DNA from: Oceanobacillus senegalensis
Lineage (GTDB): Bacteria > Bacillota > Bacilli > Bacillales > Amphibacillaceae
Reading direction: 5' to 3'
Assembly: GCF_900176885.1 (NCBI RefSeq)
Contig: NZ_LT839648.1
Coordinates: 2,508,618 to 2,572,617, forward strand
DNA length: 64,000 bases
Numbering within the stretch: position 1 is the stretch's first letter; each line of letters starts with the position of its first letter. The position numbers and the translations under genes are program-made. Below are positions 1 to 64,000 of the stretch, in pieces. The notes below the pieces were generated by a model that was not told the origin of the DNA, did no database searches, and saw nothing but the letters and a program-made list of their open reading frames with translations.

Positions 1-366
1 CTTTGGCTCATCTTTCCAGATGGATTCGTCTAAAGAATTCCTTTGTAACTCCATGTGGAGTGTCCTACAACCCCAGAGAGCAAGCTCTCTGGTTTGGGCT
101 GTTTCCGTTTCGCTCGCCGCTACTTGGGAAATCGCATTTGCTTTCTCTTCCTCTGGGTACTGAGATGTTTCAGTTCCCCAGGTATGCCTCTTGTGCCCTA
201 TGTATTCAGACACAAGTCCTGTTCCATTACGAACAGTGGGTTTCCCCATTCGGAAATCTCCGGATCAAAGCTTACTTACAGCTCCCCGAAGCATATCGGT
301 GTTAGTCCCGTCCTTCATCAGCTCCTAGTGCCAAGGCATCCACCGTGCGCCCTTATTCACTTAACT
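1..366 (-). rRNA. rrl: 23S ribosomal RNA, 5' part (cut by window edge)
   Basis: The reverse complement starts near 366 and reads GGGCGCACGGTGGATGCC, then CTTGGCACTAGGAGC, the conserved 5' end of Firmicutes 23S rRNA. About 366 bases are present and the rest lies left of the window. It is the second gene of an rRNA operon transcribed leftwards, after the 16S gene. Short open frames on the plus strand here are artefacts of the rRNA sequence. Confidence 0.97.
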
Positions 367-420
367 AATTTACAATGAATAAGCGTGCTAAATTAATAGC
401 CTTGCTTTACTAAAAATAAT

Positions 421-459
421 CTAGCTTCAGCTCCTATAATCAGTCGCTTCAGCCTTTTG
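421..459. repeat. Spacer repeat, copy 1
   Basis: The unit CTAGCTTCAGCTCCTATAAT followed by CAGTCGCTTCAGCCTTTTG recurs with few changes at 589-626. Similar AGCTTCAGC...GTCGCTTCAGC units are recalled as dispersed short repeats in Bacillaceae; that wider distribution cannot be checked here. Confidence 0.55.
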
Positions 460-588
460 ATTGATGTCTTGTCATTCTTATCTAGTTTTCAAGGTACATA
501 TATTAATGAAGGAATTAATCCCTCAAAACTGAACCAAACAATTCATTATGCCTTATATTCACCTTGTGAAAGGTGTTCCGTAATAATT

Positions 589-626
589 TAGCTTCAGCTC
601 CTGCAATCAGTCGCTTACGCTTTTCA
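589..626. repeat. Spacer repeat, copy 2
   Basis: Second copy of the unit at 421-459, here TTAGCTTCAGCTCCTGCAAT followed by CAGTCGCTTACGCTTTTC, immediately downstream of the 16S 3' end in the transcript. Direct copies flanking the spacer could mark insertion of a short mobile or processing element. Confidence 0.55.
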
Positions 627-629
627 TTT

Positions 630-2201
<1,572 letters not shown>

Positions 2202-2311
2202 AAGTTTGTATCAAATTAACACCAATCAATTTGATATTCTTAGCTTTTAGAAGTGTTACCTTCTATAGTTAAAAGAAAAACGAGTTCCTTTTAATATCTT
2301 AACATACTGGT

Positions 2312-2339
2312 TGTTTTGTTCAGTTTTCAAAGAGCAAAC
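2312..2339 (-). promoter_or_regulatory. rRNA leader boxA-type antitermination element
   Basis: The minus strand reads TTGCTCTTTGAAAACTGAAC between the proximal promoter and the 16S gene. The TGCTCTTTGAAAACT core is the usual Bacillus rRNA leader boxA, the target of NusB/NusE antitermination. Confidence 0.75.
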
Positions 2340-2370
2340 TTACTAGTCATTTATTAAAAGTTGCTTAAAT

Positions 2371-2399
2371 AGTTTATCACATCACAATGTCTTTGTCAA
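2371..2399 (-). promoter_or_regulatory. rRNA operon promoter P2 (proximal)
   Basis: The minus strand shows TTGACA (2394-2399), a 17-base spacer and TAAACT (2371-2376), a sigma-A promoter about 170 bases upstream of 16S. It is paired with a stronger promoter 74 bases further upstream, the tandem arrangement typical of Bacillus rrn operons. Confidence 0.8.
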
Positions 2400-2444
2400 T
2401 AATTATTTTTATATATTCAAAGTACTTTTTTGCGACGGAATTAC

Positions 2445-2473
2445 ATTATATAATTTTTAGTTGCTAGTGTCAA
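2445..2473 (-). promoter_or_regulatory. rRNA operon promoter P1 (distal, perfect consensus)
   Basis: TTGACA (2468-2473), exactly 17 bases, then TATAAT (2445-2450) on the minus strand: a perfect sigma-A consensus in very AT-rich DNA. Its position upstream of a second promoter and the boxA leader identifies it as the main rrn promoter. Confidence 0.88.
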
Positions 2474-2544
2474 CAACTATTTAAGATGTTTTGTTAATAA
2501 ATGTCGCTTAACCCCAAATAACACCGAGTTATTTTTAACGACAA

Positions 2545-2575
2545 GGAATATAATATCACCTTGATAAAAAAATGT
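2545..2575 (-). promoter_or_regulatory. Possible third upstream promoter
   Basis: The minus strand has TTTACA, a 17-base spacer and TATTAT about 100 bases upstream of P1. One mismatch per hexamer makes it plausible as an additional rrn promoter, but AT-rich DNA gives such matches by chance. Confidence 0.35.
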
Positions 2576-2763
2576 AAATAGTTAATTCACTAGCAAACTT
2601 ATCCAGCTTCCCTATACATGATAACCAGTCGAAAACATCCTTGAATGAACCACATCCATAATAATCAATTAGAGTCACCGTTCGGGAATGAATATAAGCC
2701 ATTTAAATAATGTGCCAATAAAATGAGGTTTATGCTGAATTCAAATTACGGTACCATTATTAT

Positions 2764-2801
2764 TAAGAAAAAACCTAATGTTCCAAATAGGACACTAGGT
2801 T
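2764..2801 (-). terminator. Rho-independent terminator after the M20 peptidase remnant
   Basis: On the minus strand, arms AACCTAGTGTCC and GGAACATTAGGTT pair (with G-U pairs) around a short loop and are followed by TTTTTTCTTAAT. It lies about 40 bases past the stop of the decayed peptidase and separates it from the rRNA promoters. Confidence 0.7.
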
Positions 2802-2842
2802 CGTACAAATTGGCAATCCCTCTTATCTTATCCCTACTTATT

Positions 2843-3734
2843 TTAAGGATTATAAATCAAAACAGTCACAGCTAAAAGCTTACAACGTTCAAACAATGAC
2901 TCAACAACAGCAAATTCATATGGGGTATGGTTTCCACCCCCGACTGGACCTAAGGAACAAACAGTTGGTACACCAGCCAATGTAGTGTATGCCGAATCTG
3001 AACTACCCTGACTAATAACTTCATCGGGCAAATCCATATTAAGTTCGCGAACAGTCTCTTTAATCTTATCAAACAGCTGTTTGTTTCCCTCCGTCACCTC
3101 CATTGGGTCCAAAACCACCTTTATAAGTTAATGTAGTTTTTGTTCCTTCAATAAAGTTTTTTGCAGCAATTTCCTCTAAGGTTTGATGCATCATCTCCTG
3201 TTGAGCTTTTTGTTTGACACCTTGTTCTAATAGAAGCCTTTGCATAGTCAGGGCAAGTATTGACGGCAGTGCCACCTTCAACAATCGTGACATTATCATT
3301 ATATGTATAGCCTTCTTCAACGTTAGAGGCAGCATCAATTTCAATCATCTTTTTAGCTAGTTCAATAATCGCATTGCGGCCACTTTTCCAATCAATACCG
3401 GTATGACTAGCAACTCCTTGCACCTCTAATTCATATACAGAATCACCAGCTCGTCCTATAGATAAATGGTTTTCTAGATTACCAGTTTCAGGATTGAAAG
3501 CATATAATCCGTTCTTTGATTCCTCTAGTAGCATCGATTTCGCATCCGAATCAACATGAGCACTTTCCTCGTCGCCAAGAATAATCACTTTAAGTGGGAT
3601 ACTGTCTACTTCATTTATTAATAAATCTATTCCCGTCTTATGGTCTTATCCACTTTCTACCTAAACTAGTTTTCCCATAAAGCTAACATCTCTTCTCTAC
3701 TATTGTTTATATAATCTATAACTCGCTCTTTCAT
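2843..3734 (-). pseudogene. M20 family metallopeptidase, broken (deletion plus frameshifts)
   Basis: Pieces of one M20/carboxypeptidase-G2-type peptidase lie in order but in different frames. The start at 3734 has a good upstream GAGGAAG and encodes MKERVIDYINNSREEMLALW before a stop. Then comes an abrupt jump to the middle of the protein (INEVDSIPLKVIILGDEES, about 3590-3640), with the metal-ligand-type DEE and the dimerisation-domain GVASHTG...GRNAI. Frameshifts follow near 3230 and 3110, and the C-terminal GGGNHTPYEFA ends at 2843. About 100 codons including the first metal ligands are missing, so the product cannot be active. The family removes C-terminal residues from peptides or acyl-amino acids in the cytoplasm. 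Confidence 0.85.
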
Positions 3735-3828
3735 TTTTATTCTTCCTCTCGTCTAAACTATCTCTACTAAACTATATCCTATTATGGCCCATAATTAATC
3801 GTAACTGCCTCCGCTGCAAAAATAAAGA

Positions 3829-3852
3829 CAATTTACCAGCACTGGTAAATTG
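3829..3852 (-). terminator. Terminator after the yhfK-like gene
   Basis: CAATTTACCAG and TGGTAAATTG form a 10-base-pair stem around a CAC loop. On the minus strand it is followed by TCTTTATTTTT. It sits 30 bases past the yhfK-like stop. Confidence 0.7.
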
Positions 3853-3881
3853 CCCTCTATTAAACTAACTTTTTCTAATTA

Positions 3882-4532
3882 TTAAAGTGAATCGATTGCT
3901 TCTTTAATAGGTGTCTTTCCAGTTACGACCTGAAATTCCTTACCAATCGTATTCTCATTTTCTAAACAGGCAAGGATAACGCTTGCCACATCTTCTCTTG
4001 GTACCTCATTTCTTTCCACTTGGGTTGCTGCCTCTACTTGGCCAATTCCTTCATTATTCGTTAACACCCCTGGATGGATAATAGTATAATCCAAATCCGT
4101 GTCCCTCAACCATTCATCTGCATAATGCTTTGCCGCAACATATGGTGCAAAGGCCGAAGAAGCTTCTTGAATTGCTTCACGTGTAGTATCAAACGAACTA
4201 ATCATAATAAATCGCTTCACACCGGAAACTTTTGCGGCTTCAACTGTTTTTACAGCGCCATCTAAGTCCACCATGATAGTTTTATCTTTCCCCGTATGTG
4301 GCCCAGAACCTGCTGTAAATACAATGGCATCCACTCCCTCAGCAGCTTTTGCTATGGCATCAATATCACTTTCCAAATCTACCACTACAGTTTCAGCTCC
4401 TAAATTTTCAAAATAGGAAGCTTGTTCTTCGTTACGAATCATTGCCTTTGCTTCCAAGCTATCACTATCCTGAATAAAGGAAACTAGATGTTTTCCAATT
4501 TGACCATTTGCTCCTACTACAAGAACTTTCAC
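3882..4532 (-). CDS. yhfK: NAD(P)-binding atypical SDR, YhfK-like
   Basis: A cytoplasmic NAD(P)H-binding Rossmann protein of about 216 residues, close to the roughly 214 of Bacillus YhfK. The GANGQIG dinucleotide-binding loop is at residues 7-13 and a YVAAK catalytic-type Tyr/Lys pair is near 131/135. It belongs to the NmrA/atypical SDR group whose substrates are mostly unknown. I prefer the GTG at 4532 (MKVLVVGANG) because AAGGGTGG lies 5 bases upstream; the in-frame GTG at 4541 would leave almost no spacing. It is monocistronic, with its own terminator. Identity of the family is firm, the reaction is not known. Confidence 0.85.
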   Translation of the reverse strand: MKVLVVGANGQIGKHLVSFIQDSDSLEAKAMIRNEEQASYFENLGAETVVVDLESDIDAIAKAAEGVDAIVFTAGSGPHTGKDKTIMVDLDGAVKTVEAAKVSGVKRFIMISSFDTTREAIQEASSAFAPYVAAKHYADEWLRDTDLDYTIIHPGVLTNNEGIGQVEAATQVERNEVPREDVASVILACLENENTIGKEFQVVTGKTPIKEAIDSL

Positions 4533-4644
4533 CTTATCCACCCTTTCTAAGTAAAATTATCCCCTTACAGATTAATGTTAAATCTAACATCTTTATCGTA
4601 AACGAATGCAATGCTTGATGTCTAGATTTCCGTTTTAATAGGAA

Positions 4645-4687
4645 GGACGGTTCTCATAACATAAATAATGCGTCATAAGAACCGTCC
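4645..4687. repeat. Inverted repeat (ggacggttct family), possible terminator
   Basis: GGACGGTTCTCAT and ATAAGAACCGTCC form a 12-13 base-pair stem with a 17-base loop just past the thioesterase stop. There is no good T-run on either side. The same AAGGACGGTTC word recurs at 15,633, so this may be a small dispersed repeat that doubles as a terminator. Confidence 0.5.
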
Positions 4688-4696
4688 CTGCACTAA

Positions 4697-5167
4697 TTAG
4701 AGTTTAGCCTCTAAAATACTATAAATATCCGGCGCCATTTTATTCATTCGTACCGGTTTCCATTCTCGATTCACCCACATATGCTTCGTGGTTCCTCCAG
4801 CGAGTAATTCTCCAAAAGGTTCAATCAATTCTGCTCCTTCTTTTATCCCACGTTCGAATTTTTCTTCCGTTATTTTCCTTGCTTCATAATAAAATTCCAT
4901 ACGAACCGGTGAATAGTTAGCCACTTTAGTAAAAATAGCGACACAATCATCAAAATGGGCAGATTTTTTATAATGAATGTTCACATCCAATACAGGAAGT
5001 AAAAGTCCTACATCTTCCATTTTATGATAGGACATTCCATAATGACGCATCCATTCGGTACGGCCAACTTCAAACCAAGTTATATAATTCCCATGATGGA
5101 CAACACCCATTCGATCCGTATCCTTATACTGGACACGCATATTGTGTTGATGCCAAGCCTCCGTCAT
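4697..5167 (-). CDS. Hot-dog acyl-CoA thioesterase, YbgC/4HBT family
   Basis: A 156-residue single hot-dog protein. The motif YKDTDRMGVVHHGNY (residues 14-28) is the hallmark of YbgC/4-hydroxybenzoyl-CoA thioesterases, with Asp18 the expected catalytic residue. It should hydrolyse an acyl-CoA in the cytoplasm. Its ATG (strong GGGGGG ribosome site) overlaps the stop of the upstream acyl-CoA ligase by ATGA, so the two are translationally coupled. With the FabF-like gene further upstream this makes a three-gene operon. The substrate is probably the product of the neighbouring ligase or condensing enzyme; this is inference. Confidence 0.85.
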   Translation of the reverse strand: MTEAWHQHNMRVQYKDTDRMGVVHHGNYITWFEVGRTEWMRHYGMSYHKMEDVGLLLPVLDVNIHYKKSAHFDDCVAIFTKVANYSPVRMEFYYEARKITEEKFERGIKEGAELIEPFGELLAGGTTKHMWVNREWKPVRMNKMAPDIYSILEAKL

Positions 5168-6924
5168 TTTATCCCCCCTTCATCATTTTTCTTAGAAAGT
5201 TTTTTTTCTGCTATATCTTTTAAGCGGAACTTCTGTACTTTTCCTGTACTTGTCATTGGCCATTCAGACGCATCGACAAACCAAACATGACGAGGCATTT
5301 TAAAACGAGCAAGTTGAGAAGAACACCAGTCAATGATGTCTCTTCGTGTACAAGTTTCACCTTGTTTAAGTTCGATAAAGGCAGCACCTATTTCCGTTGT
5401 TAAAGAATCGGGTACACCAATAACATTTACTTGATTAACAGCGGGATGCTCAGAAATAACAATTTCTACTTCACGTGGGGATACCAATTCCCCTGATACT
5501 TTATACATTTCTTTACTTCTCCCAAGAAGCTGGATATATCCATTTTCATCGATTCTTCCAACATCACCAGTTCGTAGCCAACCGTCTTTATCAATGACCA
5601 TTGCTGTTTCTTCTGGTTTTTTATAATAACCATGGGTAACCGTATTTCCTCTTACTGCAAGTTCACCGATAGCACCTGCTGGCAAATCTTCTAAGGTGTC
5701 CGGATCGACGGTTTTATATTGAACATTGCAACCATTAAATTCGGGATGTCCACTAGAACCAGCAAGTTTCGGACGGCCAACTCGAGTGGAAATACGTTCT
5801 AATGGATCACCAATTTCGGTTGTAACCCCTGATGATGCCACTTCCGTTTGTCCGTAACCTGTAATAATCTCCATCATACCTAGCACATCCATCGCCTTTT
5901 GCCATACAGGGATTGGGGCCGGCGCTGCTCCACACCACATAGCAAAAAGATTGGATAAATCAAATTCCGAAACCCTTGGATGATTCAATAATGGAACCAA
6001 GGTGGAAGGAACACAAAGATAATCATTTGCTTTATATTTCTCCATCAATTGTAAAGAAGCAAGTGGAGATGCCCCAACCGCTGATATAAAGGAGCCTCCA
6101 ACAAAGGACATTGCAAGAATAGCTTCAAGAATAGCAAAACAGTGATAGAACGGTAATGGGGCAAATGTCACTCGTCCATCCTCGATTGCCCGACTTAAAC
6201 AGGTACTGTATGCACATCGAAGTAGCATGTCATCGGTGAGCATGACCCCTTTGGGACTTCCTGTTGAACCGGATGTATACATAATAATAGCAACTTCATC
6301 TGGGTAACGGGACTCACTCCATCTTTCATCCAATTCCTCATCTGAAACGGAGTCCGCTCCCTTCAGAAAATCATCCCAAACTAGAAAACGGTCATCTACT
6401 ACATCTTTGTCCTCATTAGTTAGACAAATAACCTGCTTTAATTTGCTATTTTGTTGAAAATCCGATTCGTCTAGTAACCCCGAAATCGCTTCACTATGAC
6501 GTCTATCTTTAGAAGTTTGTTGTAAAAGCAAAAACTGTGTATCGGATTGGGAAATGATGTAAGCTAACTCATCTTTTTGAAGCATTGCATTAATCGGAAT
6601 AAAAACAGCTCCAACGATGGAAGAAGCAATCATTAATGATGGATACGTGGAATCATTATTCATTAAAACTGCAATATGATCCCTCCGTTTTACTCCAAGT
6701 TCGATAAATGCTTTAGCATATTGAACAGCTCTTTCCCAAATTTCCCCATAAGTAAATTCTTCATCATTTATATAGATATACGGTCTGTCCTTATATTGAT
6801 TACATGCCTTTGAAAAGTGTTTAGCAATGGTATCCCTTGGCCACACTGGAAATCGATTTTCCAATGCTTTTCTCCTTTCTGAAACGCTTTGTTTTAGAAT
6901 GGTTTGATTCGTAGTTGTAGTCAT
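5164..6924 (-). CDS. Class I adenylate-forming acyl-CoA synthetase
   Basis: A 586-residue ANL superfamily enzyme expected to activate a carboxylic acid to acyl-AMP and then acyl-CoA. The phosphate-binding loop YTSGSTGSPKG is at 216-226, GYGQTE follows in the middle, and the C-terminal STGKVQKF supplies the catalytic lysine. GGAGG lies 7 bases before the ATG. It sits 12 bases after the FabF-like gene and overlaps the thioesterase by 4 bases. The operon resembles an acyl activation/condensation/release cassette rather than ordinary fatty acid degradation. Specificity cannot be read from sequence. Confidence 0.9.
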   Translation of the reverse strand: MTTTTNQTILKQSVSERRKALENRFPVWPRDTIAKHFSKACNQYKDRPYIYINDEEFTYGEIWERAVQYAKAFIELGVKRRDHIAVLMNNDSTYPSLMIASSIVGAVFIPINAMLQKDELAYIISQSDTQFLLLQQTSKDRRHSEAISGLLDESDFQQNSKLKQVICLTNEDKDVVDDRFLVWDDFLKGADSVSDEELDERWSESRYPDEVAIIMYTSGSTGSPKGVMLTDDMLLRCAYSTCLSRAIEDGRVTFAPLPFYHCFAILEAILAMSFVGGSFISAVGASPLASLQLMEKYKANDYLCVPSTLVPLLNHPRVSEFDLSNLFAMWCGAAPAPIPVWQKAMDVLGMMEIITGYGQTEVASSGVTTEIGDPLERISTRVGRPKLAGSSGHPEFNGCNVQYKTVDPDTLEDLPAGAIGELAVRGNTVTHGYYKKPEETAMVIDKDGWLRTGDVGRIDENGYIQLLGRSKEMYKVSGELVSPREVEIVISEHPAVNQVNVIGVPDSLTTEIGAAFIELKQGETCTRRDIIDWCSSQLARFKMPRHVWFVDASEWPMTSTGKVQKFRLKDIAEKKLSKKNDEGGIK

Positions 6925-6936
6925 TTTTTGTCCTCC

Positions 6937-8181
6937 TTAACTATCTAAAACTTTTTTAAAAGCAATAACAGCATTATGACCGCCAAATCCAAAGCCATTG
7001 GATAAAGCGATATTGATAGTACCTTCAACCGCTTGATTTGCAACATAATCCAGATCACATTCCGGATCAGGATTTACCAAATTAATGGTTGGTGGAAAAA
7101 TATTCTCTGCCATACTATTTAGTGTGATAATGGCCTCCATTGCCCCTGCCGCACCAAACATATGACCAGTCATGGATTTAGTGGAGCTAAGTTTAACGTG
7201 TTTGGCATCATCACCGAAAACTTCTTTAACTGCTTTTGTCTCAGAAATATCCCCCGCTGGAGTACTTGTCCCATGGGCATTAATATAATCTACGTCTTTT
7301 GGCTCTACTCGAGCTCGTTCCATTGCTAGCCTCATAGCTTTGGCTGCCCCTTGATAATCCGGAGCGGTGATGTGATAGGCATCCGTTGTGTTTCCATAAC
7401 CAATAATTTCACCAAGTATAGGAGCACCACGCTTTTTCGCATGTTCATATTCTTCTAAAAATAAAACTCCTGCTCCTTCTGACATGACAAATCCATCCCG
7501 CTCCAAATCAAATGGACGTGATGCTTTTTCAGGCTCCTCGTTTTTCGTTGACATTGCACGCATCTTTGAAAAACCAGCAAAATAAAGAGGAGTAATCGTA
7601 GCCTCCGCTCCACCAGCTAATATCGCATCTGAATATCCATGAGCGATATTAAAGTAAGCTTCTCCAATTGCATGATTGCTTGTTGCACATGCAGATACAG
7701 GAGAAAAACTAGGTCCTGTAAACCCAGTCTTTATCGCAACTAATCCTGAAGCCATATTATTTATCGACATCGGGATAGAAAAAGGTGACACCCTTTTTGC
7801 TCCTTTTTCCAGTAATGTTTCGTGATTACTAAATAACGTTTGTAATCCCCCAGCCCCAGAACCGATATAAACCCCAACGCGGTCTTTATCTACAGCATCT
7901 AAATCCAATTTCGACTGATTCAACGCTTGAACCGCTGCAGCATAACCATATTGTGTAAACAAATCATACCTTTTGATTTCCTTGGCATCGAGGTACTTCT
8001 CCCCCGGAAAATCCTCAATAAACCCAGCAATTTGTGTATTGATGTCCTTATATTTTTCAGATTCAAGCCGCTTAATGCCCGATTTTCCTTTTTTTATGTT
8101 ATTCCACAGTGTTTCCACATCGTTTCCAAGTGGTGAAACGACCCCTGTTCCTGTTACAACAACCCTTCGTTTCAAGCGCAT
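6937..8181 (-). CDS. fabF: Beta-ketoacyl synthase II (FabF-type)
   Basis: A 414-residue FabF-family condensing enzyme with the complete Cys-His-His triad: Cys165 in VSACATSNHA, His303 in NAHGTSTPAGD and His340 in TGHMFGAAGAME. FabF elongates acyl-ACP with malonyl-ACP. I start at the ATG at 8181 (MRLKRRVVVTG), preceded by AAAGGAAG, rather than the in-frame TTG at 8193. In Bacillus the housekeeping fabF follows fabH; here it leads an operon with an acyl-CoA ligase and a thioesterase and has no ACP or other fab gene nearby. A paralogue with a special acyl product is therefore likely. Confidence 0.9.
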   Translation of the reverse strand: MRLKRRVVVTGTGVVSPLGNDVETLWNNIKKGKSGIKRLESEKYKDINTQIAGFIEDFPGEKYLDAKEIKRYDLFTQYGYAAAVQALNQSKLDLDAVDKDRVGVYIGSGAGGLQTLFSNHETLLEKGAKRVSPFSIPMSINNMASGLVAIKTGFTGPSFSPVSACATSNHAIGEAYFNIAHGYSDAILAGGAEATITPLYFAGFSKMRAMSTKNEEPEKASRPFDLERDGFVMSEGAGVLFLEEYEHAKKRGAPILGEIIGYGNTTDAYHITAPDYQGAAKAMRLAMERARVEPKDVDYINAHGTSTPAGDISETKAVKEVFGDDAKHVKLSSTKSMTGHMFGAAGAMEAIITLNSMAENIFPPTINLVNPDPECDLDYVANQAVEGTINIALSNGFGFGGHNAVIAFKKVLDS

Positions 8182-8549
8182 ACTTCCTTTCAAAATTTAT
8201 AAAAAAGCTATTTTTGTATTATTTTATCTACTGATTAGTAAAAATTCAGGGTTAGAACCATAATACTAGCAGAGAAAATATCTCTATTGTTTATCTACTG
8301 AATGAAACACTATAGTTAAGTCCTAACCTTCCACGATGATGCTTCACTACCGTAGCGATGTTTTATTCCACATCCTATTTAAATTAATGCAATCAGCAAC
8401 AATCATTTAGAAAATAGCCTATTAAAATAGCTTTCTATTTTTTATAAATATAAAATCCTCTCTTGTATTATTTTATCTTACCATAATATAAAATATTTTG
8501 TTATTTCGACTAATCGGGAAAATAACTTACAAATATCAAAACTTTCTTA
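8182..8549. other. Non-coding divergent region
   Basis: An AT-rich region between the fabF-like gene (leftward) and the S-box transcript (rightward). It must hold the fabF-operon promoter, but I could not single out a convincing one. No gene, tRNA or strong hairpin is seen. Confidence 0.5.
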
Positions 8550-8578
8550 TTGACGAATCCCCACAAATATTGTAAATT
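8550..8578 (+). promoter_or_regulatory. Sigma-A promoter of the S-box transcript
   Basis: TTGACG (8550-8555), a 17-base spacer, then TAAATT (8573-8578), with a start expected near 8585, just before the SAM riboswitch helix P1 at 8600. Confidence 0.75.
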
Positions 8579-8599
8579 AATATTCAATCAAACACGTAA

Positions 8600-8767
8600 C
8601 TTCTTATTAAGAGAGGTGGAGGGGAATGGCCCTTAGAAGCCTCGGCAGCGGACTCTTATTCGAGTACTGTGCCAAATCCATCAAACAGCTATTTCTGTTT
8701 GAAAGATAAGAAGGGGATTCGTATAACGTCTTATACATATGCCCTCTTCTTAGGAAGGGGGTTTTTT
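8600..8767 (+). promoter_or_regulatory. SAM-I (S-box) riboswitch with terminator
   Basis: The aptamer contains the S-box signatures AGAGGTGGAGGGGAATGGCC, GCCTCGGCAGC and GTGCCAAATCC, and closes with GAAAGATAAG. P1 pairs CTTCTTAT (8600-8607) with ATAAGAAG (8706-8713). A GC-rich hairpin, CCCTCTTCTTAGGAAGGGGG, ends in TTTTTT (to 8767) and is the terminator. High S-adenosylmethionine should therefore shut off the downstream symporter and OsmC genes. This family classically controls methionine, cysteine and SAM genes. Confidence 0.95.
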
Positions 8768-8858
8768 ATTTTCCCTTCCAACTTTCGAAAAGAGAATTTC
8801 TTTAAAAATTCCAAGTTAGCTATTAGTTTTATTAAACATCAACGAAATTGGAGGATGA

Positions 8859-10481
8859 ATGATCATGAGCGAATATGGAATATGGATTTTAGTCCTTGCT
8901 GTTGGGTATACAGTCGCACTAATCATTGCAGGGCAATTAGCAAAACGTAAAATTACAAAGAAAGGAAGCTATTTTGTAGCGGGAAGAAATTTTAATAAGT
9001 GGATTGTCGCCTTCTGTATCACAGGGCTTTTCTCAGGTTCCACCTATATCTCGATTCTAGAACTGTCCTATTTATCAGGTATCTCAGCTATTTGGTACGG
9101 TGTGGCTGAAATGGTTCAAATTTTTATTATTGCCTTTTTAATCATTCGACCATTCCGTAAAAAGATGCTTGTCACCATATCTGGTTTAATAGGAGAAAAA
9201 TTTGGTCGTACTGCACTTGGTCTGTCAGGTGCAATTACCGCCTTCGCATTTCCTATGTGGTCTGTTGCAACGGCAATTGCCTTTGCTTCTGCCATCCATG
9301 TCTTTACCGGCATATCATTGACACTATCTGTTGCCATCACTGCCATTCTATTATTCGTTTATTTACAAGGCGGCGGAATGTGGTCCATTGCCTTTACACA
9401 GACCATAAACTTTTTCCTATTTATCGCCATGTTTATCGTTGGACTGATTGCTTTTTTCATCCATCCAGGTATTGATGGCTTACGTACATACGCCAGTGCT
9501 GCACCAGCGATGTTTGACTGGGACAGTGTTGGGTTGCAAGTAATCGTGGCTTGGTTTGGTACCTTCTTGGTGAATGTTATTCTTGCTCAGGCAGCATTTC
9601 AAATGGCACTTTCAGCTAAATCACCTGAAGAAGGTCAGAAAGGAATGATTCTAGCTGGGGGCATGGCTATCCCGTTTATAGTTTGTGGTGTATTGTTTGG
9701 AATTAGTGCTGCTATTGCTGTTCCAAATGCACAAACTGGATTAATCGCCATTCCTGAGTATTTAATGGAAGTTTTACCCGCTCCGTTAGTTGGTATATTT
9801 TTCTTAGGAGTATGGGCCTGTGCGCTAGGATGGGGAGCACCATGTCAATTCTCTGGAGCAACTAGTCTTGGACGTGATACGGCACGGGCTATTCATCCAC
9901 AGGCTAAAGAAGCGCAGCTCATTAAATATACGAAAATATCATTGCTTCTACTTACTGTATTAATGATTGGTTTTGGAATGCTTCGTACCGAACAATCAGC
10001 ATGGTGGAATGTACTCGCATGGACCATGAGGAATAGTGCAACATTCGCACCTGTGATTGCAGCCCTATTCTGGCCTGTTGTTACGAAAAATGCCGTTGTC
10101 GCATCGTTATTTACTGGATTTAGTAGTGGATTACTATGGTATCATTTAGGCGGATGGCAACCAGATCAATTTTTTGCAAATATTCATCCTGTTTGGATAG
10201 GAAGTTCCGTAAATGTGATTACCATTATCGCGGTTACATTATTGGATAAAAATGCCAATTGGGTCATTCAAAAAAATACTCGTTTCGGTCATATTGGTTT
10301 TGCCCTTGCAGTCGTATTAACGGTAATCAATATCATATTCTTTGATGACCTTTACCGAAATGGTTTAACCGGATTGTTTGGATTTGCAGCAATTATGTGT
10401 TTCTTCATTGCAACCATACAATTCTGTAAACCAATTCTAGAAAGTCAGCCTTCTCTAGAAAAGAAAGTAGCAAATGAATAA
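8859..10481 (+). CDS. Sodium:solute symporter (SSS family), S-box controlled
   Basis: A 540-residue membrane protein with about 13 hydrophobic segments and the SSS-family layout: an early YFVAGRNFNKW segment, then GLFSGSTYISI, and a mid-protein GWGAPCQFSGATSLGRDTA. GGAGG at 8850-8854 serves the ATG at 8859 (an ATG at 8865 is also possible). The SAM riboswitch directly upstream indicates uptake of methionine, a methionine precursor or another sulfur compound driven by a sodium gradient. The family alone does not give the substrate. It is followed by an OsmC gene in the same transcript. Confidence 0.88.
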   Translation: MIMSEYGIWILVLAVGYTVALIIAGQLAKRKITKKGSYFVAGRNFNKWIVAFCITGLFSGSTYISILELSYLSGISAIWYGVAEMVQIFIIAFLIIRPFRKKMLVTISGLIGEKFGRTALGLSGAITAFAFPMWSVATAIAFASAIHVFTGISLTLSVAITAILLFVYLQGGGMWSIAFTQTINFFLFIAMFIVGLIAFFIHPGIDGLRTYASAAPAMFDWDSVGLQVIVAWFGTFLVNVILAQAAFQMALSAKSPEEGQKGMILAGGMAIPFIVCGVLFGISAAIAVPNAQTGLIAIPEYLMEVLPAPLVGIFFLGVWACALGWGAPCQFSGATSLGRDTARAIHPQAKEAQLIKYTKISLLLLTVLMIGFGMLRTEQSAWWNVLAWTMRNSATFAPVIAALFWPVVTKNAVVASLFTGFSSGLLWYHLGGWQPDQFFANIHPVWIGSSVNVITIIAVTLLDKNANWVIQKNTRFGHIGFALAVVLTVINIIFFDDLYRNGLTGLFGFAAIMCFFIATIQFCKPILESQPSLEKKVANE

Positions 10482-10547
10482 TAACTTTTGGAAGGACATT
10501 CGCTCTTTCCTTCCTATTTTATTACTATGAAGAAAGGATGAATATCA

Positions 10548-10973
10548 ATGAAAGCGAACATTACATGGAATGGTAAAGTTGCCTTTTCGGGAGATACCAC
10601 CTCTGGCCATGAAATTAAAATGGATGGGGCAGAAGAAATCGGCGGACAAAATGCTGGAGTGAGACCGATGGAGCTGTTATTAAATGCTGTTGCTGGCTGT
10701 ACCGGTATCCACGTCATATCTATCTTACAAAAGATGCGTTTAGAGCCTACTTCTTTTCATCTAGAAGTAGAAGGCAAACGTGAGGCAAAACCACCAAAAG
10801 AATTTACAATCATTCAACTACATTTTGAGTTTGAAGGTGAACTACCAGAAGATAAAGTGATACGCGCTATTAAACTAACCAATGAAAAATACTGCTCCGT
10901 AGCGCATTCATTAAATGTACCAATCACATCGACCTATTCCATTAATGGAGTTCATGGAAAGGAACCTATTTAA
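10548..10973 (+). CDS. OsmC/Ohr family protein
   Basis: A 141-residue OsmC-fold protein. The two redox cysteines of the family are present, in NAVAGCTGIH (about Cys51) and EKYCSVAHSL (about Cys114). OsmC/Ohr proteins reduce organic hydroperoxides or handle reactive sulfur species. It has a good AAAGGATG ribosome site and lies 66 bases after the symporter with a terminator only afterwards, so it should share the SAM riboswitch. That context points to a sulfur-linked thiol or peroxide chemistry; this is inference. Confidence 0.88.
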   Translation: MKANITWNGKVAFSGDTTSGHEIKMDGAEEIGGQNAGVRPMELLLNAVAGCTGIHVISILQKMRLEPTSFHLEVEGKREAKPPKEFTIIQLHFEFEGELPEDKVIRAIKLTNEKYCSVAHSLNVPITSTYSINGVHGKEPI

Positions 10974-10990
10974 TTCCTTTAACGGTTTAA

Positions 10991-11030
10991 AAACTCAACA
11001 TTTTCCCTTTGAGAGTGTTGAGTTTTTTTA
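10991..11030 (+). terminator. Terminator of the symporter-OsmC operon
   Basis: AACTCAACA (10992-11000) pairs with TGTTGAGTT (11016-11024), followed by a TTTTTTT run. A matching A-run on the left makes it potentially bidirectional. Confidence 0.88.
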
Positions 11031-11330
11031 CTTTATAGTTTGAAATAACCCATGCTTTAAGGTTCTCCACACGTTTCTTCGTCCTTTAATATTTTTTATC
11101 CTCCATGCATTCCGGAGTTGTATAATTTTTGTTCATTTTCATTTACGTAGTTATTCTACGTTTCCTTTATAGTAAGTTTCATTATTAATATAGTTTAATT
11201 AAAAGGAGTCTAAGTCCATATATTTATTGGATAAAAAAAGGACAACCTAACTAGCCCTTAAGAATGATGCAACAACCCAGTCCTTGCATAGGATAAAGGA
11301 GAAGATTCTTCTCATTTGGAGTTGATACGT
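11031..11330. other. Non-coding stretch before the LysM gene
   Basis: About 300 AT-rich bases. AAGGACAA near 11239 and GTCCTTGC near 11281 could form a weak long-range hairpin. No gene, tRNA or convincing promoter was recognised. Confidence 0.4.
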
Positions 11331-11822
11331 ATGGGTATTGTTACTGAAACACATGTAATCTACACCGTTCAGCCAGGGGAAACAGTCTATTCTATCGCCT
11401 CGAGGTTTTCAAGTGACATACATGAAATAGCTCAAGGTAATCAATTATTTCCCCCAGTTACCGATCCTTTTCTCATCCATCCCGGGCAGGTGTTAGTCGT
11501 CCCCGTTATCGGAAATGCTAACCCGTTCACATATTATATCGTTGCAAAATATGATAGATTATCCGACATTGCAGAACGCTTTTCTACCAATACGGCTGTC
11601 ATTTCCGGAATAAACCACCTACAAAATCCGCATTTCATTCACGTTGGCCAGCCACTACAAATTCCCAGTTTCATTTATAACCTAGAACCCAATGACACCC
11701 TTGGAAACATAGCAAAGCGTTTTCGAGTTACAGTAGATGACATCGTAAAAGCAAACAGCGACCGTCCAGGTTTCTCCATTAACACGTTATGGCCAGCCTA
11801 TTCCATAATAATTCCTTACTGA
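11331..11822 (+). CDS. Triple-LysM peptidoglycan-binding protein
   Basis: About 163 residues made almost entirely of three LysM modules, roughly residues 7-52, 60-105 and 112-160. The first reads YTVQPGETVYSIASRF...HPGQVLVVP, the second VAKYDRLSDIAERF...HVGQPLQIP, and the third EPNDTLGNIAKRF. There is no enzymatic domain and no clear signal peptide, which resembles small LysM proteins of Bacillus spores or of unknown location. The ATG at 11331 has GGAG 9 bases upstream; an in-frame TTG at 11316 is less likely. LysM binds GlcNAc-containing polymers. Confidence 0.82.
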   Translation: MGIVTETHVIYTVQPGETVYSIASRFSSDIHEIAQGNQLFPPVTDPFLIHPGQVLVVPVIGNANPFTYYIVAKYDRLSDIAERFSTNTAVISGINHLQNPHFIHVGQPLQIPSFIYNLEPNDTLGNIAKRFRVTVDDIVKANSDRPGFSINTLWPAYSIIIPY

Positions 11823-11859
11823 AGGTGTTAAATGAAAACTGTTTTCTAAAAGCTTATTG

Positions 11860-11970
11860 CTTCCGTCAGAAAAAATGAATGTTCCCCTACTCGATGGATG
11901 TACGTGTTGCTTTCCACTCCGGTAGTCGCCTTACACAAGCAAGGCTTCAGGCTCCTCGTCAGAAAACCAC
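11860..11970. repeat. Possible dispersed repeat or decayed intergenic element
   Basis: This gene-free stretch is GC-richer than its surroundings and reads GAGGAGCCTGAAGCCTTGC and TACCGGAGTGGAAAGC on the minus strand, reminiscent of short intergenic repeats of Bacillaceae. No second copy was seen in the window. Confidence 0.25.
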
Positions 11971-12023
11971 TTCCTTGAATAGAATAGAATAGTATCGTTT
12001 CTGTATGTGATACCTAGAATTTT

Positions 12024-12070
12024 AAAAAAACGTAGAAGTGGGATATCCCATCCCTCTCCTACGCTTTTTT
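12024..12070 (-). terminator. Bidirectional terminator after the rhodanese gene
   Basis: CGTAGAAGTGGG and a matching ...CTCCTACG arm form an imperfect hairpin flanked by AAAAAAA on the left and TTTTTTT on the right, so it can stop transcription from both sides. It abuts the rhodanese stop codon. Confidence 0.75.
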
Positions 12071-12960
12071 TACTTAGTTTCAAGTGGCAATGATGGGTTT
12101 TTCGCCCATTCTGTCAAAGATCCATCATATACTGCCACATTCTTTTGTCCAAGTTTATTTAAAATTAGTGCATTCCAAGTAGCTGCTATGGCACTTCCAC
12201 AATAGGTAATCACCTTTTTATTTGGATCAAGTGCCCCTACTTTTCCAAATGTTTCTCCTAGTTTTTCATCTTCATAGAGTTCATGTGTTTTCGAATCCGA
12301 GTGTGCTCCAAAGAAAACATTAAGACTTCCAGGAATATGACCTGGTCTCCCATACGTATTCGTTTCACCTTTATAGTTACTTTCCGATAAACTATCTATT
12401 ATAATCACATTCTCATCATTAATAGCGTGTAACACATCATCTTTTGTTACAAATAAGTCAGGGTTTCTTTTACCGATGAAATTCCCCTTTGGATAAGAAC
12501 CAGGCTCCATTGTTACTGGGCGCCCTTCTTCTTTCCACTTCGGTAATCCTCCATCAAGAACTGCAACATCTTCAAATCCTTCATAACGTAGTTGCCAAGC
12601 AAGACGTGATGCCCAGTCAGATGCAATAACGGGGGAATTCACTTGTGCTCCTCGATCATAAACTACGACATAGGTACCCTCACTAACACCAAGTTCACTA
12701 ATTTTCTCTACAAACCTTTCACGAGAAGGGTGGGTAAAGGCAAATTCCGATTCAGGTTCAGAAAGTTCTTCATATAAATCAGCAAAAACAGCTCCAGGAA
12801 TATGTTCCTTTTCATAAGCCTCTTTTCCAGACCAAAGATTATAATAACCATCTCCACCATTATGTTCTAAAAAGGTAGTTGCATCTAGTAATCTTAGATT
12901 AGAATCATTCAACCTCTTAGCAAGCCAGTCTGTCGTTACAATATATGGGACAGTACTCAT
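12070..12960 (-). CDS. Thiosulfate/3-mercaptopyruvate sulfurtransferase (two-domain rhodanese)
   Basis: A 296-residue tandem rhodanese. The inactive N-terminal domain (about 5-150) contains YDRGAQVNSP, and the catalytic domain (about 165-290) carries Cys254 in the loop CGSAIAA. The enzyme transfers sulfane sulfur from thiosulfate or mercaptopyruvate to a thiol acceptor. The usual loops are CRKGVT (thiosulfate type) or CGSGVTA (mercaptopyruvate type), so this loop is closest to the mercaptopyruvate type but not identical. GAGGAGG precedes the ATG. The gene appears monocistronic. Confidence 0.9.
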   Translation of the reverse strand: MSTVPYIVTTDWLAKRLNDSNLRLLDATTFLEHNGGDGYYNLWSGKEAYEKEHIPGAVFADLYEELSEPESEFAFTHPSRERFVEKISELGVSEGTYVVVYDRGAQVNSPVIASDWASRLAWQLRYEGFEDVAVLDGGLPKWKEEGRPVTMEPGSYPKGNFIGKRNPDLFVTKDDVLHAINDENVIIIDSLSESNYKGETNTYGRPGHIPGSLNVFFGAHSDSKTHELYEDEKLGETFGKVGALDPNKKVITYCGSAIAATWNALILNKLGQKNVAVYDGSLTEWAKNPSLPLETK

Positions 12961-13070
12961 TATTTTCCTCCTCTTTCAATAAATATATAAAACCCATCTA
13001 TTTACTTTGATTTAAATGTAACATAAAGACATTTACATATCCATTAGGATGCCTGCCCCGATTTAGAGCC

Positions 13071-13110
13071 AAAAAAAAGCAGTTCCATTCAATATATGAA
13101 GTGAACTGCA
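13071..13110 (-). terminator. Terminator after the alpha-helical hypothetical gene
   Basis: On the minus strand GCAGTTCACTTC and GAATGGAACTGC form a stem around a 7-base loop, followed by eight Ts. It lies 20 bases past the stop codon at 13131. Confidence 0.88.
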
Positions 13111-13130
13111 TATAAAAACTTTATTTACTG

Positions 13131-14516
13131 TTAAACAGAACTTCCCTTTAATTCTATCTTATCCAATTCATTGATAAATGCAGGCTTACGATGATAGGTT
13201 TGCATAAATTCTTTAACCATCTCAAGAAATTTTGTTTGACCACATGCTTTTCGATACAATTCTAATTTCTGACATACGTTACGATATTCCTTTCGTTCTG
13301 ATGCATGCTCCGCTTCCCATCTGATATAATTGGTAAACATTTCAACTACTTTGTCCTTATAATCTTCCAATAAGTACGGATATAGTTCTAGAATGGTAGA
13401 TGGTGATTGTTCACAATATTTAAGGATTTTATCGCCCCTGTTCTCTGCTTTTGCGATGTACTCATATACATGCGGCAGGTATCCGGATTTCTCCTCAAAT
13501 ACATGGAATATCTCTTCTATTACTACTTTCCATTCTTCAGTAGAATATAAGTCTTTCAATTTACCATATGCTTCGTATTCATTGTCATAAACAAACTCAA
13601 GTAAGACTTCCTTTTGTTTATCAATATCTTCCATTGCTTCATATACTTGTAATTGATATTGTTTCCACTTCTTCATTAAGCCTGGATAATTACTATCATT
13701 TTTTTCTCCCTCTTCACATATCGTTAAAGCTGCCGCATAGTTTTCATTGGCCATTTCCTTTTTTATTGCCATTTCACGGAACTTATCAAAATCAAGATTT
13801 TCCCGGATAAGCTGTTCTGCTTTCTCTGATTCGCCGTTCCGCTCTAAGATCTTTAGCTGCAGCTCCTTAATAGATTGCTGATCATTATCTGATGCCCAGG
13901 AAGAATTAGTAGAAATTTGACTTAAAAGCTTATCCAGCGTTTCCTCTAGTTGCTTTCTAGCTGTAGAACGAGCTGAATAGGTCGTACATACATCTAACAA
14001 GTCATAACGCGTATCATTCCAGCCATCATATCGCTTATTCATCGCTTCCTTCAAAATAAGCTGGAACATATTCCCCTGTACACGGTGGTTGGTGGATAAA
14101 AGCACCATGGATGATGCATCCTTAAGTAGAGTAATACTTTCATTTACAATATAACCAATTTCTCCACTAGAATCGTCCGTATACTGAAGCATATCGATAA
14201 CCATCGAAAGCACCGTTATTCCGAAACGGATTGCTGTTTCTTCTTCCCCGTTGTTTAGCTTATTCCTGCCTTTATCAAGTACCATCTCTGCACCTTGAAG
14301 TGCAGCATGTACATTTCTCCAAGAGATAAATCCTCGTCTTTTATTCTCATTTATATATTTTCGAATGAGTTGTTTACTGGCTTTCACTTCGTCATTAGGT
14401 GTGATTATTTTAAACTCCACCTTCTTCTGAACATCCTCATCCCCTTCAACTAAATCCATGACTAATTCTATTAATTCTTTTTTCGTTAACTTAGAAACTT
14501 TATTATATAAATCCAA
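13131..14516 (-). CDS. Hypothetical alpha-helical (TPR/solenoid-like) protein
   Basis: A protein of about 461 residues, rich in charged amphipathic helices with repeated A/L patterns such as MANENYAAALTICEEGEK, suggesting an alpha-solenoid scaffold. No catalytic motif, signal peptide or membrane segment is visible. It begins LTKKELIELVMDLVEGDED-like, reminiscent of helical regions seen with SWIM-type proteins, but I do not recognise a named family. I choose the TTG at 14516 because GAGGGGAG lies 9 bases upstream. The longer frame to a GTG at 14594 has no ribosome site, and an extended -10 element lies inside that extension. It is followed by a strong terminator. Confidence 0.7.
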   Translation of the reverse strand: MDLYNKVSKLTKKELIELVMDLVEGDEDVQKKVEFKIITPNDEVKASKQLIRKYINENKRRGFISWRNVHAALQGAEMVLDKGRNKLNNGEEETAIRFGITVLSMVIDMLQYTDDSSGEIGYIVNESITLLKDASSMVLLSTNHRVQGNMFQLILKEAMNKRYDGWNDTRYDLLDVCTTYSARSTARKQLEETLDKLLSQISTNSSWASDNDQQSIKELQLKILERNGESEKAEQLIRENLDFDKFREMAIKKEMANENYAAALTICEEGEKNDSNYPGLMKKWKQYQLQVYEAMEDIDKQKEVLLEFVYDNEYEAYGKLKDLYSTEEWKVVIEEIFHVFEEKSGYLPHVYEYIAKAENRGDKILKYCEQSPSTILELYPYLLEDYKDKVVEMFTNYIRWEAEHASERKEYRNVCQKLELYRKACGQTKFLEMVKEFMQTYHRKPAFINELDKIELKGSSV

Positions 14517-14559
14517 ATATTCGGACTCCCCTCTAAAAGCAAACGATCTATTTTTAATT

Positions 14560-14568
14560 ATTTTACCA
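14560..14568 (-). promoter_or_regulatory. Extended -10 promoter of the alpha-helical hypothetical gene
   Basis: The minus strand reads TATGGTAAAAT, an extended -10 (TGnTAAAAT) about 45 bases upstream of the TTG start at 14516. The -35 at the correct distance (TGTCAG) is poor, as is usual for extended -10 promoters. Confidence 0.5.
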
Positions 14569-14629
14569 TACTTTATCGGCACCTGACACTTCACTAATTT
14601 TATTGATTAGCGTATAATTTGAGGTTTAC

Positions 14630-14659
14630 TTGACCACCTGCCCATTGATTATATATGAT
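14630..14659 (+). promoter_or_regulatory. Promoter of the nucleoside hydrolase gene
   Basis: TTGACC (14630-14635), an 18-base spacer and TATGAT (14654-14659), followed 33 bases later by the ATG at 14692 with an AAAAGGAG ribosome site. Confidence 0.6.
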
Positions 14660-14691
14660 GAAATGAAGTTATTTAAAAGGAGATTAATGCA

Positions 14692-15630
14692 ATGACTAAA
14701 AAGGTATATTTAAATCACGATGGTGGGGTTGATGACTTAGTTTCCTTATTTTTGCTATTACAAATGGAGGATGTTGAATTAATTGGGACAGGTGTTATTC
14801 CAGCGGATTGTTATTTAGAACCTGCTGTTTCAGCTAGTCGAAAAATCATTGACCGCTTTGGTAATGGAAAACAATTAGTAGTAGCTAACTCCACGTCACG
14901 TGGGAAAAATCCCTTTCCCAAAGACTGGCGTATGCATGCCTTCTATGTCGATGCATTACCAATATTAAATGAACACCTTCCAGTAAAAACAAAAGAATCC
15001 AATTTACCAGCTCACCAAGACATGATTCAAGCACTAAGGCGAAGCGACTCTAAAGTCTCTTTAGTATTTGTTGGACCATTGACTGATCTCGCAAGGGCAT
15101 TGAAAGAAGCACCAGACATTGAAGACAAAATTGAAAAGTTAACATGGATGGGTGGAACCCTTTTAGAAAAAGGAAATGTAGAAGAACCTGAACATGATGG
15201 AACAGCTGAATGGAATGCTTTCTGGGACCCGGAAGCTGTCAAAAAGGTATGGGACAGTAACATACCAATTGATTTAGTTGCACTCGAAAGTACTAATATG
15301 GTTCCATTAACGATGGATGTACGAAATCGTTGGGCTGCCGAACGAACAGATATAGGAATTGATTTTCTTGGCCAATGCTATGCCATGGTACCGCCACTAG
15401 TACATTTCCAAACAAATTCCACCTATTTTCTATGGGATGTTCTAACTACTGCAACGATTGGTAGAGACGATTTAGTTAAGAAAAGAGAAGTAAAATGCGT
15501 TGTTCATGCCCATGGCCCAAGTCAGGGAAAAACAGAAATATCTAAAGAAGGACGTCCTGTAAATCTAGTATATGAAGTTCATCGCGATGCATTTTTTGAT
15601 TATATAACGAATTTAGCAAAACACGGCTAA
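14692..15630 (+). CDS. Inosine-uridine nucleoside hydrolase family protein
   Basis: A 312-residue protein of the nucleoside N-ribohydrolase fold, which cleaves the N-glycosidic bond of (deoxy)ribonucleosides using a calcium site. The N-terminal metal-binding motif reads NHDGGVDD (8-15) instead of the usual DTDPGxDD, keeping the key aspartates. FVGPLTDLA and WMGG follow in the standard order, and LWDVLT near 245 supplies the late aspartate. Length is normal. It stands alone with its own promoter. The divergent motif leaves the true substrate open. Confidence 0.85.
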   Translation: MTKKVYLNHDGGVDDLVSLFLLLQMEDVELIGTGVIPADCYLEPAVSASRKIIDRFGNGKQLVVANSTSRGKNPFPKDWRMHAFYVDALPILNEHLPVKTKESNLPAHQDMIQALRRSDSKVSLVFVGPLTDLARALKEAPDIEDKIEKLTWMGGTLLEKGNVEEPEHDGTAEWNAFWDPEAVKKVWDSNIPIDLVALESTNMVPLTMDVRNRWAAERTDIGIDFLGQCYAMVPPLVHFQTNSTYFLWDVLTTATIGRDDLVKKREVKCVVHAHGPSQGKTEISKEGRPVNLVYEVHRDAFFDYITNLAKHG

Positions 15631-15654
15631 CTAAGGACGGTTCCGGTAACGCTC

Positions 15655-15701
15655 AAAAAAAGAATTGGGGCATTGTATCCATATAAATATTCTGCCCCAA
15701 T
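15655..15701. terminator. Hairpin between nucleoside hydrolase and ddh genes
   Basis: AATTGGGGCA and TGCCCCAATT form a perfect 10-base-pair stem with a 20-odd base loop. The T-run (TCTTTTTTTG) is only on the minus-strand side, so as a plus-strand terminator it is weak. It is preceded by another AAGGACGGTTC word at 15,633. Confidence 0.5.
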
Positions 15702-15823
15702 TAGAGATTTCGGTCCTGCTTAGGCTTTCCATTAATTAGATGGGCTTCCCTCTCCGTTTTGGCTTTTTCTTCAATCTTATAAACGCATTCCCCTTCAATT
15801 TCGAGAGTTCCAACAATCAAATA

Positions 15824-15852
15824 TTTTCAAATGTTTCTATTTGCTTTATAAT
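15824..15852 (+). promoter_or_regulatory. Promoter of ddh
   Basis: TTTTCA (15824-15829), a 17-base spacer and a perfect TATAAT (15847-15852), 54 bases before the start codon at 15907. Confidence 0.72.
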
Positions 15853-15906
15853 GGGAAACAACAACTCTGTATCTTGCTACAGAGACTATTAAAAGGAGCA
15901 ATGTAT

Positions 15907-16893
15907 ATGAGCAATAAAATTAAACTTGGAATCATTGGATACGGTAATCTTGGAAAAGGTGCAGTAAAAGCTATTAATCAAACTCCAGACATGGAATTAG
16001 TTGCTATTTTCACGAGAAGAGATCCAGATTCATTAAATCTAGATGAGCCTAATGTAAAGGCTGTACATATTTCAAATGCGAGTGAGTATCAAAATGATAT
16101 TGATGTCATGTTACTATGTGGAGGTTCTGCTACGGACTTACCAGAACAAACTCCGCACTTTGCAAGCATGTTCAATACGGTAGATAGTTATGATACTCAC
16201 GCAAAAATTCCCGAATTTTATCAATCTGTACATGAAGTTGCAGCAAAGCATGATAAAACAGCCATTATCTCTGTAGGCTGGGATCCAGGCCTATTTTCTA
16301 TTAACCGTGTAATGGCTGAAGCAATTTTACCTAATGGAGAAAACTATACATTCTGGGGTAAAGGGCTCAGTCAAGGACACTCTGATGCAGTAAGGAGAGT
16401 AAACGGTGTTAAAAACGGAGTTCAATACACTATTCCATCTGAACCGGCAATTGAAAGAGTTCGTAGTGGTGAAAATCCGGAATTAGCTACTTCAGAAAAA
16501 CACCGTCGCGTTTGCTATATTGTTGCTGAAGATGGAGCAGATAAAGCCGCAATAGAAAATGAAATAAAAACAATGCCTAATTACTTCGCGGACTATGAAA
16601 CGGAAGTGCATTTCATTTCAGAAGAGGAATTAGCACGTGACCACTCTAAAGCTCCACACGGCGGATTTGTCATTCGAGGTGGAAATACAGGAGAGGATAA
16701 TAAGCAAATTTACGAATTCTCCCTTAAGTTAGACAGTAATCCAGAATTTACTGCAAGTGTATTAGTCGCATATGCCAGAGCCGCTTATCGTTTAAGTAAT
16801 GAAAAGCAATTTGGCGCTAAAACGGTTTATGATGTGGCACCAGGTTATATTTCACCACGATCAGCTGAAGAGCTTAGAAAAAATTATTTATAA
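15907..16893 (+). CDS. ddh: meso-Diaminopimelate dehydrogenase
   Basis: A 328-residue NADPH-dependent enzyme that makes meso-2,6-diaminopimelate from tetrahydrodipicolinate in one step, for lysine and peptidoglycan. The nucleotide loop is GYGNLGKG (11-18). Family wording such as SVGWDPGLFSINRV and FWGKGLSQGHSDAVRR-like segments, and the C-terminal APGYISPRSAE, match Ddh throughout. AAGGAG at 15893-15898 is 8 bases before the ATG at 15907, which I prefer to the ATG at 15901 (2 bases). It is monocistronic with its own promoter and terminator. Ddh is patchily distributed in Bacillaceae. Confidence 0.95.
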   Translation: MSNKIKLGIIGYGNLGKGAVKAINQTPDMELVAIFTRRDPDSLNLDEPNVKAVHISNASEYQNDIDVMLLCGGSATDLPEQTPHFASMFNTVDSYDTHAKIPEFYQSVHEVAAKHDKTAIISVGWDPGLFSINRVMAEAILPNGENYTFWGKGLSQGHSDAVRRVNGVKNGVQYTIPSEPAIERVRSGENPELATSEKHRRVCYIVAEDGADKAAIENEIKTMPNYFADYETEVHFISEEELARDHSKAPHGGFVIRGGNTGEDNKQIYEFSLKLDSNPEFTASVLVAYARAAYRLSNEKQFGAKTVYDVAPGYISPRSAEELRKNYL

Positions 16894-16906
16894 GAAATAA
16901 AACAGG

Positions 16907-16938
16907 AACAACTCCCTCTTAATAAAGGGAGTTGTTTT
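16907..16938 (+). terminator. Terminator of ddh
   Basis: ACAACTCCCT pairs with AGGGAGTTGT around an 8-base loop, followed by TTTTTA. The nitronate monooxygenase remnant begins immediately to the right. Confidence 0.9.
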
Positions 16939-16940
16939 TA

Positions 16941-17574
16941 TCATCTAAATTGATTTTTCCTCCAACTCCCTGTCCTGCCCCACCAAACATCTTTCCGAGC
17001 CTTCATTTCTGGATCACTCATTTTTGAGAAATCAATCTTCTCCTTCTTCTTCTTCAGTTTATCCGGATCTAAACCAGCGTTAACTATGCTTGGAACCAGA
17101 TAATTTGCATTAATACCACTAAATGCATCGGTGTATATAATATCTTTAATAGAGGAGTCAACTATCATATTTTTGTATGCATCTTTCGCTCCACTCCCCA
17201 GCGTTGAGATAAAACGGGTACCAATATAAGCAAAATCTGCCCCAAGAATTTCCGTTAAAAGAATATCCTCTCCTTTTGACATTCCACCAAACAATGCAAT
17301 CGGACCATCAAAAAACTCCCTAACCTCATGAACAAAGGTAATGGGGTTATATATACCACCATGGTCACCAGCACCACTTGCAACTAGGACTAACCCATCA
17401 GCTCCCTTTTCAATCGCTTTCTTGGCAAATTTAATGTTAATGACATCGGAGAAAGCCCCCCATCATATTTATGCACAATTTCTGCAACTGAGCTTGGATC
17501 TCCTAATGATGTAATAACGACTGGTAGCTGGTATTTTTCGACTAATTTAAGTTCTTCTACATAGCGTTTAAGCT
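16941..17574 (-). pseudogene. Nitronate monooxygenase fragment, duplicate of the 50.8-51.8 kb gene
   Basis: Both the nucleotide and protein sequence closely follow the intact gene at 50837-51829. ILGADFAYIGTRFI and DAFSGINANYL are shared, as are long identical DNA stretches. This copy lacks the N-terminal third (match ends near 17574), has a frame break near 17455 (AAAGCCCCCCATC against an intact stretch with more bases), and loses its C-terminus through a frameshift near VWWGRTGS. The FMN-dependent oxidase cannot be functional. It is a truncated paralogous copy. Confidence 0.85.
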
Positions 17575-17590
17575 AATAAGTCAGATCCAT

Positions 17591-17712
17591 TTATAAATAT
17601 GCTTCCAAAGATACTAGGAAGGCCATCACATTGGCAATTTCATGAGGAAGTGCAACACGTTTCATTGTGGTTTTTCTTTGAATTCCCTTCATGAACCGCT
17701 CATTTTCTATAT
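17591..17712 (-). pseudogene. C-terminal scrap of a short-chain dehydrogenase
   Basis: The minus strand encodes MKRVALPHEIANVMAFLVSL, then a stop at 17591. This is the conserved PxEIANVxAFLxS segment near the end of classical SDRs; the Rossmann and catalytic parts are absent. It lies directly against the end of the nitronate monooxygenase fragment, indicating a recombination joint. The region 17713-17760 holds nothing recognisable. Confidence 0.6.
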
Positions 17713-17760
17713 AAGCCGTGTTTTAATTGCCTTATAAGCTCAAATTTAATTTGGTAATAA

Positions 17761-18765
17761 TTATGATATCCTCACCAACTGCTTTCCTATATTTTCACCT
17801 TCAAATAACCCAATAAAAGCTTTAGGAGCATTTTCCAATCCAGCTACAATGCTTTCACGATACTTTAGAGATCCATTTTTTACCCAGTTACCTAGCTGTG
17901 TATATCCTTCTTCAAAGTGATCCGCGTAATCTCTAACAATAAATCCTTTCATTAAGGCACTACGTTGAATTAACTGACTTTGTACTCGTGGACTCTCTAC
18001 GGATTTTTCCATGTTATAGGAAGAAATCTGACCACATAAAACAATCCTAGAATAAAAGTTTATTAACCTCATCACCGCATCTGAAATTTCTCCTCCTACA
18101 TTATCAAAATATATGTCTACCCCATTTGGACAGGCACTTTTGAGAGACTTTAACACATTTTCGGTTTTATAATTGATTGTTTCGTCAAACCCGAGTTCAT
18201 TTTTCAAATAGTTTACTTTTTCCTCAGAACCTGCAATTCCGATTACTCGACATCCTTTTATTTTCGCAATTTGACCCACAGTCATTCCTACTGCCCCAGA
18301 TGCCCCAGAGACCACTACTGTCTCTTCAGCTTTTGGTTTACCAATATCAAGTAACCCAAAATAGGCAGTTAATCCCGGCATTCCTACTATTCCTAGTGCC
18401 GTTGATATCGGTGCTAAATTAGGGTCAACTTTTCTAATATTATCTCCATTTGAAACAGAATAGTCGGACCATCCAAGACGCCCTTCTACTATTTCTCCCT
18501 CTTTATATGATAAATTCTTAGATTCAATGACTTCACCAACTATTCCCCCAGTCAACACTTCATTTAATTGGAAAGGATCTACATATGTTTTAATTCCTCG
18601 CATCCTTCCCCGCATATAAGGGTCAACAGACAAATAAATAGACCGAATTAACAGCTCTCCTTCTTTAATTGTGGGTATGGAATTGGTAACTAACTTAAAA
18701 TCCTCTGCTTTTGGCATTCCCTTAGGTCTTCTTACTAAAAGGATACTGCGATTGACCTTTTCCAT
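17761..18765 (-). CDS. yfmJ: Zinc-independent MDR oxidoreductase, YfmJ/CurA-like
   Basis: A 334-residue NADP-dependent medium-chain reductase of the alkenal/one reductase group. It has no zinc ligands. SVDPYMRGRM near 47-56 and the nucleotide loop VVSGASGAVGMTVGQIAK near 148-165 are typical of YfmJ and leukotriene-B4 12-hydroxydehydrogenase-like enzymes, which reduce alpha,beta-unsaturated carbonyls. AAGGGGTG precedes the ATG. The upstream neighbour on the same strand is a broken SDR. It may detoxify enals; the substrate is inferred from family. Confidence 0.88.
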   Translation of the reverse strand: MEKVNRSILLVRRPKGMPKAEDFKLVTNSIPTIKEGELLIRSIYLSVDPYMRGRMRGIKTYVDPFQLNEVLTGGIVGEVIESKNLSYKEGEIVEGRLGWSDYSVSNGDNIRKVDPNLAPISTALGIVGMPGLTAYFGLLDIGKPKAEETVVVSGASGAVGMTVGQIAKIKGCRVIGIAGSEEKVNYLKNELGFDETINYKTENVLKSLKSACPNGVDIYFDNVGGEISDAVMRLINFYSRIVLCGQISSYNMEKSVESPRVQSQLIQRSALMKGFIVRDYADHFEEGYTQLGNWVKNGSLKYRESIVAGLENAPKAFIGLFEGENIGKQLVRIS

Positions 18766-18787
18766 TTTAAAATCACCCCTTAACTAT

Positions 18788-19095
18788 TTATAAAGTACTG
18801 CCTCCATCCACACTCAACACTGTACCAGTTACAAATTCACTTACACTCGTTGCACAATAGATTGTAGCCCCTTTCAGCATATTTTCATCACCAATGCTCC
18901 CTAGTGGAATAGTTTTAAATCTTCTCTCTGTTCCAACATACCCTTCGTCATTTTTGTTTTAAACATACCAAGAGCAATCGCTTTAACATAAATAATATGC
19001 CTTGCCCACTTCATAGCCAGATCCTTTGTCAAATGCATAACTGCTGCTTTCACTTGTTGGTATCCTAATAAATAATACTCAACTTTTGGCAACCT
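18788..19095 (-). pseudogene. C-terminal half of an SDR, paralogue of the 36.7-37.4 kb gene
   Basis: The minus strand encodes KAAVMHLTKDLAMKWARHI, GMFKTKMTKGMLEQRED, then after a frameshift near 18900 GDENMLKGATIY and FVTGTVLSVDGGSTL with a stop at 18788. All of it aligns with the last 100 residues of the intact SDR at 36656-37429. The Rossmann loop and catalytic Ser are missing. It is the second truncated paralogue in this 2-kb zone. Confidence 0.82.
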
Positions 19096-19152
19096 AAAAC
19101 AGACAAGTATACTAAGGTAAACACGCAAACCATTGTTGTAATTGACTTTTAA

Positions 19153-19179
19153 ATACCATAGATAAGAATTGTATGGTAT
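19153..19179 (-). terminator. Weak hairpin after the Liv-type binding protein gene
   Basis: ATACCATA and TATGGTAT form an 8-base-pair stem 39 bases past the stop at 19218. No proper T-run follows on the minus strand, so a terminator role is tentative. Confidence 0.35.
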
Positions 19180-19217
19180 GTATGAAACGTAAAATGCTTT
19201 TCTTTTATCTAACCAAA

Positions 19218-20411
19218 CTATTCTAAATCAATCGGAACAATTTCTCCATCTTCAACCGCACCAACACGAGTAAGTATCTCAAAACCACCATTTTCATCAA
19301 TACCAGGAATGACATATACCTTTTTATCTTCTGGTAAAGCATCTAAACCGTCTTGAATATGTTCATAGATAACTTCTGCGTCATCCACATTACCTGCTGC
19401 TTTCATCGCTTCAACAAAAATGTACATAGAAACATAGTGAAATCCTGCTTCTGAACCTGGATCTTTATCATATTTAGCTCGATATTTTTCAACAAACTCT
19501 GGTACTCCAGGGTAATCCGCATTAATTAATGGCATTGTACCAATTGACCCTTCTAATAATTCGTATGTTTCAGTTATATTCTTCATTTCATCCAGTTTTG
19601 CTTGATCCATAATAATAAATCCACCTTCAAAACCTAATTCCCTTGCCTGTGTAGCTATACTTGCTGTTGGCTCAGAAGGTCCGCCTATGAATAGTACATC
19701 TGGATCTTCATCTATTGCATTAGTTAATAGGGTAAAGAAATCTGTATCCTTCGCAAAGTCAACGGACGATTCATGCACAACTTCTCCCCCCTGTTCTTCC
19801 CAATATGGGATTAATGCTTCTGCCCAGTCTTGGCCATATTGTGTTACTGGTGGAATAGCTGCCAATTTCGGTCCAAATCGCTCCATTGTATAATCAGTGA
19901 ACGGTTCTAAATAACCATGATAGCTTGGTGGTATTCTTACGGTTAGTGAATTTCCCTTTTCTGTAATTGCTGGTTCACTTGAATAGGCTCCAATAATAAA
20001 ATTTTCCTTTTCATTAAACACTTGAAGGGCATAAACCCCCCCACTATGCGGTGTGAAGATAATTGGCGTCTCATTTTCCTGAACTAATCTTCTTGCATTT
20101 GCAGCTGTTTCATTTGGTAAATATTGATCATCAAGAGAAACTAGATTTAATTTATATGTCTCGCCGTTTACTTCAAAACCTTCTTCATTAATTTCTTCAA
20201 CTGCCATTTGTAAACCATTTAGTGTGTTTTCTCCATAATAGGCTGCAGCTCCACTTAATGGCCCACTATACCCGATGTTTACAACGTTCTCTCCATCGAC
20301 AGAACCTGTACTTTCATTAGATGTTTCCGTACCACTCCCATCAATACAGGCTGATAAGGTAAATAACATGACAATAAAACTTATTAAAAACAGTAACTTT
20401 CTTTTTCTCAT
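19218..20411 (-). CDS. livK: ABC transporter substrate-binding lipoprotein, LivK type
   Basis: A 397-residue periplasmic-binding-fold protein (type I, Leu/Ile/Val and amide group). The N-terminus MRKRKLLFLISFIVMLFTLS precedes lipobox Cys22 (LSAC), so it is a membrane-anchored lipoprotein on the outer face. VNIGYSGPLSGAAAYYGEN at about 45-63 is the family's first ligand loop. It is the last gene of the ABC set (ligase-H-M-G-F-K order). The acyl-CoA ligase at the head of the same run suggests a carboxylic acid rather than an amino acid as ligand; this is inference. Confidence 0.9.
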   Translation of the reverse strand: MRKRKLLFLISFIVMLFTLSACIDGSGTETSNESTGSVDGENVVNIGYSGPLSGAAAYYGENTLNGLQMAVEEINEEGFEVNGETYKLNLVSLDDQYLPNETAANARRLVQENETPIIFTPHSGGVYALQVFNEKENFIIGAYSSEPAITEKGNSLTVRIPPSYHGYLEPFTDYTMERFGPKLAAIPPVTQYGQDWAEALIPYWEEQGGEVVHESSVDFAKDTDFFTLLTNAIDEDPDVLFIGGPSEPTASIATQARELGFEGGFIIMDQAKLDEMKNITETYELLEGSIGTMPLINADYPGVPEFVEKYRAKYDKDPGSEAGFHYVSMYIFVEAMKAAGNVDDAEVIYEHIQDGLDALPEDKKVYVIPGIDENGGFEILTRVGAVEDGEIVPIDLE

Positions 20412-20493
20412 ATGATTCCCTCCGTTTTATATATTGATTATTTACAAAATTCCTACTACTATTTTGATACTAACGTCTTTTAAATTTTATTGG

Positions 20494-21201
20494 TTAGGCA
20501 CCGATATACGCTTTACGAACTTCTTTATTAGAAAATAATTCCTCTGAAGATCCTTTTACAACTACTTTTCCGTTTTCAAAAACATACCCTTTATCTGCAA
20601 TACTTAATGCTGCATTTGCGTTTTGCTCTGCTAAAAGAATGGTTGTTCCTTCGTTGTTAATTTCTTGAATACTTTCAAACATCTGTTCGACAATTAATGG
20701 GGCTAAACCAATAGATGGCTCGTCAAGTAACATTAATTTCGGTTTAGCCATTAACGCTCTTCCTATTGCTAGCATCTGCTGTTGCCCACCACTTAAAGAA
20801 CCTGCTGAAAAATCACTTTTATCATGGAGAATCGGAAATAATTCATAGACTTCTTTTAATGTCTGTTTAAATTGTTTTTTGTTTTTTCTATGAACATAAG
20901 CACCCATTATCAAGTTATCTTTAACAGACATTTGTGAAAACAATTTTCTGTCCTCTGCACATTGGACAATTCCGGATTGAACAATCTTATCAGGTGATTT
21001 TCCTCCGATAGATTTACCTTGAAATAATATTTTTCCAGAAGCAGGTTTGCTTAACCCACTAATTGTTCGAAATGTCGTACTTTTTCCCGCTCCATTAGCG
21101 CCCAACAACACCACGATTTCACCTTGAGTCACTTCGATATTGACTTGATGCACAGCTGCATAATTTCCATACTTAACTGTAATATCCCTTAGCTCAAGCA
21201 C
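20494..21201 (-). CDS. livF: ABC transporter ATP-binding protein, LivF type
   Basis: A 235-residue ATPase with Walker A GANGAGKST (34-42), signature LSGGQQQMLAIGRAL and Walker B LMLLDEPSIGLAP. It pairs with LivG in branched-chain-type importers. I start at the GTG at 21201 (MLELRDITVKYG) with GGAGG 8 bases upstream; the in-frame GTG at 21207 leaves only 2. It overlaps the livG stop by 8 bases, indicating coupling. Confidence 0.92.
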   Translation of the reverse strand: MLELRDITVKYGNYAAVHQVNIEVTQGEIVVLLGANGAGKSTTFRTISGLSKPASGKILFQGKSIGGKSPDKIVQSGIVQCAEDRKLFSQMSVKDNLIMGAYVHRKNKKQFKQTLKEVYELFPILHDKSDFSAGSLSGGQQQMLAIGRALMAKPKLMLLDEPSIGLAPLIVEQMFESIQEINNEGTTILLAEQNANAALSIADKGYVFENGKVVVKGSSEELFSNKEVRKAYIGA

Positions 21202-21958
21202 TGGCACTCCCTCCTAAATACGCTTTTATTACTTGTTCATTTTTATTAATTTCTTCAGGGATACCTTCAGCAATTTTTTCTCCATAGTTTAATACCATAA
21301 TTTTATCTGCTAAATTCATAATCATTTTCATCTTATGTTCAATTAAACAAACAGTAATCCCCCCTTGTGTCATCTTCTCTATTAAATAAGAAAGTTTTTC
21401 TGTTTCATCTGGATTAACCCCAGCGGTTGGTTCGTCAAGAAAGACAATCTCTGGATCTGTAGCTAATGCAAGCGCAAATGCAACTCTCTTTTTCTCCTCT
21501 TGAGAAATATTAGCAACTAACCGATCAGCATAATTTGATAAGCCTACAAAATCTAAAACCTCTAGTGCTATTTCTTTCGACTTTTCTTCTTCTTGCTTTA
21601 AACGCTTTGTTCGAAATATCGCATCAAAAAGATTAGATCTTGTTCTTAAACGATGACCAACAACGACATTATCAAATATGGTTGATCTTTCAAACAAATT
21701 TGTCGTTTGAAAAGTCCGTGCAACTCCTAATTCAGCAATCTCATTTGCTGCTAGATTAGAAATATCCTTTCCTTTAAAAATCACTTTCCCAGAAGTCGGC
21801 TTGTGTACACCACTTATTAAATTGAAAAAAGTTGATTTTCCTGCACCATTTGGTCCAATAATTGCATTTATTTTTCCTTTTTCAATAGAGAAATCAACGT
21901 TATTAACGGCATGTAATCCTCCAAATTGTTTGGATAACTGTTTTATTTCTAAATACAT
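21194..21958 (-). CDS. livG: ABC transporter ATP-binding protein, LivG type
   Basis: A 254-residue ATPase with Walker A GPNGAGKST (35-43), Walker B IVFLDEPTAGVNP and the LivG-type C-terminus. The signature motif reads NISQEEKKRVAFALALAT, departing clearly from LSGGQ/LPYGLQR, so ATP-dimer contacts may differ. GGAGG lies upstream of the ATG. It couples to livF by overlap. Confidence 0.92.
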   Translation of the reverse strand: MYLEIKQLSKQFGGLHAVNNVDFSIEKGKINAIIGPNGAGKSTFFNLISGVHKPTSGKVIFKGKDISNLAANEIAELGVARTFQTTNLFERSTIFDNVVVGHRLRTRSNLFDAIFRTKRLKQEEEKSKEIALEVLDFVGLSNYADRLVANISQEEKKRVAFALALATDPEIVFLDEPTAGVNPDETEKLSYLIEKMTQGGITVCLIEHKMKMIMNLADKIMVLNYGEKIAEGIPEEINKNEQVIKAYLGGSASA

Positions 21959-21971
21959 CTTTATTTTCCTC

Positions 21972-22964
21972 CTATGCCCCTTTTTTCATTTCTGAATAGC
22001 GCGTGTTAACCCCTTTCCTTTCCCTAAGCTTCATTCTCCAATCATTAAACAATCCGACCAATCCTCTTGGTGCAAAGATAATTAACAGTACAAGTAATGG
22101 TCCAAAAATTAACATTCGATAATCTTGCAAGAATTGGAGGTTTTGAGAAAGCCATACAATGAGTATTGTTCCAACAATTGGTCCTGAAATTGTACCAATA
22201 CCACCAACGATTAAATACATTAACAAATCGAAGGTAATGTTTGTTGAACCAATCTCTGGTCCCAGAAATCGAATGAAACTAGCATATAGCGCACCTGCTA
22301 AACCTGCAAAAAATGTAGATAGAACAAAAGATATCAATTTATTTTTCATTGTTGAGATACCTAACGACTGTGCCAAGGGTTCACTGTTCCGAATGGCGAT
22401 AAATGTTCTACCAACCAAAGAGTGCACGATACGATAAATGACAAAAATAACTATTAGTAATATCGCTAAAACAAGGTAATATTGTGATAACGGACTAGTA
22501 AATGAAATCGGTCCAATATTTGCTGGAGCAGGAATCCCCATAAGACCCCGTACACCTTCTGTTAAGCTGTCCCATTTATCTATAACTAAATAGATGACAT
22601 ATCCAACACACAGTGTATAAATTGCGAAAAAGTGTTCTTTTGTTCTAAGGGAAATTAAACCGATAAAAAAACCAATAATAGTTGTAATAATTGGCGCTAG
22701 TATAAAAGCAAGCCAGAAACCCACCTCTGCTTTTACAGTTAGTAACCCCAATGCATATGCACCAATTGCAAAAAATCCAGCGTGAGCAAGTGACAAGTAA
22801 CCCGTATATCCTGCTAACAAATTTAGGCCATAAACTGCAATGATCCAAATAAAAGCTAAAGTCATAACATGAATATAGTATCCATTTTGTGTAATTAACG
22901 GAAAGAGTATTGCCAACAAAATCAACAGAATAACAACATACCGCTGCTTAAATTTGGTTACCAT
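21972..22964 (-). CDS. livM: ABC transporter permease, LivM type
   Basis: A 330-residue permease with about 9 hydrophobic segments. GYTGYLSLAHAGFFAIGAYA (about 51-70) is the LivM family motif. The ATG overlaps the livH stop (TAATG). It forms the membrane pore with LivH. The C-terminal basic tail, INDWRMKLRERKG-like, is probably cytoplasmic. Confidence 0.92.
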   Translation of the reverse strand: MVTKFKQRYVVILLILLAILFPLITQNGYYIHVMTLAFIWIIAVYGLNLLAGYTGYLSLAHAGFFAIGAYALGLLTVKAEVGFWLAFILAPIITTIIGFFIGLISLRTKEHFFAIYTLCVGYVIYLVIDKWDSLTEGVRGLMGIPAPANIGPISFTSPLSQYYLVLAILLIVIFVIYRIVHSLVGRTFIAIRNSEPLAQSLGISTMKNKLISFVLSTFFAGLAGALYASFIRFLGPEIGSTNITFDLLMYLIVGGIGTISGPIVGTILIVWLSQNLQFLQDYRMLIFGPLLVLLIIFAPRGLVGLFNDWRMKLRERKGVNTRYSEMKKGA

Positions 22965-23827
22965 TAATGCTCCTCCTTTGCAAATATGCCATTTGGTCTA
23001 ATCGATAAAATAATAATGAGTAGAACAAAGGCAATAATATCTTTATAATCACCAGAAATATAAGTTGCCGCTATACTTTCACTAAAACCAAGAATATAAC
23101 CACCTAGAATAGCTCCAGGTATACTTCCCATTCCACCAATAATAATGATAACAAAGGCTTTTAGAATTACTAAATGCCCCATACCTGGAAAAACGAGGTT
23201 GATAGGTGAAGTTAAGGAGGCAGCTATAGCGGCCATAGCCCCTGCAAGAAGAAAGGTTAACATGGCTACTTTATTGGCATTAATTCCAACTAAAAATGCA
23301 CCTTCCCGATTCTGACTCATAGCAATAATTGTTCTTCCAATTAACGTTTTCTTTAGGAATAAATAAAGCAATGCCATTACAGCTATTGCAGCAACAATAA
23401 TTAGAAGCCTTTGTACCGTAAAGGTAATACCAAATAGATTGACTACTTGGCTATAAGGTGTTGGCATTTGACGGTAATCCGCCCCCCATACTAATTGCGC
23501 AAATGCTTCTAAAAAAAGAAGCATTCCAATTGCAGCAATCATACTATTAATTGATATCGTATTTCTGAGCGGATGAAATATTAATCTTTCCATCAACACA
23601 CTGAGACCACCAACGACGATAATAGAAACAACAATAGCTACCCAATAATTAAACCCAGCATATACCATCATCGTCAAAGTTATATATCCACCAATCATAT
23701 AGATAGCACCATGTGCAAAATTAGGAATGTGTAAAATTCCATATACAAGAGTTAATCCTAAGGCAACTAAACTATATACACTTCCTACAGTTAAACCGTT
23801 AAATAGTTGCTGTAAAAGTACCTCCAT
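22964..23827 (-). CDS. livH: ABC transporter permease, LivH type
   Basis: A 287-residue permease of about 8 membrane segments. It has NGLTVGSVYSLVALGLTLVY and the downstream HIPNFAHGAIYMIGGYI typical of LivH. I use the ATG at 23827 (MEVLLQQLFNGL) because AAAGGTGG lies 7 bases upstream; the in-frame ATG at 23857 adds a non-family 10-residue tail. It follows the acyl-CoA ligase by 45 bases in the same direction. Confidence 0.92.
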   Translation of the reverse strand: MEVLLQQLFNGLTVGSVYSLVALGLTLVYGILHIPNFAHGAIYMIGGYITLTMMVYAGFNYWVAIVVSIIVVGGLSVLMERLIFHPLRNTISINSMIAAIGMLLFLEAFAQLVWGADYRQMPTPYSQVVNLFGITFTVQRLLIIVAAIAVMALLYLFLKKTLIGRTIIAMSQNREGAFLVGINANKVAMLTFLLAGAMAAIAASLTSPINLVFPGMGHLVILKAFVIIIIGGMGSIPGAILGGYILGFSESIAATYISGDYKDIIAFVLLIIILSIRPNGIFAKEEH

Positions 23828-23872
23828 TAATTGTCCACCTTTCCAGTAGAAATTCATTCTATTTTTACTCTA

Positions 23873-25543
23873 TTACTCTATAGTTCTTGACTTTTTCCAT
23901 TCGTCCTCTTGCAGTCTTCGCCACAATATTTTCCCACTAGATGTTGTAGGTAACGTTTTTCTAAATTCAATATGGCGAGGATATTTGTATGCAGCCAAAT
24001 TCCTATTGGACCACTCAATCATTTCCTCCTCCGTTATTTTCCCCTCATATGCTTCATTAAGAATGATAAATGCTTTGACGTCTTCTCCCCTTTTCACATC
24101 AGGTATGCCCACAACACAAGCTTGTTGCACAGCAGGATGCTTATATAGATAAGACTCCACCTCCGACGGCCAAACCTTATACCCTGATGCATTAATCATT
24201 CGCTTGAGGCGATCAACAATAAAAAAGTAGCCTTCTTCATCAAATCTTCCAATGTCTCCTGTCCTGAAAAAGCGCTTTCCTTCCAATTTAATAAAAGCGT
24301 TTTCATTTTCATCTTTTCGATTATAATAACCTATCATCACTTGTGGCCCACTAACAATAATTTCTCCTACTTCTCCAACACCCAATTCTTTATTTGTTAA
24401 AGGATTAATGATTCGAGAATCTACATCAAATGAAGGAATACCTAAGCACTGCATTTTAGGACGATCTGATGGATTAGTATGTGTTTGAGCAATTGTTTCG
24501 GAAAGCCCATAACCTTCTATGAATTTTAAACCAGTAAGTTGATAGAGTTGTTCTCCTACTGCTTCAGGAAGTGCAGCACCCCCACCCGAGATGGAAATTA
24601 AAGACGAAAGCTTTTTAGAATCAAGGTTAGAATTTTCTAAGAAATCAACGACCATCGTACTTATTGCAACCCAATTCGTACAGTTCCTGCTTTCTATAAG
24701 CTTTAAAGCTGTTTCCCTATTCCATCTCGTCATAATAACTATTGTGCTACCGCTTAATAATGGCATATGCATACTATGCACCATTCCCGTCACGTGATAA
24801 AAGGGTAAAGTTGCTAGATGAACGTTACTTGCTGTTCCTCTCGTCCAGTATAATGCTCCAAATGTATTTGCTTGAACGGTTCTATTGGTATGCATACAAC
24901 CCTTTGGTAGTCCCGTTGTTCCTGATGTATACGGAAGAACAATAAGATCATCCGGATTTTGTGTATGTGCATGAGGGGCATAATCAGATTCAACGCAGTC
25001 CATCCACAGATAATGATTCGCATGTGTATACATTTTTCTCAGAAGTTTTACGTTTATTGGAAGCTCCTGTTTTAAATCATCGATATAGTCGGAGTAGGCA
25101 GCAATCACTAGATTTGTTAGTGATGTTGTTTCAAACAATGGGTTAACATTATCGTACAATTCCTGACCGATAATCGCATTTTTTATTTCGCAATCTTTTA
25201 TATAAAATTCCAATTCATTGGTTTTTAACATTGGGTTAATTGGAACTACAACTGCATTTGCTCTTAAAATAGCATAGTACCCAATAATAAACTGTGGAGA
25301 ATTTTGTATAAGTAACAGAACATTTTCCCCCTGCTGAACTCCTAGTTTTTGTTGTAAAAAGCCAGCAAGTGCATCTACTTCATTTTTTAATTCATTATAA
25401 GTCATTTCTTGTCCGTAATAATAAATGGCGGGATGATTAGGGTATCGTTTGGCACTGACTTCTAAATTGTTATAAAGTGATGTTTTAGGTATAGTTAATG
25501 ACTTTGAAAGCCTTGGCCAGTGTTCGAAATGAAGTTTTAACAT
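23873..25543 (-). CDS. Acyl-CoA synthetase (long-chain-like), linked to the Liv-type importer
   Basis: A 556-residue ANL ligase with phosphate loop YTSGTTGLPKG (about 206-216), GYGLSE, the FFRTGDIGRFD hinge region and C-terminal TTSSGKILWRRL with the catalytic lysine. It makes an acyl-CoA from a carboxylate, ATP and CoA. Its place directly ahead of LivH, and behind an enoyl-CoA hydratase-like gene, suggests that the importer delivers its substrate. GGGAGAG precedes the ATG. Confidence 0.9.
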   Translation of the reverse strand: MLKLHFEHWPRLSKSLTIPKTSLYNNLEVSAKRYPNHPAIYYYGQEMTYNELKNEVDALAGFLQQKLGVQQGENVLLLIQNSPQFIIGYYAILRANAVVVPINPMLKTNELEFYIKDCEIKNAIIGQELYDNVNPLFETTSLTNLVIAAYSDYIDDLKQELPINVKLLRKMYTHANHYLWMDCVESDYAPHAHTQNPDDLIVLPYTSGTTGLPKGCMHTNRTVQANTFGALYWTRGTASNVHLATLPFYHVTGMVHSMHMPLLSGSTIVIMTRWNRETALKLIESRNCTNWVAISTMVVDFLENSNLDSKKLSSLISISGGGAALPEAVGEQLYQLTGLKFIEGYGLSETIAQTHTNPSDRPKMQCLGIPSFDVDSRIINPLTNKELGVGEVGEIIVSGPQVMIGYYNRKDENENAFIKLEGKRFFRTGDIGRFDEEGYFFIVDRLKRMINASGYKVWPSEVESYLYKHPAVQQACVVGIPDVKRGEDVKAFIILNEAYEGKITEEEMIEWSNRNLAAYKYPRHIEFRKTLPTTSSGKILWRRLQEDEWKKSRTIE

Positions 25544-25593
25544 TTACATCTCTCCCATATCCTTGTCATCTTTTGACTTTTGGTGTTGAATTT

Positions 25594-26379
25594 TCACTTT
25601 CCAAAATTAGGCGTTCGCTTTTCTTTAAAAGCTAAGACCCCCTCACGATGATCCGCCGTTGTAGCTACAGTTGCTTGCGTTATCCTTTCTAGTTCAAGTA
25701 TTTCTTCCAAAGTGGAATGGAGAGATTTATCTGCTAACTTTTTAATAAATCCATATGCTTTAGAAGGACCACGAGCTAATTTCAAAGCATATTCATTTAC
25801 CTCTTCCGGAAACTCAGCCAACGAATATATATGGTTAACAATACCCAATGAATATGCCTCACTCGCTGTAATAGGTTCTGCATTAAATAAAAGTTCTTTA
25901 GCGCGATATGGACCGATTAATCTCGGAAGAAAATATAAACCGCCTCCATCTGAAATTAAACCTACTTTCGAAAAGCTTAAAATGAACTTACTTTCTTCTG
26001 CTGATAAAATGATGTCACATGCCAATGCTAGATTAAAACCTGCCCCGGCAGCATATCCATGAACAGCAGCTATAATTGGTTTTTCCAATTCTTTCATGGA
26101 TAGGATTAATTCATTTAAATTCCCAATATGGTCATACGTTCCTAAGGGATCTTTTTGCCCCATGTTCTTCACATCTCCACCTGCACTAAAAGCACGACCA
26201 GAACCTGAAATTGTTACAACATGTATCGATGCTTCTGTTTTTGCCAATTGTATTGCTTCCTTTAATCCTGTTATCATTTCAGCACTAAAGGCATTCAGAC
26301 TATCTGGCCGGTTCAAAGTAAGGTGCAATACCCCTTCTTTTATTTCAACTAATAAATCTTTCGTTTCGATATAATTCAC
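25594..26379 (-). CDS. Enoyl-CoA hydratase/isomerase family protein
   Basis: A 261-residue crotonase-fold protein. The oxyanion-hole segments AFSAGGDVKNM and HGYAAGAGFNLALACD are present. The usual second catalytic Glu position reads SKVGLISDGGGLYFLPR, with an Asp instead, as in PaaG-like isomerases and some non-hydratase members. It may therefore isomerise rather than hydrate. The start is GTG with GGAGTG upstream. It is part of the run from the TetR gene to livK. Confidence 0.85.
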   Translation of the reverse strand: MNYIETKDLLVEIKEGVLHLTLNRPDSLNAFSAEMITGLKEAIQLAKTEASIHVVTISGSGRAFSAGGDVKNMGQKDPLGTYDHIGNLNELILSMKELEKPIIAAVHGYAAGAGFNLALACDIILSAEESKFILSFSKVGLISDGGGLYFLPRLIGPYRAKELLFNAEPITASEAYSLGIVNHIYSLAEFPEEVNEYALKLARGPSKAYGFIKKLADKSLHSTLEEILELERITQATVATTADHREGVLAFKEKRTPNFGK

Positions 26380-26452
26380 AAGCTACACTCCTCTTATTCA
26401 TAATTTTTCTTACAACATTGGGCGTTTCATAATATCCCTTCTGCTTATACTG

Positions 26453-27511
26453 TTACGCCCTTTTGTGTGTTAACTCCAATGCATATTGAATCAAGTTTTT
26501 TACATATACATTTAAATTAGCAAAGCGTTCATCCTTTGTTTGCCCCTTCTTCCACCGATAGTAAATTTGTTGACAGATAACAGCTAGTTTGAAGTATGCA
26601 AATGTTAAGTAAACGTTCATATTAGTCAAGTCTCTTCCGCTTTTTTTTGAATAGTATTCCATAAATTCATCTCGTGTAAAAAATCCAGGGTAGCCAGTAA
26701 TAGGTACTTCACCCATTTCTCTCTTTAAGAGTTCGGAATCATTTGACTCTGTCCAATAGCTCATAGCGGCTGCTAGATCTGCTAATGGGTCACCTACCGT
26801 TGTCATTTCCCAATCAAACACACCAATGATTCGGCTAATATCTTGATTAAACATTGAATTATTCAATTTAAAATCATAATGAATAATAGTAGATTCAGAA
26901 GAGTCTGGTATATTGCTAATCAGCCAACTTTTTAATCGTTCAATTCCAACAATATCATCTGTTTTAGACCTCTCATATCTTTTTATCCAACCATGTACTT
27001 GCCTTTCCATAAATCCCTCTGGCTTTGTCATATCTTTTAACTTTGTTTTGGTATAATCAACCTGATGTAAATCTACCAAAGCGTTAACCATTAATTCAGA
27101 AATTTTCCTGCCTAATTCCTTTGTAACATTAACATTTTCTGGAAATCCCGTATCAAGTACAATGCCACGTTTCCTTTCCATTACAAAGAATGGGCTCCCA
27201 GCAATACTTTGATCTGCATAAACGAAAGGCTTTGGCGCTACTTGATAATGTGGATGAATTTCCTTTAATATCGTAAATTCTCTTTCCATATCATGTGCTT
27301 TTGGGGCTACAGGACCTAACGGCGGCCTTCTTAGGACCGCCTCCCAATCTCCAATTTTCAATAGATAGGTTAAATTAGAGCGTCCTGCACTAAATTGTTC
27401 AACCGTTAAAGGACTATCCGGCAAATTATTAATATGCCTTCTCAAGAAAGACTCTATTTCTTTTTGATTTATTTCCTCCCCTTTTCGAACTGGAATTGTA
27501 TCAAAAGACAT
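26453..27511 (-). CDS. APH-family kinase (ACAD10/11 N-domain or LvaA-like)
   Basis: A 352-residue aminoglycoside-phosphotransferase-fold kinase. The nucleotide region SAGRSNLTYLLKIG is at about 41-54, the catalytic loop HYDFKLNN at 211-218 (His211, Asp213), and the metal-binding FDWEM at 233-236. This subfamily (ACAD10/11 kinase domain, LvaA) phosphorylates 4-hydroxyacyl-CoAs so that an acyl-CoA dehydrogenase can process them. I prefer the ATG at 27511 (GGGTGGGG upstream) over an in-frame start at 27559, which would overlap the thioesterase. The ACAD11-like dehydrogenase lies at 30677. Confidence 0.85.
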   Translation of the reverse strand: MSFDTIPVRKGEEINQKEIESFLRRHINNLPDSPLTVEQFSAGRSNLTYLLKIGDWEAVLRRPPLGPVAPKAHDMEREFTILKEIHPHYQVAPKPFVYADQSIAGSPFFVMERKRGIVLDTGFPENVNVTKELGRKISELMVNALVDLHQVDYTKTKLKDMTKPEGFMERQVHGWIKRYERSKTDDIVGIERLKSWLISNIPDSSESTIIHYDFKLNNSMFNQDISRIIGVFDWEMTTVGDPLADLAAAMSYWTESNDSELLKREMGEVPITGYPGFFTRDEFMEYYSKKSGRDLTNMNVYLTFAYFKLAVICQQIYYRWKKGQTKDERFANLNVYVKNLIQYALELTHKRA

Positions 27512-27528
27512 TTTACCCCACCCTTTTA

Positions 27529-27546
27529 TGAATGAATATTCAGTAA
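27529..27546. promoter_or_regulatory. FadR-like palindrome (possible TetR operator)
   Basis: TGAATGAATATTCAGTAA matches 16 of 18 positions of the Bacillus FadR operator consensus as I recall it (TGAATGAMTANTCATTCA). It covers the end of the thioesterase gene, 18 bases upstream of the kinase start. It could be the target of the TetR regulator at 28014. Confidence 0.45.
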
Positions 27547-27956
27547 ATTGGCCCGACAATTAAATGATTTTCCAGTTTTAATCGCAAACGTTCTGGAATT
27601 GATATGGTCTTTTGCTCCAAGTAATTAAAACAAACTGTGACAGCCTCTGCCTCCGCAATAGTGATTCCTGTATCTGGTGATAAAATCGTCTGGCTCATCG
27701 TGAAACTTTTGGTCCCCACTTTTAATACATTTGTACAAACTCTCAATGTTTGACCTGCGAAAGCTTGATTTAAATATTGACACTTAATGGAGGCTAATAT
27801 AAAGCTGAGATTCTTATTTCTTTCTGGAAGAATTTCCTTAAAAAATTTGGTACGAGCTTCTTCAAAGTATAAAAAGTAACTCGTGTTATTCACATGGCCA
27901 AGTGCGTCTGTCTCAGCAAACCGAATATATACCTCAATTTCATGAGCTGTTGTCAT
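27540..27956 (-). CDS. Acyl-CoA thioesterase (4HBT family)
   Basis: A 138-residue hot-dog protein. The motif RFAETDALGHVNNTSYF (about 12-28) is the 4HBT signature with catalytic-type Asp16. It should release CoA from an acyl-CoA in the cytoplasm. GGGAGAG precedes the ATG. It is located between the TetR regulator and the kinase in one direction and probably in one transcript. Confidence 0.87.
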   Translation of the reverse strand: MTTAHEIEVYIRFAETDALGHVNNTSYFLYFEEARTKFFKEILPERNKNLSFILASIKCQYLNQAFAGQTLRVCTNVLKVGTKSFTMSQTILSPDTGITIAEAEAVTVCFNYLEQKTISIPERLRLKLENHLIVGPIY

Positions 27957-28013
27957 ATTACTCTCCCTTTAACTAACTAAATAGTATATTTTTCCAAATA
28001 TCGGAATAGAGAA

Positions 28014-28586
28014 TTAGTTTTCCAAATTTCCTATTCCATTAAGTATCAATTCCATATAAAAATTAGCTAATTCCTCTTCAGAGACTTCACCATCCGGGTC
28101 ATACCAATAATAACTCCAGTTCGTAATACCCAAAATCCCAAATGTAAGGATATCTGCTCTGACATTATTATTAAATTCTCCCTTTGCAATCGCTTCTTCA
28201 ATCATTAATTGATAATTTTTTCGGAACTTATCACGTTTTGCTTTAACTAATTCAAAATCTGAATCATGTATATGTCGCATTTCTCTGGAAAAAATCCTCG
28301 CACTTTCTCTTTGCGATTTAATTGCGCTAATTACCATATAGATAATGTCATAAAGTTTTTCACTATAATTTTTAGTTAAATCTTTTAAAATAATTTCTTG
28401 TTTTTGAAGAATACCTTCAATATAACTTAAATTAATAACACGCAGTAGTTCTTGTTTACTTTTAAAATAATAATAAAAGGTTCCTTTTGTAACACCAATA
28501 TTTTCAACAATATCTTGAATGGATGTTTCGCTATACCCCTTTTTATCAAATAAATAAATACTTGTTTGAATAATCTTTTCTCTCAT
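28014..28586 (-). CDS. TetR/AcrR family transcriptional regulator
   Basis: A 190-residue repressor with the N-terminal TetR helix-turn-helix (SIQDIVENIGVTKGTFYYYF, about 22-41) and a helical C-terminal ligand domain. Its position at the head of acyl-CoA genes suggests control of the neighbouring operon by an acyl-CoA, as for FadR/YsiA and KstR2; this is inference. Candidate operators in the window are 27529-27546 and 34861-34878. A TATAAT element lies in the 90 bases before the gene. Confidence 0.9.
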   Translation of the reverse strand: MREKIIQTSIYLFDKKGYSETSIQDIVENIGVTKGTFYYYFKSKQELLRVINLSYIEGILQKQEIILKDLTKNYSEKLYDIIYMVISAIKSQRESARIFSREMRHIHDSDFELVKAKRDKFRKNYQLMIEEAIAKGEFNNNVRADILTFGILGITNWSYYWYDPDGEVSEEELANFYMELILNGIGNLEN

Positions 28587-28675
28587 ACTTGTAAATTCCC
28601 TTCATTTTATATAAATCTCATTATAGCAGATTTTAACTCGTGGTTTGATTGTTAAAAATTTGGTGTTACTCTTTA

Positions 28676-29845
28676 TTAGCCTCGTTCAATAATAGTCGCT
28701 ATTCCTTGTCCCCCACCGATACATGCTGTAATAAGTGCATATTTTCCATTTATGCGTTCTAATTCATATACTGCTTTTGTTAATAAGATTGCCCCTGTAG
28801 CACCTAATGGATGCCCATGTGCAATCGCACCACCATTAACATTTATTTTCTCCGGATCAAAATATAGTTCTCTATCACATGCAATGACTTGCGCCGCAAA
28901 GGCCTCGTTAAGTTCTATAATATCCATATCATTTAAATCAAGTCCTGATTTTTCCATCACTTGTTTCGTAGCTGGTACAGGACCTATACCCATAATATTT
29001 GGATCGACGCCAGCAACTGCCGAAGCACAAATAGTAGCTAACGGTGTAAGTCCCAATTTTTCTGCTTTTTCTCTCGACATAACAACTAGCGCAGATGCTG
29101 CATCATTTAACCCAGAACTACTACCAGCTGTAACCGAACCATCTTTCACAAAAGCTGGGGGTAGTTTAGATAGTACTTCTAATGTTGTTTGAGGTCGCGG
29201 ATGCTCATCTTTCTCAAAGACAATAGGGTCTCCTTTACGTACTGGAACCTTTATAGGAACTATTTGTTCATCAAAATACCCTTCCTCCATTGCTTTAGCC
29301 ATTTTTTGTTGACTTCTAAATGCAAATTCATCTTGTTCTTCTCTACTAATGTCATATTTACTCACTAGATTTTCTGCTGTAATACCCATTGGTGGATTCC
29401 CTATTTCTTTTGGTGATAATTGTGACTTGCGAAATTTTGGTGGGGAAGGGCTATATGGCCGCTCCGCACGATCCATGAGATATGGTGCACGGCTCATACT
29501 TTCCACTCCTCCTGCAACATAAATGTCCCCTGCGCCTGACTGAATTGCTTGTGCCGCTAGAACAACCGCATTAATACCTGAGCCACATTGACGGTCAACT
29601 GTGAGGCCAGGTAAATTAGTAGATAATCCAGACTGTAATGCTGTTAATCTAGCAATATTCCCTCCACCACTTAAAACATTTCCCATAATCACGTCATTAA
29701 TAGAATTGGGGTCAATATTTACTCGTTTAACTGCTTCTTTAATAACCTCTGCACCAAAAATATGTGCCGGCACTGTCGCTAATGCCCCTCCCTGTCTGGC
29801 TATAGGTGTTCGAACTGCTGATACAATCACTGCATCTCTTTTCAT
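28676..29845 (-). CDS. Acetyl-CoA C-acyltransferase (thiolase)
   Basis: A 389-residue thiolase with nucleophile Cys87 (VDRQCGSGINA), NEAFA, GHPLGATG and the C-terminal CIGGGQG, so all catalytic residues are present. It cleaves 3-ketoacyl-CoA to acetyl-CoA and a shortened acyl-CoA. I start at the ATG at 29845 (GGGAGTGG upstream), removing a 20-residue unrelated extension. It is the last gene of the block led by the dehydrogenase at 34812. Confidence 0.93.
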   Translation of the reverse strand: MKRDAVIVSAVRTPIARQGGALATVPAHIFGAEVIKEAVKRVNIDPNSINDVIMGNVLSGGGNIARLTALQSGLSTNLPGLTVDRQCGSGINAVVLAAQAIQSGAGDIYVAGGVESMSRAPYLMDRAERPYSPSPPKFRKSQLSPKEIGNPPMGITAENLVSKYDISREEQDEFAFRSQQKMAKAMEEGYFDEQIVPIKVPVRKGDPIVFEKDEHPRPQTTLEVLSKLPPAFVKDGSVTAGSSSGLNDAASALVVMSREKAEKLGLTPLATICASAVAGVDPNIMGIGPVPATKQVMEKSGLDLNDMDIIELNEAFAAQVIACDRELYFDPEKINVNGGAIAHGHPLGATGAILLTKAVYELERINGKYALITACIGGGQGIATIIERG

Positions 29846-29882
29846 AAATACATCCACTCCCTTTTTATGTTTGATAAAACTA

Positions 29883-30656
29883 CTACATAGCACTTGCACC
29901 ACCATCTACTACAATAGTTTCACCTGTAACAAAATCTGAAGCAGGGGCAGCTAAAAATAATGCTAGACCCTTTAAATCATTCTCCGTTCCAAACTTACGT
30001 AATGGCGTACCTTCAAGCATTTTATCTCCGCCTTTTTCAATAAGAACTTTTGACATTTTTGTTGGAAAAAAACCAGGAGCGATAGCGTTAACATAAATCC
30101 CCCTTGGCCCCCATTTCACAGCTAAGTCTCTTGTAAACGAGATGACCCCACCTTTACTAGTGTTATAACCAATCGCATCCATATATTCAGGGTTTGAACC
30201 TTTTAATCCAGCAACGGAAGCTATGTTAATAATCTTCCCATGTTTTTGTTCTGTCATCACTTTACCAACTGCCTGTGACATCAAAAATGTTCCTACTACA
30301 TTCACATTCAATACCTTTTGAAAGGCCTCTAAAGGCATTTCATCAACAGTTGCTCCCCATGAAGCACCGCTATTATTAACGAGAATATCAATTCTCCCAA
30401 ATTCCTCTACAGTCTTTTTAACTACATCTTTAATATCATCAGGGTCTGTTACATCACATTTTAAGGCTAGTGTCTTTACTCCAAGTGATTGCAATTTCTC
30501 ACTAACTTCCTGGCAATTTTCTTTTTTTCTTGAACAAACAACTATATTAGCACCAGATTCAGCAAACCCTTCAGCTATTTGTTCACCAAGGCCGCGTCCA
30601 CCACCAGTAACAATAGCAGTTTTCCCAGTAAGATCAAATAGTTCCTTCACATGCAT
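29883..30656 (-). CDS. Short-chain dehydrogenase (FabG/gluconate 5-dehydrogenase-like)
   Basis: A 257-residue classical SDR with GGGRGLG (18-24), NNSG (94-97) and catalytic Ser147, Tyr164 and Lys168. It is a close paralogue of the gene at 36656 (both begin with VKELFDL and share CSRKKENC). It should oxidise a hydroxyacyl-CoA with NAD(P)+. GGAGG lies upstream of the ATG; the thiolase follows after 37 bases. Confidence 0.9.
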   Translation of the reverse strand: MHVKELFDLTGKTAIVTGGGRGLGEQIAEGFAESGANIVVCSRKKENCQEVSEKLQSLGVKTLALKCDVTDPDDIKDVVKKTVEEFGRIDILVNNSGASWGATVDEMPLEAFQKVLNVNVVGTFLMSQAVGKVMTEQKHGKIINIASVAGLKGSNPEYMDAIGYNTSKGGVISFTRDLAVKWGPRGIYVNAIAPGFFPTKMSKVLIEKGGDKMLEGTPLRKFGTENDLKGLALFLAAPASDFVTGETIVVDGGASAM

Positions 30657-30676
30657 ATTTTGGTTCCTCCTATGTT

Positions 30677-31882
30677 TTACCGATATTTTTTTAATTCCTG
30701 TCTCGCAACCGTTCTTCGATGAACTTCATCTGGCCCATCTGCTAACCTTAACGTGCGTACATTGGCATAACTTGCAGCGAGTGGGAAATCATCACTCACC
30801 CCTGCACCTCCCAATGCTTGAATAGTCCGATCAATTACCCGTAATGCCATATTTGGTGCAACCACTTTAATCATAGAGATCTCTGACTTCGCCTCTTTAT
30901 TTCCAACTGTATCCATCATGTAAGCAGCCTTAAGTGTAAGTAATCTTGCTTGTTCAATCTCTATTCTTGAATCCGCTATCCACTCCTGGACGACTCCTTG
31001 TTCAGCCAATTTTTTCCCGAATGCTTCTCGGGACTCTACCCGATCACATAATATTTCCAACGCTCTTTCTGCAGCTCCAATTGTTCTCATACAATGATGT
31101 ATTCTTCCTGGTCCCAGCCTTCCTTGTGCTATCTCAAATCCTCTACCTTCTCCCAATAACATATTTGAAGCAGGTACTCTCACATTGTTATATTCAATTT
31201 CGGCATGGCCATGTGGGGCATGGTCATAACCAAAAACAGGTATTGCGCGTTTGATTGTAACACCTGGTGTATCAATCGGGACAAGTATCATCGATTGTTG
31301 ATTATACTTTGGTGCATTCGGGTCGTTTTTCCCCATAACAATCGCGATTTTACAACGTGGATCATTAGCCCCAGATGACCACCATTTTGTTCCATTAATG
31401 ATATATTCATCTCCATCCCGAACAATACTAGCCTCAATGTTGGTTGCATCTGATGAGGCAACACCTGGCTCAGTCATAGAAAAACAGGAACGAATTTCTC
31501 CATCCAATAATGGTTGTAACCATTTATTCTTTTGCTCTTCAGTACCATACCGAACTAAAACTTCCATATTACCAGTGTCTGGCGCAGCACAATTAAAAAC
31601 CTCTGGCGCAATACTTGACCTCCCCATGATTTCGCATAAAGGTGCATATTCTAAATTAGAAAGCCCTGTACCACATTCACTTTCAGGCAAAAATAAATTC
31701 CAAAGTCCCTTGTCTTTTGCTTTTTCTTTTAATTCCTCGATAATAGGTGGCACGCTAGAAAAGTGGTCATTTTTATCTATCTGTTCCGCGTATGTACTCT
31801 CATTAGGATAAATGTATTCTTCCATAAATGCAGTTATCTCTTTCTGATATTCCATTACCCTATCCGAATATTCAAAATTCAT
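30677..31882 (-). CDS. Acyl-CoA dehydrogenase, ACAD10/11-like
   Basis: A 401-residue flavoprotein dehydrogenase. The wording [20 protein letters not shown], the mid-protein [13 protein letters not shown] and the C-terminal [20 protein letters not shown] resemble the dehydrogenase half of ACAD10/11 more than straight-chain enzymes (which end YEGTxEIQ). It oxidises acyl-CoA to enoyl-CoA, passing electrons to ETF. With the APH kinase at 26453 it could act on 4-phospho- or 4-hydroxyacyl-CoA. GGGGGAG precedes the ATG. Confidence 0.88.
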
Positions 31883-31961
31883 GTGTTATACTCCCCCATC
31901 TCTTATTAACAGGATCCGTCTCTTTTCCAAAGAAACAGACCCTAATGATAATTATTGTGAA

Positions 31962-32363
31962 TTAATATTTCAAAAATCTTATATTTCCTTTAATGACCTC
32001 TTTATCATTTTGATTAACGGCTTTAACTATAAAATCAGAAAACTCTTCTGTATCTTCTTCTAAAATAGCTTTAAGTTTAATCACATCGTTTAGAAAAACC
32101 ATTCCAGCAAATCTAATCTTAAAGTCCTGAATAAATCCTTCTTCGTAATATGGTGTAAAGAGCTTGGCCAAATTCCCCATTGTCCACATTCCATGAGCTA
32201 TAATACCAGGCAAACCCGCTTTTATAGCTTCTTCATCTATAGTATGAATTGGATTAAAGTCTCCTGAGGCTCCTGAGTACTTAATTAAATCCATTCTAGA
32301 TACAGGTTCAAGTATAACTTCTAGTGAATCGCCCGTATTAAACTCAACTACACTTTGTTTCAT
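31962..32363 (-). CDS. MaoC-like (R)-enoyl-CoA hydratase, catalytic half
   Basis: A 133-residue hot-dog protein with the hydratase-2 motif YSGASGDFNPIH, including Asp35 and His40, the catalytic pair. It hydrates a trans-2-enoyl-CoA to the (3R)-hydroxyacyl-CoA. The start overlaps the stop of the upstream hot-dog gene by ATGA, and the two most likely form a heteromer equivalent to eukaryotic hydratase-2. Confidence 0.9.
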   Translation of the reverse strand: MKQSVVEFNTGDSLEVILEPVSRMDLIKYSGASGDFNPIHTIDEEAIKAGLPGIIAHGMWTMGNLAKLFTPYYEEGFIQDFKIRFAGMVFLNDVIKLKAILEEDTEEFSDFIVKAVNQNDKEVIKGNIRFLKY

Positions 32364-32809
32364 ACTTTCATCGCCTCCCTTACAGCCTCATTAATTATGA
32401 CAGTAGATCCTTCAGTAAAAATCAAATTTCCTTCCCTATCCTCACCATATCTTCTTGTTAATAAAAATCCCATTAAACCATTATTACCTGATTTCTCAAA
32501 GTAATCTTTCACTTCTGTATAACAATATACTTCCTCACCTACCAATAGTGGTCTTTCATAATGATAGGTTTGTTCACCATGAATTAATCCTTTTTTAGGA
32601 AGAGTAAGCCCCTCTACTTCCCCATAATTAAAAATACGGGGAAATGTTGGTGGTGCAATATTCTCACCATACCTAGACTCTTTTCCTTTTTTCTCGTCTA
32701 TGAATATAGGATGCAGGTCACCAATAGATTCTGCAAAACGTTTTACAAGGCCTCTTTCTACTATATTTTTTACTTTTTTGGACTTCCTACCAACAATTTC
32801 TTCAAACAT
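32360..32809 (-). CDS. MaoC-like dehydratase, N-terminal (non-catalytic) half
   Basis: About 149 residues of the MaoC_dehydrat_N/FAS1-like type. SIGDLHPIFIDE replaces the catalytic Asp/His motif, as expected for the acyl-chain-binding partner of a split hydratase. The ATG at 32809 (GGAGAGG 6 bases upstream) is preferred to a GTG at 32815. It is coupled by 4-base overlap to the catalytic half. Confidence 0.87.
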   Translation of the reverse strand: MFEEIVGRKSKKVKNIVERGLVKRFAESIGDLHPIFIDEKKGKESRYGENIAPPTFPRIFNYGEVEGLTLPKKGLIHGEQTYHYERPLLVGEEVYCYTEVKDYFEKSGNNGLMGFLLTRRYGEDREGNLIFTEGSTVIINEAVREAMKV

Positions 32810-32845
32810 TAACACCTCTCCCTTCAGTATTTAAATAGGTAAATG

Positions 32846-33610
32846 TTAAGCCTTTGGTCCCCCTGCAACATAGATAACCTGACCATTAACAAAGGAAGAC
32901 TTCTCATCAGCGAAAAATGCAACTGCATTTGCGATATCCTCTGGTTTTCCACTTCTAGCTACTGGAATTTTACTAACATTAAATTTTACAAATTCACTAA
33001 AATCAACGCCTACTCTCTCTGCAGTAGCCTTTGTCATCTCGGTTTCAATAAATCCCGGTGCTACAGAGTTTGAAGTAATCCCAAATTTACCTAGCTCAAT
33101 AGCTAGAGTTTTTGTAAATCCTTGCAATCCAGCTTTTGCTGTAGCATAGTTTGCTTGACCTCGATTGCCTAGGGCAGATGTAGAAGAAATATTAATGATG
33201 CGACCATACTTTTGATCTACCATGTATTTTTGGACCGCACGCGCAGCATTAAAGGACCCTTTTAAATGAACATCCATTACCTGTTGCCAGTCACTATCCG
33301 TCATTTTGAATAACATATTATCCCGAATAATACCTGCATTATTCACCAATATGTCAATCGCTCCATAAGTTGAAACAACTTCTTGTACTACTGCTTCTAC
33401 TTCTTCTGCATTGACTACATCTGCCTTTTTCGTATAAATTTCATATCCTTTCTCAGTAAATTCAGTCTGTACCTCATTTAGTGCCTCTTCATTAATATCT
33501 ATAACCGCAACCTTTGCACCTTCTTCAGCCAATCTAAGTGCAACTCCTTTTCCAATACCTCGACTACCGCCTGTGATAAAAGCTACTCTACCATTAAACT
33601 TTCCTGACAT
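32846..33610 (-). CDS. FabG-like 3-oxoacyl reductase/3-hydroxyacyl-CoA dehydrogenase
   Basis: A 254-residue SDR with GGSRGIG (14-20), NNAG (90-93) and Tyr155/Lys159 of YATAK. It is of the FabG/PhaB type, acting on (3R)-hydroxyacyl thioesters, which fits the (R)-specific MaoC pair directly downstream. AGGAGGG lies upstream of the ATG. Confidence 0.9.
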   Translation of the reverse strand: MSGKFNGRVAFITGGSRGIGKGVALRLAEEGAKVAVIDINEEALNEVQTEFTEKGYEIYTKKADVVNAEEVEAVVQEVVSTYGAIDILVNNAGIIRDNMLFKMTDSDWQQVMDVHLKGSFNAARAVQKYMVDQKYGRIINISSTSALGNRGQANYATAKAGLQGFTKTLAIELGKFGITSNSVAPGFIETEMTKATAERVGVDFSEFVKFNVSKIPVARSGKPEDIANAVAFFADEKSSFVNGQVIYVAGGPKA

Positions 33611-33633
33611 TTGTAATCCCTCCTAAAATAAAT

Positions 33634-34812
33634 TTAAATATATTGACCGATTTTTACATTACCTTTTAATAGATTTCTAGAAATAATTAAACGCTGAATT
33701 TCATCTGTACCATCATAAATTCTCCATAATCTTGCCTCTCGGTACCAACGCTCAATTGGCAATTCTCTTGTATAACCCATTCCACCATGAATTTGTAGGA
33801 CACGATCGATTACATTATTTCCAATATTTGCACCATATAATTTAGCCATTGAAGCTAAGTGACGATTATCTTCTCCTTGATCAAGTGTAAATGCAGCATT
33901 TAACACTAACCATTTTGCAGCTTCAATTTCAACTGCAGAATCAGCTATTTGCCACTGAATAGCTTGCCTATCTGCAATTGGTTTACCAAATGTTTCTCGT
34001 TCATTTGCGTAATCAATAGCCATTTGCAGTAAACGCTCTGCTGAACCAACTGCACGCGCTCCAACAATCCACCTTGCAAAACCAATCCATTCTAATCCAA
34101 GGTTATAACCCTTATGTAGTTCCCCTAAGATATTCTCTTCAGGAACACGAACATTTTCAAAAATTAAACTAGCAGGTCCCCATTCACCCATCGTATGAAT
34201 ATATTCAGATTTCCACCCCATGTCTCGATCAGCTATAAAACAAGTAACCCCTTCTCTACCTTTTGAATTCTGATGAAGGTCCTTATCAGTAATTGCAATA
34301 ACCATGGTGAAATCCGCCTCATTTCCTCCAGTTATAAATGTCTTTTCACCATTTAGAATCCACTCATCACCGTCTTTAACTGCAGTCATTTTAATATTTC
34401 TTGTATCTGATCCAGCTCCTGGTTCCGTCATGGCAAAACATGATTTTTTATCTCCATTTATGGTCGGTATTAAGTATTTTTCTTTTTGTTCATCATTCCC
34501 ATAATATAGTATATTATCTGCTGAACCCCCGAACTTAAAGGGTACAAATGTCTTAGCCACTTCCATGGAAACGATAGCTTGCATCATTTGCCCAAGGTCT
34601 GCTCCACCATATTCTTCAGGTGTATTAATCCCCCAAAAGCCTGCCTCTTTTGCCTTTAGTGTTAGTTCTTCTTGCTTCTCTTTTGGCAAACTTAGTTTCC
34701 CTTCTCTTTCATTTCGAAGTACATCATTTTCAAGTGGGATTAATTCTTTTTCAACAAATTTTCGAATTGTTTCCTGAACCATTTTTTGTTCCTCAGTTAA
34801 ACGTAAGTACAT
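33634..34812 (-). CDS. Acyl-CoA dehydrogenase
   Basis: A 392-residue ACAD with FAMTEPGAGSD (flavin contacts, about 128-138), IHGGMGYTRELPIERWYR and the C-terminal IYDGTDEIQRLIIS. The base position reads Asp instead of the common Glu of YEGT, a known variation in some subgroups. The ATG at 34812 with GGAGAG 8 bases upstream is preferred to a TTG at 34818. It is the first gene of the block that ends with the thiolase at 28676. Confidence 0.9.
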   Translation of the reverse strand: MYLRLTEEQKMVQETIRKFVEKELIPLENDVLRNEREGKLSLPKEKQEELTLKAKEAGFWGINTPEEYGGADLGQMMQAIVSMEVAKTFVPFKFGGSADNILYYGNDEQKEKYLIPTINGDKKSCFAMTEPGAGSDTRNIKMTAVKDGDEWILNGEKTFITGGNEADFTMVIAITDKDLHQNSKGREGVTCFIADRDMGWKSEYIHTMGEWGPASLIFENVRVPEENILGELHKGYNLGLEWIGFARWIVGARAVGSAERLLQMAIDYANERETFGKPIADRQAIQWQIADSAVEIEAAKWLVLNAAFTLDQGEDNRHLASMAKLYGANIGNNVIDRVLQIHGGMGYTRELPIERWYREARLWRIYDGTDEIQRLIISRNLLKGNVKIGQYI

Positions 34813-34860
34813 GGACAATCTCTCCTTTTCATCTATTTATATGAAACTATCTCATTTTAA

Positions 34861-34878
34861 ATACCTACTAGTCAGTAT
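34861..34878. promoter_or_regulatory. TetR-type operator candidate upstream of the beta-oxidation block
   Basis: ATACCTACTAGTCAGTAT is palindromic at 14 of 18 positions around an ACTAGT centre. It lies 48 bases upstream of the dehydrogenase start at 34812, overlapping where a promoter is expected. Such a dyad fits a TetR-family repressor, the only one in the window being at 28014. Confidence 0.5.
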
Positions 34879-34894
34879 GTTTAGTTTAAAAAAA

Positions 34895-36478
34895 TTAATT
34901 TTGATATTGTTCTGTTAATCTTCTTTTTAATATTTTCCCAACCGTCGTTTTAGGTAACTCTTTTACAAACTCTACAGAATGCGGTACCTTATACGTAGCT
35001 AACCTATCTCGGCAAAAATCCACTAATTCTTTTTCGCTAAGCATTTCATTTTCTTTAAGAACAACAACTGCTTTCACCGTCTCTCCGCGATATTTATCTG
35101 GGATTCCAATAACAGCCGCTTCTAAAACTTTCGGATGTGTATAGATAACATCTTCTATTTCAATCGGATAAACATTAAACCCACTGGCAATAATCATTTC
35201 TTTTTTTCTACCTACTATATAAAAGAAGCCATCTTGATCCATTTTTGCTAAATCCCCTGTATAAAGCCAGCCATCACGTAGTACTTGATTGGTCTCCTCG
35301 GGCATATTCCAATATCCCTTCATAACTTGCGGCCCCTTTATTACTAATTCCCCAACTTCACCAACCGGCATAGGTTCTTCCCCATTTATAGAATCAACTA
35401 TTTTTGCATCTGTATTTGGTATTGGAATACCGATACTTCCAGGCTTTTGTATCCCTGTAATAGGATTACGGTGAGTGACGGGGGAAGCTTCCGATAGTCC
35501 AAAACCCTCCGATACTTTTGTTCCACTAGTATCATTAAATTGATTAAGAATTTCTACTGGTAACGGTGCAGATCCACTTGTACAAGTCCTTAAGCTACTC
35601 AAATCAAATTTCTTTTCTTTATAGTAGTTTAGTAGTGAAATAAACATAGTCGGAACACCAGGGAAAATGGTAGGCTTTGCTTGTTCAATCACCTTTACGA
35701 CTAATTCCACATCAAATTTAGGAACTAATATTAAATTCCCACCCGTATAAAATGTAAGGTTCATACAGCTGGTCATTCCGTAAACATGAAATAAAGGTGA
35801 AATAGTAAGCATTCGTTCTTCCCCTAATTTCATCTTAATTGCTGAAGTTGCGTAACTTTGTAATGTATTAGCAACTAAGTTATAATGCGTTAGCATTGCT
35901 CCTTTAGAACGTCCTGTTGTCCCACCAGTATATTGTAATACAGCTACATCTTCTCTTGGGTTAATTTCAACTATGGGAGTTGGTATGCCTTTTTCTTTCG
36001 TGAGTGTATTGAATCTGGAATCGCTTTCAATCGATACATTAATGATTGTAGATAAGGATGTATTACTTTCCACTTCTTTAACCGCTGAAACTAAATTATC
36101 TAATACGATAATTACTTCGGCTTCTGAATCATTTAATACATGTAATAACTCGGATGATTTATACATCGGGTTAACTTGAACAACGGTTGCTCCAATTGAA
36201 AGTGCCGCATAATAGCTTATAACATATTGCGGGCAATTAGGTAACATTAATGCTACCCTGTCACCTTTTTGAATCCCAATATTATAAAGTGAACTTGCCA
36301 CATTTTTTATCAATTGCTCTAGTTGTTTATATGAATATGTTTTTCCTAAAAAAGTGACGGCCTGATGATTAGGATATTTACGAACAGATTCGTTAAATAG
36401 TTGAGGCAATGAAACTTCAGGGATGTCAATTTCAGTTGGATTTCCTTTCGCGACATAATCTAGCCAAGGTCTTTCCAT
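34895..36478 (-). CDS. Long-chain-fatty-acid-CoA ligase family protein
   Basis: A 527-residue ANL ligase with QYTGGTTGRSKGAML (phosphate loop), GFGLSE, WLYTGDLAK and the C-terminal TTVGKILKRRL. It resembles LcfA/FadD-type ligases, and its N-terminus (PWLDYVAKGNP...EIPEVSL-like) is shared with the ligase at 40821. It has its own promoter at 36579-36606. Its stop is 83 bases from the next gene, so read-through into the beta-oxidation block is possible. Confidence 0.9.
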   Translation of the reverse strand: MERPWLDYVAKGNPTEIDIPEVSLPQLFNESVRKYPNHQAVTFLGKTYSYKQLEQLIKNVASSLYNIGIQKGDRVALMLPNCPQYVISYYAALSIGATVVQVNPMYKSSELLHVLNDSEAEVIIVLDNLVSAVKEVESNTSLSTIINVSIESDSRFNTLTKEKGIPTPIVEINPREDVAVLQYTGGTTGRSKGAMLTHYNLVANTLQSYATSAIKMKLGEERMLTISPLFHVYGMTSCMNLTFYTGGNLILVPKFDVELVVKVIEQAKPTIFPGVPTMFISLLNYYKEKKFDLSSLRTCTSGSAPLPVEILNQFNDTSGTKVSEGFGLSEASPVTHRNPITGIQKPGSIGIPIPNTDAKIVDSINGEEPMPVGEVGELVIKGPQVMKGYWNMPEETNQVLRDGWLYTGDLAKMDQDGFFYIVGRKKEMIIASGFNVYPIEIEDVIYTHPKVLEAAVIGIPDKYRGETVKAVVVLKENEMLSEKELVDFCRDRLATYKVPHSVEFVKELPKTTVGKILKRRLTEQYQN

Positions 36479-36578
36479 GTAAATCCCTTCTTTCGTATCA
36501 AATATATAGGTAATTTATAACAATTTCCGACTCTAAACTACACACCGAATAGTTATTATATTCTAAATATTCAATCCG

Positions 36579-36606
36579 ATTATAACAGATATCAAAATAA
36601 ATGCAA
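36579..36606 (-). promoter_or_regulatory. Promoter of the acyl-CoA ligase gene
   Basis: The minus strand carries TTGCAT, a 16-base spacer and a perfect TATAAT (36579-36584), about 100 bases before the ATG at 36478. Confidence 0.6.
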
Positions 36607-36655
36607 TACATTTTTTTACAATCACTTTTGTAATAATTCGAGCTCAGCAAAGACC

Positions 36656-37429
36656 CTATAAAGTACTTCCACCATCAACACTCAACACTGTACCAGTCAC
36701 AAAATCACTTGCTTGAGATGCTAGATATATTGCAGCACCTTTTAACATATTTTCATCCCCAATTTTCCTTAACGGGATGGTTTCTAATACATTGTCTTCC
36801 TTCTGATCCAATGTCCCCTTTGTCATTTTCGTTCTAAACATTCCTGGAGCAATCGAATTAACATAAATATTATGCCTCGCCCACTTAATAGCTAAATCTT
36901 TTGTAAAATGAATGACGGCTGCTTTGCTCGTTGTATAACCAATGGTGTTTGTAATTTCCGGTGGTCTTACCGTTAACCCTGCAGCTGAAGCGATATTGAT
37001 AATTTTTCCATAATTACGTTCAATCATATGCTTTCCAACTTCCTTACTTAATAGAAATGTACCCGTCACATTGACATTCATTACTTTATTCCAAGCTTCA
37101 AGCGGCATTTCCTCAACTGGAGCTCCCCAAGTTGCTCCACTATTATTAACTAGAATATCAATTTTGCCAAAATCTTCTAGAACTTCACCTACCATTTCTT
37201 TCACTTGAACCTCATTCGTTACATCTAACGCATACCCTTTCGCCTTTATGCCATATTCCTTAGCTAACATTTCTGCTGTTTTATCGCAGTTTTCTTTTTT
37301 TCTTGAGCAAATTGCCAAGTTACCTCCCATTTCAGCATATACTTCTGCTATCTGTTGACCGAGTCCTCGCCCTCCTCCTGTAATCAATGCAACTTTATCT
37401 TTTAAGTCAAACAGTTCTTTTACTTTCAT
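36656..37429 (-). CDS. Short-chain dehydrogenase (FabG-like), paralogue of 29883
   Basis: A 257-residue classical SDR with GGGRGLG (18-24), NNSG, Tyr165/Lys169 (YTTSK) and the C-terminal FVTGTVLSVDGG. It should oxidise a hydroxyacyl-CoA or related alcohol. GAGGTGG precedes the ATG. Its 3' half is duplicated as the pseudogene at 18788-19095. The gene upstream of it is a CoA-transferase remnant. Confidence 0.9.
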   Translation of the reverse strand: MKVKELFDLKDKVALITGGGRGLGQQIAEVYAEMGGNLAICSRKKENCDKTAEMLAKEYGIKAKGYALDVTNEVQVKEMVGEVLEDFGKIDILVNNSGATWGAPVEEMPLEAWNKVMNVNVTGTFLLSKEVGKHMIERNYGKIINIASAAGLTVRPPEITNTIGYTTSKAAVIHFTKDLAIKWARHNIYVNSIAPGMFRTKMTKGTLDQKEDNVLETIPLRKIGDENMLKGAAIYLASQASDFVTGTVLSVDGGSTL

Positions 37430-37454
37430 TAAAATCCACCTCGTTTTTTAAAAT

Positions 37455-37772
37455 TTAAATAACTTTCTCGCGATTTCGATATTTTAAGTCCTCAGTAATC
37501 TGATAATCAACTGGTGTTATCTTTTTTAATTCATCCATAAATATCTCTTCAACCTTTTCTACTAAATTTAATCTATTATCATGTATTTTGAAAACAGCGT
37601 ACTCCGTACCAATTGTATCCACTCTCTCTTTCACCGTTATCTGCAACTTACAAAGCGCCTATTACTGTCGCATCCAAATGTCCCCACGCATCATTGCAAA
37701 AGATAATGAACTATCAAAAAATGAAGAGTGAGGAAGTATTGTTACTGGTCCTTTACCAGCATTAATCAAGTC
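37455..37772 (-). pseudogene. 3-Oxoacid CoA-transferase beta subunit, broken
   Basis: On the minus strand [20 protein letters not shown] and [17 protein letters not shown] are followed, in another frame, by KERVDTIGTEYAVFKIHDNR and a C-terminus ending at 37455. This is the C-terminal half of an AtoA/ScoB-type beta subunit, but the segment between ALQV and VDTI is shortened and the N-terminus (with the catalytic Glu) is gone. The left end joins the truncated enoyl-CoA hydratase directly. Confidence 0.78.
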
Positions 37773-38173
37773 AATTCTGGGAGACCGAATTTAGCGTTGC
37801 TAGATGCAACACGAATATCGCATGCCATAGCCAATTCACAGCCACCTCCTAAAGCAAATCCATTAACTGCAGCAATGGTTGGTTTATCATAGTTTTCTAT
37901 TAAGTCGTATACATTTTGCATCCCATTTGGGTTTAGTGCGTCAAAGGCTGATTTTTCTCTTAACTTTTTTATATCCGCTCCTGCCGCAAAGGATTTTTCA
38001 CCTTTTCCTGTAAAAACTACACAGCCAACTTCATCATTATCCGATAAACGCCCAAGTGCGCTCACTATGTCATCCAATGTATCTTGGTTTAGTGCATTTC
38101 TCACTTCAGGCCGATTAATCCTTATCATCCCAAGTCTATTTTTCGTAATTAATTCAATATTTTCGTACATCAT
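37766..38173 (-). pseudogene. Enoyl-CoA hydratase, truncated after residue ~135
   Basis: The N-terminal half of a crotonase-family protein: ENIELITKNRLGMIRINRPE, the oxyanion segment SFAAGADIKKL and NGFALGGGCELAMACD. The frame stops right after AKFGLPEL, where the catalytic Glu and the rest should follow. The next bases belong to the CoA-transferase remnant, so a deletion fused the two genes. AGGAGTG upstream of the ATG at 38173 is intact. An active enzyme is unlikely. Confidence 0.85.
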
Positions 38174-38210
38174 GAACACTCCTCTATTTGAAATTTATTC
38201 AGAAATTATA

Positions 38211-39395
38211 TTAAACTCGTTCAATCATAATAGCCATTCCCTGTCCACCGCCAGCACATAGTGTTGCAATACCATATTGTTGTTTACGCTTTATAAGTTC
38301 ATGTAATAACGTTGTAATAATTCTTGCACCACTAGCTCCTATAGGATGCCCAAGAGCAATTGCACCACCGTTAACATTCACTTTGTCATGGTCTAGTCCC
38401 AATTCCCTGATTACAGCAAGCGACTGGGATGCGAATGCTTCATTTAATTCTATTAAATCGATATCTAGTAACTGTTTACCAGTTCTGTCTAATAGTTTTT
38501 TAACAGCTGGTACTGGTCCAATACCCATAATTTCTGGTGAAACACCTGCAGTTGTCCACTCAACAATACGTGCTAGAGGTTTTAGTCCTAGAGCTTCTGC
38601 TTTGGTTTCTTTCATAAGAACTAAAGCAGAAGCTCCATCATTTCTCCCACAAGCATTCCCGGCAGTAACGGTTCCATTTTCTTTAAATGCAGGTTTTAGT
38701 TTGGCAAGTTTTTCAATTGTCGTATTTGGACGTGGATGTTCATCTTGTTCAAATGTGAATGTTTTTTTCCGTTCCTTCACTTCTACAGGAACAATTTCTT
38801 CTTTAAAACGACCTTTTTCAATTGCTATACTTGCTCTTCTTTGACTTTCAATGGCAAAAGCATCTTGATCCTCTCTGGATATTCGGTACCTTTCTGCCAC
38901 ATTCTCTGCGGTTATACCCATTCCTAGATTTTCTCCATAAATCTCTTTTGGTTGTTGTCCAGCTTCTGTATTTCCATCCACTAAAATTGGTTTATCCCCT
39001 CCAAATCTAGCATCTCGTAGATAAAGCGGGGAACGACTCATACTCTCCGTACCACCGGCAACAATAATATCTGCTTGATTAAATAAAATTTGTTGAACAC
39101 CTGATGCTAACGCTTGCATACCAGAGGCACAAAGTCGATTGACTGTATAAGCTGTTGCTTCTTCTGGCACCCCTGCACGTAAAGCTGCAACTCTAGCAAT
39201 ATTAGAGGATTCAGTCGTTTGTCGAACCTCACCCATTATCACTTCGTCTACTTGTTCAGAGGATATACCAGCTCGATTAATTGCTTCCTTGATTGAAATA
39301 GCAGCAAGATGACCAGATTCAATTTCCTTTAATGAACCACCATATGCTCCAATTGGTGTTCTAACCGCACTAACAATGACAATATTTTCCTTCAA
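38211..39395 (-). CDS. Acetyl-CoA acetyltransferase (thiolase)
   Basis: A 394-residue thiolase with Cys89 ([11 protein letters not shown]), [15 protein letters not shown] and CAGGGQG, all catalytic residues intact. It starts at a TTG with GAGGGGATG about 8 bases upstream. It survives between two broken genes, the truncated hydratase downstream and a decayed dehydrogenase upstream. It may be expressed from the sigma-54 promoter region through the ligase gene, though the remnants in between are long. Confidence 0.92.
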
Positions 39396-39411
39396 GTTCG
39401 TTCATCCCCTC

Positions 39412-40468
39412 TTATTTGCTATATTCTTTCTTTAACTGACCAGCAATAATATTCTTCTGAATTTCTGATATACCTTCATAAATTCTTGTAATACGTCATC
39501 CCTAAAAAATCTTTCAATTGGGAAATCGGAAATATACCCAATTCCGCCATGTACCTGTACTGATTTATCTGCTACCCTGTTGTAAACTTCTGAACCATAT
39601 AGTTTTAGTATTGCTGCTTCTTGAATAACTTTCTGTCCTTCATCAACCATCCATGCAACTCGATAAGTAAAGGACCTTAATGCTTCAATATCAACTGCCA
39701 TTTCCGAAAGCATATGTGCTACTGCCTGATGATCAATAATTGGAAGCCCGGACTGTTGACGTTCCAAAGCATATTGTGTTGATAAATCTAATAGTTTTTG
39801 GCTAGATCCTAGGTTTCTTGCAGCCAAACCCGCACGACCATTAGCCAAAATTTTGAAAGCATTGATATAACTTTGCCCCTCTTCACCTAAGATAGTTTCA
39901 ACTGGTACCTCACAGTCTTCCATGAGCCTGGAAAATCCTTTTCTATGATAAAAGACGTTATTCCTCTTGCCCCTTTACTCGGATCAGTCACAGCCATTAC
40001 TGTAAATACATCTGCCTCCGTTGCATTTATAATGTAATGCTTCGTCCCATTTAGAATATACTTGTCTCCTTGTCTAAGAGCGGTAGTTTTTAGATTACTA
40101 GCATTTGAAGCAGCACTTGGTTCAGTAAGTAGAAACGTTCCTATTTTTTTCAACTAGCTAAATCTGGAAGGTACTTTTGTTTTTGTTCCTCATTTCCCAT
40201 CTCTACAATACCAGCTGTTCCAATACCCTGTAGGTGCGCCAATAAGAGTGGTAAATCCATTATGTGTTGCTCCGATTTCTTCATATAAAGCACATTTTCC
40301 AACCAAACCTTTTCCTAATCCGCCATATTCCTCAGGGATACTTAAGCCAAATAATCCCACTTTTTGCCATTCCAATGATTCGTTCTGTTCTGGTATTTTA
40401 TCTTCTTTTTCAATCTGCATTGCTATTTATTCTACTTCCGTCTGAACAAAATCCCTATTTCGAAGTCT
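39412..40468 (-). pseudogene. Acyl-CoA dehydrogenase, multiply frameshifted
   Basis: Fragments in three frames align in order with the intact dehydrogenase at 45504: RDFVQTEVE, a stop, then MQIEKEDKIPEQ and GLFGLSIPEEYGGLG, next FLLTEPSAASNASN, then the C-terminal VQVHGGIGYISDFPIERFF. The last segment RIYEGISEIQKNIIAGQLKK is only readable in a shifted frame. There is an in-frame stop near 40427 and breaks near 40170, 39900 and 39500. Its N-terminus is fused to the hydroxyacyl-CoA dehydrogenase remnant at 40468. Confidence 0.88.
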
Positions 40469-40812
40469 TGTATCTAAACCTACTAAATCAGCAAGTTCTA
40501 ATGGTCCTATAGGATGATTTAACCCTAGCTTCAACGCTTTGTCGATATCCTCGACTGATCCAGCGCCCTCCTTAACCATATTCACTGGATTAAAGAAATG
40601 AAGCGCAATACACTGATTAGGCCTACTAGTCTGCGCTGCAATTTCTGTAAGACTCATTGTTGAATGTATTTGTTGCTATAATTGCATGTTTTGGCGCATA
40701 TTTATCAAGTTTTTTAAATATTTTAACCTTAAGGTCCATTATTTCTGAAACAGCTTCGATGACAATATCAGCATCCTTAACAGTTTCCTCTATGCAAAGA
40801 GATTCAATAATC
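40469..40812 (-). pseudogene. 3-Hydroxyacyl-CoA dehydrogenase, internally deleted
   Basis: The minus strand reads ETVKDADIVIEAVSEIMDLK, then ATNTFNN, a frame change, [12 protein letters not shown] and [10 protein letters not shown], an abrupt jump to [20 protein letters not shown] and [10 protein letters not shown], then dehydrogenase sequence. The Rossmann start is missing and about 55 residues between NPVNMV and the C-domain are gone. It is an HbdA/FadB-type remnant and not functional. Confidence 0.82.
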
Positions 40813-40820
40813 CTCCTAAT

Positions 40821-42419
40821 CTACTTTGATTTTTCCTTATCAATTAAAACCCGTTTTAGTATTTTCCCTACCGTATTCCTAGGTAATTCATCAATAATCT
40901 CGAACTGTTTAGGTACCTTATATGGTGTAAGACTTCGGTAACAAAAACCTCTTACTTCTTCAAAGTCAATTGTTACTCCATCTATAGGAGCAATGTATGC
41001 CTTTACGATTTCTCCCTTTTCTGGATCAGGGATTCCAACCACCGCACATTCCTTAATGTCCGGATGTTCATATAAAACGTTCTCCACTTCCTGAGGATAA
41101 ACATTAAATCCCCCGTTAATAATCATTTCTTTTTTTCTTCCAACAATATAGAAATAGCCATCCTCATCCTGTCTCGCTAAATCACCGGTATACAACCAAC
41201 CATTTCTTAATGCATTTTTTGTTTCTTCTTTATTATTCCAGTATCCTTTCATAATCTGTGGACCTTTAATAATTAACTCTCCAACATACCCAACAGGAAG
41301 TTCCGTATTTTCCTCATCTACAATTTTACAATCTGTATTTGGGAAAGGGATTCCAACACTCCCTACTTTGCGAATACCACTTGGTGGGTTTCTATGTGTT
41401 GATGGAGATGCTTCTGATAATCCAAACCCTTCTCCAATTACGGCTCCAGATAGGTTTTCAAACTTTCGAATTACCTCAAATGGTAGTGGGGCTGATCCAC
41501 TGGAACAAAACCTCAAACTACTAAGACCATATTCCTCTGCATTTCTCTGATTAACAAAGGCGTTATACATTTTCGGGACACCAGGAAAAAAAGTTGGTTG
41601 ATACTTTTTGATTATTTCAAGCACCTTTATGACATCAAACTTTTTTATAAGTAAGTTAGTTGCCCCTAAGTATATTCCAAGATTCATACTACTAGTCATT
41701 GCATATACATGATAAAGTGGTGTTGCTGTTAATACTATTTCATTGCCAAACTCCATCTTTTTTCCATACATAGCATGGCTCTGATATACATTAGCAACCA
41801 GATTATAGTGGGTGAGCATAGCACCTTTCATGACACCTGAAGTTCCCCCAGTATATTGAATAACCGCAACGTCCTCTTTTGCCTGAATCGGAACTTCTAC
41901 TTCAATCGGTTCATTCAGTTCCACTATTTTATTAATAGACTGATAATTATCACTCTTAGAATCGATAACAAATATTTGGTCAAATGAATATAGACCATTT
42001 AACTGATAAACCGTATCGATATTATCTGCTTCTACTACTATATAACTAGCTTCAGAATCATTAACGATTTGTATAAGTTCTCTAGCAGTATAGCGGGGGT
42101 TAATTTGAACAACAATTAAACCTAACCTCATAGCAGCATAGTAGGAAATGATATAAAAAGGATGGTTAGATACCATTAACCCAATTCTATGACCCTTTTT
42201 TAGTCCCAATTTACTCCAAGCACCCGCTAACCGATCCACCTTTTCTTTTAACTCTTGATACGTTATTTCTGTGTTTTCCTGTATTATAGCGGTATTATTA
42301 CCTAATCTTTCTGTTGTCTTTTCTAACAGGTAATATAAAGATACTTCGGGTATTTCAAACTCTTTTTTCACATCCCTTGGGTAGGCGTTATACCATCTAC
42401 GCTCTTTTAAATCTTCCAC
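40821..42419 (-). CDS. Acyl-CoA synthetase (FadD-like)
   Basis: A 532-residue ANL ligase. The phosphate loop reads QYTGGTSGVMKGAML, unusual in having SGVM where TTGRS/TTGLP is common, but the lysine is kept. GFGLSEAS, WLYTGDLAR and NTVGKILKRVL complete the motifs. It starts at GTG with AAGGGGGG 6 bases upstream. It lies downstream of the TRAP receptor by 21 bases, so the transported acid is probably its substrate. Confidence 0.9.
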   Translation of the reverse strand: MEDLKERRWYNAYPRDVKKEFEIPEVSLYYLLEKTTERLGNNTAIIQENTEITYQELKEKVDRLAGAWSKLGLKKGHRIGLMVSNHPFYIISYYAAMRLGLIVVQINPRYTARELIQIVNDSEASYIVVEADNIDTVYQLNGLYSFDQIFVIDSKSDNYQSINKIVELNEPIEVEVPIQAKEDVAVIQYTGGTSGVMKGAMLTHYNLVANVYQSHAMYGKKMEFGNEIVLTATPLYHVYAMTSSMNLGIYLGATNLLIKKFDVIKVLEIIKKYQPTFFPGVPKMYNAFVNQRNAEEYGLSSLRFCSSGSAPLPFEVIRKFENLSGAVIGEGFGLSEASPSTHRNPPSGIRKVGSVGIPFPNTDCKIVDEENTELPVGYVGELIIKGPQIMKGYWNNKEETKNALRNGWLYTGDLARQDEDGYFYIVGRKKEMIINGGFNVYPQEVENVLYEHPDIKECAVVGIPDPEKGEIVKAYIAPIDGVTIDFEEVRGFCYRSLTPYKVPKQFEIIDELPRNTVGKILKRVLIDKEKSK

Positions 42420-42440
42420 TGTAATCCCCCCTTTCTAAGT

Positions 42441-43454
42441 TCATTGATTATCTAGTACACCAACTTCTTCGTAATATCGCTTTGCACCAGGGTGTAATGT
42501 TTCTGGGTCAATACCATTTAGTACCGTATCCAAGCTAAAGTCTTTTGCTCTATCTGGAACTTGCTTTTCGAAAGTTTCTAAGTTTTCCCAGAATATTTTT
42601 GTCAGATTATAAACATACTCTTCGTCTAAATCCTTTCTGACTGTAATCATCGTCTCCATTACATATGTTGGCACATCTTCCTCGATTCCCTTATAAGTTC
42701 CTCCTGGTAGTGCACCTGCAGTGATTCCGTATCCTTTTTCTTCAATACTTTCCAATTCATTCTGATCAATAGGTAATATTTTGATTGGTTGCGTTATTTC
42801 CATTTCTTGTAAAGCAGGTACATATGGAGCACCACCTCCAAGGAAAACGTCTACATTATTATCTTTAAGCATAGAGGCACCATCTGAATAGTTTCCATAA
42901 GATATTTGCCCACCAGCATCAACAATGGATTTTTCATCAATACCATATTCCTCCATCATATTCCAAAACCCAACAGGCCCTCCGCCACCTTTTGGTCCAA
43001 GAAAAATATGCTTATCTAAGATATCCTTTATTGAATTAATATCATCATTATCAGCCGAAGTTGCTATCGTTTGATACACGGGGTATAAAGAACCAAAAGC
43101 TGCAATATTTTCAATTGGTTCTTCAAAACCCTCTCCACCTTGAAGTGCTGCATTAAAATCAGTCGTATAGTTTAGCCCCATTTGAATATCCCCGACTTTA
43201 AGAGATTTTAAATTCGCCGTTGAGCCTCCTTCAAGTTGTGTGGCATTTAAATTATTAAACTCAGTTGAATAAAGTTCCGTCATTGTTGTTGTAATTGGAT
43301 ACCATCCCGATCCCATTGGTCCAGAACCAATTGTCAAGAATTTATCAGGTGCCGACGGTTTATCACTTGAATTACTAGATGCCTCATTGTCCCCACACGC
43401 TGCTAAAGCCACCATAACCAAAATCATAAAACTACAAATTAACATTTTTTTCAT
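42441..43454 (-). CDS. TRAP transporter solute receptor, TAXI family
   Basis: A 337-residue lipoprotein with lipobox Cys20 (LAAC) and the TAXI-type beginning FLTIGSGPMGSGWYPITTTM (about 43-62). TAXI receptors deliver dicarboxylates or other organic acids to a fused TRAP permease. It lies 15 bases after that permease. In Gram-positives the lipid anchor keeps it on the outer face. Confidence 0.9.
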   Translation of the reverse strand: MKKMLICSFMILVMVALAACGDNEASSNSSDKPSAPDKFLTIGSGPMGSGWYPITTTMTELYSTEFNNLNATQLEGGSTANLKSLKVGDIQMGLNYTTDFNAALQGGEGFEEPIENIAAFGSLYPVYQTIATSADNDDINSIKDILDKHIFLGPKGGGGPVGFWNMMEEYGIDEKSIVDAGGQISYGNYSDGASMLKDNNVDVFLGGGAPYVPALQEMEITQPIKILPIDQNELESIEEKGYGITAGALPGGTYKGIEEDVPTYVMETMITVRKDLDEEYVYNLTKIFWENLETFEKQVPDRAKDFSLDTVLNGIDPETLHPGAKRYYEEVGVLDNQ

Positions 43455-43469
43455 AGGAACACCTCTTCC

Positions 43470-45434
43470 TTATCCCGTTTTTTGTGTCGTTTCATTAATA
43501 TCTATCGTATTAAATTTCTTCTGCCAAATAATTAAAGCGATAACTAAAACCAAACCTATTAAATCTCCATAAAGACCTGGTGTAATAAGTAAAATCGCAC
43601 TAATTAACATTAGAATTCTTTTAACTAATCCAAGTTGTCCCAAAAAGTAATCCTCTAGTGCACCGGCTAAGAAAACACAACTTAGGAAAGCACTTGCAAT
43701 TGCAATCACCATTTCAGTTGTATTTCCTCCCTGCATTACCAACACAGGATTGTATGCAAAAATAAATGGTACAAAGAAACCACCTAGTCCTATTTTAATA
43801 GCATAAACGGCTGTTCTGAGAGGATCCGACCCAGCTATCCCAGCTGTAGTATATGCTGTTATGGCAACAGGTGGAGTTAAACCTGACAACACACCAAAGT
43901 AAAATACGAACATATGAGCAGCAACCTCATTAACTCCTAGTTGAATTAATGCAGGTGCACCAAGCACAGCAAGAATGACATAAGCTGATACCGTCGGCAT
44001 ACCCATTCCCATAATAATTGAGGCTGCAGCAACTAGAATCAATAGTAATAGCAAGTTTCCACCTGCTAAATCAATTACGAATCGTGAAAAAGTAATACCT
44101 AATCCTGTTAATGAAACCGCCCCTACAATAATACCAGCTGTTGCACAAGCAGCTATTACGGATAAAGCACTTCTAGCCCCATCCTCTAATGCTGCTAATA
44201 TATCAAGGAAATTCATACGAGTAGCTTTACGAATCCAACTTAAAGCGATGGCGGCAAGTATCGCATAAAAACCTGCTTTCATTGGACTAAATCCATAGAC
44301 CATTAATCCAATAATAATTAATAATGATAAAAATAGATAACCTTGTTTTAGTAAAACCTTCCGAACACTTGGCAATTGTTCCTTAGGAATACCAATCATT
44401 TCCATACGCTTCGCATGAAAATATACAACCATTCCAGCAACAAAGAAATAAATAGTAGCTGGAATTAGAGCATATAAGGCAAGTTGGATATAAGGTATAC
44501 CAAGCGTTTCTGCCATGATGAATACTGACGCACCCATAATGGGTGGCATAATTTGGCCACCTTGTGAAGCAACCGCTTCAACTGCAGCAGAAAACCTCTT
44601 ACTATATCCTAGTTTTTTCATTAATGGAATCGTAAATGAACCTGTTATTGCAGCATTAGCAGCACCATTACCTGTAATTGTTGCTACTAACGCACTAGAA
44701 CCTACTGCTGATAATGCAGGTCCCCCCGTTTTATTACCAAAAAATCCGAAGGCAAAATCTGTAAAAAATTGACCACCGCCTGATCTCATTAAGAAAGATC
44801 CAAAAATAACGAAAAGTATTAACACTGTGGAACTTACATAAATTGGTTCACTAAATATACCTAACGTTCCACTAAACATATGGTCAATCATCTTTTCATA
44901 CCTAATCCCTGGATGTGCTAATGCACCAGGAAAATATTGACCAAAAAGAATATAGGTTAAAAAGAACACACCGATGAAAGCCATTAAAATTCCATTGGTT
45001 CGTCTTGTTGCTTCTAGAATCAATGCTATGAATATAGTTCCGAATATAACATCATTAGATCCTATATTTCCCTGTCTGGATTGAATTCCTTCTGCATTAA
45101 ACATCATATAACCAGCCGTTACAATTGTAATCAAAACAATTAGTATATCAATAATCCCAAACTCCTTCCCTTTTCTAAACGGAAAGAGAAAAAAGATTAA
45201 TAGTACAGCCCATAAGACGTGAACACTTCTTTGCTGCCATGAAGACAATGTACCGAATCCAGCAGTATAAATATGAAAAACGGATAACCCAATTGCTAAC
45301 AAAGATATTATTAGTATTAGTAACCTTGAGACATTCCACTTTTCTTTTCTTTCCTTCCATAACTGTTCTACGTAAGCTGGTTTTTCTTTTATTGTTGTAT
45401 CTATTTTGCCTGTATTACCTGTTTGAGCTACCAT
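43470..45434 (-). CDS. TRAP transporter permease, 4TM/12TM fusion protein
   Basis: A 654-residue membrane protein with about 16-18 hydrophobic segments. A DctQ-like N-terminal part is fused to the DctM-like part with GGQIMPPIMGASVFIMAE and GMGMPTVSAYVILAVLGAPA, typical of TAXI-TRAP systems. It imports an organic acid using the sodium gradient. GAGGTG lies upstream of the ATG. It is 69 bases after the dehydrogenase at 45504, in the same direction. Confidence 0.93.
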   Translation of the reverse strand: MVAQTGNTGKIDTTIKEKPAYVEQLWKERKEKWNVSRLLILIISLLAIGLSVFHIYTAGFGTLSSWQQRSVHVLWAVLLIFFLFPFRKGKEFGIIDILIVLITIVTAGYMMFNAEGIQSRQGNIGSNDVIFGTIFIALILEATRRTNGILMAFIGVFFLTYILFGQYFPGALAHPGIRYEKMIDHMFSGTLGIFSEPIYVSSTVLILFVIFGSFLMRSGGGQFFTDFAFGFFGNKTGGPALSAVGSSALVATITGNGAANAAITGSFTIPLMKKLGYSKRFSAAVEAVASQGGQIMPPIMGASVFIMAETLGIPYIQLALYALIPATIYFFVAGMVVYFHAKRMEMIGIPKEQLPSVRKVLLKQGYLFLSLLIIIGLMVYGFSPMKAGFYAILAAIALSWIRKATRMNFLDILAALEDGARSALSVIAACATAGIIVGAVSLTGLGITFSRFVIDLAGGNLLLLLILVAAASIIMGMGMPTVSAYVILAVLGAPALIQLGVNEVAAHMFVFYFGVLSGLTPPVAITAYTTAGIAGSDPLRTAVYAIKIGLGGFFVPFIFAYNPVLVMQGGNTTEMVIAIASAFLSCVFLAGALEDYFLGQLGLVKRILMLISAILLITPGLYGDLIGLVLVIALIIWQKKFNTIDINETTQKTG

Positions 45435-45503
45435 TTATTCACCTCATTTCCTTTATTTTGATAACGCTTTCAATACAAAGCTTCTTTTTTCTAACGATTC
45501 ATC

Positions 45504-46652
45504 TTAATTCTCGTCTAAAATCCTACGAGCAATAATTAGGCGTTGAATCTCATTTGTACCTTCATAAATTTTAGTGATTCTAGCGTCACGATAAAAACGT
45601 TCAACAGGATACTCGCCAATATAACCGATTCCACCATGAATTTGCACAGCCTTATCCGCTACTTTATTAAATACCTCGGAAGCAAATAATTTCGTCATGG
45701 CAGCTTCTTTTATTACTTTCTCACCAGAATCAACTTTTTCTGCAGCCATCATCGTTAATGTACGAGCAGCTTCAGTTTCCGTTGCCATATCAGCTAACAT
45801 CCATTGAATAGCTTGATTATTTGCAATAGGCCTTCCGAATTGAATACGTTCCTTGGCATAACTTGCTGAAATCTCGATTAGCTTATCACAAGACCCGACA
45901 GCTCGAGCAGCTAACCCAACTCGACCTTCACCAAGAATCCTTAAAGCATTCATATAACCCATTCCAACTTCACCAATAACATTCTCTCTTGGAACAATAC
46001 AATCTTCAAAGATAACTTGGGCCGTATATGATCCTCTTAGTCCCATCTTTTTATCTTTTTTGCCAATGATAAGACCTGGGAAATCTCTTTCTACTAAAAA
46101 TGCGGTAATTCCGCCTTTAGCACCTTTTTGTTTATCCGTTACAGCAAATACTGTAAACACGTCAGCTACAGGTGCATTTGTAATAAAATGTTTAGTTCCA
46201 TTTAAAACCCAATGATCACCTTTCTTTTTAGCTTGTGTTGATAAATTAGTAGCATCTGAACCAGCACCAGGCTCCGACAATGCAAATGCACCAATTTTCT
46301 TTCCCGACGCCATGTCTGGTAAATACTTCTGTTTTAAATCATCAGATCCAAGCTTTACAATTCCTGTACTTCCAATTCCTGTATGGGCACTTATTAAAGA
46401 AACAAATCCATTATGTGTTCTCCCTAATTGTTGGAGCACGACAGCCTTTCCTACAGAATTTAATCCAATTCCACCATACTCTTCAGGAATGCTAATTCCA
46501 AACAAACCTAATTCTTTTGCCTTTTCGATGAGGTGCTGTGGTATTTTATCTTCATCCTCAATTTGCTGAGCATATGGATCCACTTCATTATCCACAAAGT
46601 TCTTAATCATTGTTTTCATTTGTTGAAGTTCGTCCGTTACGGTTACTGTCAT
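45504..46652 (-). CDS. Acyl-CoA dehydrogenase (sigma-54 controlled)
   Basis: A 382-residue ACAD with ALSEPGAGSDATN (about 130-142), VQIHGGIGYIGEYPVERFYR and the catalytic-Glu segment IYEGTNEIQRLIIA. It introduces the 2,3 double bond in an acyl-CoA. GGAGG precedes the ATG. The only promoter seen upstream is a -24/-12 element at 46693-46709. The TRAP transporter and ligase follow, so this appears to be the first gene of a sigma-54 operon. The pseudogene at 39412 is a decayed paralogue. Confidence 0.93.
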   Translation of the reverse strand: MTVTVTDELQQMKTMIKNFVDNEVDPYAQQIEDEDKIPQHLIEKAKELGLFGISIPEEYGGIGLNSVGKAVVLQQLGRTHNGFVSLISAHTGIGSTGIVKLGSDDLKQKYLPDMASGKKIGAFALSEPGAGSDATNLSTQAKKKGDHWVLNGTKHFITNAPVADVFTVFAVTDKQKGAKGGITAFLVERDFPGLIIGKKDKKMGLRGSYTAQVIFEDCIVPRENVIGEVGMGYMNALRILGEGRVGLAARAVGSCDKLIEISASYAKERIQFGRPIANNQAIQWMLADMATETEAARTLTMMAAEKVDSGEKVIKEAAMTKLFASEVFNKVADKAVQIHGGIGYIGEYPVERFYRDARITKIYEGTNEIQRLIIARRILDEN

Positions 46653-46692
46653 CTAAAATTCCTCCTTTAAATTATATGTTCACTATTTATGT

Positions 46693-46709
46693 AGCAAGAG
46701 TCATGCCAA
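46693..46709 (-). promoter_or_regulatory. Sigma-54 (-24/-12) promoter
   Basis: The minus strand reads TTGGCATGACTCTTGCT: TGGCA at -24, TTGCT at -12, with exactly 10 bases between the invariant GG and GC. It is 41 bases upstream of the dehydrogenase ATG. A sigma-54 activator gene lies about 1.3 kb upstream, which supports function. Confidence 0.88.
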
Positions 46710-46748
46710 CTTTTAAAAAGTGTATAGTAAAAGATTAAATAAACCAAG

Positions 46749-46795
46749 CCAATCCCCCGTTATTCCTTGCTTATTATTTATTTCAATGGGGGATT
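46749..46795. promoter_or_regulatory. Inverted CAATCCCCC/GGGGGATTG arms, candidate enhancer site
   Basis: Perfect 9-base inverted arms (46749-46757 and 46787-46795) are separated by 29 bases. They are centred about 80-90 bases upstream of the expected sigma-54 start. Runs of C/G stand out in this AT-rich spacer. Position and symmetry fit an upstream activating sequence for the adjacent AAA+ regulator; an alternative is a long-loop hairpin. Confidence 0.5.
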
Positions 46796-46834
46796 GAAAT
46801 TAACTAAATATTATTTAAATAATTTATAATCTAA

Positions 46835-46856
46835 AAATTGAATCAAAATTGAATCA
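46835..46856. repeat. Tandem 11-base repeat
   Basis: AATTGAATCAA occurs twice in direct succession (46835-46845, 46846-46856) in the spacer between the sigma-54 promoter and the PanE terminator. It may be a replication-slippage product or part of the regulatory region. Confidence 0.5.
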
Positions 46857-46878
46857 AATAGAAGCCCATCATAAGGAA

Positions 46879-46927
46879 AATAGGCAATTCATATTTGAAT
46901 CAATAATTCAAATATGAATTGCCTATT
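46879..46927 (-). terminator. Terminator of the regulator-PanE unit (22-bp perfect stem)
   Basis: AATAGGCAATTCATATTTGA and its exact complement form a 22-base-pair stem with a 5-base loop, followed on the minus strand by TTTTCCTT. It lies about 130 bases past the PanE-like stop and would insulate the sigma-54 promoter from upstream transcription. Confidence 0.7.
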
Positions 46928-47053
46928 AAAACAAAAGTTCATTAATTCATTTTGAGTAGGTATATTGAAAATTATCTTTCAATATTTAAAATAATTAAAG
47001 ATACAACTTGTAACGAATCCCATTCTCCATTAGAAAAACCACCCCAACAATTA

Positions 47054-47962
47054 TTAGTTTTGATTTAGATAGTTTAAAATACTATACAATGTTCGGATAG
47101 TAGGCACTGAAACATTTATCCTCTGGCTTTTTCTTATAACATATCCACACATTGATTCTACCTCCATTGGTTTTCCATTCAGTCTATCCTGTAGCATGGA
47201 AGTTTTATGCGATTTAGCTCTTTCCGCGTTTGAAAAGGTAGTTTCTAAAGTTCTGTTTTTATCTAAGGTGATTCCCATTTTTGAGGCAACATTCATTGCT
47301 TCACTACACACTGATTCAGCAGTTTTTCGTAAATGTTTATCATCTAATATCTCCCCTATGGTAGCAGTAGTGATAGCTGATAAAGGATTAAAAGTTATAT
47401 TCCAAAGAAATTTCCTCCACTTTTTTTCTAAAATATTTCCAGTGTGTTTAGTATCAATGCCTGTCTTTTGTAAAGTTTCAACAATCGTTGAACATGTATT
47501 TCTTTCCAAATGATCTATTTCTCCAATAACTAATTTTACTCTTCCTTGTTGCTTGACAATTCCAGGTTCTTCAATTTTAATTTGCACATATGTTGCGCAA
47601 GAAAAGATACGACTCGAATCAAAAACTTCAGTTAATACTTCCTCGTTATCCACCCCATTTTGCATGGTTAATATTTTAGCATTATCATTTAAAATAGGGA
47701 GTAACTGCTCGGCCACCTGTTTTGTATCATTTGATTTAACACAGAATAAAATCAATTCTGATTCTGAAAGGTCATTCGGATTATCTGTAAATGTACCCTT
47801 AATTGTAAATGTACCTTCCTCCCGTTTTACTAATAAACCATTCTCCTGCATTGCAGCTAAATGTTTTCCCCTTGCTAGAAATGTCACGTGATGACCAAAT
47901 TTTTGTAGTAAAGCACCAAAATAACTTCCAACTGCACCTGCACCTACAATTCCAATTTTCAT
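47054..47962 (-). CDS. 2-Dehydropantoate 2-reductase family (PanE/ApbA)
   Basis: A 302-residue NADPH-dependent reductase with GAGAVGSYFGALL (7-19), FCVKSNDTKQ and the conserved catalytic-lysine region KKWRKFLWNITFNPLSA (about 175-191). PanE makes pantoate for CoA synthesis, but many paralogues act on other 2-keto acids. Its position between the sigma-54 activator and the sigma-54 operon, 17 bases from the activator, suggests a catabolic or CoA-supply role here. GAGGGGG precedes the ATG. Confidence 0.87.
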   Translation of the reverse strand: MKIGIVGAGAVGSYFGALLQKFGHHVTFLARGKHLAAMQENGLLVKREEGTFTIKGTFTDNPNDLSESELILFCVKSNDTKQVAEQLLPILNDNAKILTMQNGVDNEEVLTEVFDSSRIFSCATYVQIKIEEPGIVKQQGRVKLVIGEIDHLERNTCSTIVETLQKTGIDTKHTGNILEKKWRKFLWNITFNPLSAITTATIGEILDDKHLRKTAESVCSEAMNVASKMGITLDKNRTLETTFSNAERAKSHKTSMLQDRLNGKPMEVESMCGYVIRKSQRINVSVPTIRTLYSILNYLNQN

Positions 47963-47978
47963 TTTATACCCCCTCTAC

Positions 47979-49646
47979 TCAATTACTACTTATATTAATG
48001 TTGTACTTCTTTAGTTTCCTTACTATAGTTGGTTGACTTGTATCTAACGCTTCTGCAATTTCGTAAGTATTATTATATTTTTCAGCTGCTAAAGAAATAA
48101 CATTTTTTTCAGCGATTTCCACTGCATCTTTAAGAGAAACAATCTTATTTAATGGAGCATTATTTGTATGTAGATATTCTAATGGAAGGTTATCTGTTCG
48201 AATGAAATCATCACGTGTAGTAACTACTAGTCTTTCAATTAGATTTGAAAGTTCTCTTATATTTCCTGGCCAATCATAGGTTAGGAAGAATTCTTTCATC
48301 TCATAATCTATTTCCTTACTTAAGTTATATTTATCATTTACTTGATTTAAGAATAATTGTACCAATGAAAGTATATCAGATCTCCTTTCCCTTAGTGGGG
48401 GAATTTTAATTGGTATAACATTCAATCGATAATATAAGTCTTCTCGGAATTCTCCGTCTCCTACCATTTTTTGTAAATCCTGATTAGTAGCTGTTATAAT
48501 TCGGACATCTATTTTTTTAGGCTTGGTTCCACCGATTTTTTGAATCTCCCCTTCTTGCAATACACGTAACAATTTTACTTGTAAAGCTATAGGTAATTCT
48601 CCAATCTCATCCAGAAAAAGAATACCTTTATCAGCCAGTTCAAATAATCCTGGTTTTCCCTTACTATTAGCTCCTGTAAAAGCACCTTTTTCATACCCAA
48701 ATAGTTCTGATTCAAGTAACTCAGGAGGTATGGCACCACAGTTCACTTTTATGAACTCACCGCCTTTCGACCTCTTACTATTTGTAAATATATAATTAGC
48801 TAACACATCTTTTCCAACACCAGTTTCACCGAGTATAAGCACGGTCGCATCAATATTTGCTATTCTTTGGGCTGTATCGTATATCATTTTCATCTGATCA
48901 CTTTTGGTAATGATACCTTTTGATTGATCTGGATTATTTTTTAGTCGGTTTAACTCCTTCTTATATTTATCATTTAATTTATTCACTTTTGCTAATTCCG
49001 TTTGTAGCTCGTTTAAATCCGATAAATCTCGTATATTCGTTACAACTTTGTCAATTTCACCCTCTTCATTAAAGACGGGACTACCTGTTAAAATTGTTTC
49101 ATTACCTGCGTAATTCTTTTGTACGACAGAAACAGTACGTTTATATTCCAAAACTTTATTCGTTACAGAATTTTTAAGTATTCCTCTTTTAATAAGATCG
49201 TTAACATTCTTTCCAATATAATAATCCTTTGGTATACTCGTAATTCTTTCAATCGCAGAATTAGTCTTTAAAGTTGTTCCCTTATTATCGGTAATATAAA
49301 TTCCATCATAAGAATTTTCGATAATTGCATCTAGTTCTCGGTTTAGACTTTTTAGGTTTTTATTTTCTTTTGCTAGATTAGATAATTCATTTGTTTCTAT
49401 CCCAAGTAATAAAATTTCCTTTGAGTTATTACATATACTTTTAATAAACACAAAAGCACGATCATTATATTCAGCATGGATAAATTTGGAGTCAGAGTAT
49501 AGCTCCCAATCAGAAAATATATCGCTTATGTTAGTTCCTATATTTACATCATCAAAAATAGATTTCATAAGACTATTATGGGAGACAATGATATTATCGA
49601 CATTAATGATAATATACGGTAATCTGATCTCTTCTTTTATCTTCAT
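47979..49646 (-). CDS. PAS-containing sigma-54-dependent activator
   Basis: A 555-residue regulator. A PAS domain covers about 103-215 (IIENSYDGIYITDNKG), followed by a coiled linker. The AAA+ domain (about 245-470) has Walker A GETGVGKD (273-280), the sigma-54-contacting GAFTGA (321-326), Walker B ILFLDEIGELP and the R-finger region. A TyrR/Fis-type helix-turn-helix is at about 525-550. The first 100 residues are an unassigned sensor-like region. It should activate -24/-12 promoters in response to a ligand, most likely the promoter at 46693. No REC domain is present. Confidence 0.95.
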   Translation of the reverse strand: MKIKEEIRLPYIIINVDNIIVSHNSLMKSIFDDVNIGTNISDIFSDWELYSDSKFIHAEYNDRAFVFIKSICNNSKEILLLGIETNELSNLAKENKNLKSLNRELDAIIENSYDGIYITDNKGTTLKTNSAIERITSIPKDYYIGKNVNDLIKRGILKNSVTNKVLEYKRTVSVVQKNYAGNETILTGSPVFNEEGEIDKVVTNIRDLSDLNELQTELAKVNKLNDKYKKELNRLKNNPDQSKGIITKSDQMKMIYDTAQRIANIDATVLILGETGVGKDVLANYIFTNSKRSKGGEFIKVNCGAIPPELLESELFGYEKGAFTGANSKGKPGLFELADKGILFLDEIGELPIALQVKLLRVLQEGEIQKIGGTKPKKIDVRIITATNQDLQKMVGDGEFREDLYYRLNVIPIKIPPLRERRSDILSLVQLFLNQVNDKYNLSKEIDYEMKEFFLTYDWPGNIRELSNLIERLVVTTRDDFIRTDNLPLEYLHTNNAPLNKIVSLKDAVEIAEKNVISLAAEKYNNTYEIAEALDTSQPTIVRKLKKYNINISSN

Positions 49647-50383
49647 ATTAATTTCATACCCACCTCCAGAAGTTTTTCTATTTCCATCATTCGGGTTTTA
49701 CCAAAAAATCATAACCAATACAATTTCAAAATCCCCTTAATCAGTCATCACGATTGAAATCTTTTTACACTGGATATTTTTTCTCTGAACTTTTTTCGCT
49801 GGGGGTTTTAAAAAAACTAATCATTCCATGTCTTGCAGCGCTAGAAACTATTAAATTTCTATCACCAGCCCTGGTCGAATATCCTACAATATTAATAAAC
49901 TTTCCACAATCCTTCATTAGGGACAAACACAAAGGCTAGATTTAATACACCATAAAAACATACATATACTTCTCGTTTTCATCCTTCTTATCTTTATTAA
50001 TTTAACCTTTTGGGATAGTTATTATATTACTTCCATATTCATTGTTAAAAGTAAATAGTATCCTTCACCGAATATATCCTTTGCGAAATCTCTTATTACA
50101 CACTACTTTGAAAAATTTCCAGAAACTATCCTATGTAGAGATGTGGTTTTGCTCTCCCAGCCTTGTATGCATTTTGTGAACATGAATCGGCTCTTGAGGA
50201 AATTAAAAAACAGTACTCTTTTCTCACTCAGAGAAACTGTATTATCGTTCTAGCTACAATCGGATAGCATTTTTTCAAATACTTCACTGTTTTTTTGGGG
50301 TCCTTTTTCATCGATTCAATTGCATCTGCACTAACACCCTGTCCAAGTGGAATTTGATAAAGAACAACACCCATGCCCGTACC
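49647..50383. other. Gene-poor stretch, probably degraded
   Basis: About 740 bases upstream of the sigma-54 activator with no convincing gene. Short frames exist, for example a minus-strand stretch near 50228-50350 encoding IPLGQGVSADAIESMKKDP, but none matches a family I recognise. The activator's promoter must lie near 49650-49760 and was not pinned down. The right part adjoins a symporter remnant, so the region may be decayed coding DNA. Confidence 0.4.
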
Positions 50384-50653
50384 CAAATTATTACAGCTTT
50401 TGCCAGTCAAAGTAGTTCAGGTACATTACCACTGACACTAAATACTGCCAAAGATTTAGGATTATCTAAGAGTTTATATGGATTTAGTTTACCTTTAGGA
50501 GCTACAATTAATATGGATGGAGCAGCAATACGGTTTGCCATGGATGCCCTTATTGGAATGGGGTGCACAGCCCTAAATGTTACAGGTGACTTAGTTGGAA
50601 CGTCGATTATTGATAAAACAGAAAAACGTGCAGGTAAAAGCATGGAAGGATAG
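50384..50653 (+). pseudogene. Dicarboxylate/amino acid:cation symporter (DAACS) remnant
   Basis: The plus strand encodes TAFASQSSSGTLPLTLNTAK, then GFSLPLGATINMDGAAI, and jumps to ALIGMGCTALNVTGDLVGTS before the C-terminal tail. These are the serine-rich hairpin, the NMDG motif and the C-terminal NVTGD motif of GltP/DctA transporters. The N-terminal half and the segment between NMDG and NVTGD are missing. It is the only plus-strand gene trace in the right half of the window. Confidence 0.82.
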
Positions 50654-50682
50654 GAGGGTGTGGGGCACTTTTCCTCCTATCC
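50648..50682 (+). terminator. Hairpin after the symporter remnant
   Basis: GGATAGGAGG and CCTCCTATCC form a perfect 10-base-pair stem with a 15-base loop directly at the remnant's stop codon. The tail ATTTATACTCATTTTCTTTTT is only moderately T-rich. Confidence 0.6.
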
Positions 50683-50836
50683 ATTTATACTCATTTTCTT
50701 TTTCCTATTGCTCATAATATGAAATTGCTTTTTATTCTAAAATCCCTTAATCCATCATTATGAATATCTCCCATGTTATCCTCTTAAAAAAACTATCATA
50801 TAGAAGTCATTCCCCACAAGAGCTTCCAGTTTCACC

Positions 50837-51829
50837 TCATTTAGTAGTTTGAGCAAATTTTTTATTTTTCTCTAAAACTTTTTGTATAGAACTAGAGTAA
50901 TCTTCCTTTAACTCTTCGACGATTTCTGCAATGGTCTGGATTTTCGTAATGGAACCAACTCCCTGTCCTGCCCCCCAGACATCTTTCCAAGCCTTTGCTT
51001 CTTGATCCCTCGTTTTTGAGAAATCAATCTTTTCCTTCCTTTTCAGATTATTCGGATCTAATCCAGCATTTACGATACTCGGAAGCAGATAATTTGCATT
51101 AATACCACTAAATGCATCGGTGTATATAATATCTTCAATGGAGGAGTCAACAATCATACTTTTGTATGCATCTTTCGCTCCGCTCTCCACCGTTGGGATA
51201 AAACGGGTACCAATATAAGCAAAATCTGCCCCAAGTATTTCCGTTGCAAGAATATCTTCTCCTTTTAACATACCACCAGACAATGCAATCGGACCATCAA
51301 AAAACTCCCTAACCTCATGAACAAAGGAAATGGGGTTATATGTACCACCATGACCACCAGCGCCACTTGCAACAAGAACTAACCCATCAGCTCCCTTTTC
51401 AATCGATTTCTTAGCAAATTTAATGTTAATAACATCGGAAAAAACAACTCCACCATATTTATGAACTATTTCTACCACTGGGCTTGGATCTCCTAATGAA
51501 GTAATAACAATTGGTGGTTTATATTTTTCGATTAATTTAAGGTCTTCTACATAGCGCTTATTAGATTGGTGTACAATAAAATTAATTCCCCATGGTCCCA
51601 TTTTTTTGTCAGGATTTTCTTCTTTCAATCTATCTAGTTCCGTAGTGATTTCTCTTAACCAATCTTCTAATATCTCACCTGTTCTTGCATTTAATGCAGG
51701 AAATGTTCCAATGATTCCAGAAGCACAAGCATTTATTACCAGCTTCGGATTCCCGATTAAAAACATCGGTGCCAAAATGACAGGTAGCTCCACTGAATTT
51801 TTAATTTGTTCTATAGCTTCATTCCTCAT
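50837..51829 (-). CDS. Nitronate monooxygenase (NMO/2-nitropropane dioxygenase family)
   Basis: A 330-residue FMN TIM-barrel enzyme. VILAPMFLIGNPKLV opens the barrel, GAGGHGGTYNP carries the conserved His of the family near 178, and GADFAYIGTRFI follows. It oxidises alkyl nitronates; related proteins are FMN-dependent enoyl reductases. I start at the ATG at 51829 (AAGGAGAG 7 bases upstream), not the TTG at 51853. A truncated duplicate sits at 16941-17574. Its role next to beta-oxidation genes is unclear. Confidence 0.88.
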   Translation of the reverse strand: MRNEAIEQIKNSVELPVILAPMFLIGNPKLVINACASGIIGTFPALNARTGEILEDWLREITTELDRLKEENPDKKMGPWGINFIVHQSNKRYVEDLKLIEKYKPPIVITSLGDPSPVVEIVHKYGGVVFSDVINIKFAKKSIEKGADGLVLVASGAGGHGGTYNPISFVHEVREFFDGPIALSGGMLKGEDILATEILGADFAYIGTRFIPTVESGAKDAYKSMIVDSSIEDIIYTDAFSGINANYLLPSIVNAGLDPNNLKRKEKIDFSKTRDQEAKAWKDVWGAGQGVGSITKIQTIAEIVEELKEDYSSSIQKVLEKNKKFAQTTK

Positions 51830-51887
51830 TTGTGTTCTCTCCTTTTCATTCAAATGACATAATCCTAAATTAAACTAATAGTTCAGT

Positions 51888-51900
51888 AATCGTAACGATT
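51888..51900. promoter_or_regulatory. Palindrome AATCGTAACGATT upstream of the NMO gene
   Basis: AATCG-TAA-CGATT is a perfect 5+5 dyad 59 bases before the NMO start. It may be an operator, but nothing ties it to a regulator. Confidence 0.3.
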
Positions 51901-51979
51901 GTCATTTCATTGTTTCACACCCATCATTAGCAGACTATACCTTTCCTCTATTCGTTCTATCATTGTAATCATTAGACGG

Positions 51980-52040
51980 CCACGACTTACCTAGTGGATG
52001 TCCAGGGGCAATTACTTCACTATTAAGTTTAACTTTTTAG
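51980..52040 (-). pseudogene. Thiolase C-terminal scrap
   Basis: The minus strand reads LNLNSEVIAPGHPLG in one frame, matching the thiolase NxNGGAIAxGHPLG segment, flanked by noise and stops. Only about 20 codons are recognisable, so the call is tentative. Confidence 0.4.
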
Positions 52041-52139
52041 AACCTGTGCCAGTTCTTTCAGTTGGATTATCAATACCAATCTCAAAATCCTTCACATTCC
52101 AGCACAGAATCCCTATGCATTCCCATAATCTAAAGCTTT

Positions 52140-52916
52140 TTATTTCCCTTTAAATATAGGAGATCTCTTTTCTAAAAATGATTGGATGCCTTCTTTTGTA
52201 TCCTCTGTTTGGAACATTAATGATTGAATAATATTTTCTTGCATTATACTAGACTCATGTGAGAATTCACTCGCATGATTTACTAGATATTTTACAAATT
52301 TATTTGCAATTGGTGGACCGTTAACTATAAACTGTGCGAATTCTGTAGCCTCATCTACTACATTATTTTCCGCTAAACGACTAATAACCCCTTTTGCATA
52401 AACTTCTTCAGCTGGAATTGGTTTAGCTAAAGAAATCCACTCTTTTGCAAGAGAAAGTGGTACTCTTTCAGAAAGGAGTTTAATTAATCCTAAATCAGGA
52501 ACTAACCCAATATTTCCAAAACTTGAAATAAATTTTGTATTTCTGTCTGACACAATAAAATCTGATGCCAAAGCAAGACTAAATCCAGCTCCTGCAGCAT
52601 GTCCATGAACGGCACTTATCACATATTTATCTAGCCCAATAATTGTCTTTGTAATTTCAGATGTTTCTTTCATTTTTAACATTATTTTAGAAGGATTGGC
52701 CCCTGGGCTCATAGCTCCAATGTCGCCACCAGCACAAAAGGATTTCCCTTCACCAGATATAATAATAACTTTTATTTTATCATCCTTTTCTGCATCCTTT
52801 AATGCTTCAATTAACGCACCTTTAAGTTCGTTGGAAAGTGCATTTCTTTTTTCCGGACGATTCATTTTCAAATATGCTATCTTGTTTTCTTTACGTACTT
52901 GTAGTATTTCAGACAT
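52140..52916 (-). CDS. Enoyl-CoA hydratase/isomerase family protein
   Basis: A 258-residue crotonase-fold protein with NRPEKRNALS, SFCAGGDIGAM and HGHAAGAGFSLALASD (oxyanion hole). The catalytic-acid region reads FGNIGLVPDLGLIKLLSE, with Asp rather than the usual Glu, so isomerase or a variant reaction is possible. The ATG at 52916 with GGGGTGG upstream is preferred over a start 36 bases earlier. It is downstream of the racemase-type gene, 321 bases away. Confidence 0.87.
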   Translation of the reverse strand: MSEILQVRKENKIAYLKMNRPEKRNALSNELKGALIEALKDAEKDDKIKVIIISGEGKSFCAGGDIGAMSPGANPSKIMLKMKETSEITKTIIGLDKYVISAVHGHAAGAGFSLALASDFIVSDRNTKFISSFGNIGLVPDLGLIKLLSERVPLSLAKEWISLAKPIPAEEVYAKGVISRLAENNVVDEATEFAQFIVNGPPIANKFVKYLVNHASEFSHESSIMQENIIQSLMFQTEDTKEGIQSFLEKRSPIFKGK

Positions 52917-53237
52917 TTTTCCACCCCTGTTCATTTTTCTTCGTTTGTTCACAGGATTCTTTCATTTCATTGACTACTTTAGGGACAGATTTGACTTCAT
53001 TATTAGTTCAACGCCTCACCTAGACCCCATACGTCTTCCGGACTTAACCCTCTTATTCTCAAGTTCTTAGATAATTATCGTTATCGATAGACATTAACAC
53101 TTAACTAATGGAATATATAACATTTTTACACGTTATCTAAAATTATAACTCACCCAACTTTTGCAGCATCTAATAAACTTAAACTCCAAAGTGTTAATTT
53201 CATTGATGGCCCCGTGTATTTTAAAACAATAATTTTG
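52917..53237. other. Intergenic stretch, no gene recognised
   Basis: About 320 bases between the hydratase and the CaiB-type gene. A short minus-strand reading, RIRGLSPEDVWGLGEAL near 53010-53070, looks protein-like but is flanked by stops and was not assigned. A TATCGATA dyad lies near 53083. Confidence 0.35.
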
Positions 53238-54338
53238 TCATACTTTGGTGATCCCCCTAACAATCTCGTCCGTATGCTTTCCAAGACCCGGAGCTGGTTC
53301 TAAGTCTTTTAAATCCGGATGATCTTTATATCTTGTAGAAACAAATCGCAATCCCCATTTTTCCTCTATCAATTTTCTCTCTTTATAATACGGATGGTTA
53401 ACCACTTCACCTGACTCTAATACTGGCGCCATGCAACAATCTACTTCTTGAGAGAATTTCAGCCATTCTTCAAATGTTCGACTTAGGAATAATTCTTTTA
53501 CTTCTTGGAAAATTTCATTATCTTGAGTAGGGCTAGACGTCTGTGCCGATATCCAGTCCTCCCTATTCACCGCGCGACAAAAGTTCTCCCAGAATTTTGC
53601 TTCTAAAGCACCCAAACTTATAAACCTTCCATCCTTCGTTTCATATAAGTAATAACAAATTAACGTCTTATTTAATGCAGGTGATCCATGTTGTTCACCT
53701 GTTGCTGACTCTAGCATTATATGATTTGTCATAATTGTTACCATAATATCTGCAAGGGCCAAATCAATATATGTTCCTTTCCCTGTTCTTTCTCTTTGAA
53801 CTAGGGCAGCTGAAATTGATTCACTTGCCGAAATTCCTCCAATTAAATCTGCAAATGTAATACTCGGATGAATAGGCACACCTTGTTTATCCTTCATTTG
53901 TGAAAGCACACCACTCATTGCCATGTAGTTTATATCATGGCTTCCTAAATGTTTCATATCCCCGGTTTGTCCATAACCTGATAGTGAGCAATAAATAATA
54001 TCTGGCTTTGTTTTGATAACATCTTTATAACTAATTCCCAATCGTTTCATAACACCAGGTCGAAAAGATTCAATCACAACATCTGATCCATGGATTAAGT
54101 CCCTGGCAATTTCCTGTTCTTTTTCATCTTTTAAATTTAAAGAAATGCTTTTCTTACCCCTATTTTGGGCACGAAAAGTATATTTGGGACCACCGTCTTT
54201 TTCTGTTGGATAACGCCCTAGTTCGCCACTTGGTGATTCCACTTTAATTACCTCTGCCCCCATATCAGCAAGACGCAGTGTCGCGTAAGGTCCAGGTAAA
54301 TATTGTGTAAAGTCAATAACACGAATTCCTTCTAACAT
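53238..54338 (-). CDS. CaiB/BaiF family: alpha-methylacyl-CoA racemase-type
   Basis: A 366-residue class III CoA-transferase-fold protein. RVIDFTQYLPGPYATLRLAD and GAEVIKVE open the fold. GSHDINYMAMSG carries His134 and TFADLIGG carries Asp164, matching the catalytic His/Asp pair of alpha-methylacyl-CoA racemases; CoA-transferases usually lack the His. It would invert 2-methylacyl-CoA stereochemistry so that beta-oxidation can proceed. A CoA-transferase role remains possible. GGTGGG precedes the ATG. Confidence 0.85.
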   Translation of the reverse strand: MLEGIRVIDFTQYLPGPYATLRLADMGAEVIKVESPSGELGRYPTEKDGGPKYTFRAQNRGKKSISLNLKDEKEQEIARDLIHGSDVVIESFRPGVMKRLGISYKDVIKTKPDIIYCSLSGYGQTGDMKHLGSHDINYMAMSGVLSQMKDKQGVPIHPSITFADLIGGISASESISAALVQRERTGKGTYIDLALADIMVTIMTNHIMLESATGEQHGSPALNKTLICYYLYETKDGRFISLGALEAKFWENFCRAVNREDWISAQTSSPTQDNEIFQEVKELFLSRTFEEWLKFSQEVDCCMAPVLESGEVVNHPYYKERKLIEEKWGLRFVSTRYKDHPDLKDLEPAPGLGKHTDEIVRGITKV

Positions 54339-54421
54339 CCATTACCCACCTTTGTATTAGAATAAAAAGGAGACCTTAAATCAGTTTCCTTTTCTCATTA
54401 AAGTAATTTTATTAAAACCTA

Positions 54422-55525
54422 TCAATCAACCAACCATTTATCCAACCATTCTTGGGCATCTGGATTATTTTCTAAATATTCTTTCTGATCTTCTTTTAAA
54501 AGTTCAACAATACGTTTTGTATCCTCATTTCTTGCTGCGAACTCATCCCAAACGACTTGTGAACTATCAATAAATTTCTGGAATTCTTCTCTTGTTAACT
54601 GGTGAATTTCCACACCATGTTCTTGAGCGAGTTCAAGAGCTGCTTCATCCATTTTCACGGAATTTTCAAAAGCTAATTCTTCCATTTCCTTTGAAACTTC
54701 TTCAATGGTTTGTTGAATATCCTCAGGAAGACTATTCCATTTATCCAGATTAATGTATGTTGCGACTAAAACTGGATCCAAAACTCCAGGAACGGTAATA
54801 TGATCTGCCACCTCATGTAGGTTATGGGTATCAAGTGCATAGAACGGATACATTGCTCCATCGATTGTACCTCTCATCAATGCTTCATATTGTTCACCAC
54901 CAGAGATATTTGCTGGAGCTGCTCCCATTTCTTCATACCATTTAGCCCAAATCCCTGAACCAAGTCGAAAAGTTTTACCACTCATATCCTCTATCGATTT
55001 AACTGGTTCTTTACTAATAATCCCTTCATTACCACTTGGCCAATACATCAATACTTTTACACCTTGTTCTTCCAAGTTTCCTTCATAAATTTCTCCAATT
55101 TCCGTTTCATTTAAAACATGTGACATATGATTTGGACCGTAGAATGCAAATGGAAGCCATGGGAAATCATTGGTAGCAATCGTTTCTCCCCAGTATGAAC
55201 CTGCACCAGCCATATCAATAGTTCCACTCTTTAAAGCATCTAATGTTTGGTCAGCCGAAGCCAGCTGCCCACTAAAATAGACATCCACTTCAACACGTCC
55301 ATCTGTTCTTTCATTTACTAGTTCCGCAAACTTCTCGGTCGCAGCATATTTTGGTTCATTTTCATCTGTTACCGGGGGAAATGTTACGTTCATTGTTAAT
55401 CTATATGTCTCTTCACCAGAACCGCCGCCTGACCCAGAGCTTTGTTCTCCTGAACTAGAACAAGCTGACAATACAATTACAGACAGAATGATGATAGGTA
55501 ATAGGAACCTTCCTTTTATTTTCAT
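54422..55525 (-). CDS. dctP: TRAP transporter substrate-binding lipoprotein, DctP type
   Basis: A 367-residue lipoprotein with lipobox Cys22 (LSAC) and a Ser/Gly-rich linker. The DctP-fold segments KFAELVNERTDGRVEV and GQLASADQTLDALKSGTIDM are typical. It captures an organic acid outside the membrane for DctQM. The permease genes are upstream at 55869-57720, separated by a dienoyl-CoA reductase remnant, an unusual split of the set. Confidence 0.92.
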   Translation of the reverse strand: MKIKGRFLLPIIILSVIVLSACSSSGEQSSGSGGGSGEETYRLTMNVTFPPVTDENEPKYAATEKFAELVNERTDGRVEVDVYFSGQLASADQTLDALKSGTIDMAGAGSYWGETIATNDFPWLPFAFYGPNHMSHVLNETEIGEIYEGNLEEQGVKVLMYWPSGNEGIISKEPVKSIEDMSGKTFRLGSGIWAKWYEEMGAAPANISGGEQYEALMRGTIDGAMYPFYALDTHNLHEVADHITVPGVLDPVLVATYINLDKWNSLPEDIQQTIEEVSKEMEELAFENSVKMDEAALELAQEHGVEIHQLTREEFQKFIDSSQVVWDEFAARNEDTKRIVELLKEDQKEYLENNPDAQEWLDKWLVD

Positions 55526-55552
55526 AGTAAAACACTCCTTTTTGTCTAAAGT

Positions 55553-55815
55553 TTATACGCCTTTAGTTAAAACTCGCCCTGCATCAATAACAAATGTTAA
55601 ACCTGTAACGAAATTTGCATAATCACTAACAAGGTAGGATGCTAGATTAGCAATTTCCCTTGTATTTCCAAAGCGTCCCATCAGAATATCTTTCAACATA
55701 CGCTCTTATTTGTTTTCATCTGGGAATAGCGAATCTACTGCGCCTGTTTCCAAAATAGGACCTGGAGGGAGAACATTTACTTTTGTACCACCACCGGTTA
55801 CAATAGCAACTTTAT
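55553..55815 (-). pseudogene. 2,4-Dienoyl-CoA reductase (SDR) remnant inside the TRAP gene set
   Basis: The minus strand reads DKVAIVTGGGTK, jumps to VNVLPPGPILETGAVDSLF, has a stop, then MGRFGNTREIANLASYLVSD and FVTGLTFVIDAG. The PGPI...TGA and GRFG...EIANLASFL wording matches FadH/YkuF-type dienoyl-CoA reductases. About 150 codons between the Rossmann loop and the C-terminal part are missing. It sits between dctM and dctP. Confidence 0.8.
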
Positions 55816-55868
55816 CTTATAGACTACCTTCTGGAAGTATTGAAGTTATATATTTTTTGTTCTTTCTA

Positions 55869-57182
55869 TTACCTTATAAGTTGTTCGGGCAGCCATAATA
55901 CCAGTTCAGGGAAAATCATACAGATGACTACAATGACAACATATAGACCAACAAATGGCCATACAGAAGCATAAATTTTACCAATATTAACATCTTTTGC
56001 AATTCCTCTCATAACAAATAAGTTAAATCCAAATGGGGGTGTCATGTATGCCATACACATTAGGATAACGAAAATAACACCGAACCAAACAGGATCAAAT
56101 CCCAATTGTAAGATAACCGGTAAAAATAATGGCCCCGTCATCAAAATAATTCCTGCAGGGTCTATAAACATACCTAGAAAGAAAAAAACAAGCAACATAC
56201 CAATTAATGTAATCCAGCGATTCACTTCAAAACTTGTGACTAAATTAGCAAACCATTCTCCTACTCCAGTAACCGTTACGATACGAGAGTATGCAACAGC
56301 ACCAAATAAAATCCAAAAGACCATCGCATTGATTCGTACTGTCATACTAAATATCTTTTTTAAGCTTTCTAAATTCAGCTTCCTTTTTACAGCGGCACTA
56401 ATCAAAGAACCAACCACACCAATCCCAGCTGCTTCTGTTGGAGTTGCAGCTCCAGTATAGATAGATCCGAGCACCAAGATAATTACAAAAATTGGAAGGA
56501 GAACACCTTTTAATGAAGAAATTTTCTCAGCCCATGTAAATCGTTCCTCTTTTGATAATGCGGGACCTAAATCAGGTTGAATCCAACATTTAATAAGTGC
56601 ATAACCCATGAATATAATTGCTGCAACAATTCCTGGTAAAATCCCTCCCATAAACAAAGCACCTGCAGAGGCACCGGCTTCTGAAGCATAAATTATCATT
56701 ATAATACTAGGTGGTATTAAGATTCCTAATGCACCACCAGCAATAATCGCACCCATTGTTAATTTATCGTCATATCCGCGTTGGAGCATCGACGGTCTTG
56801 CAGTAAGACCTAATGTTGCTGTTGCAACTGACGCAATTCCTACCATTGCAGCAAATATAGAAGAAATAATGGTTGTACCAGCAACAAGTCCACCTCTTAT
56901 TCCACCTAACCAACGAAAGACTACCTCATACATGTCTTCAGCAATTTCACTGTATTGTAATATAGCAGCCATTAGTATAAATAATGGAACAGCTGATAAT
57001 GTAAATTCAATCGCCTTTGCAAACGTACCAAGTGAAAATGCATCAATACTTGGCAGCCCCCCCCAGAATATAAAACCAAATACCAGTGATATACTTCCTA
57101 AACCAAAAGCAATTGGTATCCCTATTCCTAATAAAAACAACAACGAACCAAATAACAATAGTGCAATGACTCCTACTTCCAT
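55869..57182 (-). CDS. dctM: TRAP transporter large permease, DctM type
   Basis: A 437-residue permease of about 12 membrane segments. GIGIPIAFGLGSISL near the N-terminus, GGALGILIPPSIIMIIYA (about 147-164) and the C-terminal MTPPFGFNLFVMRG are standard for DctM. It forms the sodium-coupled translocation unit with DctQ, whose gene ends 16 bases upstream. GGGAGGTG precedes the ATG. Confidence 0.95.
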   Translation of the reverse strand: MEVGVIALLLFGSLLFLLGIGIPIAFGLGSISLVFGFIFWGGLPSIDAFSLGTFAKAIEFTLSAVPLFILMAAILQYSEIAEDMYEVVFRWLGGIRGGLVAGTTIISSIFAAMVGIASVATATLGLTARPSMLQRGYDDKLTMGAIIAGGALGILIPPSIIMIIYASEAGASAGALFMGGILPGIVAAIIFMGYALIKCWIQPDLGPALSKEERFTWAEKISSLKGVLLPIFVIILVLGSIYTGAATPTEAAGIGVVGSLISAAVKRKLNLESLKKIFSMTVRINAMVFWILFGAVAYSRIVTVTGVGEWFANLVTSFEVNRWITLIGMLLVFFFLGMFIDPAGIILMTGPLFLPVILQLGFDPVWFGVIFVILMCMAYMTPPFGFNLFVMRGIAKDVNIGKIYASVWPFVGLYVVIVVICMIFPELVLWLPEQLIR

Positions 57183-57198
57183 TTATTCTTGCACCTCC

Positions 57199-57720
57199 CT
57201 AAGCAATTTCTTTCCTCTCAATCAATTCCTCCCCTTTGATAATCCTATAAATATCTTTTATTAAATTAGCAATTGCCTGAAGACCTAACAGGATACCACC
57301 AATCGGCATCATGACCCATTTGATCCATAAATAGATACTTAAACCTGTACTTGCGATTGCACCAGTTTGATAATTATTTATAACCTGTTCCATCCCTTTC
57401 CAAATGAAAACGATAACAATTAAGAATACAAAAATAGAGCTAAAAATATTGATTACGCTTTGAATTTTAAGGGGAAATTTTTCATAAAATATATCAACTC
57501 TAACGTGAGCACCATATAAAAGTGCATATCCTCCTCCTAAAAAAGCTGCAATACCTGTGAACCATCCTGTTAAGTCAAAAGACCAAACAGGAGGATTGTT
57601 GAAGAAATACCGCATAACCACTGAGTAGGTAAGCAATATTCCCATTATGAGAACAATTGCCCCTACCACCCACATCATAGACTCATTTATTTTATTTATA
57701 ATTCGAATAGTAGTTTTCAT
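57199..57720 (-). CDS. dctQ: TRAP transporter small permease, DctQ type
   Basis: A 173-residue protein with four hydrophobic segments and the FNNPPVWSFDLTGWFTG DctQ motif (about 37-53). It partners DctM. A GGGGG ribosome site lies before the ATG. It follows the acyl-CoA ligase by 36 bases, linking transport to CoA activation. Confidence 0.92.
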   Translation of the reverse strand: MKTTIRIINKINESMMWVVGAIVLIMGILLTYSVVMRYFFNNPPVWSFDLTGWFTGIAAFLGGGYALLYGAHVRVDIFYEKFPLKIQSVINIFSSIFVFLIVIVFIWKGMEQVINNYQTGAIASTGLSIYLWIKWVMMPIGGILLGLQAIANLIKDIYRIIKGEELIERKEIA

Positions 57721-57756
57721 GGATATCCCCCTTAGCCTATCTAAACAATCTCAGCT

Positions 57757-59337
57757 TTACTCTTCGTTTCTCAATTCCTCATTCACCAATTTCCTTCGTA
57801 GTATTTTTCCTACTGTTGATTTTGGTAGTTCTTTTCGAAACTCAATAATTTTCGGAACCTTATATTTCGCTAATCTCTCGGTACACCAATTTTTAACATC
57901 TTCTTCCGTCATTGGTTCCTTCTCTACAATCGCTACTTTTACGGTTTCACCACGATATGCATCTGGTACCCCAAAAACACACGCTTCTTGTACAGATGGG
58001 TGTTGGTATATGACATTTTCGATTTCTGCTGGATAAATATTAAAACCACCAGCAATAATCATGTCTTTCTTCCGCCCAACTATATAGTAGTAGCCCTCTT
58101 CATCTCTTACTGCAATATCCCCTGTATAGAGCCAACCATCTCGCTTGGCATTCGCAGTCTCCTCCGGCCGATTCCAATACCCTTTCATTACTTGTGGGCC
58201 TTTAACAACTAATTCTCCAGATTCACCTGTAGGCATTTCCTTTTCACCTGTCCCTACATCAACAATTTTCACTTCTGTATTTGGAATGGGTATCCCAATA
58301 CTTCCAGTTTTTTTCTTTCCTTCTGTCGGATTACGATGTGTTGATGTAGATGCTTCTGAAAGCCCATATCCTTCAATAAAAACAGCATTTGTCACTTTCT
58401 TTACTTGTTTAATTACCTCGGTTGGCATTGGTGCTGATCCACAAACAAGAAGTTTAAAACATTTTAAATCATCTTTTTGAAATGTTTTATCATTTAAAAG
58501 AGCAATATACATTGTTGGAGATCCTAAAAATAATGTGGGTTTATGTTTCCTAATGGTTTCTAATGCAGTATTTGATTTGAAGCGTTCAACCGCAATATAT
58601 GTACCACCGATTTTCAAAGTTAAAAACATATTTGTCATCCCCATTGCATGATACATTGGAGCAGTACCTAGTAATCGGTGATTCGGTTGATCATAAATTA
58701 CTTTCACATGTTCGTATAATTGATGAATGTTGGATACAATATTCGAATGTGTCAACATCACACCTTTTGGTAGTCCTGTTGTTCCACCTGTGTATTGCAA
58801 AATAGCAACATCATTGTTTATATCAATATTCTTATCAGGGAGATCTTTTATTTCCTTTTTGATAAGGCTTTCAATTGTGTTCCCTGATGTAGCATCTACA
58901 TAAATGGTTTGTAGTTGATTAAGAATGCTGATTTTTTCTAATTTACTTTTTTCCCGCTCATAACCCACAAACCATGTCGCATTAGAATCTTTCAAAATAT
59001 GTTCAAGCTCTTGTGGTTGATACATCGGGTTCACTTGAACAATCGTTCCTCCTAGTCGATGTACCGCAAAAAACGTAATTATATATTCCAGACTATTCGG
59101 AACCATTAAAGCAAGCCGGTCTCCTTTTTTAAATCCTTCATGGAAAAGTGCTCCCGCCAAATGCTCATAGGATTCCTTCAATTCACAATACGTAACTTGT
59201 TTTTCTCCATCGATAACTGCAGTATGCGAATCGTATTGACGTACACTAGCTTCTAAAATATCAACAATCGATAGTTCAGGTAAATCAACTAGACGTAGTT
59301 TATCTTTCACTTCTATCGGATTTGAGGATTCACTCAT
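57757..59337 (-). CDS. Acyl-CoA synthetase (FadD-like)
   Basis: A 526-residue ANL ligase with QYTGGTTGLPKGVML (phosphate loop), EGYGLSEAS, WLYTGDIAV and the C-terminal KSTVGKILRRKL with the catalytic lysine. It activates the acid presumably brought in by the downstream TRAP genes. AAAGGAG precedes the ATG. It lies 34 bases after the SCPx-like thiolase gene in one transcript. Confidence 0.92.
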   Translation of the reverse strand: MSESSNPIEVKDKLRLVDLPELSIVDILEASVRQYDSHTAVIDGEKQVTYCELKESYEHLAGALFHEGFKKGDRLALMVPNSLEYIITFFAVHRLGGTIVQVNPMYQPQELEHILKDSNATWFVGYEREKSKLEKISILNQLQTIYVDATSGNTIESLIKKEIKDLPDKNIDINNDVAILQYTGGTTGLPKGVMLTHSNIVSNIHQLYEHVKVIYDQPNHRLLGTAPMYHAMGMTNMFLTLKIGGTYIAVERFKSNTALETIRKHKPTLFLGSPTMYIALLNDKTFQKDDLKCFKLLVCGSAPMPTEVIKQVKKVTNAVFIEGYGLSEASTSTHRNPTEGKKKTGSIGIPIPNTEVKIVDVGTGEKEMPTGESGELVVKGPQVMKGYWNRPEETANAKRDGWLYTGDIAVRDEEGYYYIVGRKKDMIIAGGFNIYPAEIENVIYQHPSVQEACVFGVPDAYRGETVKVAIVEKEPMTEEDVKNWCTERLAKYKVPKIIEFRKELPKSTVGKILRRKLVNEELRNEE

Positions 59338-59371
59338 AACATTACTCCTTTCTATATGTTTCTATGAAACC

Positions 59372-60553
59372 CTAAGAAAGTTCTTTCCCCACGACGGATA
59401 CAAAAGATACGCACTGCCATGGTGTTCCACCTAAATTATGTGTCAATCCGATCTTAGGATTATCCAATTGCCTTCTACCGGCCTTCCCTTGAAACTGTAA
59501 ATACATTTCATATAACATTCTAAGTCCACTAGCACCTATAGGGTGACCAAATGATTTCAAACCACCATCTGGGTTTACTGGGAGCCTGCCACTTAAATCA
59601 AAATCTCCATTTAGGACATCCTTCCAGCCCTGCCCACGTTCACTAAATCCTAGATCTTCATAAATAACTAGTTCAGTTGGGGTAAAACAGTCATGAACTT
59701 CAGCCATATCAATTTCTTCACGTGGATTATTAATTCCTGCTTCTTTATATGCTGCAGTAGATGCTGCAATATTTTCTTGAATTGATGTAAAATCAAAATC
59801 TTGTGTAATTCTTCCATCCCCAGGTCCTGCTGCTATGGAAAGTGCTTTTACATACATAGGATCTTCACGATATTTATGTGCATCTTCTGTACGAACGATA
59901 ATTGCTGCTGCTGCACCATCTGCTACACCAGAACAATCCATTATTCCTAGTGGAGAAGCTACCATTGGTGAATTCTCGATTTGTTCAATTGGTACCTCTT
60001 TCCTATATTGTGCTTTAGTATTTAGTGCACCATTTTTATGATTTTTCCATGCAATTCGCGAAAGTACTTTTTTTCCTTCCTTTGGATCTAGACCATATTT
60101 CTTAAAATATGCTGGTGCTAAAAAGGAAAAGCTTGCTGGGGCTGTGATATTAGGTGCAGTACCATCTGATGCCGGTGAAGGGCGAGTTAACCCACTATAT
60201 CCTGAATCTTTTAATTTCTCGACACCAACAGCAAGTACCACGTCGAACACACCGGATGCAACTGCATAACAAGCATTTCGGAATGCTTCTGAACCCGTTG
60301 CGCACAAATTCTCCACCCTTGTTACTGGAATATAATTTGTTTTTAATGGCCCAGCTAGCGTAAAACCAGCAAAACCAGAATTCATTGTTCCAAGCCATGC
60401 AGCGTCAACATCAGTTGGTTCAATTCCTGCATCCTCAAATGCATCGTATGCTGCTTCAACTAACAAATCATCCGTACTTTTATCCCAGTGTTCAGCAAAA
60501 CGGGTACACCCCATCCCAACAACAGCTACTTGGTCACGAATTCCTTTACTCAT
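59372..60553 (-). CDS. SCPx/lipid-transfer-type thiolase
   Basis: About 393 residues of the SCP2-thiolase group. Nucleophile-type Cys84 is in ENLCATGSEAF, HDCFTPTEL replaces [13 protein letters not shown] is present, and the C-terminus reads HNLGGTPWQC instead of CxGGG. These are features of SCPx thiolases and the Ltp aldolases of steroid side-chain degradation. The ATG at 60553 (AAGGAG 9 bases upstream) overlaps the preceding gene by 8 bases. It cleaves a 3-ketoacyl-CoA or performs a retro-aldol step, probably in complex with the DUF35 protein encoded upstream. Confidence 0.88.
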   Translation of the reverse strand: MSKGIRDQVAVVGMGCTRFAEHWDKSTDDLLVEAAYDAFEDAGIEPTDVDAAWLGTMNSGFAGFTLAGPLKTNYIPVTRVENLCATGSEAFRNACYAVASGVFDVVLAVGVEKLKDSGYSGLTRPSPASDGTAPNITAPASFSFLAPAYFKKYGLDPKEGKKVLSRIAWKNHKNGALNTKAQYRKEVPIEQIENSPMVASPLGIMDCSGVADGAAAAIIVRTEDAHKYREDPMYVKALSIAAGPGDGRITQDFDFTSIQENIAASTAAYKEAGINNPREEIDMAEVHDCFTPTELVIYEDLGFSERGQGWKDVLNGDFDLSGRLPVNPDGGLKSFGHPIGASGLRMLYEMYLQFQGKAGRRQLDNPKIGLTHNLGGTPWQCVSFVSVVGKELS

Positions 60554-61976
60554 CAACACCCACTCCTTTCACTCGTTTCGGTCTTGCTTTCCAGAAATAA
60601 TTATGAATTCCGCTTTGTCCATGCTTATATAATCTACGGAATGTTAACTCTACTTCCATTCCGATCTCTATTTCCTCTGGCTCACAATCTGTTACTTCAC
60701 ACATGATTCTACCACCACTTGCAAAATCAATAACGGCAATTAATGCAGGCGGTGCGGGTGTTGGTGCTAAATAATCCAGTGTATATGTTGTGATTGTCGC
60801 TGTTTTTCCAACAAACCGATAATCTTCCATTTGATCCTTAGCTTGACATTTGGCACAAACCCTCTGTTTTGGAAATTGTGGAATTCCACATGACTTACAT
60901 TTTGATCCATAAAATCCAAGGTTTTGGTCATAATTCCGATGCATTGCTGGTGCAGATGGACGATCACGTCCTGGTCTTCTAGCTGGTTCAGTCTCCAAAA
61001 TCCCTTTCCATTTCAGATAATTTGCATATGAAAGGTCATTATTTTTCACGTTTATATGGCCCTTTATCCCTTTGTTTGCGTTTTTTTTCGTTAGCGCATC
61101 TGTTGTCTGAAGTAAAATAATATCTGTCCCTTCAGCAAAGTTTGCAACTAATATATAATCACCAGGTTTTGCATTTTCCAATGCATCCACTAATAGCATT
61201 CCTGCATGCGCAGTTCCTGTTTGCCCTATATTATCAAATAACGGATCTTGAACTTGCTCTTTTCCTACCCCTAAGGCCTTCGCAATTTTCGAATATCCTT
61301 TTTTTCCTGGGGCAGAAATAGCAATTTTCGAGATATCAGATAAGCTGATTTCACTTTTTTCCAAAACTTGTGAAACAGCGCTTTTTACAGAAGTAGTAAA
61401 GACAGTGGAAAAAAATCTTTCTTCCCAACTTTTCTCAAATTCTTGCCCATTTGAACGCCACTGTCCAAGAATTTCATCTTGAATGGTTATAGAATCTACT
61501 AATCTAGCAATAACATCATCACCACTTCCCGTTATGAACGATACCGCTCCATCCCCAAATAGTTGTTCATTTGCCCCACTTGGTGCACCAACTTGACAAT
61601 CGGCTGTAACAACAAGTGTTTGTTTTTCTTGATCCAAAGCTTGAAGTAATGAGGAAGTCCCAGCTCTTAAAGAATGAGCAGATTCGATACCTCGTACATT
61701 TTCACGAAGATCTAATGCCTTTGTAATTGTTGATATAGATGATTTTTCGTCATATGGCCCATTTGTTGTTGCAAAATAAACCGTATCAATCTTTTTTTCA
61801 TCCAGTCCATTCAAACTATCGAAGCCTGCTTCAACACCCATAGATACGACATCTTCATCAAAACCTGCTACTGCCTTTTCTCCTTTAAGGGCCGATATAC
61901 CGAAAAAGTCTTTAAGCTTTGAACGTTTTAGACGATTATATGGAATATAAGCGCCATATGAAAGAATACCCCGCAA
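60546..61976 (-). CDS. HMG-CoA-synthase-like protein fused to a Zn-ribbon/OB-fold (DUF35) domain
   Basis: A 476-residue two-part protein. Residues 1-300 have the HMG-CoA synthase/KAS III fold, but the nucleophile position of CxAGT reads HSLRAGTSS (Leu103, no Cys). The usual HQPN His region reads ISAPGKKG. Residues 355-460 are a DUF35 module with zinc ligands Cys360, Cys363, Cys374 and Cys377 and an OB-fold. DUF35 proteins partner thiolase-like enzymes. The start is TTG with AAGGAGG upstream. A structural or acyl-presenting role is inferred. Confidence 0.85.
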   Translation of the reverse strand: MRGILSYGAYIPYNRLKRSKLKDFFGISALKGEKAVAGFDEDVVSMGVEAGFDSLNGLDEKKIDTVYFATTNGPYDEKSSISTITKALDLRENVRGIESAHSLRAGTSSLLQALDQEKQTLVVTADCQVGAPSGANEQLFGDGAVSFITGSGDDVIARLVDSITIQDEILGQWRSNGQEFEKSWEERFFSTVFTTSVKSAVSQVLEKSEISLSDISKIAISAPGKKGYSKIAKALGVGKEQVQDPLFDNIGQTGTAHAGMLLVDALENAKPGDYILVANFAEGTDIILLQTTDALTKKNANKGIKGHINVKNNDLSYANYLKWKGILETEPARRPGRDRPSAPAMHRNYDQNLGFYGSKCKSCGIPQFPKQRVCAKCQAKDQMEDYRFVGKTATITTYTLDYLAPTPAPPALIAVIDFASGGRIMCEVTDCEPEEIEIGMEVELTFRRLYKHGQSGIHNYFWKARPKRVKGVGVDE

Positions 61977-61997
61977 TCCTTTCCCCTCCTTATTTAC

Positions 61998-62408
61998 CTA
62001 TTGTTTTGTGGGAAGTACTGCTTCAAATGTACCTGCGACTTTTACTTCCCCTTCCAAATTTCGAGCTTGAACCTCACCGATCAATATGTTGTCTTCCTTT
62101 TTCATTTCAATTACTTTTCCAACAACTTCGATTACCTCACCAGGAAGAGTCATTTTTCGAAATCTGACATTATATTTTTTTATGTTTTTTCTAGGAATCC
62201 AACTTGTCACAGCTTTTGAGGCAATCCCCATAATGAGCATTCCATGAGCAATTACTCCTGTTCCTGCTTGCTCACCTACTTCCTCAACAGTGTGTAACGG
62301 ATTAAAATCTCCTGAAGCACCTGCATATTTTACAAGTTGAACTCTCGTAATCTCAGAATCTCGAACTACTGGGAAACTATCTCCTTTTTGGAAATCCTCA
62401 AAATACAT
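61998..62408 (-). CDS. MaoC-like (R)-hydratase, catalytic half
   Basis: A 136-residue hot-dog protein with the hydratase-2 motif YAGASGDFNPLHT carrying Asp34 and His39. It hydrates enoyl-CoA to (3R)-hydroxyacyl-CoA. The ATG at 62408 lies behind GGAGGGAG; a GTG at 62417 is possible. It is paired with the non-catalytic hot-dog gene 23 bases upstream. Confidence 0.9.
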   Translation of the reverse strand: MYFEDFQKGDSFPVVRDSEITRVQLVKYAGASGDFNPLHTVEEVGEQAGTGVIAHGMLIMGIASKAVTSWIPRKNIKKYNVRFRKMTLPGEVIEVVGKVIEMKKEDNILIGEVQARNLEGEVKVAGTFEAVLPTKQ

Positions 62409-62431
62409 CTTAATCACTCCCTCCCCTTTAA

Positions 62432-62884
62432 TTAATGACGTTCTATCGTAACACCTTTTGATTTTGCAACCAATTCACCGTTTAGATTAAAATACTTGTT
62501 CTCTGTTGTAATTAAATTCATTCCACCAGATGACCCTTGTTTAACGACAACATCAACAACTTTCGACTCTACAGAAAGGACATCTCCAACATAAATGTCA
62601 CCGATAAATTCATATTCTTGTTCACCATGTAAAACTTTTACCGGGTTAATTTGAAGTTTTTTCACTTTTTCCTCAAAACTCGGTCCAGCCCAGAAGTCAA
62701 CTGAGGTGAGAAAGGTTAAAGGAATTGGTATTCCTTTAAATCCTTCTTTTTTGGCCGATTCCAAATCATAATAAATTGGATTGTCCTCTCCAATTGCTTC
62801 TGCAAATTCTCTAACTTTACCCTTTTCTATTTCCATCGTATATGGTTCATATTGCACACCAATTAAATCTTTTACATTTGCCAA
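62432..62884 (-). CDS. MaoC-like dehydratase, N-terminal (non-catalytic) half
   Basis: A 150-residue MaoC_dehydrat_N protein. AIGEDNPIYYD replaces the Asp/His hydratase motif, and HGEQEYEFIGDIYVGD is typical of this half. It begins at TTG with GAGGTGAG 5 bases upstream. Together with the next gene it should form the heteromeric hydratase-2, like ChsH1/ChsH2-type or split MFE-2 hydratases. Confidence 0.87.
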   Translation of the reverse strand: MANVKDLIGVQYEPYTMEIEKGKVREFAEAIGEDNPIYYDLESAKKEGFKGIPIPLTFLTSVDFWAGPSFEEKVKKLQINPVKVLHGEQEYEFIGDIYVGDVLSVESKVVDVVVKQGSSGGMNLITTENKYFNLNGELVAKSKGVTIERH

Positions 62885-62919
62885 TTTTGCTCACCTCATT
62901 TTAAATGTTCTATTTTTAG

Positions 62920-63831
62920 TCAAACTAATGGATCATACGGGAATACATCTGCACTTACTTCTAGTGGTGTAAAGCTGTTTTTCAACGCTCCCTTAACAGA
63001 TGCTAAACTTTCAATATTCCATCCTTCTGAATTGTAGGTTGAACGAACAGGACGTGGTTGAGAGAAAACAACAATTTCTTTCCCTCTTACACCAAAGAAT
63101 TGTCCAGTTACATCATCCGCCTCATTAGATGCAAGAAATGCTACGAGTGGTGCAATATGTGCTGGGGTCATTTGTTGTATCTTTTTCACTCGTTCTTTTT
63201 CTGCATCAGTTTCAGTTGGAATCGTACCTATTAGGCGACTCCAAGCAAATGGTGCAACTGCATTTGCAGTAACATTATATCGTTGCATATCTAGAGCAGT
63301 AATTTTTGTTAAACCAGCAATTCCAAGTTTTGCTGCAGCATAATTTGCTTGCCCGATATTTCCAATTAGACCAGAAGTTGATGTGAAGTTTACAAATCTA
63401 CCACTCTTTTGTTCTTTAAATAATGGAGCAGCCAATCTTGTCATGTTAAATGTTCCTTTTAAGTGCACCGAAATAACAGAGTCAAATTCCTCTTCACTCA
63501 TTTTGAAAACCATCCGGTCTCTTAGGATTCCTGCATTATTTACCACAATGTCAAGACGTCCAAAAGTTTCAATTGCGGTATTTACGATGTTTTGAGCACT
63601 TTCAAATTCTGCTACAGAATCATAGTTTCCTACTGCTTCACCACCAGTGTCTTTGATTTCTTTAACTACTTCATCTGCTACTTTTGTATCATTTCCTGCT
63701 CCATCAGAAGAGCCACCTAAATCGTTTACAACAACCTTTGCACCTTCTTTTGCCATAAGTAATGCGATTTCACGCCCAATACCACGACCTGATCCTGTTA
63801 CAATTGCTACTTTTCCATCAAGATTTTTCAT
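62920..63831 (-). CDS. HSD17B4/MFE-2-type short-chain dehydrogenase
   Basis: About 303 residues, longer than FabG proteins and matching the dehydrogenase domain of peroxisomal multifunctional enzyme 2. It has GSGRGIG (13-19), VVVNDLGGSSDG (the MFE-2 signature after beta-2), NNAG, and Tyr164/Lys168 of YAAAK. A 50-residue C-terminal extension is present. It should oxidise (3R)-hydroxyacyl-CoA made by the MaoC pair. The ATG at 63831 has GGAAGAG upstream. Confidence 0.9.
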   Translation of the reverse strand: MKNLDGKVAIVTGSGRGIGREIALLMAKEGAKVVVNDLGGSSDGAGNDTKVADEVVKEIKDTGGEAVGNYDSVAEFESAQNIVNTAIETFGRLDIVVNNAGILRDRMVFKMSEEEFDSVISVHLKGTFNMTRLAAPLFKEQKSGRFVNFTSTSGLIGNIGQANYAAAKLGIAGLTKITALDMQRYNVTANAVAPFAWSRLIGTIPTETDAEKERVKKIQQMTPAHIAPLVAFLASNEADDVTGQFFGVRGKEIVVFSQPRPVRSTYNSEGWNIESLASVKGALKNSFTPLEVSADVFPYDPLV

Positions 63832-63855
63832 CACTCACTCTTCCTTTCAATTTAT

Positions 63856-64000
63856 TTATAGTCCTAGATCTTTAGAGATAATTACTTTCATAATTTCATT
63901 AGAACCAGCGAAAATGGATGTAATTGGAATATCACGATATCTTTTGGCAATCTTGTATTCTTCCATATATCCATAGCCACCATGCAATTGCATGCATTCT
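63856..64000 (-). CDS. Acyl-CoA dehydrogenase, C-terminal end (cut by window edge)
   Basis: The last 48 codons are visible: MQLHGGYGYMEEYKIAKRYR and FAGSNEIMKVIISKDLG, ending at 63856. HGGYGYM and the AGSNEIM base region are typical of ACADs in isoprenoid and branched-chain pathways; the catalytic position reads AGSNEI rather than EGTNEI. It precedes the SDR by 24 bases and is probably in the same operon. Confidence 0.9.
   Translation of the reverse strand, partial: ECMQLHGGYGYMEEYKIAKRYRDIPITSIFAGSNEIMKVIISKDLGL

Follow-up and report, generated by a model that had tools for sequence, protein, structure and literature searches.

A thiolase paired with a degenerate HMG-CoA synthase/DUF35 protein in a conserved, putatively (R)-specific beta-oxidation operon of Bacilli

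Results

Layout of the operon

Toward the right-hand end of the window (the whole stretch of 64,000 nucleotides of Oceanobacillus senegalensis DNA analysed here) lies a minus-strand operon that extends from a pair of acyl-CoA dehydrogenase (ACAD) genes just beyond the window's right edge as far as a CaiB gene at 53238 (Table 1). Neighbouring genes are 0-83 bases apart, with a single 14-base overlap; the exception is a gap of 343 bases before dctP, which is the site of a short-chain dehydrogenase (SDR) relic. Profile matches in the window recovered on this one strand all of the gene types that an initial annotation had named; the ACAD is indeed part of the run, although the window holds only its end, and the run itself is real but reaches further right than had been described, to a citryl-CoA-lyase-like gene (CCL) and a second ACAD (ACAD2). 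A promoter-like site occurs at L009:6073-6045, such sites being no commoner than in shuffled sequence. Because its core recurs in fixed order in other genomes, the operon is more than a chance alignment of genes.

Table 1. Features of the operon, in the direction of increasing coordinates.
Feature	Position	Strand	Basis
CaiB/BaiF protein, alpha-methylacyl-CoA racemase type	53238..54338	-	Pfam CoA_transf_3, triad alignment, tree
DctP, TRAP solute-binding protein	54422..55525	-	Pfam DctP 212 bits
SDR gene relic between dctM and dctP	55539..55830 (approximate bounds)	-	Read by eye: SDR-like start and end, internal stop
DctM, TRAP large permease	55869..57182	-	Pfam DctM 270 bits; TIGR00786 307 bits, cut-off 268
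DctQ, TRAP small permease	57199..57720	-	Pfam DctQ 105 bits
AMP-forming acyl-CoA ligase (LIG)	57757..59337	-	Pfam AMP-binding 321 bits
Thiolase (THL), PRK06157 family	59372..60559	-	NF004810 618 bits, cut-off 403
FUS: HMG-CoA-synthase-like domain fused to DUF35 (Cys4 zinc ribbon and OB fold)	60546..61976	-	Pfam, NCBIfam, alignment
MaoC hydratase, HadB-like, catalytic subunit (GDFNPLH)	61998..62417	-	Pfam MaoC and sequence
MaoC-like hydratase, HadA-like/MFE-2 N, inert subunit (GEDNPIY)	62432..62884	-	Pfam FAS1_DH_region, MFE-2_hydrat-2_N and sequence
SDR, MFE-2-like (3R)-hydroxyacyl-CoA dehydrogenase	62920..63834	-	Best solved relatives
Acyl-CoA dehydrogenase (ACAD), 3' end (last 145 bases in window)	63856..64000	-	Whole gene L009:2474-3664
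Citryl-CoA-lyase-like gene (CCL), upstream in same run	L009:3665-4450	-	NF004868 294 bits, cut-off 193
ACAD2, second acyl-CoA dehydrogenase, upstream in same run	L009:4454-5632	-	

A thiolase and its degenerate partner

The carbon-carbon cutter of the operon is a thiolase paired with a protein (FUS) in which a dead HMG-CoA synthase (HMGCS) domain is joined to DUF35, as follows from the loss of the FUS active site and the retention of the THL residues, and it stands nearer to an archaeal complex and to PhlABC than to peroxisomal SCPx. THL keeps Cys86, HDCF (289-292) and His339, and its catalytic residues and HDCF are retained in all 83 aligned rows, of which 81 come from FUS-linked copies. SCP-2 thiolases have HDCF as their motif, where Ltp2 has YDHF and Sal has YDCY (PMC12329534); with HDCF in every row, neither aldolase motif and the Cys present, an Ltp2/Sal aldolase identity is ruled out. 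SCP2 thiolases are likewise ruled out as closest relatives: the nearest solved chain is the archaeal DUF35-bound thiolase 6ESQ (213 bits), which also has HDCF and a nucleophilic Cys, as against 165 bits for SCP2-thiolase type-1. Among NCBIfam models, PRK06157 scored 618 bits, the PRK08256 lipid-transfer family 218 and BbsB 158 (cut-off 750). The earlier label "SCPx-like" therefore holds at the superfamily level, where the catalytic residues are kept, but the thiolase/HMGCS/DUF35 arrangement is not peroxisomal.

What had been called a DUF35 fusion does contain DUF35, with the zf-ChsH2 and OB_ChsH2_C Pfam models both above cut-off and the zinc ribbon C-x2-C-x10-C-x2-C (Cys360/363/374/377) kept in 62 of 62 relatives, and its N-terminal part proved to be an archaeal-type HMG-CoA synthase domain (PRK04262, 175 bits, below the cut-off of 244). 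The archaeal complex is the best solved relative both of this domain (83 bits) and of the DUF35 part (70 bits). The catalytic positions of HMGCS are replaced in FUS (Cys by L103, His by S221, Glu by T71), and all three residues are missing from each of the 62 aligned relatives and from all 102 rows from fetched loci, ruling out FUS as a working HMG-CoA synthase; in five of the 62, a Cys occurs two or three positions ahead of the lost one. Several FUS-family proteins are named "hydroxymethylglutaryl-CoA synthase" by their sources. Of 92 copies, 89 have THL following FUS by a distance rule, and in the other three a THL frame overlaps FUS; with this adjacency as indirect support, we infer that the two assemble into a complex through DUF35.

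Several known systems come close to this pairing. An acetoacetyl-CoA thiolase/DUF35/HMG-CoA synthase complex of archaea (6ESQ, 6ET9) has the same three modules, but here HMGCS and DUF35 form one chain, the HMGCS active site is lost and the setting is beta-oxidation rather than mevalonate synthesis. PhlABC (5M3K) has a DUF35 subunit, an active thiolase-type subunit and an HMGCS-like partner, PhlA, which lacks the corresponding Cys and Glu yet belongs to a functional thiolase-type complex (PMC6392133), but it consists of three separate chains and is a phenol C-acylase. Fusions of DUF35 proteins to thiolase-superfamily members, SDR-like domains, SCP2 and hot-dog dehydratases have been described for the SSO2064 family (PMC2954200), a report whose text contains neither "hydroxymethylglutaryl" nor "HMG" and does not take HMGCS active-site loss as its subject. 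The steroid aldolases Ltp2-ChsH2 and Sal-Shy combine a thiolase fold and DUF35 with a MaoC hydratase, as here, but differ from THL in their YDHF/YDCY motifs, THL having the thiolase Cys and HDCF. The benzoylsuccinyl-CoA thiolase BbsAB (7PXP; THL match 157 bits) is a degradation-pathway enzyme that joins a thiolase to a DUF35 zinc-finger subunit; to our knowledge, it has no HMGCS domain.

The remaining enzymes

The split hydratase-2 of the initial annotation was borne out: of the two MaoC subunits, one is catalytic and keeps the Asp/His dyad, and the other is inert and lacks it. In relatives' loci, a strict pattern found the dyad in 16 of 17 catalytic-type proteins, the remaining one (L019) keeping Asp and His, and in none of the 17 inert-type proteins. 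The inert MaoC partner of ChsH1-ChsH2 makes room for bulky rings, but an inert subunit does not prove a bulky substrate, because Shy, according to the title of the same report, handles bulky substrates without one (PMC11321319).

The SDR is nearest in sequence to MFE-2 SDR domains, as had been proposed: its best solved relative is the (3R)-hydroxyacyl-CoA dehydrogenase 2et6 (372 bits, two stretches summed), which we take to be a yeast peroxisomal enzyme of straight-chain use, followed by the short chain dehydrogenase 3qlj (221) and 17beta-HSD4 (213). With the 2et6 score, a sum of two domains, left out of account, the lead over the best entry named as an ACP reductase (183 bits) is modest. The nearest solved relatives of ACAD are 2pg0, presumably a Geobacillus ACAD, and mitochondrial LCAD, and that of LIG is a fatty-acyl/feruloyl-CoA synthetase (303 bits); among the 25 of 110 NCBIfam matches listed for LIG, none exceeded its own cut-off.

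The CaiB residues H134, D164 and E246 align with H126, D156 and E241 of mycobacterial MCR (1X74), a distant relative (147 bits) from another pathway context. This His/Asp/Glu triad is unchanged in every one of the 51 CaiB relatives aligned and in 20 of 20 CaiBs from FUS loci, the window's copy included, whereas SUGCT, a formyl-CoA transferase (FCT) and YfdE have Y/D/N at these positions. In a tree in which MCR is the sole, long-branched racemase reference, the CaiBs of FUS loci and MCR lie together on one side of a 100/99 branch that separates them from SUGCT, FCT and YfdE. Triad and tree thus agree with the earlier assignment from the His/Asp pair, to which Glu is added: by its sequence, the protein is of the alpha-methylacyl-CoA racemase type, with predicted epimerase activity. 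CaiB did not fall with straight-chain enzymes, a placement among which the initial annotation had named as evidence against a branched-chain route; the groups of THL and of the SDR, named alongside it, do not split branched from straight-chain use.

Discussion

A proposed pathway

Gene content, operon conservation and the active-site residues kept or lost, all evident in the sequence, lead us to infer that the enzymes of the operon make up a full (R)-specific beta-oxidation cycle acting on carboxylic acids that are 2-methyl-branched or bulky in some other way (probability roughly 0.6). The order FUS-THL-ACAD-MaoC-MaoC-SDR-CaiB recurs in Bacilli, as a search for conserved gene order, suggested earlier, brought out, and among the 13 Bacilli loci whose downstream sequence was long enough, 8 have core and CaiB within 8 kb on the same strand. 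LIG would activate the acid to its acyl-CoA, and CaiB would epimerise the 2-methyl (or 2-substituted) acyl-CoA to the form usable by the dehydrogenase. ACAD would then produce the enoyl-CoA, to which the two-subunit MaoC hydratase, its pocket perhaps widened by the inert subunit, would add water to give a (3R)-alcohol for oxidation by the MFE-2-like SDR. THL, working in complex with FUS, whose dead HMGCS domain may be a scaffold or CoA cavity joined via DUF35, would cut the 3-keto-acyl-CoA to release propionyl-CoA if a 2-methyl group is present and acetyl-CoA otherwise. Methylmalonyl-CoA mutase, which is present in the genome (799 bits), could be an outlet for propionyl-CoA; no genome match to methylisocitrate lyase exceeded the cut-off. 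The DctPQM importer would be an addition in this genome.

With the peroxisomal AMACR/MFE-2/SCPx route the operon has in common a racemase triad, (3R)-dehydrogenase and hydratase-2 types and an SCP-2-motif thiolase, but it has an ACAD instead of an oxidase, split genes, and a DUF35/pseudo-HMGCS partner in place of the SCP2 domain. Of the peroxisome-like route first proposed, (R)-specific, 2-methyl-capable beta-oxidation survives as the best reading, and bile acids and steroids gain no support. We put at about even chances the broader proposal that an active thiolase of the SCP2 superfamily, invariably accompanied by a single-chain dead HMGCS-DUF35 protein, constitutes an undescribed, widespread degradative thiolase class in Bacillota, Chloroflexota, and delta- and gammaproteobacterial genomes, which in Bacilli forms part of a seven-gene 2-methyl-branched-acid route repeating peroxisomal branched-chain logic. 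If so, Bacillus-type bacteria gain a defined route for acids that are bulky or carry a 2-methyl branch, among them isoprenoid, arylpropionic and alicyclic ones, which are of importance in soil carbon, in petroleum and among drug residues, and the common "hydroxymethylglutaryl-CoA synthase" annotation gives way to a testable claim, that the synthase half of the FUS family is a pseudo-enzyme serving the thiolase; the conserved seven-gene unit makes both claims testable in cultivable strains.

Alternative explanations

General (R)-specific beta-oxidation of straight-chain or mixed acids, with CaiB as a CoA transferase or accessory protein and branching beside the point, is unlikely, but draws on several observations. 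The racemase is dispensable to the core, which occurs without CaiB in Desulfotomaculum/Desulfotruncus (loci L022, L028 and L029) and with none close by in Pueribacillus (best match 279 bits, elsewhere). PDB searches with the CaiB-family profile fail to separate racemases (203 bits) from transferases (SUGCT 218, formyl-CoA transferase 207), and the best solved relative of the SDR is 2et6. Also counting against the branched-acid reading, the MFE-2-like SDR type stands close to FUS in just 2 of 13 Bacilli loci; the majority carry another SDR. Against this reading stand the invariant triad with transferase residues missing, the pairing of inert with catalytic MaoC, and the co-location of CaiB: of the 21 FUS genomes searched (sets of 13 and 8), 16 have a CaiB scoring 300 bits or more, and in 15 of those 16 it lies within ~7 kb of FUS, the last having it on a different contig.

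Less probable still is a route dedicated to one particular acid of the branched dicarboxylic, arylpropionic or alicyclic kind, with CCL making a second C-C cut (2-substituted malyl-CoA type) and the TRAP carrier importing the small acid. CCL has no step in the cycle proposed above, which speaks against that cycle. CCL, one of two citryl-CoA-lyase-like genes seen to the right, sits directly between the two ACADs and clears its family cut-off (Table 1); a CCL-ACAD2 pair (490 and 757 bits) is found near the homologous Pueribacillus cluster, further along the same contig; and an itaconate-type cluster, from ORFs read by eye, lies further right. However, CCL is absent within 8 kb of FUS in all 13 Bacilli and all 40 other loci, which places it outside the conserved unit. 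The importer fits such a substrate: the solved chains nearest to DctP (97 and 96 bits) bind, going by their names, dicarboxylate or isethionate, and TRAP carriers usually take small hydrophilic acids, a poor fit with long isoprenoids. The claim that the pathway has its own TRAP importer holds insofar as DctP, DctQ and DctM stand together in the operon, but none of the 13 Bacilli loci and none of the 40 other loci has DctM near FUS, and the importer is therefore local to this genome; another TRAP type (TAXI/4TM) is near FUS in one of the 13 Bacilli loci, and Pueribacillus has a TAXI/4TM TRAP further off and a lone DctP.

Breakdown of steroid or bile-acid side chains in the manner of Actinobacteria and Proteobacteria is very improbable despite the parts in common (racemase type, paired MaoC, DUF35, thiolase-fold enzyme, ACAD). 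THL has HDCF and a nucleophilic Cys instead of aldolase motifs, ACAD is nearest 2pg0 and mitochondrial LCAD, and the rightward extension that had been proposed, read by eye over 37 kb of ORFs, revealed no steroid-ring or geranyl genes; the single extradiol dioxygenase family searched for in the genome, TIGR03213, gave at best 82 bits against a cut-off of 366. Both the bile-acid or steroid substrate and a steroid side-chain cluster were accordingly set aside.

A biosynthetic direction, with THL condensing, the SDR reducing and MaoC dehydrating to a branched acyl product or for a PhlABC-like acyl transfer, is scarcely credible: SDR and MaoC are reversible enzyme types, and PhlABC and the archaeal complex are biosynthetic, but LIG, ACAD and the racemase type share the operon with an importer, and the surrounding clusters look catabolic, all of which points to breakdown.

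The cutting enzyme and its fused neighbor

The operon agrees with the peroxisomal-type branched-chain beta-oxidation proposed in the initial annotation up to the last step, but the cutting enzyme of the gene set belongs with the DUF35-bound thiolases, and the HMG-CoA synthase (HMGCS) half of the adjoining fusion protein (FUS) is, judging by its residues, a predicted pseudo-enzyme. The N-terminal part of FUS resembles archaeal HMGCS (PRK04262, 175 bits, below the cut-off of 244; solved HMGCS 6ESQ, 83 bits), and its C-terminal part matches DUF35. Opposite the Cys, His and Glu positions that we take to be catalytic in HMGCS, alignment to the solved enzyme places Leu103, Ser221 and Thr71. Of the 62 FUS relatives aligned (from the best 120 of 2871 hits; 7997 best candidates scored), 59 carry Leu, 2 Val and 1 Thr in place of the catalytic Cys, no relative has His at the second position or Glu at the third, and all 62 retain the four cysteines of the zinc ribbon; in five of them, a Cys sits two or three positions before the catalytic column without aligning to it. 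The three catalytic residues are equally missing from a second set of 102 rows from the fetched loci, including the window, which shows one gap in the His column. Because the active-site residues are lost in both sets, a role for FUS in HMG-CoA synthesis or the mevalonate pathway was rejected. The PhlABC acylase offers a parallel: its corresponding subunit, PhlA, is likewise without the Cys and Glu, and the substrate is contacted by PhlC residues only (PMC6392133). Fusion of DUF35 to thiolase-superfamily members was stated in general terms in 2010 (PMC2954200), and a search of titles and the starts of abstracts of open-licence papers found nothing on this operon or on a dead-HMGCS/DUF35 fusion.

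The thiolase encoded next to FUS (THL) matches PRK06157 (618 bits, cut-off 403), and among solved structures it comes nearest to the archaeal thiolase of the HMGCS/DUF35 complex (213 bits), ahead of SCP2-thiolase (165) and benzoylsuccinyl-CoA thiolase (157). Of 92 FUS copies, 89 are followed by THL under a distance rule, and the other three are overlapped by a THL frame; four further copies were too close to the end of a contig to be counted. An alignment combined 81 FUS-linked thiolases (from 91 FUS-THL pairs) with the window's own and the archaeal reference, leaving out short sequences and those of one relative's locus (L079) and of DNA right of the window (L009); all 83 rows retain the nucleophilic Cys, the HDCF motif and a second His. 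Across the 97 rows of a wider set, a single masked letter is the only departure. HDCF is characteristic of SCP-2 thiolases, whereas the aldolases Ltp2 and Sal carry YDHF and YDCY, with Gly at the nucleophile position of Sal (PMC12329534). An aldolase was rejected by this motif test and, because the Cys, HDCF and second His are kept, THL should cleave by thiolysis.

Racemase-type residues in CaiB

A transferase function for CaiB, the alpha-methylacyl-CoA racemase-type protein, finds some backing in the family profile, in which racemases (203) score slightly below SUGCT (218) and formyl-CoA transferase (207). The residues favor a racemase: His134, Asp164 and Glu246 align with His126, Asp156 and Glu241 of MCR, a mycobacterial racemase that is less active when these residues are mutated (PMC10967716). 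This triad is invariant in 51 aligned relatives (from the best 120 of 7205 hits; 8000 best candidates scored). When aligned with references, it occurs in MCR and in those FUS-locus CaiBs scoring >200 bits, and in 20 of 20 FUS-locus CaiBs, the window's included, once later loci were added. SUGCT, formyl-CoA transferase and YfdE have Y/D/N at these columns, as do six of 11 other CaiB paralogues, none of which has the triad. A 45-row tree separates the H/D/E set from the transferase set (support 100/99), with MCR as the sole racemase reference, on a long branch.

Remaining steps and substrate class

The substrate class with the best support is branched or bulky acids. The SDR resembles MFE-2-type enzymes most, with ACP reductases only modestly behind, and close matches of the acyl-CoA dehydrogenase (ACAD) are 2pg0 (620 bits) and mitochondrial LCAD (373 bits). 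In the relatives' loci, the Asp/His dyad is present in 16 of 17 distinct catalytic-type MaoC proteins by a strict pattern, and in the seventeenth by reading, vs none of 17 inert-type proteins; the two MaoC proteins of the window divide in the same way. An inert partner of this kind accommodates bulky rings in ChsH1-ChsH2, though Shy does without one (PMC11321319). Because the genome encodes methylmalonyl-CoA mutase (799 bits, plus a second long mutase-like frame) and no methylisocitrate lyase passed its cut-off, methylmalonyl-CoA is the probable route for any propionyl-CoA formed. Family and structure matches of the ligase gave no substrate hint, and DctP of the TRAP importer matched only generic carboxylate or sulfonate binders.

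Conservation and spread

A scan of genome contigs confirmed at least 522 stretches with FUS relatives, of which the best 80 were kept and all scored for gene content. Thirteen of 17 Bacilli loci had 6.5 kb or more of downstream sequence; counting genes within 8 kb of FUS on its strand, we found in them thiolase in 13, any SDR in 13, each MaoC in 11, a close ACAD in 9, CaiB in 9, ligase in 7, an SDR of MFE-2-like type in 2 and a 4TM TRAP in 1; the core (FUS, THL, ACAD, MaoC pair, SDR) plus CaiB was present in 8. The 40 non-Bacilli loci (of 74) had thiolase in 40, the core in 3, ligase in 3 and CaiB in 2. Citryl-CoA-lyase-like genes (CCL) were near FUS in neither group. With DctM also in 0 of 13 and 0 of 40 loci, the DctPQM importer, initially annotated as the pathway's own, was judged not to belong to the conserved unit and is a local addition.

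Gene order is conserved as well: FUS-THL-ACAD-MaoC-MaoC-SDR-CaiB recurs in six of eight additional loci from the search of the taxonomic order, the others being one with the Peribacillus order (probably L016 again) and one with only an 80-bit CaiB match. In the latter (L142, genome G860), this match occupies the CaiB position of the conserved order and is possibly a broken copy. CaiB scored at least 300 bits in 16 of 21 FUS genomes searched and lay within about 7 kb of FUS in 15 of these; from this and the Bacilli locus counts, the racemase-like gene is tied to the FUS module in Bacilli. The anaerobes Desulfotomaculum and Desulfotruncus (L022, L028, L029) have the core without CaiB. Pueribacillus theae (G040), with the closest FUS among the genomes searched (70 percent identity), has the core and no close CaiB and, farther along, a CCL-ACAD2 pair (L149), a long ACAD, a matching ligase (760 bits) and an NDP-forming synthetase. 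Counting the window's genome, the fusion occurs in 3/58 relatives, 1/159 of the family, 12/397 of the order and 11/398 of the class, a patchiness that suggests transfer or loss.

Upstream of the core, Peribacillus asahii (L016) and Bacillus dakarensis (L019) carry HMG-CoA lyase-like, FadA-type thiolase-like and butyryl-CoA:acetate-transferase-like genes (the last 258 bits in L016, cut-off 675), a possible hint that these strains form a 3-methyl-branched product.

Operon setting and right-hand flank

The window (bases 2508618-2572617 of contig C4) belongs to a 4.3-Mb genome, and the gene types initially annotated are present by gene annotation, all on the minus strand. Extension by 37 kb to the right completed the ACAD, whose last 145 bases form the window end, and revealed CCL and a second ACAD (ACAD2) in tight succession with it. 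The 0.8 kb upstream of ACAD2 contain a promoter-like site and an IclR-start-like relic; because promoter and terminator counts were not clearly above shuffles, the site is weak evidence. Farther right, family search or ORF reading showed enoyl-CoA hydratase, a long ACAD, SDR, the second CCL, thioesterase, NDP-forming acyl-CoA synthetase, a TAXI/4TM TRAP importer and an IclR regulator. No geranyl-CoA carboxylase or steroid-ring genes were seen in these 37 kb when ORFs of 120-130 residues or longer were read, rather than each searched against families, and the one extradiol-dioxygenase family sought in the genome (TIGR03213) scored below cut-off (82 against 366 bits). A steroid ring pathway was rejected on these grounds; bile acids and steroids are not supported as substrates.

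Features of the operon and its surroundings (L009 and L010, DNA right of the window)
Feature	Location	Strand	Basis or remark
SAM riboswitch	window 8601-8712	plus	84 bits; upstream of apparent sodium-solute symporter gene 8859-10481
Further acyl-CoA clusters	window 19218-45434	minus	ORF reading
ABC importer, branched-chain-amino-acid type	window 19218-23857	minus	ORF reading
Acyl-CoA cluster with own MaoC pair, SDR, two ACADs, ligase	window 30677-36478	minus	ORF reading
Acyl-CoA cluster with TAXI/4TM TRAP	window 42441-45434	minus	ORF reading
CaiB	window 53238-54338	minus	
SDR gene relic	window 55539-55830	minus	between dctM and dctP; hints at past rearrangement there
THL	window 59372-60559	minus	
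FUS	window 60546-61976	minus	
CCL	L009:3665-4450	minus	NF004868, 294 bits, cut-off 193; between the two ACADs
Short IclR-start-like relic	L009, about 5940-6020	minus	just after promoter-like site; resembles start of IclR regulator L009:16534-17334
Second CCL	L009:9785-10573	minus	NF004868, 297 bits, cut-off 193; in acyl-CoA cluster
MmgE/PrpD, MaoC, CaiB, CitE-like lyase cluster	L010:310-4266	minus	ORF reading; DASS-type carrier upstream

The CaiB of the L010 cluster is of transferase type (Y/D/N by alignment), and the cluster presumably encodes an itaconate-type pathway.
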